Virus record (IMG/VR): IMGVR_UViG_3300006752_000274
Location: 1 to 21,677 of that record
Length of the DNA: 21,677 bases
DNA from: a virus
Strand: one strand, 5' to 3'
In this document: in pieces, positions 1-21,677 of the stretch
Numbering within the stretch: the stretch's first letter is position 1
How the letters are laid out: every line of letters starts with the position of its first letter
The notes under the pieces: model-generated
Told to the model about the DNA's origin: nothing
The model's input: only the letters and a program-made list of their open reading frames with translations
Databases searched by the model: none
Made by a program: the position numbers and the translations under genes

Positions 1-780
1 CAAACGGAACCTAAAGCAGATACATGGAAACAAGTTAGCTTTCCTGCGATCCTCGACTCAGGGAACCCAGTATGGCCAGAGTATTGGGAACTAGATGATT
101 TAGAAAAAGTCAAAGCGTCTATTCCTATTCGTAACTGGTCTGCTCAGTATATGCAAGAACCTACTTCGGAAGAAGGAGCGATTATAAAACGTGAATGGTG
201 GCAAGCGTGGAAAGGGGACTCAGTTCCAAATCTGGTACATGTGATACAAAGTTATGATACAGCGTTTAGTAAAAAAGAAACTGCGGACTATTCTGCTATA
301 ACGACATGGGGTATATTTTATCCTGATGAAGCTACCCCTCATATAATTTTACTGGATGCACTACGAGGTAAATATGATTTTCCTGAGTTAAAGGTTGTAG
401 CATTAGATGCGTATAAATATTGGGAACCTGAAACAATTATTATAGAACAAAAAGCTAGTGGTGAACCTTTGACACAAGAATTTCGTAGAATGGGTATACC
501 TGTTGTTCCGTTTACACCGACACGAGGTAATGATAAACATGCAAGAGTTAACTCGGTAGCTCCTTTATTTGAAAGCGGGTCTATTTGGTATCCACATGGA
601 GAAAAGTTTGCAGATGAAGTAATGGACGAATGTGCAGCGTTTCCTCACGGAGCTAATGATGATTATGTAGATAGTATGTCCCAAGCACTTCTTAGGTACA
701 GACAAGGTAACTTTGTTGAGTTATACTCTGATTATGTGGATAATGAGGATGTTCCACCAAAACAATACAATTATTACTAG
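1..780 (+). CDS. terL: Terminase large subunit, C-terminal nuclease part (5' truncated)
   Basis: The reading frame is open from base 1, so this is the last 259 residues of a longer protein; the first in-frame ATG at 151 is internal. The N-terminal ATPase domain with the Walker motifs lies outside the window. What remains matches the RNase H-like nuclease domain of phage terminases (Terminase_6C type). An Asp sits in SYDTAFSK (residue 86 of the fragment), a Glu in IIIEQKASG (149), and an Asp cluster in NDDYVDSM (220-224). These are the expected metal-binding acids. The protein would cut concatemeric DNA while docked on the portal, which is encoded 3.9 kb downstream. Its stop overlaps a strong ribosome-binding site for the next small gene. 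Family assignment is confident; the packaging mode (cos or headful) cannot be told from this part. Confidence 0.93.
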   Translation, partial: QTEPKADTWKQVSFPAILDSGNPVWPEYWELDDLEKVKASIPIRNWSAQYMQEPTSEEGAIIKREWWQAWKGDSVPNLVHVIQSYDTAFSKKETADYSAITTWGIFYPDEATPHIILLDALRGKYDFPELKVVALDAYKYWEPETIIIEQKASGEPLTQEFRRMGIPVVPFTPTRGNDKHARVNSVAPLFESGSIWYPHGEKFADEVMDECAAFPHGANDDYVDSMSQALLRYRQGNFVELYSDYVDNEDVPPKQYNYY

Positions 781-784
781 GAGG
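779..784 (+). promoter_or_regulatory. Strong ribosome-binding site for the 35-residue ORF
   Basis: AGGAGG overlaps the terminase stop codon and lies 4 bases before the ATG at 789. It is one of the best Shine-Dalgarno matches in the window and is the main reason for believing the very short ORF that follows. Confidence 0.7.
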
Positions 785-788
785 TTTC

Positions 789-896
789 ATGAAAAAAATC
801 AAAAGAAAGATTAAGAAGGCGTATAGCTTTTGTAAGATAAAATTAAGCTGGGTTAAAAAAAGATTATTTGGTAAGCTTTGTAAATGCGATGAGTAG
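789..896 (+). CDS. Small basic protein, 35 residues, function unknown
   Basis: This ATG-to-TAG frame encodes 35 residues beginning MKKIKRKIKKAYSF and ending KLCKCDE. Almost a third of the residues are Lys or Arg, mixed with aromatic and aliphatic residues, so it could form a short cationic amphipathic helix. There are three Cys, two of them in a C-terminal CKC. It is supported by a consensus AGGAGG placed four bases before the ATG and by its tight fit between terminase and the next gene, whose ATG (889) overlaps its last codons. I do not recognise a function. DNA binding, membrane interaction or a role as a translational-coupling leader are all possible. Confidence 0.6.
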   Translation: MKKIKRKIKKAYSFCKIKLSWVKKRLFGKLCKCDE

Positions 897-3618
897 TTTT
901 TTCTTTAAGAAAATAGCCCAAGGTTTAGGAAGCCTGTTAAAGAAGGGTCCAAGGAAAGAAGAGCTACCGACTAAAGTAGAAGACTTAGATATTTTAGATG
1001 CCCCCTTATCTCAGGAACTAGTCACTACGCCTGAAATACAAAAGCAACAAGTAGATGTAGCAGAACTTAAACGTATTGCACGAATAAAAAAAGATGCTAA
1101 TGATTTAAAGTTTGCAACGGAACGAAATCCTTTGCAAAAAATTACACCAAAAGACCCTACGTATATTGAAGGTAGTGATCCTTATTTCACGAGGGGCTTG
1201 GTTCAAGATTTCGATAAAGGTAGCAAGTCTATCTTACCACGGGCCTCGGTTCTTAGGGAACAGATTATAGCACACCCGAACAACGAACCACTGAGCCCGA
1301 ATGAGTGGGTTAAGTGGATACAAAGACGTATGAACAAATCTGTAAACTATTCTGATGAAAATACTTTAAACAAAATGGATTTGTCTATAAAGCAAACAGA
1401 AATTGATGATGCAAATTTATTTAAAACTAAATCTCAGTTTAGTAAAGAAGTATTACAGGCTATAGATATAGGAGATGATCCTGAAGTAGCTTTAGCTATA
1501 GATAAGTTTAGACAACGCTATGGTCAGAAAGAAGCGAAAAAATATTTGGATACTATAAAAAAAGATTTAAAACAAGATGTGGCTTCAGGTAAAAATGAGT
1601 TGGTAGGTGGTTATTTAAAAGCAGCACAAGACCAAGGTAAAAAAATATCTAAGCAAGAATTAATAAAAGTAGTAGAGAACAATCCGTTGTATCACGGAAG
1701 ACTAACACATTTAAAATATGACGATAGAGCAGAAGGAGCTTTAGAAGGTGGGTTAGATAAAATAGAAAAAGAATACCTTAACTTACAAAAATATATCGAT
1801 GATACGAATGAGGAGATTTCAAAATTTCTAGAAACCGATAACGATTTTAAATTAATAGAATCAAAAGATGCTCTTGGTAAAACTGTTCAAGGATACTCTA
1901 AGAAATATTCTAAAAAATTAAAAGATCAGATAGAAAAATATCAAGCAGATTTAAAAAAAATATCTAATCAAATATCCACAGTAGATGTTAAATCTAAATT
2001 TATGATGGAGCAACCTATAGATGTTTCGGGTGTTACTGTAATGGACAGTATGTATTCAAATAAATTACGTAAAGTAAATGGAGGTAGACTTGATGTAGAT
2101 ATATCAGGTGCAAAAAATACTGTGCAACAAATTATAAATAGTCTTGGCCCAAGACAAGCAGCTATAGAACAATTTTCTTTTTTGAACCAATCAGTTTACC
2201 CTAAAAAAATTGCTGAAGGCCCACAAATTTTAAGCAACGTATTTAGTAAGCTTAGAGAACTAGAAGAAAAAACAATAAAAGGTTATCTTAAAAAGTCTAA
2301 AGAAAATTTATATCCAGGTTATAGAAACTATATAGACTATGTCGTTGGTGGTGAACAAAAGTATGGAGAAATTGTTTTTAATATACCTGAGCATAATAAA
2401 AATTTCTTTAATGCTGTAGAAACAAACTCACAACATATGGGTGCGAGTCACTTGGGTACTACTAATGAATCTATAGATAGAAATTTTACACAAATTATTA
2501 GAGATAATGTTTCTGAAAAAGGTGGGAAGATGCCTAGATTACAAGATAGAGTTACACGATTGCAGGTAAACCCTGTGTATTTTTCAAGATACACTACTCA
2601 AAAATTAGATAACGGAGATAGTGTTATAATGATTAACGAACTACAGTCAGATTTTGGACAGAACTTAAGAAGATTAAAAGAGGAAGGAATAGAAAGAATA
2701 AACCCTTATAATACAGAATTTTTTTCAGGAGCTGCTGAAGAAGGAGCGTATGTAAATCAAAAACTACAAGATATTCAAAAAAGATTAGAAGGTTTAGATG
2801 ATGTTAGAATGGAAAAAGGTTTGTTAACAGATCCACAAAATAAAGAATATAGAGAATTATTGTTAGATGCTATGGTAGAAGAAAAGAAATTTAAAAAAGG
2901 ATTTAGTGGAGAGCAAAAAGATATGTTAAGTGCGTACAAAACTACAAATCAAGAAAAAAGATACCCCTATCTACCTTTATCTAGTATGCAAGGCGTATCA
3001 GATCATGCTGTTAAAACTTATGCAAAAGTAGCTTCAAAAGATTTGCCTGAAGTAACACATATCGCTGTGTATCCTGTAGAATTTTTACATGCTAGAAAAA
3101 GAGGTTTAGATAAAGCTCCTAATTTTATCCAGTACGGAACTCAACAAGGAAAAGCTGGTGTTAAAGATGCTGAAGGCACTATAGGTCTTCCTAGTAAAAG
3201 TTCAACGCTAATTAAAGCTATGGAAAAGTTTGCTAAAGATTATGGAATTGATCTTGAAAAAAGATTGGTATCCCGTTCAGATCCAGATAAACCTTATAAG
3301 TTAGTTTATAAAAAAGGGTCTAGAGAAGATAATAATATTAATCAAGGTAGAGGTAAAAAATTTTTCCCAAAGATGAAAAAGTACGAAGAACACTATGCGT
3401 CCTTTGCCACAGACAAAGAAGCTATAAGAGCGTTACGAGTTGCAAAAAAAATAAATAGAGATATTTCTCTTAAACTAATAGATAAGTTAAAAGACGGAAA
3501 ACCTAACCCTGAGCTGTATGACGAAATGATAACTTTACCAATACCTAATGATATGCTAGATTTACCTACTAAAGGATATTTCAAAGGGGGACTAGTAAGG
3601 TCAGGTTTTAAATGGTAG
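889..3618 (+). CDS. Large protein with ELQSD motif, polyvalent-protein-like
   Basis: A 909-residue hydrophilic protein between terminase and portal. I chose the ATG at 889, which overlaps the stop of the 35-residue gene; an in-frame TTG at 868 would add seven residues. The N-terminal half is Lys/Glu-rich and likely helical (around residues 180-380). The C-terminal half is more globular and carries INELQSDFGQ with Glu at about residue 584. After it come a PYLPLSS segment, a strand-like THIAVYPVEF, a YGTQQGKAG segment and an Ile/Lys-rich helix ending in YGIDLEKR. From memory, this order resembles the 'ELQSDWHQ' region of large polyvalent proteins of phages and conjugative elements, which are often injected with the DNA. 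That link is inference. The C-terminus (YFKGGLVRSGFKW) resembles the Lys-Gly-Gly tails of the neighbouring basic proteins. It could be an ejected internal head protein. Confidence 0.8.
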   Translation: MSSFFFKKIAQGLGSLLKKGPRKEELPTKVEDLDILDAPLSQELVTTPEIQKQQVDVAELKRIARIKKDANDLKFATERNPLQKITPKDPTYIEGSDPYFTRGLVQDFDKGSKSILPRASVLREQIIAHPNNEPLSPNEWVKWIQRRMNKSVNYSDENTLNKMDLSIKQTEIDDANLFKTKSQFSKEVLQAIDIGDDPEVALAIDKFRQRYGQKEAKKYLDTIKKDLKQDVASGKNELVGGYLKAAQDQGKKISKQELIKVVENNPLYHGRLTHLKYDDRAEGALEGGLDKIEKEYLNLQKYIDDTNEEISKFLETDNDFKLIESKDALGKTVQGYSKKYSKKLKDQIEKYQADLKKISNQISTVDVKSKFMMEQPIDVSGVTVMDSMYSNKLRKVNGGRLDVDISGAKNTVQQIINSLGPRQAAIEQFSFLNQSVYPKKIAEGPQILSNVFSKLRELEEKTIKGYLKKSKENLYPGYRNYIDYVVGGEQKYGEIVFNIPEHNKNFFNAVETNSQHMGASHLGTTNESIDRNFTQIIRDNVSEKGGKMPRLQDRVTRLQVNPVYFSRYTTQKLDNGDSVIMINELQSDFGQNLRRLKEEGIERINPYNTEFFSGAAEEGAYVNQKLQDIQKRLEGLDDVRMEKGLLTDPQNKEYRELLLDAMVEEKKFKKGFSGEQKDMLSAYKTTNQEKRYPYLPLSSMQGVSDHAVKTYAKVASKDLPEVTHIAVYPVEFLHARKRGLDKAPNFIQYGTQQGKAGVKDAEGTIGLPSKSSTLIKAMEKFAKDYGIDLEKRLVSRSDPDKPYKLVYKKGSREDNNINQGRGKKFFPKMKKYEEHYASFATDKEAIRALRVAKKINRDISLKLIDKLKDGKPNPELYDEMITLPIPNDMLDLPTKGYFKGGLVRSGFKW

Positions 3619-3649
3619 ACTATTACTATTAATTCTAAGGAGAAATATT

Positions 3650-4012
3650 ATGGGTAAAATGAAAGCAGGAAAAGATGCGTTTGATATATTAGCGTCAAAA
3701 ATTAAAGGACCTCAGGCTGATGAGCTATTTGATAAAGGCTCTGATTTAGTAAGAGATTTTGTAAGCGGTAAAATAAATTTATCTACTGTAAAAGGTCAAT
3801 TAAGAGATAGAATAAAGAAATCTATAAAAAAGAAAAAAAAATCTGAAGGTGAAGCAAGAGAAGCTGGTTATTTAAAAGAGTCTGACAAAAAAGCAGCAGA
3901 TTCGAAAAAGAGAATTATGGGTTTTAAAAAAACAGGAGGTTCTGTTAAAAAGAAAAAAGTAGCTAAAATGAATAAAGGCGGTATGGCTGACTACTATAAA
4001 GGAATGGTGTAA
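3650..4012 (+). CDS. Lysine-rich basic protein with KGGM...YYKGMV tail
   Basis: A 120-residue protein with a good Shine-Dalgarno (AAGGAG, 3637-3642) eight bases before its ATG. The first 50 residues look like a small folded helical region (DAFDILASKIKGPQADELF). The rest is dominated by Lys, with runs such as KKSIKKKKKS and VKKKKVAKM. Two Gly-Gly motifs follow Lys/Thr-rich stretches, and the protein ends NKGGMADYYKGMV. Almost the same tail ends the protein at 15385-15672. The stop overlaps the next ATG as TAATG, implying coupled translation. It lies between the ELQSD protein and the portal, so a head or DNA-associated role is plausible, but I recognise no named family. Confidence 0.8.
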   Translation: MGKMKAGKDAFDILASKIKGPQADELFDKGSDLVRDFVSGKINLSTVKGQLRDRIKKSIKKKKKSEGEAREAGYLKESDKKAADSKKRIMGFKKTGGSVKKKKVAKMNKGGMADYYKGMV

Positions 4013-4650
4013 TGACTAAAAGTGGCGTAAGAAAAGGCAAAGACTTTGTAAAAAATATGGAAAAGCTTAAAAAGATTTATGGTGGTAAAATACCGAAAAG
4101 TCTTTCTATTGATGAAGCTGATAAAGTATTAAAAAAAGTTACACCTATTAAAAGAAAAAAAGGAGGTAAAGCAACTAAAGAAAAAGTATCTCCAATGGGT
4201 TCTGATAATACTGTTAAAGGAGCTTTAGCTGAAGTAAACCGTATGTTAGATAAAAAAGCTCCTGACCTTACTAGAGCAGAGAAGATAAAACTTAAAGCTA
4301 TTAAAACAAAAAGATTTATGAAAAGTTTAGGAGGTTTTAAACCACCCATGAGATTTAAATCTGGCGGTGTATCAAAAAAGAAAAAGAAAGATCCTGTTAC
4401 TTCAAGATACCAAAAAATTCGTAATACGATATTAGCAGCTCCTGAAGCTGTAGAGATCGGTAGAGAAATTTTACAAAGTTTACCGATGAAAAAAGGTGGT
4501 ATGAAAAGATTAAAACCTATTCCTCCAGAAAATAAAGGGTTACGTAAATTACCAAGAGCTGTTAGAAATAAGATGGGTTACATGAAGAAAGGTGGAAGCA
4601 CTACAGCTAAATGTAAGTTAGGAAGAAACAAACCTACTAAATTATTATGA
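4012..4650 (+). CDS. Lysine-rich basic protein with repeated K-G-G motifs
   Basis: A 212-residue, very basic protein started by an ATG that overlaps the previous stop by one base. Short Lys/Gly-Gly motifs occur at intervals: KRKKGGKAT, RFKSGGVSKKKK, MKKGGMKRLK and MKKGGSTTAK. Between them are helical segments such as LAEVNRMLDKKAPDLTRAEK. The interval between motifs varies, so this is a scattered linear motif rather than a tandem repeat. There is no signal peptide or membrane segment. The end overlaps the portal ATG as ATGA. It may be an internal head or DNA-condensing protein; function is not known to me. Confidence 0.8.
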   Translation: MTKSGVRKGKDFVKNMEKLKKIYGGKIPKSLSIDEADKVLKKVTPIKRKKGGKATKEKVSPMGSDNTVKGALAEVNRMLDKKAPDLTRAEKIKLKAIKTKRFMKSLGGFKPPMRFKSGGVSKKKKKDPVTSRYQKIRNTILAAPEAVEIGREILQSLPMKKGGMKRLKPIPPENKGLRKLPRAVRNKMGYMKKGGSTTAKCKLGRNKPTKLL

Positions 4651-6983
4651 TAGAAAATGAAGAAGTAATTACAGAGGAAGAGGAAAGTCCTAATATAGAA
4701 ATTGAAGAAGAAGAGCAGATTCAAGAAGAACCTACTCAAGATTTTTCACAAGAACAGCAAGCTATTGAGTTTTACGGAAACTTAGCCGAACAAATTGATG
4801 AGCGTGTTCTTGGACGTATGGCTAGTGATTTGGTTTCTGATTACAAAAAAGATAAAGAATCAAGAGCTGATTGGGAAAAGTCTTACATAAAAGGTTTAGA
4901 TTTATTAGGGTTTAAGTACTCAGAAGAAAGTCGTCCTTTTGTTGGAGCTAGTTCTGTAACACATCCTTTATTAGCAGAAGCTGTTACACAATTTCAAGCA
5001 CAAGCCTATAAAGAATTACTTCCCTCTAACGGTCCTGTAAAAACACAAGTAATAGGTGAAAGAAACCCAGAAAGAGAACAACAAGCTCAAAGAGTAAAAG
5101 AGTTTATGAATTATATGTTGACAGACAAAATGGAAGAGTACACTCCTGAGTTTGATCAAATGCTTTTTTATTTACCCTTAGCTGGATCTACTTTTAAAAA
5201 AGTTTATTTTGATGAAGTTATAAAAAGAGCTGTTAGTAAATTTATACCAGCAGAAGATTTAGTGGTACCTTACTACGCAACAGATTTAAAAGACTGCGAT
5301 AGAATAACACACATTATTAAAATGAGTGAAAACGATATTCTTAAAAAACAAAGAGCAGGTTTTTATAGAGAGGTAGATATTTTACCATCCCGTTCTGATG
5401 ATAGTGATGTTCAAGATAAGTATAATCAGATTGAAGGCACAAGTGATACAGACGACAGAGATTATCAATTTAATATTCTTGAAATGCACATAGATTTAGA
5501 TTTAGAAGAATATGAAGTTGATGAAGATTTAAAAAATATTAAAGTTCCTTACATTGTTACTATCGATGAAGGTTCTCAAGAAATATTATCTATATATAGA
5601 AACTACAAACCTACTGATGAAACTTTTAAAAGAAAAGATTTCTTTGTTCATTTCAAATTTTTACCTGGATTAGGTTTTTATGGTTTTGGTTTAATACATA
5701 TGATAGGAGGCTTATCAAGAGCCGCAACTTCTGCATTAAGGCAATTATTAGATGCAGGAACTTTAGCAAATTTACCAGCTGGTTTTAAATCAAGAGGTAT
5801 AAGAGTTCGTGATGACGATCAACCTTTTCAACCAGGTGAGTTTAGAGATGTAGATGCTCCGGGAGGAAACATAAAAGATCAATTTATGTTGTTACCTTTT
5901 AAAGACCCGAGTCAAACTCTTTTTTCTCTTTTAGGTTTTGTGGTACAAGCAGGCCAGCGTTTTGCTTCTATTGCTGATATGCAAACAGGCAATGATAAAC
6001 AAAACAGAGCTGTTGGTAGTACTTTAGCTTTACTTGAACGTGGTTCAAGAGTTATGAGTGCTATTCACAAACGTTGTTATTATTCAATGCGACAAGAATT
6101 TAAACTTTTAGGAAATGTTTTTGGAACATATTTACCTCCAGTATATCCTTACGCAGTATACGGTGGTAATAGGTTTGTTAAAATGGCTGATTTTAGTTCT
6201 GAAGTAGATGTATTACCTGTAGCTGATCCTGATGTATTTTCTTTATCGCAAAGATTTACTTTAGCACAGACTCAGTTACAAGTTGCTTCTGCGGCTCCAC
6301 AATTACATGATATGAGAGAAGCGTATTATAGAGTGTATGAAGCATTGGGAACAAAACAAATTGATAGCTTATTAAAACCAGCTCAAAAACCTGTACCTTT
6401 AGATCCAGCTATCGAGAACAGTAATGCTATGAAAATGGTTCCTTTAAAAGCTTTTATGCAGCAAGATCATGATGCTCATATACAATCACACACAGCTTTT
6501 ATGAATACACGTATGGTTCAGATAAACCCACAAGTATATTCTTCTTTACAAGCTCACATTATGGAACACATATCATTTAAAGCTAGAGCTATTGTGTTAT
6601 TAGAGATACAAAATGATCAAAATTTAGTTCAAATGTCTAAAGCAGACCCAGAAAACTTTGAAGCATTAACGGATTCTATGATAGCTAAACAAATCGCTGA
6701 GTTAACACAAAGCTTAACTAATTTAGAAGCAGGTTCTTCAAAACCTGACCCACTTGTAGCTTTAAAACAAAGAGAGTTAGATTTAAAAGCTCTTGATTTA
6801 CAAAGAAAAGCTCAAGAATTTAGTGATGTAGAAACTAGAAAAAATGAAGAGTTTGATGAAAAGATAGATTTAGAAAAAATGAAACGAGAAGATGCAGAAT
6901 TTTCCTCAAGCGAAAGAATTAGAGTAGCAGATCAAAAAATAGATATTATGAGGGACAAAAATGAAAAAGAAAACAAGCAATAA
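4647..6983 (+). CDS. Portal protein
   Basis: A 778-residue protein, long for a portal but in the range of P22-like portals. The N-terminal 40 residues are very acidic (Glu/Gln-rich). The core starts near residue 70, with ASSVTHPLLAEAVTQFQAQ followed by KELLPSNGPVKTQ and a segment on conserved Phe/Tyr residues; I remember this arrangement from portal proteins of marine podovirus-like phages. FLPGLGFYGFGLIHMIGG near residue 340 and the following helix (SRAATSALRQLLDAG) fit the portal stem and long-helix region. The last 100 residues are a charged Gln/Lys/Glu helix (LKQRELDLKALDLQRK), probably the C-terminal barrel or coil. It forms the dodecameric DNA gate to which terminase docks. ATG overlaps the upstream stop (ATGA), and the end overlaps the next gene by 23 bases. 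Confidence 0.9.
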   Translation: MIENEEVITEEEESPNIEIEEEEQIQEEPTQDFSQEQQAIEFYGNLAEQIDERVLGRMASDLVSDYKKDKESRADWEKSYIKGLDLLGFKYSEESRPFVGASSVTHPLLAEAVTQFQAQAYKELLPSNGPVKTQVIGERNPEREQQAQRVKEFMNYMLTDKMEEYTPEFDQMLFYLPLAGSTFKKVYFDEVIKRAVSKFIPAEDLVVPYYATDLKDCDRITHIIKMSENDILKKQRAGFYREVDILPSRSDDSDVQDKYNQIEGTSDTDDRDYQFNILEMHIDLDLEEYEVDEDLKNIKVPYIVTIDEGSQEILSIYRNYKPTDETFKRKDFFVHFKFLPGLGFYGFGLIHMIGGLSRAATSALRQLLDAGTLANLPAGFKSRGIRVRDDDQPFQPGEFRDVDAPGGNIKDQFMLLPFKDPSQTLFSLLGFVVQAGQRFASIADMQTGNDKQNRAVGSTLALLERGSRVMSAIHKRCYYSMRQEFKLLGNVFGTYLPPVYPYAVYGGNRFVKMADFSSEVDVLPVADPDVFSLSQRFTLAQTQLQVASAAPQLHDMREAYYRVYEALGTKQIDSLLKPAQKPVPLDPAIENSNAMKMVPLKAFMQQDHDAHIQSHTAFMNTRMVQINPQVYSSLQAHIMEHISFKARAIVLLEIQNDQNLVQMSKADPENFEALTDSMIAKQIAELTQSLTNLEAGSSKPDPLVALKQRELDLKALDLQRKAQEFSDVETRKNEEFDEKIDLEKMKREDAEFSSSERIRVADQKIDIMRDKNEKENKQ

Positions 6984-7671
6984 AAAAAGTAAAAGCTCTA
7001 AATTTTTAAATGTAGCCTCTACGGTGTTTGAAACTGTTGGTAAAACTCCTTCTAACCCAATTAGACAAGATAAAATACCTTCTTTAGCTAATTTTAAGGC
7101 AAAAATTAGATCAAAACGATCTCAATCAGGTAGAAAAAAAATGTTTCCTATGCCTTATGAAATAAAAAAAGCAAAAAAAGGTAAAATTATGGAAAAACCT
7201 TTAAATCCTTCAGTAGCTAATAAAGTTGTAGATAAAATTATTAAAAGTAAAAAATATTCTTATGTTAATAGAGCAATGAACCCTAAAACGCCTACTAAAA
7301 ATAACCAAACTTTGAGAACAATGGGATCAGATGGTAAATTATTTCCTACTATACGAATGGTTAAAGGTAAATTAAAACAATACAAACCCAAAGAAGCTAT
7401 TAAAATAACCAAAAAGAAAAAAGATGCAATTAATGTAACTAACATAGCACCAACTTATGTAAGCACAAAAGATGTGTCTTTAGCTTTGTCTGATAGAATA
7501 GGTAAAGCAAGAGGAGCCCCACCAAAAAAAGGACCTTTACCACAAGGTTTAAGAATAGGAGCTATTTCAGATTTAGGTTGCCCTCATCGTGAAAATGGTG
7601 TACAAGGTAGTGATATACAAGGAGTAAAACCCTTGCAAACGAAAGGTAAAAAATTTACTGGTGTTAAATGA
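6961..7671 (+). CDS. Lysine-rich basic protein with FTGVK terminus
   Basis: A 236-residue, highly basic protein whose ATG lies inside the end of the portal gene. Lys-rich stretches (MKKKTSNKKSKSSKF, ITKKKKDAI) alternate with Pro/Ser segments, and there is no hydrophobic core long enough for a membrane helix. The C-terminal part contains GAPPKKGPLPQGLRIGAIS and CPHRENGVQGSD, then ends KKFTGVK. The last five residues match the pattern seen at the ends of three other basic proteins in the window (aromatic, K/T, G, aliphatic, any). Its stop overlaps the next start as ATGA. No family recognised; probably virion-associated by context. Confidence 0.78.
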   Translation: MKKKTSNKKSKSSKFLNVASTVFETVGKTPSNPIRQDKIPSLANFKAKIRSKRSQSGRKKMFPMPYEIKKAKKGKIMEKPLNPSVANKVVDKIIKSKKYSYVNRAMNPKTPTKNNQTLRTMGSDGKLFPTIRMVKGKLKQYKPKEAIKITKKKKDAINVTNIAPTYVSTKDVSLALSDRIGKARGAPPKKGPLPQGLRIGAISDLGCPHRENGVQGSDIQGVKPLQTKGKKFTGVK

Positions 7672-8273
7672 TTGCTGGCGATTCTTTAGAATACGAATTT
7701 ATAACAGAAGAAATAGAAAAGTTAAAACTGAACGATATAGTTCTAACTTGCGAAATAGGATTGAGAAGAGGGCTTGGTTCTAAAACGATAATGGACGCTG
7801 TAATATCTAAGGGAGCAGTTTATTATAGACATATTGCTGTTGACCCTTATGGTAATTTAAATTACCAGCATTATGATGACGGTATTCCCACTACAGCAGA
7901 CTACACTGATTACATGAAAGTTGAAACCTTAGTAGACTTACATAAGTACACACAGTTTGCTTTTTTTGAGTTTCCAGATACTTATTTTTTTAAAGTTATG
8001 AAAGATGGTTATCCTTTAACTGTTGATGGAAAAACATATCTACATAATAAATATTCTGTAATTCATTTAGATGGCCCACATACTACTTTAGCATTAAATC
8101 AACAGATACAATTTTGTATGCGAAACATGGAAGACGAAAGTTTAATTATTATAGACGATTACCAAACATTTAACATGACTTCTATTGATTGGTCTTTACA
8201 AAAAATTGGATTTAAAGAAGTTCGTAGAGGAGATCGTAAATTAATTTATAAACGACATGATGAAAACATTTGA
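7668..8273 (+). CDS. Class I SAM-dependent methyltransferase-like protein
   Basis: A 201-residue protein resembling the Methyltransf_24 family. A glycine-rich motif CEIGLRRGLGS (residues 28-38) fits the SAM-binding motif I, with an acidic residue following the next strand in HIAVDPYG (Asp59). VIHLDGPH (131-138) and LIIIDDYQTF (159-168) fit the later strands of the Rossmann-like fold, with the usual paired Asp. The substrate is not clear: the catalytic motifs of DNA adenine or cytosine methyltransferases (DPPY, PCQ) are absent, so a small molecule, sugar or protein is more likely than a DNA base. It sits between a basic protein and the lysis/head genes and is coupled to both neighbours by overlaps. 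Confidence 0.72.
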   Translation: MIAGDSLEYEFITEEIEKLKLNDIVLTCEIGLRRGLGSKTIMDAVISKGAVYYRHIAVDPYGNLNYQHYDDGIPTTADYTDYMKVETLVDLHKYTQFAFFEFPDTYFFKVMKDGYPLTVDGKTYLHNKYSVIHLDGPHTTLALNQQIQFCMRNMEDESLIIIDDYQTFNMTSIDWSLQKIGFKEVRRGDRKLIYKRHDENI

Positions 8274-8472
8274 TCAAGCATGGAGAGCAGCTATTGCACA
8301 CAAAAAATGTTCTTTTTGTGAAGAAGAAGCCATAGATTATGAGAAATTTAAATATTATTGTCAACAACATTGGAATAAACTGAAAGGATTACCATATGAC
8401 CTTACTAAGCTTAATAGGACCAGCGACAAAACTAATCGGAAAATTCGTAGAAGACAAAGACAAAAAAAATGA
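8257..8472 (+). CDS. Small Cys/His protein, zinc-ribbon-like, overlapping the holin
   Basis: A 71-residue protein starting at adjacent ATG codons (8257 and 8260) and overlapping the methyltransferase-like gene by 17 bases. The central part, KKCSFCEEEAIDYEKFKYYCQQHW, has a CxxC pair followed about 17 residues later by CxxH, which would form a small zinc site. The last 24 residues are Arg/Lys-rich (KIRRRQRQKK) and are encoded in the region that also encodes the holin N-terminus in another frame. A nucleic-acid-binding or metal-bound regulatory role is likely for such a fold, but no specific function can be named. Confidence 0.7.
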   Translation: MMKTFDQAWRAAIAHKKCSFCEEEAIDYEKFKYYCQQHWNKLKGLPYDLTKLNRTSDKTNRKIRRRQRQKK

Positions 8473-8806
8473 ACTGGCACACAAACTTGCTACTATGGCT
8501 GAGAAACATGCAAATGAATTAGCCAAAGGTCAAATAGATATTAATAAAGAACAAGCTAAACATCCTAGTATATTTGTAAGCGGAGCTCGCCCAGCAATAA
8601 TGTGGGTTTGCTGCTTGGGCTTACTATGGCAGTTTTTTATAGGGCCTATTTTAACTTGGTTTGCTGTAATGTTTAACCCAGATTTAATGCCACCAAGTTT
8701 AGAAATGGAGGGACTTGTTACATTAGTTATGTCACTTTTAGGATTAGGAGCCATGAGATCTTTTGAAAAGTCAAAAGGTATAGCTAGGGATAATATGAAA
8801 AAATGA
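8396..8806 (+). CDS. Holin, 3-TM GTA-type family
   Basis: A 136-residue membrane protein that matches the pattern of GTA_holin_3TM (PF11351). It has an amphipathic N-terminal helix, then a charged helical segment (residues 20-55), SGARPAIMWVCCLG opening the first membrane helix (about 67-92), a loop with MPPSLEM, and a second hydrophobic segment (LVTLVMSLLGLGAMRSFEKSKG, about 107-121). The family forms membrane lesions that let the endolysin reach the wall. The start at 8396 is favoured by AAGGA six bases upstream, even though it lies deep inside the preceding gene. The matching endolysin is 5.2 kb downstream rather than adjacent. The last codons overlap the next ATG (ATGA). Confidence 0.87.
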   Translation: MTLLSLIGPATKLIGKFVEDKDKKNELAHKLATMAEKHANELAKGQIDINKEQAKHPSIFVSGARPAIMWVCCLGLLWQFFIGPILTWFAVMFNPDLMPPSLEMEGLVTLVMSLLGLGAMRSFEKSKGIARDNMKK

Positions 8807-9048
8807 TAAAACGTATACATATAAACCAACATAAAATAAAAGCTAATTTAAAAAACAAAACAGATGATCCTGTAATAACAGTTAAAACTGCAAAAAATAA
8901 TCATTACGCAGAAGAGGTTGTTATTAGAGGAGACTCTAAAGTTGTATACAGTCCTGACAAACCTTTATCTTGTGGTGCTAGAGTTTGGATTGAAACAAAA
9001 GCTATGGTTGTTTTAAAAGAAAAAGATTTTCAACTTAAAATAATATAA
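8803..9048 (+). CDS. Small conserved-type phage protein, 81 residues
   Basis: An 81-residue basic protein predicted to be mostly beta-strand: IKRIHINQHKIKANLK, then PVITVKTAKNNHYAEEVVI and a central SPDKPLSCGARVWIETKA. I remember similar small proteins with the 'PDKPLSCGA.VWIET' core in other marine phages, but not a function. Its ATG overlaps the holin stop as ATGA, so it should be made together with the holin. No signal peptide or membrane segment. Confidence 0.75.
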   Translation: MIKRIHINQHKIKANLKNKTDDPVITVKTAKNNHYAEEVVIRGDSKVVYSPDKPLSCGARVWIETKAMVVLKEKDFQLKII

Positions 9049-9051
9049 AAA

Positions 9052-9261
9052 ATGTATGATATAGATACTATTCAAACAATAAAAGCTTTTATAAAAAAAA
9101 GAATTACAGAAGCTAAAGAACATCTCATTTATAGTGTAGACACATTAGAAAATTTACATTATGCTAGAGGCAAGATCAATGCTTTAGAAACATTGCAACA
9201 GGACTTAAGTGACCTGCAAAAAAAGGAAGATAATATATATGATATTGAACAAGAAACCTAA
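9052..9261 (+). CDS. Small helical protein, 69 residues, unknown
   Basis: A 69-residue mostly helical protein (ITEAKEHLIYSVDTLENLH, ALETLQQDLSDLQKKEDN) with a probable C-terminal coiled coil. It starts three bases after the preceding stop and has no obvious Shine-Dalgarno, so it is likely expressed by coupling. Its last 23 bases overlap the GroES-like gene, and the SD for that gene lies within its coding sequence. Similar short helical proteins occur in this position in other phages as far as I recall, without a known role. Confidence 0.7.
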   Translation: MYDIDTIQTIKAFIKKRITEAKEHLIYSVDTLENLHYARGKINALETLQQDLSDLQKKEDNIYDIEQET

Positions 9262-9670
9262 GTTAATCCTACCCAAGGATGAAAAAGAAGAAAAACTTAA
9301 AATACCAAAAGGCCCAAAAGAAACTCAAGAATATTTAGATACTATTCCTGATCCTGTGGGATATAGAATACTTGTCCGACCTTGGACAGGTAAAGCTAAA
9401 ACTAAAGGCGGTATTTATTTAACAGACAAAACTTTAGAAACTAAGGAAATAACAACTGTTGTAGGACTTGTTGTTAAAATGGGAGCTCTTTGTTACAAAG
9501 ATAAAGAAAAGTTCTCTGAAGGACCTTGGTGTAAAGAGGGACAGTTTGTTATTTACGGAAGATATGCAGGAGCTCGATTTAAAACTAATTATGGTGAGCA
9601 CCGAATACTTAATGATGATGAAATTATAGGAACAATTAAAAAACCCGAGGATATTCTCGCACTATTTTAA
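9239..9670 (+). CDS. Phage GroES-like co-chaperonin
   Basis: A 143-residue protein with the Cpn10 fold pattern from about residue 38 to the C-terminus. VGYRILVRPW matches the first strand of GroES. The mobile loop TKGGIYLTDKT corresponds to the GroES loop whose Gly-Gly-Ile-Val-Leu tripeptide region contacts GroEL. VVGLVVKMG, KEGQFVIYGRYAG and a final acidic stretch (NDDEIIG) complete the barrel. The first 37 residues are a Lys/Pro-rich extension not found in bacterial GroES. I chose the ATG at 9239, with AGGA 11 bases upstream, over an in-frame GTG at 9209 that has no SD and gives an atypical leader. It precedes scaffold and capsid genes, which suggests that it helps host GroEL fold the capsid protein, as T4 gp31 does. 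No GroEL partner is seen in the window. Confidence 0.88.
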   Translation: MILNKKPKLILPKDEKEEKLKIPKGPKETQEYLDTIPDPVGYRILVRPWTGKAKTKGGIYLTDKTLETKEITTVVGLVVKMGALCYKDKEKFSEGPWCKEGQFVIYGRYAGARFKTNYGEHRILNDDEIIGTIKKPEDILALF

Positions 9671-9680
9671 GGAGTAGTTT

Positions 9681-10574
9681 ATGGCAGAACAAGTAGAATT
9701 AGATATGGATGACGCTCAAGAAAAAACTTTAAATGTGGTACAACCACAACAAGAAGAAAGTTTAGAAACCCCTTCTATAGATTTAGGTTACACTGAACAC
9801 AAGCAGGGTGAACAAATAGAAACTGAAGTAGAAAAAAATGAAGACAATTTGTCAGAAATTTCTACGAATGTTGAAAAAAGAATTGCTAAACTAACTAGAA
9901 ATTGGAGAGAAGCAGAAAGAAGAGAAAAAGCAGCTCTTGATTATGCAAAAGGTTTACAAACTAAATATTCTAAAGTAGAAAAAACTGCTTCTGAGGTAGA
10001 TGATAATTATGTTAAAGAGTTTGAAGCTAGAGTTGATGCTGAAAGAGAACAAGTTAAAGACAAACTTAAAAAAGCTATTGAATCTCAAGATTCAGAAAAA
10101 ATTATGCAAGCTAATGATGAGCTTACTAAGCTTGCTGTTGAAAAAGAAAAAGCAAGAATAAGAACTACACAAAAGGAACAACAGAAAAAAGAACAAGAGG
10201 AGCAAGCTCAGGCACAACCTGTAGAACAAGCTCCTCAAGTGCAACCTAGTCCTAAAGCACAAAGTTGGGTTGGAAAAAATTCTTGGTTTGGCCAAGATAA
10301 AGCAATGACTAATGCAGCTTTTGGTATTCATGAAGATTTAGTCCAAAAGGGGTTTGACCCTGAGTCCGATGAGTACTATACTGAAGTAGATAAACAAATT
10401 AGAGGGTATTTTCCTTCTAAATTTGCAGAAGACGAAAGACCCGTTCAAACTGTTGCCTCAGCGGGCCGTAAACAGCAAGGACGTAGAACTGTGAAACTCA
10501 CTCGTTCACAGGTAGCGATAGCTAAAAAACTCGGAGTGCCATTAGAAGAATACGCTAAATACGTGAAGGAGTAA
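9681..10574 (+). CDS. Capsid scaffolding protein
   Basis: A 297-residue protein with an acidic, Gln/Glu-rich N-terminus and a long charged coiled coil (about residues 65-180, Lys/Glu/Gln-rich with KEQQKKEQEEQAQAQP near the end). A more ordered C-terminal part follows, containing GKNSWFGQDKAMTNAAFGIHE and KGFDPESDEYYTEVD. It ends in a basic helix-turn-helix-like segment (TVKLTRSQVAIAKKLG, then VPLEEYAKYVKE). Acidic coiled coil plus basic C-terminal capsid-binding helices is the architecture of podovirus scaffolds, and the gene lies just before the head protein genes. A strong AAGGAG sits upstream of the ATG. It should drive procapsid assembly and be absent from mature virions. Confidence 0.87.
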   Translation: MAEQVELDMDDAQEKTLNVVQPQQEESLETPSIDLGYTEHKQGEQIETEVEKNEDNLSEISTNVEKRIAKLTRNWREAERREKAALDYAKGLQTKYSKVEKTASEVDDNYVKEFEARVDAEREQVKDKLKKAIESQDSEKIMQANDELTKLAVEKEKARIRTTQKEQQKKEQEEQAQAQPVEQAPQVQPSPKAQSWVGKNSWFGQDKAMTNAAFGIHEDLVQKGFDPESDEYYTEVDKQIRGYFPSKFAEDERPVQTVASAGRKQQGRRTVKLTRSQVAIAKKLGVPLEEYAKYVKE

Positions 10575-10577
10575 AAA

Positions 10578-11048
10578 ATGACTGAAAAAAATAGAACCTC
10601 ACGCAGTTCGAGGGAAACAAAAGATTTAAGAAATAAACCTTGGACTCCACCGTCAAGTCTAGATGCACCACCTGCACCACAGGGCTATAAGCATCGTTGG
10701 ATAAGAACCGAAAGTGTCGGTTTCATGGATACAGGTAATGTATCTAAAAAATTGAGAGAAGGTTGGGAGTTCGTAAGAGCTGAAGAAGTAAAAAACCAAC
10801 TTGGCGATCATGACTTTCCAGTGATTCAACAAGGCCAATATCAGGGGTTAATCGGGGTTGGGGGCCTTGTGTTGGCAAGGATACCTGAAGAAATAATCGA
10901 GCAACGCAAGAAGTACTTTCAAAATGTTACTTCTGACCAAGTTAAAGCCGTTGATAACGATATTTTAAGGGAACAACGTCCCGAGATGCCTGTCAATATT
11001 GATAGACAATCTAGGGTAAGTTTTGGTGGCTCTCGTAAAGGGAGTTAA
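10578..11048 (+). CDS. Small head-assembly protein between scaffold and capsid
   Basis: A 156-residue protein three bases after the scaffold stop, with AAGGAG at 10566-10571. Recognisable segments are NKPWTPPSSLDAPPAPQGY, HRWIRTESVGFMDTGNVSKKLREGWEFV and VGGLVLARIPEEIIEQRKKYF. I remember proteins with the 'PWTPPS.LDAP..P.GY.HRWIR' pattern between scaffold and capsid genes in marine and other podovirus-like phages, where they are called virion or assembly proteins. No catalytic motif is visible. Because the C-terminus is Arg/Ser/Gly-rich, a role at the capsid inner face or in scaffold control is possible. Function is inferred from location only. Confidence 0.75.
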   Translation: MTEKNRTSRSSRETKDLRNKPWTPPSSLDAPPAPQGYKHRWIRTESVGFMDTGNVSKKLREGWEFVRAEEVKNQLGDHDFPVIQQGQYQGLIGVGGLVLARIPEEIIEQRKKYFQNVTSDQVKAVDNDILREQRPEMPVNIDRQSRVSFGGSRKGS

Positions 11049-11079
11049 TTTTAATAATTATTTTATAAGGAAATAAAAT

Positions 11080-11721
11080 ATGGCTAATACTAACGTATCG
11101 TTTGGCTTGAGACCTTTATCAAAAATAGGTTCAAGTTATAACACTACTGGTACTACTGAATACAGAATAGCCGCAGGAAACGCCAATAGAATTTACCAAG
11201 GGATGCCTGTAATACCTACAGCAGCTGGGGTCATTGATGATCTTCAAGCAGCAGCGGGTGGAACGGTTTCTATTTTAGGTGTTTTCTATGGCTGCGAGTA
11301 TGTTTCTAGTACTACAGGAGAAGTAATTTTCTCAAATAACTGGCCCGGATCTGGAGCTGATACAAATCACCCAGTGAAGGCTTTCGTATATGACGATCCA
11401 AATCAATTGTTTGTAATAGCAGTTGGTGATAATACAGGTGCGGCAACAGAAGCTCTAGTAAGAGCTGACGTTTTTTTAAATTGTCCATTAATAAATGGTA
11501 ACAGTGGAAATAACACAACTGGTATTTCTACTGCTACAGCAGATTTAAATAATGCAGCAGCTACCGCATCACTTGCTTTACGTATTGTGGGTATTCAAGA
11601 AGATGCTGAAAACTCTGACTTTACAGCAGTTGGTATTCCGTTGATCGTACGTATTAATAATCACTTTAATGCACCTAATGGCTCTATAGCTCAAGGTACA
11701 GTATCAACATTAGGAGTATAG
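11080..11721 (+). CDS. Putative capsid decoration / head structural protein
   Basis: A 213-residue protein with no signal peptide. It begins MANTNVSFGLRPLSKIGS and contains AAGGTVSILGVFYGCEYVS, HPVKAFVYDDPNQLFVIAV and a Thr/Ala-rich region near NNTTGISTATADLNNAAATAS. The composition is low in charge and rich in Ser, Thr, Ala and Gly, typical of beta-rich virion surface proteins. It sits directly before the major capsid gene with only three bases between, and its own ATG is preceded by ATAAGGAAATAAAATATG, the strong leader type also used for fibre genes. Decoration is the likeliest role; other head structural roles are not excluded. Confidence 0.65.
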   Translation: MANTNVSFGLRPLSKIGSSYNTTGTTEYRIAAGNANRIYQGMPVIPTAAGVIDDLQAAAGGTVSILGVFYGCEYVSSTTGEVIFSNNWPGSGADTNHPVKAFVYDDPNQLFVIAVGDNTGAATEALVRADVFLNCPLINGNSGNNTTGISTATADLNNAAATASLALRIVGIQEDAENSDFTAVGIPLIVRINNHFNAPNGSIAQGTVSTLGV

Positions 11722-11724
11722 AAT

Positions 11725-12636
11725 ATGGCAATATCTAGACAACAATTAGTAAAAGAGTTAGAACCAGGTCTGAATGCTTTATTCGGTTTGGAGTATAACA
11801 GGTATGAAAATGAACATGCAGAAGTGTTTGAAACAGAATCATCTGACAGAGCTTTTGAAGAAGAAGTAATGTTAAGTGGTTTTGGATCAGCCCCTGTTAA
11901 ATCAGAGGGTGGAGCTGTCCAGTTTGATGACGCAAACGAGTCATTTACAGCTAGATACACACACGAAACTATTGCAATGGCATTTGCTATTACTGAAGAA
12001 GCTATTGAAGATAACTTGTATGATAGATTATCTGCAAGATATACAAGAGCTTTGGCAAGATCTATGGCAAACACAAAGCAAGTAAAAGCTGCAAATGTTC
12101 TTAACAATGCTTTTAACGCATCCTTTACTGGTGGCGATGGTGTTGAACTTTGTTCAAGATCACACCCGTTAGTAAGTGGTGGTACAATGGCAAATGAATT
12201 AGCAACAGCTGCTGATTTATCTGAAACATCATTGGAGCAGTCATTAATTGATATTTCTGCAATGGTGGATGAAAGAGGTTTAAAAATATCTCTACAAGGT
12301 GTTAAGTTGATAATTCCAAAAGAATTACAATTTACTGCTGAGAGAATTTTGAAAACTCCGCAGAGAGTTGGTACAGCTGATAATGACATTAATGCTATGG
12401 CTTCAATGGGAATGATCCCACAAGGTTATAGAATTAATCATTATTTAACTGACACAGATGCTTTCTTCATTATGACTGATGCTCCTAACGGATTAAAACA
12501 ATTCGTAAGAAGCCCAATCAAAACTGCTATTGAAGGTGACTTTGATACAGGTAATGTAAGATTTAAAGCTAGAGAAAGATATTCATTTGGATTTTCTGAT
12601 CCAAGAGGAATCTTTGGCTCACCTGGAGCAGCGTAA
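11725..12636 (+). CDS. Major capsid protein (HK97-fold)
   Basis: A 303-residue protein beginning MAISRQQLVKELEPGLNALFG. It contains an EEAIEDNLYDRLSARYTRAL long helix, CSRSHPLVSGGTMANEL, and KLIIPKELQFTAERIL, a pattern I know from phage capsid proteins related to Mu gpT. The C-terminal DAFFIMTDAPNGLKQFVRS and FKARERYSFGFSDPRGIFGSPG are characteristic of the P-domain end. It follows scaffold and decoration genes and is immediately followed by a strong terminator. The leader AGGAGTATAGAATATG (SD at 11712-11717) suggests high translation. It assembles the icosahedral shell, probably with the GroES-like protein's help. Confidence 0.9.
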   Translation: MAISRQQLVKELEPGLNALFGLEYNRYENEHAEVFETESSDRAFEEEVMLSGFGSAPVKSEGGAVQFDDANESFTARYTHETIAMAFAITEEAIEDNLYDRLSARYTRALARSMANTKQVKAANVLNNAFNASFTGGDGVELCSRSHPLVSGGTMANELATAADLSETSLEQSLIDISAMVDERGLKISLQGVKLIIPKELQFTAERILKTPQRVGTADNDINAMASMGMIPQGYRINHYLTDTDAFFIMTDAPNGLKQFVRSPIKTAIEGDFDTGNVRFKARERYSFGFSDPRGIFGSPGAA

Positions 12637-12661
12637 CACACCCTCTCCCTATAAAGGTGTT

Positions 12662-12691
12662 AAAAGGGGACTTACATAGTCCCCTTTTTTT
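12662..12691 (+). terminator. Strong intrinsic terminator after the capsid gene
   Basis: AAAAGGGGACT (12662-12672) pairs perfectly with AGTCCCCTTTT (12678-12688) around the loop TACAT, giving an 11-bp stem; the run of T continues to 12691. It lies 26 bases after the capsid stop codon and is the only clear intrinsic terminator seen in the window. Confidence 0.9.
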
Positions 12692-12700
12692 ATGTATAAT
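12672..12700 (+). promoter_or_regulatory. Candidate sigma70-type promoter overlapping the terminator
   Basis: A perfect TATAAT (12695-12700) has a TTACAT hexamer 17 bases upstream (12672-12677), partly in the terminator loop. TTACAT matches four of six positions of TTGACA, with ideal spacing. It would start transcription near 12707, giving a leader of about 77 bases before the ATG at 12784. In such an AT-rich genome a TATAAT can occur by chance, so support is moderate. It makes sense as the source of a second structural transcript. Confidence 0.45.
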
Positions 12701-12722
12701 ATAATTACCAAGAAATATAAAT

Positions 12723-12765
12723 TGATATAGACTGGCTTGGCAGACAACCCTAGAGGACTATATCA
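12723..12765 (+). repeat. 8-bp inverted repeat in the 12637-12783 intergenic region
   Basis: TGATATAG (12723-12730) and CTATATCA (12758-12765) are perfect reverse complements with 27 bases between, downstream of the promoter candidate. It could be a hairpin in the mRNA leader of the next gene or a regulatory protein site. It lies in the longest non-coding gap of the window (147 bases). Confidence 0.45.
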
Positions 12766-12783
12766 CTGAACTAGGAGATAAAG

Positions 12784-13404
12784 ATGGCGAATACAACTTT
12801 TTCAGGACCAGTCCGTTCCGAGAATGGATTTGAGACTGTTTCAAAAAATGCAGCTACTGGTGCAATAACAATTACCAGTGGAAACAAAATGGCAAATGAA
12901 GCTGTTGCAGGTGCTGGTATTGAAGGCACAGCAGGAGTTTATGTTACACAAGTAGAAAGATTTAAAAGTGATACAACTACTGGTGTTAATATAGTTAAAA
13001 CAACAATTATGATTGACCTTACTGGTTTAAATTGTGGTGGTACAGCTGGAGATATTATTGGTGCTGATGGTGCAGGAGTTGCTTACATCGGAAGAGTAAC
13101 AACAGCAAACCAAGGTGTAGTTTTTGGTGTAACTATGGAATGTTTTGAGGCACCTACTACTGGAGACCCTGATATTGATTTACACTCAGCAACTGAAGGA
13201 ACTGGTGTAGAAGACACAGCTATTAGTGATTTAACAGAAACTTTAATTATTAATGGTGGTGATGCTACTCTTGGTTCAAGAACAGTTGGTAACACAATTG
13301 CTGCTGACCAATACTTGTATCTTACATGTGGAACCTCAACAGCAGGAACTTATGATGCAGGTAAATTAGTTATCACAATACTTGGTTACGATGTAGCTAG
13401 TTAA
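12784..13404 (+). CDS. Virion structural protein, MANTTFSGPVRS type
   Basis: A 206-residue Gly/Thr-rich protein with the N-terminus MANTTFSGPVRSENGFETVS, which I remember as a recurring head or virion surface protein start in marine podoviruses. Inside, MIDLTGLNCGGTAGDIIGADG, GVAYIGRVTTANQG and a C-terminal GKLVITILGYDVAS point to a beta-sandwich. It has AGGAG seven bases before the ATG and would be the first gene of a new transcript after the terminator. A decoration or head-fibre role is likely. It is distinct from the putative decoration protein before the capsid gene. Confidence 0.75.
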   Translation: MANTTFSGPVRSENGFETVSKNAATGAITITSGNKMANEAVAGAGIEGTAGVYVTQVERFKSDTTTGVNIVKTTIMIDLTGLNCGGTAGDIIGADGAGVAYIGRVTTANQGVVFGVTMECFEAPTTGDPDIDLHSATEGTGVEDTAISDLTETLIINGGDATLGSRTVGNTIAADQYLYLTCGTSTAGTYDAGKLVITILGYDVAS

Positions 13405-13416
13405 TAGGAGAATATT

Positions 13417-13725
13417 ATGAACTCAGATATAGGTGCATTAACTTTAACTAGTACTGGATCTATTCAGTCTGGTAGAACAAGATTGCTATCTATTTATTAT
13501 GTAGGTCATGCGTCAGCTGGAAGTTTAACTTTTAAAGATGGAGGTGGTAGCGGTACACAAAAACTTGTTATCGCAACACCTGCTGGAAGTGCAGCTGATC
13601 AGTATCAAGTAGATATGCCTTTAGATGGTATTTTATTTAAAACTGATATGCACTTGACTATTAGTAATGTAACCTCTGTTACAGTTTTTGTAACACCGAT
13701 TACATCAGCTACTGACAATGGATAA
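13417..13725 (+). CDS. Small virion protein, 102 residues
   Basis: A 102-residue protein with SD AGGAG before its ATG. The sequence (MNSDIGALTLTSTGSIQSG, LLSIYYVGHASAGSLTFKDG, VDMPLDGILFKTDMHLTISN) is short beta-strands with no charge clusters. It looks like a single small beta-sandwich, perhaps a trimeric knob or decoration subunit. It follows the preceding virion protein by 12 bases and overlaps the next gene by eight bases. Family name not known to me. Confidence 0.7.
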   Translation: MNSDIGALTLTSTGSIQSGRTRLLSIYYVGHASAGSLTFKDGGGSGTQKLVIATPAGSAADQYQVDMPLDGILFKTDMHLTISNVTSVTVFVTPITSATDNG

Positions 13726-14026
13726 ATACACAGCAGAACTTCTTAGTTTCAAAAGGGGTGGTATGCCGCCAAGAAATAAGAAGTATTTTAGGTCTTCAGA
13801 GTCTGGAGCAGGGATGACTAAAGCTGGTGTCGAAAGATACCGAAGAGACAACCCTGGTTCCAAACTCAAGACTGCTGTGACTGGTAAAGTAAAAAAAGGA
13901 AGTAAAGCTGCAAAAAGAAGAAAATCATTTTGTGCTAGAAGTGCAGGTCAAATGAAGAAGTTTCCTAAAGCAGCTAAAAACCCTAACTCTAGATTAAGAC
14001 AAGCTAGACGTAGATGGAAATGTTAA
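13718..14026 (+). CDS. Basic Cys-containing protein (RRKSFCARS type)
   Basis: A 102-residue Arg/Lys-rich protein. The core GAGMTKAGVERYRRDNPGSK, LKTAVTGKVKKGSKAAKRR and KSFCARSAGQMKK matches a small phage family that I remember as DUF6321, not verified here. The N-terminus (SFKRGGMPPRNKKYF) carries the Gly-Gly-Met motif shared by other basic proteins in this window. It ends RRRWKC. The high basicity and three RRxK-like stretches fit binding to nucleic acid. The stop is immediately followed by the endolysin ATG. Confidence 0.78.
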   Translation: MDKYTAELLSFKRGGMPPRNKKYFRSSESGAGMTKAGVERYRRDNPGSKLKTAVTGKVKKGSKAAKRRKSFCARSAGQMKKFPKAAKNPNSRLRQARRRWKC

Positions 14027-14488
14027 ATGAAATTATCAGAAAATTTTAGTCTAAACGAATTTACAAAATCTCAAACAGCTACAAGACATAGTATAGATAA
14101 CACACCAAGTATGACAGTTATTTTAAATTTAACAAGTTTATGTGAAGGTGTTTTACAACCTGTAAGAAATAATTTTATGAAACCTATGGTTATTAGTTCT
14201 GGTTTTAGATGTGAAGAATTAAATACTAAGATAGGTGGTAGTAAAACATCACAACATATTTTAGGTCAAGCCGCTGACATAGAAGTATTAGGTGTTAGTA
14301 ATTTAGAACTCAGTGATTGGATACATAATAATTTAAATTACGATCAACTTATTTTAGAATTTTATAATGAAAAAGAAGGACCTCATTCTGGTTGGGTACA
14401 TGTATCTTTTGACAAAACAAATAATAAACACGAATATAAAGAAGCTTACAAAAATGAACAAGGTCAAACAAGGTATCGTTTAAAATAA
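14027..14488 (+). CDS. Endolysin, M15-family peptidase
   Basis: A 153-residue protein with a Peptidase_M15_3 pattern. The first part (LSENFSLNEFTKSQTA) is the usual N-terminal strand of this family. ISSGFRCEELN (56-66) precedes SQHILGQAADIEV, which supplies the zinc ligands His77 and Asp84. The third ligand is His125 in WVHVSF, and Glu111 in LILEFY is the likely catalytic base. The family cuts peptide cross-links or stem peptides of peptidoglycan. There is no signal peptide or membrane anchor, so export through the holin at 8396-8806 is expected. The stop overlaps the next start (TAATG). Confidence 0.92.
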   Translation: MKLSENFSLNEFTKSQTATRHSIDNTPSMTVILNLTSLCEGVLQPVRNNFMKPMVISSGFRCEELNTKIGGSKTSQHILGQAADIEVLGVSNLELSDWIHNNLNYDQLILEFYNEKEGPHSGWVHVSFDKTNNKHEYKEAYKNEQGQTRYRLK

Positions 14489-14616
14489 TGGATAATATAA
14501 CACCAGAGTTAGTTGAAACAGTTCATAGCATATCATGGTTTGATGGTATATGTTATATCGTATTAGGATTGACAACTTACGCTGCATACAAATGGATAAA
14601 AAATAAATGGCGTTAA
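14488..14616 (+). CDS. Single-helix membrane mini-protein, 42 residues
   Basis: An ATG overlapping the endolysin stop (TAATG) opens a 42-residue frame. The N-terminus is acidic (MDNITPELVETVHS), the middle (GICYIVLGLTTYAAY, about residues 20-34) is hydrophobic enough for one membrane helix, and the C-terminus is basic (KWIKNKWR). This charge pattern favours N-out, C-in. Placed directly after the endolysin, it may be a pinholin-like or lysis accessory protein, but no family match is claimed. Evidence is the hydrophobic pattern and the tight overlap only. Confidence 0.6.
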   Translation: MDNITPELVETVHSISWFDGICYIVLGLTTYAAYKWIKNKWR

Positions 14617-14729
14617 GTAGAGGAAGTATGAGGCAACAAATAACTAAGCCTCCACAAAAGAAAAAGTTTTTAAACAAAGGCAGAAAGAAGAAATTGAGTC
14701 GTGTAGACACAAGGTATAAAAAAAGGTAA
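14607..14729 (+). CDS. Small basic protein, 40 residues (MALSRGSMRQQ type)
   Basis: A 40-residue frame from the ATG at 14607, overlapping the membrane mini-protein by ten bases. It begins MALSRGSMRQQITKPPQKKK and ends VDTRYKKR; half the residues are Lys, Arg or Gln. I recall similar short phage proteins with a 'SRGSM.QQI.KPP' start. It has no clear SD at 14607; a second ATG at 14628 has GAGGAAG too close to use. It is likely translated by coupling. A virion or DNA-binding role would fit the charge. Confidence 0.55.
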   Translation: MALSRGSMRQQITKPPQKKKFLNKGRKKKLSRVDTRYKKR

Positions 14730-14737
14730 AATAACTT

Positions 14738-15385
14738 ATGACTAAATTATGTCCAAGAGGAAAAGCAGCAGCAAAACGTAAGTTCAAGGTATACCCCTCG
14801 GCCTATGCAAATGCTTATGCTTCCAAAATATGTGCAGGTAAAGTAAAAGACCCTAGTGGCACAAAAAGAAAAGACTGGGGTCCTAAAAAAGCTAAAAAAG
14901 GAGCTATGATGAAAAAACCTAAAAAAGCAGCAAAAGGAATGTTAATGCCGTTATTTGGAATAGCGGGTATGGCAAAATTTATGCAAATGAATAAAAAAAA
15001 GAAAGGAACTGTAAAGGCTGATCAAGTAAATCCTGTAACTGGTGAAGGTATGGATCAAGCTAATAATAACCTTTCTCCTACCGCTCAAAAAGGGATACAA
15101 GCTGTTAAAAGTATGGGAAAGTTTGGTGCAAAAAAAGGTGGTATGAAAGTAAAAAAAGCAGGTCTTGGTCTTATGATGGCTATGGGTAAAAAAAATAGAA
15201 GAAAAATGGGAAAGCAGATGAAAAGAAGTAAACTAAATATACTTTCTCCCGGATTATATGGAATGACTCAGTTAAGTGATGGTGGTATGCCAAAAAATAC
15301 AGGTTCTTATATAAAACAAGATATTGAAGGTGAAAGTTTTACAAATGAATCTGCTCAAGCTTATTATAAAGATCTTCTTGACTAA
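14738..15385 (+). CDS. Lysine-rich protein with LCPRGKAAAKRKFKVYPSAYA start
   Basis: A 215-residue basic protein. The N-terminal part MTKLCPRGKAAAKRKFKVYP, then SAYANAYASKICAGKVKDPSG, matches a short conserved phage module that I remember from many marine phages. The middle is Lys/Met/Ala-rich with MLMPLFGIAGMAKFMQM as a hydrophobic patch, and AKKGGMKVKKAGLGLMMAMG. A Gly-Gly-Met motif recurs in LSDGGMPKNTGSY. It ends AYYKDLLD, close to the YYKG tails of two other proteins here. Stop and next ATG overlap (TAATG). Role unknown; position within the head/neck operon suggests a virion protein. Confidence 0.78.
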   Translation: MTKLCPRGKAAAKRKFKVYPSAYANAYASKICAGKVKDPSGTKRKDWGPKKAKKGAMMKKPKKAAKGMLMPLFGIAGMAKFMQMNKKKKGTVKADQVNPVTGEGMDQANNNLSPTAQKGIQAVKSMGKFGAKKGGMKVKKAGLGLMMAMGKKNRRKMGKQMKRSKLNILSPGLYGMTQLSDGGMPKNTGSYIKQDIEGESFTNESAQAYYKDLLD

Positions 15386-15672
15386 TGTCTGGATTAAAAA
15401 AATGGTTTGATCAAAAATGGGTAGATATTGGAAGTAAAAAAGCTGATGGTACATTTGCAAAATGTGGACGAAGTAAACAAAAAGCTGATGCTAAAAGAAA
15501 ATACCCAAAGTGTGTTCCTTTAGCAAAAGCAAGAGCTATGTCTGAGGGACAGAAGAAAAGTGCTGTAAAAAGAAAAAGAGCAAAAGCTCAAGGAGTTGGA
15601 GGTAAGCCGACAAATGTAAAAACTTTTGCAGCTAAAGGCGGAATGATTAATTATTATAAAGGGTTAATATAA
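15385..15672 (+). CDS. Basic protein with KKW.D.KWVDIG module and KGGM...YYKGLI tail
   Basis: A 95-residue protein. MSGLKKWFDQKWVDIGSKK, then KCGRSKQKADAKRKYPKCVP, then RKRAKAQGVGGKPTNVKTF form a compact basic module that I remember as DUF5872-like in phage proteins (from memory). Three Cys occur in FAKCGR and YPKCVP contexts. The last 13 residues, AKGGMINYYKGLI, match eight of 13 positions with the tail of the protein at 3650-4012. The coupling by TAATG on both sides is exact. Function unknown. Confidence 0.8.
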   Translation: MSGLKKWFDQKWVDIGSKKADGTFAKCGRSKQKADAKRKYPKCVPLAKARAMSEGQKKSAVKRKRAKAQGVGGKPTNVKTFAAKGGMINYYKGLI

Positions 15673-16142
15673 TGTCTAGAATGAAAGAATTAAAATCTTT
15701 AGCAAAACAAGCTAAAGAACAAAAAAACAAAGAAAAATACGAAGAGATTCGTGGGGACATATTTAGAGAATTTGACTTTGATATAGGTAAGTTTGGTTTA
15801 GGTGGTCTTTTATATAAAAAAGGTAAAAAGTTATTAGAAAAATCAGGTTTAATTGATGACCTACCTTCTATGTATCGTAAAATGCGAGATGCTAAAGATA
15901 AAGGTGATTTTAAAAAATTTAAAAAATACAAATCTAAATCTACAAACGTAGTAAAAGATAGTAAAAGTATGAAACAGTTTCAAAAAGAGTTAGATGAAGA
16001 TTTACCTTTACCAAAAAATTTTAAACCAACTAAAAAGAAACCAGAAGGTAAAGTAGTTAGTATAACAAAAAAAAGTATGGGTGGTGAAGTTAGGGGTATT
16101 GGTAAAGCTATCAGAGGTTTTAATTTTAAGGGTGTTAGATAG
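15672..16142 (+). CDS. Lysine-rich helical protein with FKGVR terminus
   Basis: A 156-residue protein rich in Lys, Glu and Asp (MSRMKELKSLAKQAKEQ, KYEEIRGDIFREFDFDIG). The first 100 residues may form two or three helices; the remainder is Lys/Pro-rich and ends MGGEVRGIGKAIRG followed by FNFKGVR. The final residues fit the pattern at the ends of other basic proteins. Stop and the next GTG start share a base (TAGTG). No recognisable domain; location before the neck genes suggests a virion or assembly role. Confidence 0.75.
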   Translation: MSRMKELKSLAKQAKEQKNKEKYEEIRGDIFREFDFDIGKFGLGGLLYKKGKKLLEKSGLIDDLPSMYRKMRDAKDKGDFKKFKKYKSKSTNVVKDSKSMKQFQKELDEDLPLPKNFKPTKKKPEGKVVSITKKSMGGEVRGIGKAIRGFNFKGVR

Positions 16143-16831
16143 TGGCTACTTCAGGAACAACTTCTTTTGATTTAAGTATAGACGATATTATAGAGGAGTC
16201 TTATGAAAGATGTGGACTGCAAACTAATTCAGGTAATGATTTAAAATCTGCAAGAAGAAGTTTAAACATATTGTTTTCTGAATGGGGCAACAGAGGTATA
16301 CATCTTTGGAAAGTAGAATTAAAAGAACAACAACTTACTGCGGGAACAGCTACTTATGATGCTCCTACAAACGCTAATGATATTTTAGAAGCTTATATAA
16401 GCACTACTACTAGTATTACTACTTCTACAAACGATGTATCTCTTACTAAAATAAGTAGAAGTGAATATGCTGCTTTACCTAATAAAGGTTCACAGGGACA
16501 ACCTAGTCAATATTATATTGACAGACTTACTACACCTAAAGTTACTTTGTACCAAACACCTGATGCAAGTACTTATACATTTTTAAAATATTATTACTTA
16601 AAAAGGATAGAAGATGCAGGCAACTATACTAATGAAGCTGACGTGGTCTTTAGATTCATTCCATGTATGGTGGCTGGTCTTGCCTATTATCTAAGTATGA
16701 AAAAAGCTCCTCAATTAGTGCAACAAAATAAATTAATATATGAAGATGAATTAAACAGAGCTCTAACAGAGGATGGTCAAAGAACTTCTGTTTATATTTC
16801 TCCACAAAACTATTACCCACAAGGTGCGTAA
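16142..16831 (+). CDS. Head-closure / adaptor-like neck protein
   Basis: A 229-residue protein with a GTG start overlapping the previous stop. The N-terminus TTSFDLSIDDIIEESYERCG, then a long-helix segment (KSARRSLNILFSEWGNRGIHLW), is the pattern of phage head-to-tail adaptor proteins that I remember from P22- and SU10-like podoviruses. The middle contains ATYDAPTNANDILEAYIS and Thr-rich strands. The C-terminal segment RFIPCMVAGLAYYLSMKKAPQ precedes a final Gln/Tyr-rich stretch. It should ring the portal and close the filled head. The precise homologue cannot be fixed by eye. Confidence 0.78.
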   Translation: MATSGTTSFDLSIDDIIEESYERCGLQTNSGNDLKSARRSLNILFSEWGNRGIHLWKVELKEQQLTAGTATYDAPTNANDILEAYISTTTSITTSTNDVSLTKISRSEYAALPNKGSQGQPSQYYIDRLTTPKVTLYQTPDASTYTFLKYYYLKRIEDAGNYTNEADVVFRFIPCMVAGLAYYLSMKKAPQLVQQNKLIYEDELNRALTEDGQRTSVYISPQNYYPQGA

Positions 16832-17208
16832 TGGCATACGCTAGAGGTAAATACGCAAAAGCGATATCAGACAGGTCAGGAATGGCTTTTCCATATAATG
16901 AAATGGTAAAAGAATGGAACGGTTCTTTTGTACACCGTTCTGAATTTGAACCTAAACATCCTCAGATAAGAAGAAGGCACACTAAATCAGATCCAGTGGC
17001 TTTAGCTAACGCTAGACCTCAACATAAAAATCCTAATAAAGAATTTCTCCTATATATAAGCAATGGGTTTTTTGCTGAGGTTGGCGATAGCGGCATAACT
17101 GGTGGAGCAAGTATGACAGTAGAACAAAGTAATGATATTTTAGGACATAAACTTACAGCAGTCGAAGTATCTTCTGCGGTAGGAGGAGTAACCATAGTAA
17201 TATCATGA
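16831..17208 (+). CDS. Small neck/tail structural protein, MAYARGKYA type
   Basis: A 125-residue protein with ATG inside the preceding stop (TAATG). MAYARGKYAKAISDRSGMAF, then EWNGSFVHRSEFEPKHPQIRR, are conserved-looking Arg/Tyr-rich segments that I remember from marine phages at this position. The C-terminal half is small beta-strands (FFAEVGDSGITGG, LTAVEVSSAVGGVTIVIS). It is encoded between two adaptor-like proteins. A stopper or neck role is likely; no catalytic motif is visible. Confidence 0.7.
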   Translation: MAYARGKYAKAISDRSGMAFPYNEMVKEWNGSFVHRSEFEPKHPQIRRRHTKSDPVALANARPQHKNPNKEFLLYISNGFFAEVGDSGITGGASMTVEQSNDILGHKLTAVEVSSAVGGVTIVIS

Positions 17209-17852
17209 GTATAACCCACGCAAATTTTTTAACACAAATTAGAGCTTACACAGAAGTAGATTCTAATGTTTTAACAGATACCTTATTAGATCAGTTTATA
17301 AGAAACACTGAATTAGATATAGCAGGTAAAGTTGATTATGATGATATAAGAAAATATGTTACTGGTGTTACAGGAACTCAAAGAATTTTAAATGTTCCAG
17401 ATGATTGTATAATTATACGTTCTGTTCAAGTAATAAGTAGTAGTACTAGAGATTTTTTAGAAAAAAGAGATACTTCTTTTATGGCTGAATTCAACCCTAC
17501 AGATGCAACAGGTTTACCAAAATATTTTGCTAACTGGGATGATAAAAATATTGTTTTTGCACCAGTGCCTGATCAAGCTTATGAAATACAATTAAACTAT
17601 ATTAAAGACCCAGAGCATTTTACTACAACTACAGATACTTTTTTATCAAAGCATCAAGAAAATTTACTTTTATACGGTGTGTTAGTAGAGTGTTTCAGTT
17701 ATTTAAAAGGTCCTATGGATATGTACAAACTCTATCAAACAAAGTATACTGAAGAGATACAGACGTTTATGATGGCACAGATGGGTAGACGTAGACGTGA
17801 TGAATATGATAACGGGGTGTTGAGAATGCCATTACCTTCTCAATCACCTTAA
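17205..17852 (+). CDS. Phage adaptor protein (SU10-like)
   Basis: A 215-residue protein starting in the previous stop (ATGA). THANFLTQIRAYTEVDSNV followed by LTDTLLDQFIRNTELDIAG is a helix pair typical of phage adaptor proteins, and VPDDCIIIRSVQVISSS begins the beta part. Further C-terminal helices include LLLYGVLVECFSYLKGPMD and a Met/Arg-rich tail (MMAQMGRRRRDEYDNG). It should attach below the portal and the head-closure ring to connect to the nozzle or fibres. Similar adaptor proteins occur in SU10-like podoviruses. Confidence 0.8.
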   Translation: MSITHANFLTQIRAYTEVDSNVLTDTLLDQFIRNTELDIAGKVDYDDIRKYVTGVTGTQRILNVPDDCIIIRSVQVISSSTRDFLEKRDTSFMAEFNPTDATGLPKYFANWDDKNIVFAPVPDQAYEIQLNYIKDPEHFTTTTDTFLSKHQENLLLYGVLVECFSYLKGPMDMYKLYQTKYTEEIQTFMMAQMGRRRRDEYDNGVLRMPLPSQSP

Positions 17853-17869
17853 CTTTAAAGGAGTAAAAT

Positions 17870-18301
17870 ATGGCAATAACAACAAGTGTGGTATGTAACG
17901 TATTTAAAACAGATGTTTTAAAAGGCGTGCATAATTTTACAAACGGTGGAAATAGTTTTAAATTAGCTATGTACACATCAAGTGCAACTCTTGGTAAATC
18001 TACAACATCATTTACAACAGATAACCAAGTTTCATCAAGTGGTTACAGTTCAGGTGGTAAAGCTTTAGTATCTACAACTCCAGCTTTAAGTACAGATACT
18101 GCTGTTTGTGATTTTGCTGATTTATCTTTTGTAGGTGTTACACTTACAGCAAGAGGTGCTTTAATTTATAACGACACAGCTTCTGGTGATCCAGCAGTTG
18201 CAGTTTTAGATTTTGGTGGAGATAAAACAGCTACTTCAGGTACATTTACAATACAGTTTCCAACTGCTGACGCATCAAATGCTATTTTAAGAATAGCTTA
18301 A
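17870..18301 (+). CDS. Virion structural protein, MAITTSVVCNVFK type
   Basis: A 143-residue Ser/Thr-rich beta protein with strong SD (AAGGAG) and the leader AAAGGAGTAAAATATG. KTDVLKGVHNFTNGGNSFK, LAMYTSSATLGKSTTSF and TLTARGALIYNDTASGDP are typical of small phage virion proteins next to fibres. Two Cys (VVCNVF, AVCDFAD) may not pair. It lies between adaptor and fibre genes and may be a tail-tip or fibre-attachment subunit. The role is inferred from location. Confidence 0.7.
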   Translation: MAITTSVVCNVFKTDVLKGVHNFTNGGNSFKLAMYTSSATLGKSTTSFTTDNQVSSSGYSSGGKALVSTTPALSTDTAVCDFADLSFVGVTLTARGALIYNDTASGDPAVAVLDFGGDKTATSGTFTIQFPTADASNAILRIA

Positions 18302-18320
18302 ATAAAAGGAGCTTGGTTCG

Positions 18321-19550
18321 GTGACTACTAGAACAATTACAGTTACAGTATCCAATCCAGGTTCTGGGAATAAGTATTTTTTAGACGGTGCTCAACAAGC
18401 TACTATTGTATTAGCTGAAGGGGGTACTTATGTTTTTGATCAAGCTGATAGCTCTAATAGTGGACATCCTCTTAGGTTTTCTACTACTTCAGATGGTACT
18501 CATAATAGTGGAAGTGAGTACACTACTGGTGTAACTACAAGTGGCACACCAGGTGATACTGGTGCTAAAACAACTATCGTAGTTGCATCTTCTGCTCCAG
18601 TTCTTTATTACTATTGCTCTAATCATTCTGGTATGGGTGGCACAGCTAATACCGAATCAGCTTCTACATGGGGTTTACTATCATGGAGTGAAGGTAATTG
18701 GGGAGCACAAAATAATGTAGATTTATCCGTAACTGGAGTAAACACGACATCCTCTATAGGTACACCAACAATTGATGCAGAAATTGGTTTAGGTTGGGGT
18801 AGAAATTCTTGGGGTTTACTTAACTGGGGTCAAAATGTAGGAGGAGCTGAAGTATCACCAACTGGGTTAAGTGTCTCTAGTACAGTTGGATCTGTTACTC
18901 CTGTTGGAGAGATAAACAGTGGTTGGGGTCGTGGCTCTTGGGGTAATAGAGCATGGGATGCTGCTTATTCAGTAGCAGTGTCTGGTGTTGTTGGAACAAC
19001 ATCTATTGGAACAGCTACAGCAAAAGCAGACTTTACTATATCTGTAACTGGTGTAGCGACAACTTCTGCTATAGGAGGAAACACTACAACAACCTCTGTA
19101 TCTTTAGCAGTATCTGGTTTACCTATAACAAGTTCTTTAGGAACAGTTGATTTTGATGGAGATGCAACTGTAGGAGTTACTGGTGTAGCTATGACATCAT
19201 CGATAGGTACACCAATTATTGCACCTCTTACATTAGTAGATGTAACTGGAGTATCAGCGACAAGTGCAATTGGAAGTATAACTTTATCTATAACAGGAAC
19301 TACTTCTGTAACTGGTGTAGCTTTAACAGGATCAGTAGGTTCTATTGTTCCTATATCTACTTATAGTGTAACGGGTGTTTCACTTACATCAACAGCAGTT
19401 GCTCCAACAGAAGTAACAGGCACTGGCTTAATAGATGATGTAACAGGTGTAGTATTGACGAGCAACGTAGGAAGTGTAATAATAATATCATGGTCAGAAA
19501 TAAACACGGGTACACAAACAACGTGGACCGAGATAACAACAGCGGCATAA
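18321..19550 (+). CDS. Fibre-like protein with cupredoxin-type domain and VTGV repeats
   Basis: A 409-residue protein with GTG start and AAGGAG nine bases upstream. Residues about 1-110 resemble a cupredoxin fold: strands around ITVTVSN and IVLAEGGTYVFD, then GHPLRFS (His49) and YYYCSNHSGMGG (Cys99, His102, Met105). These are the four ligands of a type-1 copper site, with the CxxHxxM spacing. It is followed by three WGxxxWG-type segments (WGLLSWS, WGRNSWGLLNWG, WGRGSWGNRAW) and then about ten copies of a VTGVxxTSxxG repeat at variable spacing. It ends in WSEINTGTQTTWTEITTAA. The architecture suggests an exposed virion fibre whose N-terminus binds copper or only keeps the fold. No export signal. 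Confidence 0.8.
   Translation: MTTRTITVTVSNPGSGNKYFLDGAQQATIVLAEGGTYVFDQADSSNSGHPLRFSTTSDGTHNSGSEYTTGVTTSGTPGDTGAKTTIVVASSAPVLYYYCSNHSGMGGTANTESASTWGLLSWSEGNWGAQNNVDLSVTGVNTTSSIGTPTIDAEIGLGWGRNSWGLLNWGQNVGGAEVSPTGLSVSSTVGSVTPVGEINSGWGRGSWGNRAWDAAYSVAVSGVVGTTSIGTATAKADFTISVTGVATTSAIGGNTTTTSVSLAVSGLPITSSLGTVDFDGDATVGVTGVAMTSSIGTPIIAPLTLVDVTGVSATSAIGSITLSITGTTSVTGVALTGSVGSIVPISTYSVTGVSLTSTAVAPTEVTGTGLIDDVTGVVLTSNVGSVIIISWSEINTGTQTTWTEITTAA
18720..19490 (+). repeat. About ten VTG(V/L)xxTSxxG protein repeats
   Basis: The coding region contains recurring units such as SVTGVNTTSSIGTP, SVTGVATTSAIGG, GVTGVAMTSSIGTP and DVTGVSATSAIGS, about 19-30 residues apart. The DNA is diverged between units, so these are old repeats kept by protein selection rather than recent tandem copies. 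Two of the three WG-rich segments interrupt the first units. Confidence 0.8.
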
Positions 19551-19564
19551 TAAAGGAATAAAAT

Positions 19565-20638
19565 ATGGCATCAACATACTCATCAGATTTAAAACTGGAA
19601 CTCATGGCTACTGGTGAAAACGCTGGTACATGGGGAACAAAAACAAATACAAATTTAAATTTAGTACAACAAGCAATAGGTGGCTTTGAACAAGTAAGTG
19701 TTAGTAGTGGAGCAACTGTTGCTTTAGCTATGTCAAATGCAACTATATCTAATGCAAGAAACATGGTTATAAAGGTAGCTACTGTTACCCTATCAGGAGC
19801 TACAGTGGTAACTGTTCCAGACAGTATAGAAAAAATGTACATCTTTGATGTTACAGCAGTAACTAACCCTACAAACTTAACAATTAAAACAGCAAGTGGT
19901 TCTGGTTTTGTAACCGACCAAGCAAAAATGTATTTTGCATATGCTGATGGAACTAATCTTAATGAAGTGTCTTTAGATACTTTAGGTGGTGCTGTTGGGG
20001 TAGCAAGTTTACCAACAGTAACTGTAGCAAAAGGTGGTACAGGTTTAACTTCTGTAGGTAGTGCTAATCAATCTTTATCAGTAAACTCAGGAGCAAGTGC
20101 TTTAGAGTTTCAAACAGTAAAATTACCAGGTAAAGAAACCATATGGGTTCCAGCAATGTCTATGTACCCTAATACAACAAATGGTGCAGAAGCAGCTCAA
20201 GTAGAATTAAGTAATGGACCTGAGATAAAGGTATTAGACTTTGACGCTAGTTCAGATGAAAATGCACAATTTGCAGTAGCTTTTCCTAAATCATGGAATG
20301 AAGGAACAATAACTTTTCAAGCATTTTTTACAGTTACAGGAACAAACACAGGTACAGTAGCTTGGGGATTATCTGGTGTAGCAATTTCAGATAATGACTC
20401 TTGCAACACAGCATTTGGAACTAACGTAGTTGCAACTGCTAAAGCACATAGTGGTACATCAAATGATTTAGATGTTGCTGCAGAAAGTGGAGCTGTAACT
20501 ATAGCTGGTTCACCAGCAGTAGGAGATCAAGTATTCTTTCAAGTAATGAGAGATGTTTCTGCTGATGATCAATCAGGAGACGCTAGATTATTAGGTATAA
20601 AATTATTTTTTACAACTGACGCATCAAATGACACTTAA
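19565..20638 (+). CDS. Tail fibre / receptor-binding protein
   Basis: A 357-residue protein with the leader AAAGGAATAAAATATG. The N-terminus STYSSDLKLELMATGENAG, then TWGTKTNTNLNLVQQAI, is the anchor module seen at the start of many marine phage tail fibres. A Ser/Val/Thr-rich shaft follows, then VAKGGTGLTSVGSANQSL (about residue 155), a triplet-repeat fibre motif. From about residue 190 a beta-rich head (LPGKETIWVPAMSMYP, FPKSWNEGTITFQAFFT, FFQVMRDVSADD) probably forms the receptor-binding end. It should be trimeric and attach to the tail hub. Confidence 0.85.
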   Translation: MASTYSSDLKLELMATGENAGTWGTKTNTNLNLVQQAIGGFEQVSVSSGATVALAMSNATISNARNMVIKVATVTLSGATVVTVPDSIEKMYIFDVTAVTNPTNLTIKTASGSGFVTDQAKMYFAYADGTNLNEVSLDTLGGAVGVASLPTVTVAKGGTGLTSVGSANQSLSVNSGASALEFQTVKLPGKETIWVPAMSMYPNTTNGAEAAQVELSNGPEIKVLDFDASSDENAQFAVAFPKSWNEGTITFQAFFTVTGTNTGTVAWGLSGVAISDNDSCNTAFGTNVVATAKAHSGTSNDLDVAAESGAVTIAGSPAVGDQVFFQVMRDVSADDQSGDARLLGIKLFFTTDASNDT

Positions 20639-20654
20639 AGGTTAATCTAAATAT

Positions 20655-21563
20655 ATGACTAGTTTTGGATATAATATATTAGGTTTTGGTGGAGGTGCTG
20701 TTGCTTTAGGTGCAGCATATAATATAGATACATTAGTTATTGCTGGTGGAGGTGGAGGAACTAACTCTTCTGGTGGTAATGGTTGGGGATCTGGTGGTGG
20801 AGGAGCAGGTGGTTTACTTGCTGCCACAGGTTTAGAAGTTAATTCAGGCACAGATTATACTGTAACAGTAGGTGCTGGAGCTGCAAATGCGTCTATTGGT
20901 ACAAATGGTTCTAACTCAGTTTTTTCAGGTGGTGAAGTAGCAACTCAAACTGCAATAGGTGGTGGTGGTGCTGGTGGTAAACAATCAGGACATGAGTCTG
21001 GTAAAGATGGAGGTTCAGGAGGTGGAGGAAACCGAAACGGATCTCGTACTGGTGGTTCTGGAACTTCTGGACAAGGAAATGATGGTGGTTCTCCTCAAAG
21101 AAGTTCTTATGTAGATAATGACCGAGGTTCTGGTGGAGGTGGTGCTGGTGGTGTAGGTCAAGATGCTAAAGATGGAGGTGCTGGAGGTGCTGGTAGTAAT
21201 ACTTATTCATCTTGGGCGACTGCAACATCAACAGGAGATAATGGATACTTTGCTTCTGGAGGTGGTGGAGGTAGAGGAGATGCAAGATCTGGTGCTGATG
21301 CTTCTGATGGTGGTGGAGGTAATGGTGCTGGTGGTAGTGGAACTTCAGGCAACACAGGTGGTGATGGTTCAGCAAATACTGGAGGTGGTGCTGGAGGTGG
21401 TGGTTCATCCCCAGGTGCATCAGGAAATGGTGGGTCTGGTGGATCTGGCATAGTTATAATTAGATATCAAAGTGGTTCGCAAGTAGGATCAGGTGGAACA
21501 GTAACTTCAAGTGGTGGTTATTATTATCACACATTTACATCATCAGGGACATACACAGCATAA
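20655..21563 (+). CDS. Glycine-rich adhesin-like tail protein
   Basis: A 302-residue protein, about a third Gly or more. After an N-terminal strand region (NILGFGGGAVALGAAYNIDTL) it has long Gly/Ser/Ala tracts with AGGGGGTNSSGG, GGGGAGGVGQDAKDGGAGG and GGGGGRGDARSG. It ends in GSGIVIIRYQSGSQVGSGG, then SSGGYYYHTFTSSGTYTA. Gly-rich segments capped by a GIVIIRY strand resemble phage adhesins with polyglycine type II helices, such as S16 gp38-type tips; the fold is inferred. The SD is weak (AAAGG about 14 bases upstream). It likely fine-tunes host recognition beside the preceding fibre. Confidence 0.75.
   Translation: MTSFGYNILGFGGGAVALGAAYNIDTLVIAGGGGGTNSSGGNGWGSGGGGAGGLLAATGLEVNSGTDYTVTVGAGAANASIGTNGSNSVFSGGEVATQTAIGGGGAGGKQSGHESGKDGGSGGGGNRNGSRTGGSGTSGQGNDGGSPQRSSYVDNDRGSGGGGAGGVGQDAKDGGAGGAGSNTYSSWATATSTGDNGYFASGGGGGRGDARSGADASDGGGGNGAGGSGTSGNTGGDGSANTGGGAGGGGSSPGASGNGGSGGSGIVIIRYQSGSQVGSGGTVTSSGGYYYHTFTSSGTYTA
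20740..21460 (+). repeat. Low-complexity GGT/GGA tract encoding polyglycine
   Basis: Most of this stretch is repeated GGT, GGA and GCT codons, for example GGTGGAGGTGGTGCTGGT. It is much richer in G than the rest of the window because of its amino-acid content. Such tracts can expand or contract by slippage, which would change adhesin length. Confidence 0.75.
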
Positions 21564-21677
21564 TGGCACATTTCGCAAAATTAGATGAAAACAATTTAGT
21601 CTTAGAAGTAATAGTAGTAGCAGATAGTGACGCATCTACTGAAGCAAAGGGACAAACTTTCTTACAAAACTTATATA
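21563..21677 (+). CDS. Phage protein of MAHFAKLDE type (3' truncated)
   Basis: An ATG overlapping the preceding stop (TAATG) opens a frame that runs off the window after 38 codons. MAHFAKLDENNLVLEVIVVA is a conserved N-terminus that I remember from many marine phage proteins of about 110-130 residues near tail fibre genes. Function is unknown. Only the N-terminal part can be described. Confidence 0.8.
   Translation, partial: MAHFAKLDENNLVLEVIVVADSDASTEAKGQTFLQNLY

Follow-up and report, generated by a model that had tools for sequence, protein, structure and literature searches.

Large polyvalent proteins have been described as injected, multi-domain proteins that carry enzyme domains, and two RimI-like GNAT families have been described among them (Iyer et al., 2017, PMC5512222); the EIQSD motif, which marks the domain considered here, is not mentioned in the main text of that article. 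In phiKMV-like phages, the GNAT Rac is reported to acetylate RNA polymerase (PMC7824862), and Rac and the RimI-like polyvalent GNATs provide a precedent for injected or early phage acetyltransferases that modify host proteins. The third system that invites comparison is that of the T7-type ejection proteins gp15 and gp16, which are required and conserved core components of the virion.

An ELQSD protein between TerL and portal

The 21,677-nucleotide stretch of viral DNA that was analysed here (IMG/VR record IMGVR_UViG_3300006752_000274; hereafter, the window) encodes a large protein for which the initial annotation gave a length of 909 residues and a place between terminase and portal. Both statements hold: the frame 889-3618 is open and the TerL and portal flanks are matched in PHROGs (Table 1). 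Translation could start at TTG 868, yielding 916 aa, or at ATG 889, yielding 909 aa, with the end at 3618 in both cases; the residue numbers used below (E591 and others) follow the frame from TTG 868. Two small basic genes lie between this frame and the portal gene, and the operon that holds the gene is of the TerL-portal-GroES-scaffold-capsid type. The 43-kb contig IMGVR_UViG_3300025128_000097 encodes an identical protein. Judged by portal and TerL, the named phages closest to the window virus, which is marine and SAR11-phage-like, are the Pelagibacter phages HTVC023P and HTVC027P. Elsewhere in the window, a class I methyltransferase-like gene (7668-8273; Methyltransf_24, E 3.5e-6) follows the portal gene and keeps the same place in many relatives, and small Lys-rich proteins with repeated KGG motifs are encoded at 3650-4012, 4012-4650, 14738-15385, 15385-15672 and 15672-16142.

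Table 1. Window coordinates of the ELQSD protein, its parts and its flanking genes
Feature	Position	Strand	Basis or remark
TerL, C-terminal part (upstream flank)	1..780	+	phrog_38 E 4e-52; Terminase_6C
ELQSD protein ORF	868..3618	+	single open frame
N-terminal amphipathic segment VSFVNAMSSFFFKKIAQGLGSLLKK	868..945	+	hydropathy
N-terminal region, residues about 27-466	946..2265	+	alignment A1
EIQSD domain, residues 467-916	2266..3615	+	GNAT-like by structure prediction of homologous minimal domain
ELQSDFGQ motif	2638..2661	+	beta strand end and start of next helix (model)
Helical hairpin after motif strand, residues about 600-700	2665..2967	+	model
C-terminal tail YFKGGLVRSGFKW	3577..3615	+	most slot relatives have the conserved form GGLVVxxF(K/A)
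Portal protein (downstream flank)	4647..6983	+	phrog_1216 E 1e-47

The ELQSDFGQ motif, on which the initial annotation centred, is a true translation of the window sequence, and E[LI]QSD arises in only 0.26% of shuffles of the protein, so that its occurrence is more than chance. The conserved domain that it marks spans about 330-450 aa, and the conserved alpha/beta region reported to follow it is seen both in the alignment and in the structural model. The N-terminal region is partly conserved in the family as YxxWxxx..E..DaNi..GGYLK..ll..P (alignment A1). Near the N-terminus, a hydrophobic helix rich in Gly and Ala, with basic residues after it, is present in most relatives that occupy the same TerL-portal slot and is lacking in L009 and L010; the window protein has a weaker, amphipathic counterpart, its best 19-residue hydropathy being 0.83 compared with 1.2-1.9 in most slot relatives. 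The C-terminal tail is real and conserved in the family. Its claimed likeness to those of the basic neighbours (KGGMADYYKGMV and KGGMINYYKGLI) is a weak, short-motif resemblance because many proteins of these phages have tails that contain GG (8 of 27, 14 of 71 and 13 of 80 proteins). A shared sorting signal formed by the K-G-G tails was considered and is not claimed here, since unrelated proteins of the same phages often have GG tails.

The EIQSD superfamily and its genomic contexts

Searches of Pfam, PHROGs, NCBIfam and PDB sequences with the window protein, and likewise with its relatives, returned sub-threshold matches only, and the window protein contains neither a library LPD domain nor a Pfam domain. 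None of Pfam, PHROGs and NCBIfam models the EIQSD domain as such, which explains why no ELQSD-family match emerges from these libraries. The initial annotation had named such a result as one that would count against it; this is literally true of the three libraries, whereas our own profiles find the superfamily. The partial exception is PHROG 7348 ('endolysin', 2564 positions), in which positions about 1805-2077 match canonical EIQSD proteins. We note that this 'endolysin' PHROG includes the EIQSD domain (match at L168:9412-11754), a region for which a lysin function is not supported; another domain of the giant proteins is the probable source of the label, and the 'lysin' annotations in Nostoc and Microcystis phages may stem from the same PHROG.

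Some of the contigs chosen by their portal genes encode divergent homologues of the window protein in the same slot. The motif takes the forms ELQSD, ELQGD, EHQLD, EMQFD, EAQSD, EVQDD and EIQSD in alignment A1, with E591, Q593, D595 and Q598 invariant. A search with A1 retrieved at least 208 slot relatives, mostly with EIQSD(Y/F)xQ and GGLVVxxF tails, and a DNA pattern for EIQSDWHQ gave at least 120 matches in viral contigs; a tblastn search with the slot proteins in 50,697 phage genomes gave no match. The canonical EIQSDWHQ proteins share PGGENYREVLLTLP, HxRxxDR, EEIQSDWHQxGRxxG, PFKKxWxELAxKR, GYDxIAxTxG and GFYDKxLPxxLxKxGKKxGAxV. A profile built exclusively from canonical proteins matches slot relatives with E 2e-18 to 1e-6, including the 50%-identical relatives L005 and L006 at E about 4e-6, with the window protein itself scoring weakly; conversely, a profile built exclusively from 11 slot proteins retrieves 64 canonical EIQSDWHQ loci at E<1e-5. 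When the two groups are compared directly, hhalign reports a probability of 98.6% (E 6e-16) across 130 columns, the motif not being among them. The later iterated profile includes both the slot and the canonical groups and is therefore not counted as independent evidence. As judged from these profile comparisons, the slot and canonical proteins are homologous, and the window protein belongs to a broad EIQSD(W/Y/F)xxQ superfamily that we define here.

Seven positions, E, R, E, Q, D, Q and P, are invariant in 79 aligned sequences, and the window protein retains all of them (E501, R574, E591, Q593, D595, Q598 and P703), that is, the complete set E, R, E-x-Q-x-D-x-x-Q, P by which we delineate the superfamily. 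The near-invariant H90, R96 and W138 (A5 numbering) are lost in the window protein.

Most relatives have the gene order TerL > EIQSD > portal. T7-type phages have the arrangement tail tube > (internal proteins) > EIQSD > internal virion protein > fibre, with gp34 of Pelagibacter phage HTVC028P as an example; in Pseudoalteromonas phage PH1 the EIQSD gene follows TerL, and in one myovirus it is located between portal and GroES. Giant EIQSD proteins carry LPD22, LPD3 with LPD22, InPase with LPD1, or InPase with LPD39 and Peptidase_M15_3. On a Pseudomonas plasmid the domain lies inside a 5000-aa protein annotated as LPD23, and on a Variovorax plasmid an EIQSD gene adjoins DotD/TraH and other T4SS genes. 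Solo forms of 440-610 aa are encoded in bacterial genomes (L334-L358; for example, L337:7975-9633 and L356:7993-9675), in particular those of Thiodiazotropha, Sedimenticola, Accumulibacter, Dechloromonas and Methylotenera. The L337 gene is flanked by genes of ordinary metabolism and signalling, for an AMP-binding enzyme and for a histidine kinase, and no phage genes were recognised around it. Two EIQSD domains are present in single proteins of L211 and L291 (Dolichospermum phage Dfl-JY45), and a 9.6-kb contig (L117:1-9624) has two portal genes and two EIQSD genes, or pieces of them, arranged in tandem, possibly as a result of duplication or an assembly artefact.

The likeness to large polyvalent proteins proposed initially thus applies to the superfamily, in which the giants carry LPD1, LPD3, LPD22, LPD39, InPase and one annotated LPD23, and the window protein and its relatives are encoded among virion or T4SS genes. 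It does not extend to a library LPD domain in the window protein: polyvalent proteins have two to fifteen recognisable domains per chain, a range in which the giant relatives fall. The window protein is at most two-part, consisting of the N-terminal region and the EIQSD domain, the latter its one recognisable conserved domain.

Predicted fold of the EIQSD domain

The window domain, modelled with a 93-sequence alignment (A2), reached pLDDT 78 and pTM 0.74. Compared with the PDB, this model had no significant match, and matches to the long helical hairpin took up its second-look list; compared with predicted viral structures (BFVD), it had 13 matches at E<=1e-3, all large phage proteins, three of which are named 'Large polyvalent protein associated domain'. 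Because the hairpin, which is short or variable in canonical members, filled the match list, a minimal canonical relative with short insertions (L286) was modelled with AlphaFold2 and a 79-sequence alignment (A5), giving pLDDT 91 and pTM 0.84. In a Foldseek search of the PDB with this model, 49 of the best 50 rows are GNAT folds, with a best E of 1e-3, so that no single row is significant alone. The best 50 VIA rows are all GNAT, with Z 7.2-9.1 (for example, AtaT 9.0, KacT 8.8, TacT2 8.6, GCN5 8.3 and NatD 8.0) and about 110-130 residues aligned at an rmsd of 3-4 A; Z near 8 can reflect a common arrangement, and the argument rests on how uniform the list is across the entire model. The order of elements in the domain, strand - helices - strand - strand (EIQSD) - helix - strand (YDxIAW) - helix (FYD..LP..L.K) - strand - strand, appears to follow that of GNATs.

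By fold, the nearest described proteins to the minimal EIQSD domain are GNATs, including the AtaT, KacT and TacT toxins, GCN5, NatD and the C-terminal domain of ICL2. Unlike these, the EIQSD domain has large insertions between the core strands, a different set of invariant residues, and no sequence match to GNATs: profiles A3 and A5 found no GNAT among PDB sequences, and the classical CoA motif R/Q-x-x-G-x-G/A is absent from the canonical members and from the window protein. After the motif, canonical proteins have EIQSDWHQxGRxxGY (QxGRxxGY), and the window protein has ELQSDFGQNLRRLKEEG (QNLRRLKEEG). In 63 of the 79 sequences the canonical FYD motif includes its Tyr, a residue with no clear counterpart in the window protein; Y756 was considered for this role, which alignment A5 does not support.

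RimI-like GNATs in general are recognised by Pfam GNAT models, whereas none of the GNAT models of Pfam, NCBIfam and PHROGs matches the EIQSD domains studied here. The EIQSD domain appears to be novel as a family, as compared with the published description of the RimI-like GNAT families of PMC5512222.

The models suggest that the window domain is GNAT-like in its predicted fold; we do not file it as a GNAT because it lacks the classical CoA motif and no confident match was obtained with the model of the window domain itself, the GNAT core beta-alpha fold being predicted for the minimal homologous domain. An enzyme-like fold is what the initial annotation had surmised for the C-terminal alpha/beta region, and, by these models, the window protein probably works like a GNAT-type acyltransferase.

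An optional cargo gene and its possible function

In a survey of 80 portal-selected contigs, of which 59 include both ends of the TerL-portal slot, the EIQSD gene is present in 12 of the 59 complete slots of close relatives, and 47 contain no large gene. Other large proteins occupy this slot in HTVC027P (gp41/gp42), 023Pt_psg01 and DSL-LC04 (a protein annotated as PcfJ-like), as seen in L084, L085 and L086, as if this were a general cargo site. The optional presence of the EIQSD gene in close relatives argues against an essential structural part, and it fits cargo better than a required structural part; no structural-protein match is among the structure-search rows listed. The initial interpretation is supported in part, as regards the polyvalent-type superfamily and an enzyme-like fold.

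The reading that best accommodates these observations, to which we assign a probability slightly below one half, is that of an accessory, virion-carried, injected GNAT-like effector. Under this reading, an optional cargo gene in the head-gene operon encodes a protein with an N-terminal segment and a C-terminal GNAT-like EIQSD domain, which would be synthesised late, become packaged along with the head in the vicinity of the portal, and leave the virion together with the DNA. The membrane-active N-terminus may aid arrival in the cytoplasm; by analogy with ejection proteins, the N-terminal helix could help the ejected protein to meet the inner membrane. Once there, the GNAT-like domain would draw on the invariant E501, R574, E591, Q593, D595 and Q598 to acylate some host or defence component at an early stage of infection.

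The strongest of the alternatives, which we consider doubtful, is a virion ejection or pilot protein that forms or lines the DNA ejection path, with the GNAT-like domain as a catalytically dead scaffold. The EIQSD proteins resemble T7-type gp15 and gp16 in gene position, in that the gene of T7-type relatives (HTVC028P gp34) lies among internal core genes, before a gp16-like internal virion protein and the fibre, and in the N-terminal membrane-type helices of most slot relatives, membrane-spanning segments being common in ejection proteins (PMC8954989); the missing canonical CoA motif and the loss of several near-invariant residues in the window protein are also compatible with a dead domain. 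However, ejection proteins are required for infectivity (PMC8954989), in contrast to a gene that most close relatives lack, and the EIQSD protein belongs to a different fold family, with no sequence similarity to gp15/gp16 found. Furthermore, invariant polar E, R, E, Q, D and Q across very divergent sequences resemble an active site, and the domain is found as well in solo chromosomal genes and on a T4SS plasmid.

A late-infection intracellular enzyme or chaperone that is never injected and takes part in head maturation or in modification of portal or capsid is rather unlikely. The location of the gene inside the TerL-portal-GroES-scaffold-capsid operon, owing to which the protein is presumably made late, is in line with such a role; against it, close relatives with the same head genes dispense with the gene, and the conjugative and polyvalent-type proteins that contain the domain are alike in delivery, not in head assembly. 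A moron-like gene that merely occupies a permissive TerL-portal site, unrelated to virion or injection, appears very unlikely: the slot is indeed variable, with other large proteins or nothing in some relatives, but the same gene holds it across many divergent phages and resides among core genes in T7-type phages. An ADP-ribosyltransferase or another toxin-type effector domain, a fold that the initial annotation proposed to look for, is highly improbable despite the large size, the head-gene position and the existence of polyvalent relatives, a few of them with ART domains in other parts of the chain (PMC5512222), given that no ART is among the Foldseek and VIA matches listed for the L286 model (pLDDT 91), the 50 VIA rows being GNAT throughout, and that the strand order and the terminal beta5-alpha4-beta6-beta7 pattern suit GNATs.

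Returning to the injected effector, we tentatively extend this reading to the whole superfamily, a proposal that may well not hold in full: EIQSD domains might constitute a widespread, undescribed GNAT-fold family with a non-classical donor site, that is, an injected acyltransferase of phages and conjugative plasmids that is deployed either within polyvalent proteins or as stand-alone TerL-portal cargo. The domain is frequent in uncultivated viruses, as reflected in the counts of EIQSDWHQ matches and slot relatives given above, and rare in cultured phages. The GNAT-like reading would make many 'hypothetical' head-operon proteins, some of them from SAR11 phages, candidate injected acylators of protein or RNA, and the slots with and without the EIQSD gene would provide a comparison system for the role of such cargo in early infection.

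Follow-up and report, generated by a model that had tools for sequence, protein, structure and literature searches.

The locus analysed here raises the question of why several otherwise unrelated, basic proteins of a single phage operon should end in closely similar short peptides. The window, by which we mean the whole stretch of DNA analysed (a virus record of 21,677 bases), carries a head/neck operon that contains the end of a terminase gene, a portal gene, a GroES-like gene, a scaffold-like gene, and genes for a major capsid protein, an M15-like peptidase and an adaptor. Gene calls were mechanical, and operon genes were named from PHROG and Pfam matches together with the annotation of homologues. 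The window shares an identical portal with IMG/VR contig 3300025128_000097 (L006), and the nearest named phage is HTVC023P (identity of 64% in the portal, 79% in the capsid and 67.5% in the adaptor). Judged by these homologous genes, the window is a relative of the HTVC023P-type pelagiphages; replication genes and PolA lie outside it.

An earlier note on this DNA had described one aromatic-[K/T]-G tail on four basic proteins and a related ending on a fifth. All five tails are present (3650-4012, 15385-15672, 15672-16142, 6961-7671 and 14738-15385), and those of the first two proteins agree at 8 of their 13 final residues. The observation of shared C-terminal tails is confirmed, and proves larger than first described. 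However, these genuine tails do not make up one tag. There are several types, two of which (A and B) had been merged and have only aromatic-K-G in common. Tag A reads KGG[ML]xxYYKG[MIL]x-stop or NPSxxxYYK[DG][LM]x-stop, tag B RGxGxAxRGxxFKG[VI]x-stop, tag C RGDGxAxRGKTKG[RK]xx-stop and tag E KLG[RK]NK[PK]TKxx-stop. The YYKDLLD end of 14738-15385, which had been set apart, is an ordinary variant of tag A, and a sixth protein (4012-4650, tag E) had been overlooked. The FTGVK end of 6961-7671 is there, but is a doubtful B, with a profile score of -14.1 against a cut-off of 8. HTVC023P gp32, which ends RGVGAAIRGHKFIGVK, has a C-terminal part that aligns with the last 56 residues of that window protein (pairwise E=2.6e-7, 36.5% identity), and the relatives listed for the window protein end KFIGVK, KFTGVK, GFTGMK or GFKGVK. 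The features concerned are these:

3650..4012, + strand: basic protein of 120 aa with tag A; ends MNKGGMADYYKGMV, GGMADYYKGMV being encoded at 3977-4009 and the stop codon at 4010-4012
4012..4650, + strand: basic protein of 212 aa with tag E; ends CKLGRNKPTKLL, the tag KCKLGRNKPTKLL being encoded at 4609-4647
4647..6983, + strand: portal protein (PHROG 1216, E=1.2e-47); landmark for the two portal-side slots
6961..7671, + strand: basic protein of 236 aa with a doubtful B-like tail, TKGKKFTGVK at 7639-7668
9681..10574, + strand: scaffold-like gene, so called from its position and composition alone, with homologues; candidate receptor
11725..12636, + strand: major capsid protein (Pfam PF25209, PHROG 371); candidate receptor
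14738..15385, + strand: 215-aa protein with tag A and a PHROG 27331 N-terminal domain; tail NESAQAYYKDLLD at 15344-15382
15385..15672, + strand: 95-aa protein with tag A on a PHROG 23735 body; ends AAKGGMINYYKGLI, with GGMINYYKGLI at 15637-15669
15672..16142, + strand: 156-aa protein with tag B, RGIGKAIRGFNFKGVR at 16092-16139; its end is the start of the adaptor gene
16142..16831, + strand: putative head-tail adaptor with a GTG start; landmark of the pre-adaptor slot

Homologues of 16142..16831 are annotated as 'adaptor protein', 'tail adaptor' or 'portal-adaptor protein', and the gene matches PHROG 12985, of unknown function; a PDB sequence search with the portal, capsid and adaptor gave no match. 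In the terminase-portal interval, 868-3618 encodes a 916-aa protein with an ELQSD motif and no Pfam match. Its C-terminus (GYFKGGLVRSGFKW) resembles the tags but is off the tag position and was left out of the counts; a relative is present in 57 of the 111 new loci of the E scan. The DUF6321 protein at 13718-14026 has relatives that end in a well-kept SRxRQARxRWxC, which was considered as a tag and rejected as the end of a C-terminal domain.

Chance origin of the tails is excluded. In a tail-blind set of 2,228 distinct proteins, each of at least 50 aa and drawn from the window, five isolate loci and 158 loci that had been picked up through homology to portal or capsid, the pattern [YF][KT]G[MLVI]x-stop ends 36 proteins, four of them on L006, the window's own contig. 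When moved 1-30 residues upstream of the end, the same pattern occurs 0.23 times on average (maximum 3), and 200 shuffles of the final 40 residues give a mean of 0.39 pattern ends (maximum 3). By the earlier note, the tag idea would fail if random Lys-rich proteins ended this way as often; among the 623 Lys-rich proteins, which hold 35 of the 36 pattern ends, shuffles give 0.15, so that the pattern is far more frequent than in random ends of this kind. Furthermore, when C-anchored four-position patterns were counted without bias over body clusters, [KR]x[KR]x[ST][KR]xx-stop came out on top (24 of 611 clusters), with aromatic-[KR]-G-aliphatic-x-stop in 16 of 611; in five shuffles the leading pattern reached 11-13 clusters. 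This top pattern therefore marks a further tag, E, which the window carries at 4012-4650.

The tags also lie at a nearly fixed distance from the C-terminus. Viral contigs were scanned with patterns that did not require a stop codon, and 75 of 76 distinct B proteins (from the first 80 of at least 120 stretches) end exactly two residues past FKG, the remaining one ending at FKG itself. Similarly, 114 of 120 distinct C proteins end three residues past KTKG, six running 9-14 further, and 97 of 101 distinct E proteins end two residues past TK, four being internal (at least 120 stretches each); the E pattern favours KLGxNK, one form of a looser end. Tag A gave 79 stretches in 43 distinct proteins, of which 38 end two residues past YYKG and five are internal, three of which have the motif 188 residues away from the end of a 295-301-aa protein. 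With its training sequences counted, a profile of B scoring at least 8 finds 183 of 4,493 distinct C-termini and 2 of 677,284 internal windows; in the tail-blind set it finds 26 of the 2,228 proteins against none in 100 shuffles. The A profile is less specific (71 ends and 45 of 699,749 internal windows at the same score), and tag A is not as strictly confined to the C-terminus as the other tags. Two proteins (L003:23376-23570 and L106:4137-4346) end RGCGKVMSNRRKKTKIA and KGCGKVMSNRRKKTRMY, peptides that begin with RGxG as B and C do and finish with KKTK as E does; given these mixed ends, the tags may be members of one family.

Nearly all of the tags found come from loci of a single phage group. 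At least one of 16 window operon proteins is matched in 119 of 120 B and 116 of 120 C stretches (of at least 120 each) and in 105 of 111 new E stretches (from at least 120), and head/neck operon genes carry such tails in many related phages, in support of the earlier note. Tag C seldom occurs in one locus with A or B: it is alone in 113 loci and with B in 2, and 104 loci have both A and B. Among named phages, HTVC023P has gp30 ending RGGGMARMKPTKMY, gp32 and gp51 with tag B, and gp53 with YYKDIM; 023Pt_psg01 has an end in YYKGML, DSL-LC04 has E-like ends (KKTRIC and KKTKIY), and a Pag-Yong1 end, RDGCAKRGRTKGRFI, is a C variant. No clear tag was seen in the regions read of HTVC027P, CRP-902, Caulobacter GB2A, Alcaligenes QDWS535 and MW202545, and tblastn in named phages with the tails alone, which are short queries, gave no match. 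Three records (OQ594354.1, OL906435.1 and PP438419.1) have different names and hosts; they may be the same genome, since they share a length of 65,014 and identical match scores.

The bodies to which the tags are attached are highly diverse. The 566 tagged A, B or C ORFs of at least 70 aa fall into 135 body clusters (overlapping loci unmerged), which upholds the view that the tails are common to non-homologous proteins. Alignment of 91 of the 135 cluster representatives gives a mean column identity of 8%, and the conserved columns, first Met aside, are the tag and a GG just upstream. Only two body clusters mix types (204 members, with A 122, B 81 and C 1; and 112 members, with A 85 and B 27). 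A single body may carry A, B or neither in different phages. Thus, among 95 distinct relatives of the PHROG 27331 domain, 53 have A or A-like ends, 20 B and 22 neither by our patterns, some of these 22 ending in other variants. For the PHROG 23735 body, 60 distinct relatives comprise 26 with YYK[GD], 3 B-like, 18 with other YY variants and 13 with no tag; these were sought with the whole 15385-15672 protein, whose tail contributed to one of six seed peptides and to the ranking, so that tagged relatives may be somewhat over-represented. Homologues thus often keep a tail, but in many it is altered or absent. Some of the 60 carry a linker, SIKGxYGGVxLSNPSYxKYYKG, similar to one on the PHROG 27331 body. 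Of 14 distinct phmmer relatives of 4012-4650, the window copy of which has E, six end in tag B. Recent copying of tags within a genome was considered and is rejected, because B tags on non-homologous proteins are no more alike within a locus (10.48 of 16 residues, 61 pairs) than between loci (10.25 of 16, 4,794 pairs; p=0.39).

Tagged genes occupy particular places in the operon. The portal, capsid or adaptor is no more than 3.5 kb away for 540 of the 576 distinct tagged proteins, the other 36 having no landmark, and the downstream side of the adaptor is the nearest for only 18 of the 540. In adaptor-bearing loci (overlapping loci unmerged), 335 of 363 tags end at most 2 kb upstream of the adaptor, 22 further upstream and 6 downstream. 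Tag type follows gene slot: E is just upstream of the portal in 84 of 86 cases, A and C are upstream of the adaptor in 97 of 122 and 85 of 107, and B (n=225) is found upstream (57) and downstream (67) of the portal and upstream of the adaptor (81). These counts come from overlapping loci of phages whose relatedness makes them non-independent, and some of the loci had themselves been selected through portal or capsid. Tagged genes may also stand in series upstream of the portal, with four in a row in L233 and six in L191, five of which pass the profile, the sixth being cut by the contig end and having the shorter form GRGGKFKGTK. Furthermore, tagged genes turn over more than untagged genes. Where three or more relatives could be aligned on either side of a gene, the mean share of relatives without an alignable copy is 0.48 for tagged (n=160), 0.32 for Lys-rich untagged (343) and 0.28 for other genes (902). 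The relatives are not independent of one another, and it was the tag that led to many of the tagged loci. For example, a tagged gene for a 75-aa protein (L233:1252-1479) is missing from L210, where the flanks are 90% and 97% identical.

Searches for function recovered little. Among the 91 representatives scanned (of 135), two match Pfam, DUF6496 only, and seven PHROG families with one member each have no description; nine large E proteins gave no Pfam or PHROG match. Several tagged bodies have a single EF-hand-like loop with GMGLQDExxxPGK alongside; in HTVC023P gp53 (L001:33143-33508) the loop is LDKNKDGKISGEDF (Pfam EF-hand_5, E=0.00047, below the Pfam cut-off), and L573, L626 and L670 have similar stretches. 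The two best-conserved bodies gave weak models (mean pLDDT 69.7 for 15385-15672 and 54.7 for 14738-15385), and Foldseek with the former found no match at E<=0.001. In the 14738-15385 model, a tail helix (204-214) is the most confident part (pLDDT 73) and the remainder is of low confidence; tag A may accordingly dock as a helix, if the model is a guide.

Taken together, the near-fixed C-terminal place, the exchange between bodies, the purifying selection described below and the clustering by portal and adaptor point to a head/neck docking peptide. We give about an even chance to the reading that the tails are C-terminal docking peptides which recruit exchangeable accessory proteins during head assembly. 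The tails would act as short linear docking peptides on a free C-terminus, marking a variable complement of accessory proteins, small and for the most part basic, from the head/neck operon of these lytic phages; a conserved receptor in the assembling head would recruit the tagged proteins, which would be built into the particle or packaged within it, together with the DNA. We infer that the tags bind something, that their receptor is a head or neck component (the candidates being scaffold, capsid, portal and adaptor) and that the proteins bearing them reach the virion; that these proteins condense DNA, or have a role in the host once ejected, is a guess. The interpretation in the earlier note, of a docking or packaging signal for capsid, portal or scaffold, is as a whole partly supported. 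Counted against a docking peptide are the altered or absent tags in many relatives of the same bodies, the unrecognised function of the tagged proteins, the lack of a clear tag in the regions read of HTVC027P and CRP-902, the internal matches of tag A, and the absence of any sign of a genome-specific receptor, tags being no more alike within a locus. A more specific and rather doubtful form of the idea is a C-terminal address code, in which E would denote the terminase-portal side, A and C the neck/adaptor side and B a site for all slots, so that a protein acquiring a tag by recombination would become virion cargo.

The Lys/Arg/Gly-rich tails could instead simply bind nucleic acid, with RG, Lys and aromatic residues holding DNA or RNA like an RGG box and with no specific protein partner; their role may then be in DNA condensation or RNA control, in the virion or not. 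RGxGxAxRG does resemble RGG-type sequence, almost all pattern-ended proteins are Lys-rich (35 of 36) and both modelled bodies are of low confidence. However, a charge-based binder would not be expected to keep a near-exact distance to the stop codon (75/76 for B, 97/101 for E), the last residues of 14738-15385 are modelled as the best-confidence helix of the protein, and A and B substitute for each other on one body. We regard nucleic-acid binding as a fairly unlikely sole explanation.

It is likewise unlikely that the tails are docking or degradation signals for a partner outside the virion, which might be a chaperone, a phage late-gene factor or the adaptor of a host protease. Proteases and adaptors classically recognise C-terminal signals of about this length, and the virion location of the tagged proteins is putative; pelagiphage virion proteomics was not among the matches listed in our full-text literature search. 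Such a partner would nevertheless leave unexplained the closeness of 540 of 576 tagged proteins to portal, capsid or adaptor and the dependence of tag type on slot. Furthermore, when genome contigs of bacteria and archaea were scanned with pattern B, six stretches came up and the expected ending was seen in none (five run on for 11-140 residues and one, a 22-residue frame, stops right after FKG), and tag B is therefore not a host code.

Descent alone, in which one or a few ancestral genes gave rise to all of these proteins and the ends are the slowest-diverging part with no common binding function, seems improbable. Single-linkage clustering at a looser cut-off does merge 168 of 278 bodies, and many bodies are rich in Lys and Gly. 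However, the PHROG 27331 and 23735 bodies carry A, B, the linker module with A, or nothing, and conserved domains with varied ends require exchange rather than simple divergence. In addition, 110 pairs that share a tag, taken from 26 families with no more than 15 pairs each, have a pN/pS of 0.19 for the final 12 codons and 0.38 for the preceding 28, with similar pS (0.39 and 0.42). The tags are under selection at the protein level, as had been suggested from two tails of the window.

Finally, the stop codon overlaps the next start codon in all five of the originally described tails (ORF list), so a ribosome-site explanation had to be tested, according to which the K-G codons (AAAGGN) are the Shine-Dalgarno sequence of the next gene and DNA needs set the tail. 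A TAATG overlap ends 107 of 183 B-tagged and 88 of 97 A-tagged genes, and in such genes the Gly(-3) codon is GGA in 54 of 105 B and 34 of 39 A cases; KG is also the commonest -4/-3 dipeptide of untagged coupled genes (26 of 680). AAGG, AGGA, GGAG or GAGG occurs in the last 15 nt of 222 of 241 B, 68 of 68 YYKG and 112 of 112 C tags, largely because the tag itself encodes these words. Where the next start is 4-25 nt away, however, B tags keep Gly in 32 of 32 and Lys in 27 of 32, with the codon GGT in 28 of 32 (many being homologues); no ribosome site would reach as far upstream as the conserved RGxGxAxRG; and 80 of 93 E and 52 of 62 YYKD tags have none of these words in the last 15 nt, and are still conserved, only 20 of 93 E genes having a start that overlaps the stop by one base. 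Codons for the fixed residues of 127 B tags are near background usage, with an excess of AAA/GGA at KG, where GGA fits the ribosome site of the next gene, and of GCG/GCT at Ala. Ribosome-site needs are a secondary influence on codon choice; as the whole cause of the tails they are refuted, and we hold that origin to be very improbable indeed, because residues are kept when codons shift and most E and YYKD tags have no such site.

Whatever their role, a few short, interchangeable tags stand at the very end of many small proteins that have little else in common, in a virus group that is abundant in the ocean. A shared tag would make dozens of 'hypothetical' families one testable class of predicted virion cargo, including proteins of a cultured phage (HTVC023P gp30, gp32, gp51 and gp53), and could supply a brief peptide with which proteins of choice are directed into a phage head. 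The address code, if true, would amount to a plug-in system delivering new proteins into marine bacteria.

No description of such tags was among the matches listed in the full-text literature searched (for tags, peptide letters and virion content), outside which most subscription papers lie, and known systems provide analogies. The T4 capsid-targeting sequence is N-terminal and is removed by proteolysis. Unlike it, the tags here are C-terminal and of several types, and the likeness would be one of function. T-even internal proteins are highly diverse, the targeting sequence alone being conserved, and this sequence allows encapsidation of foreign proteins (PMC3012670). The tags resemble the targeting sequence of T4 IPI, IPII and IPIII in being a short peptide common to diverse, otherwise unrelated small phage proteins that form an exchangeable cargo set, and the tagged genes do differ among related phages. 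Encapsulin cargo-loading peptides are about 10 residues long, often C-terminal and conserved over different cargo beside an HK97-type shell (PMC7355545). The tags are likewise short peptides at the C-terminus of a putative cargo. However, the shell here is a phage capsid, whose gene matches phage families (PF25209, PHROG 371), there are several tag types per genome, and the tagged proteins scanned have no enzyme domain. The P1 proteins DarA and Hdf are internal head proteins injected with the DNA (PMC12810830); they are held by folded domains, and the available part of that source describes no shared short tag, whereas the tags here are shared short peptides. Since they are not N-terminal and their shell is not an encapsulin, the tags are members of neither the T4 nor the encapsulin system, and we infer by analogy that they would work like the T4 capsid-targeting sequence or the encapsulin cargo peptides.
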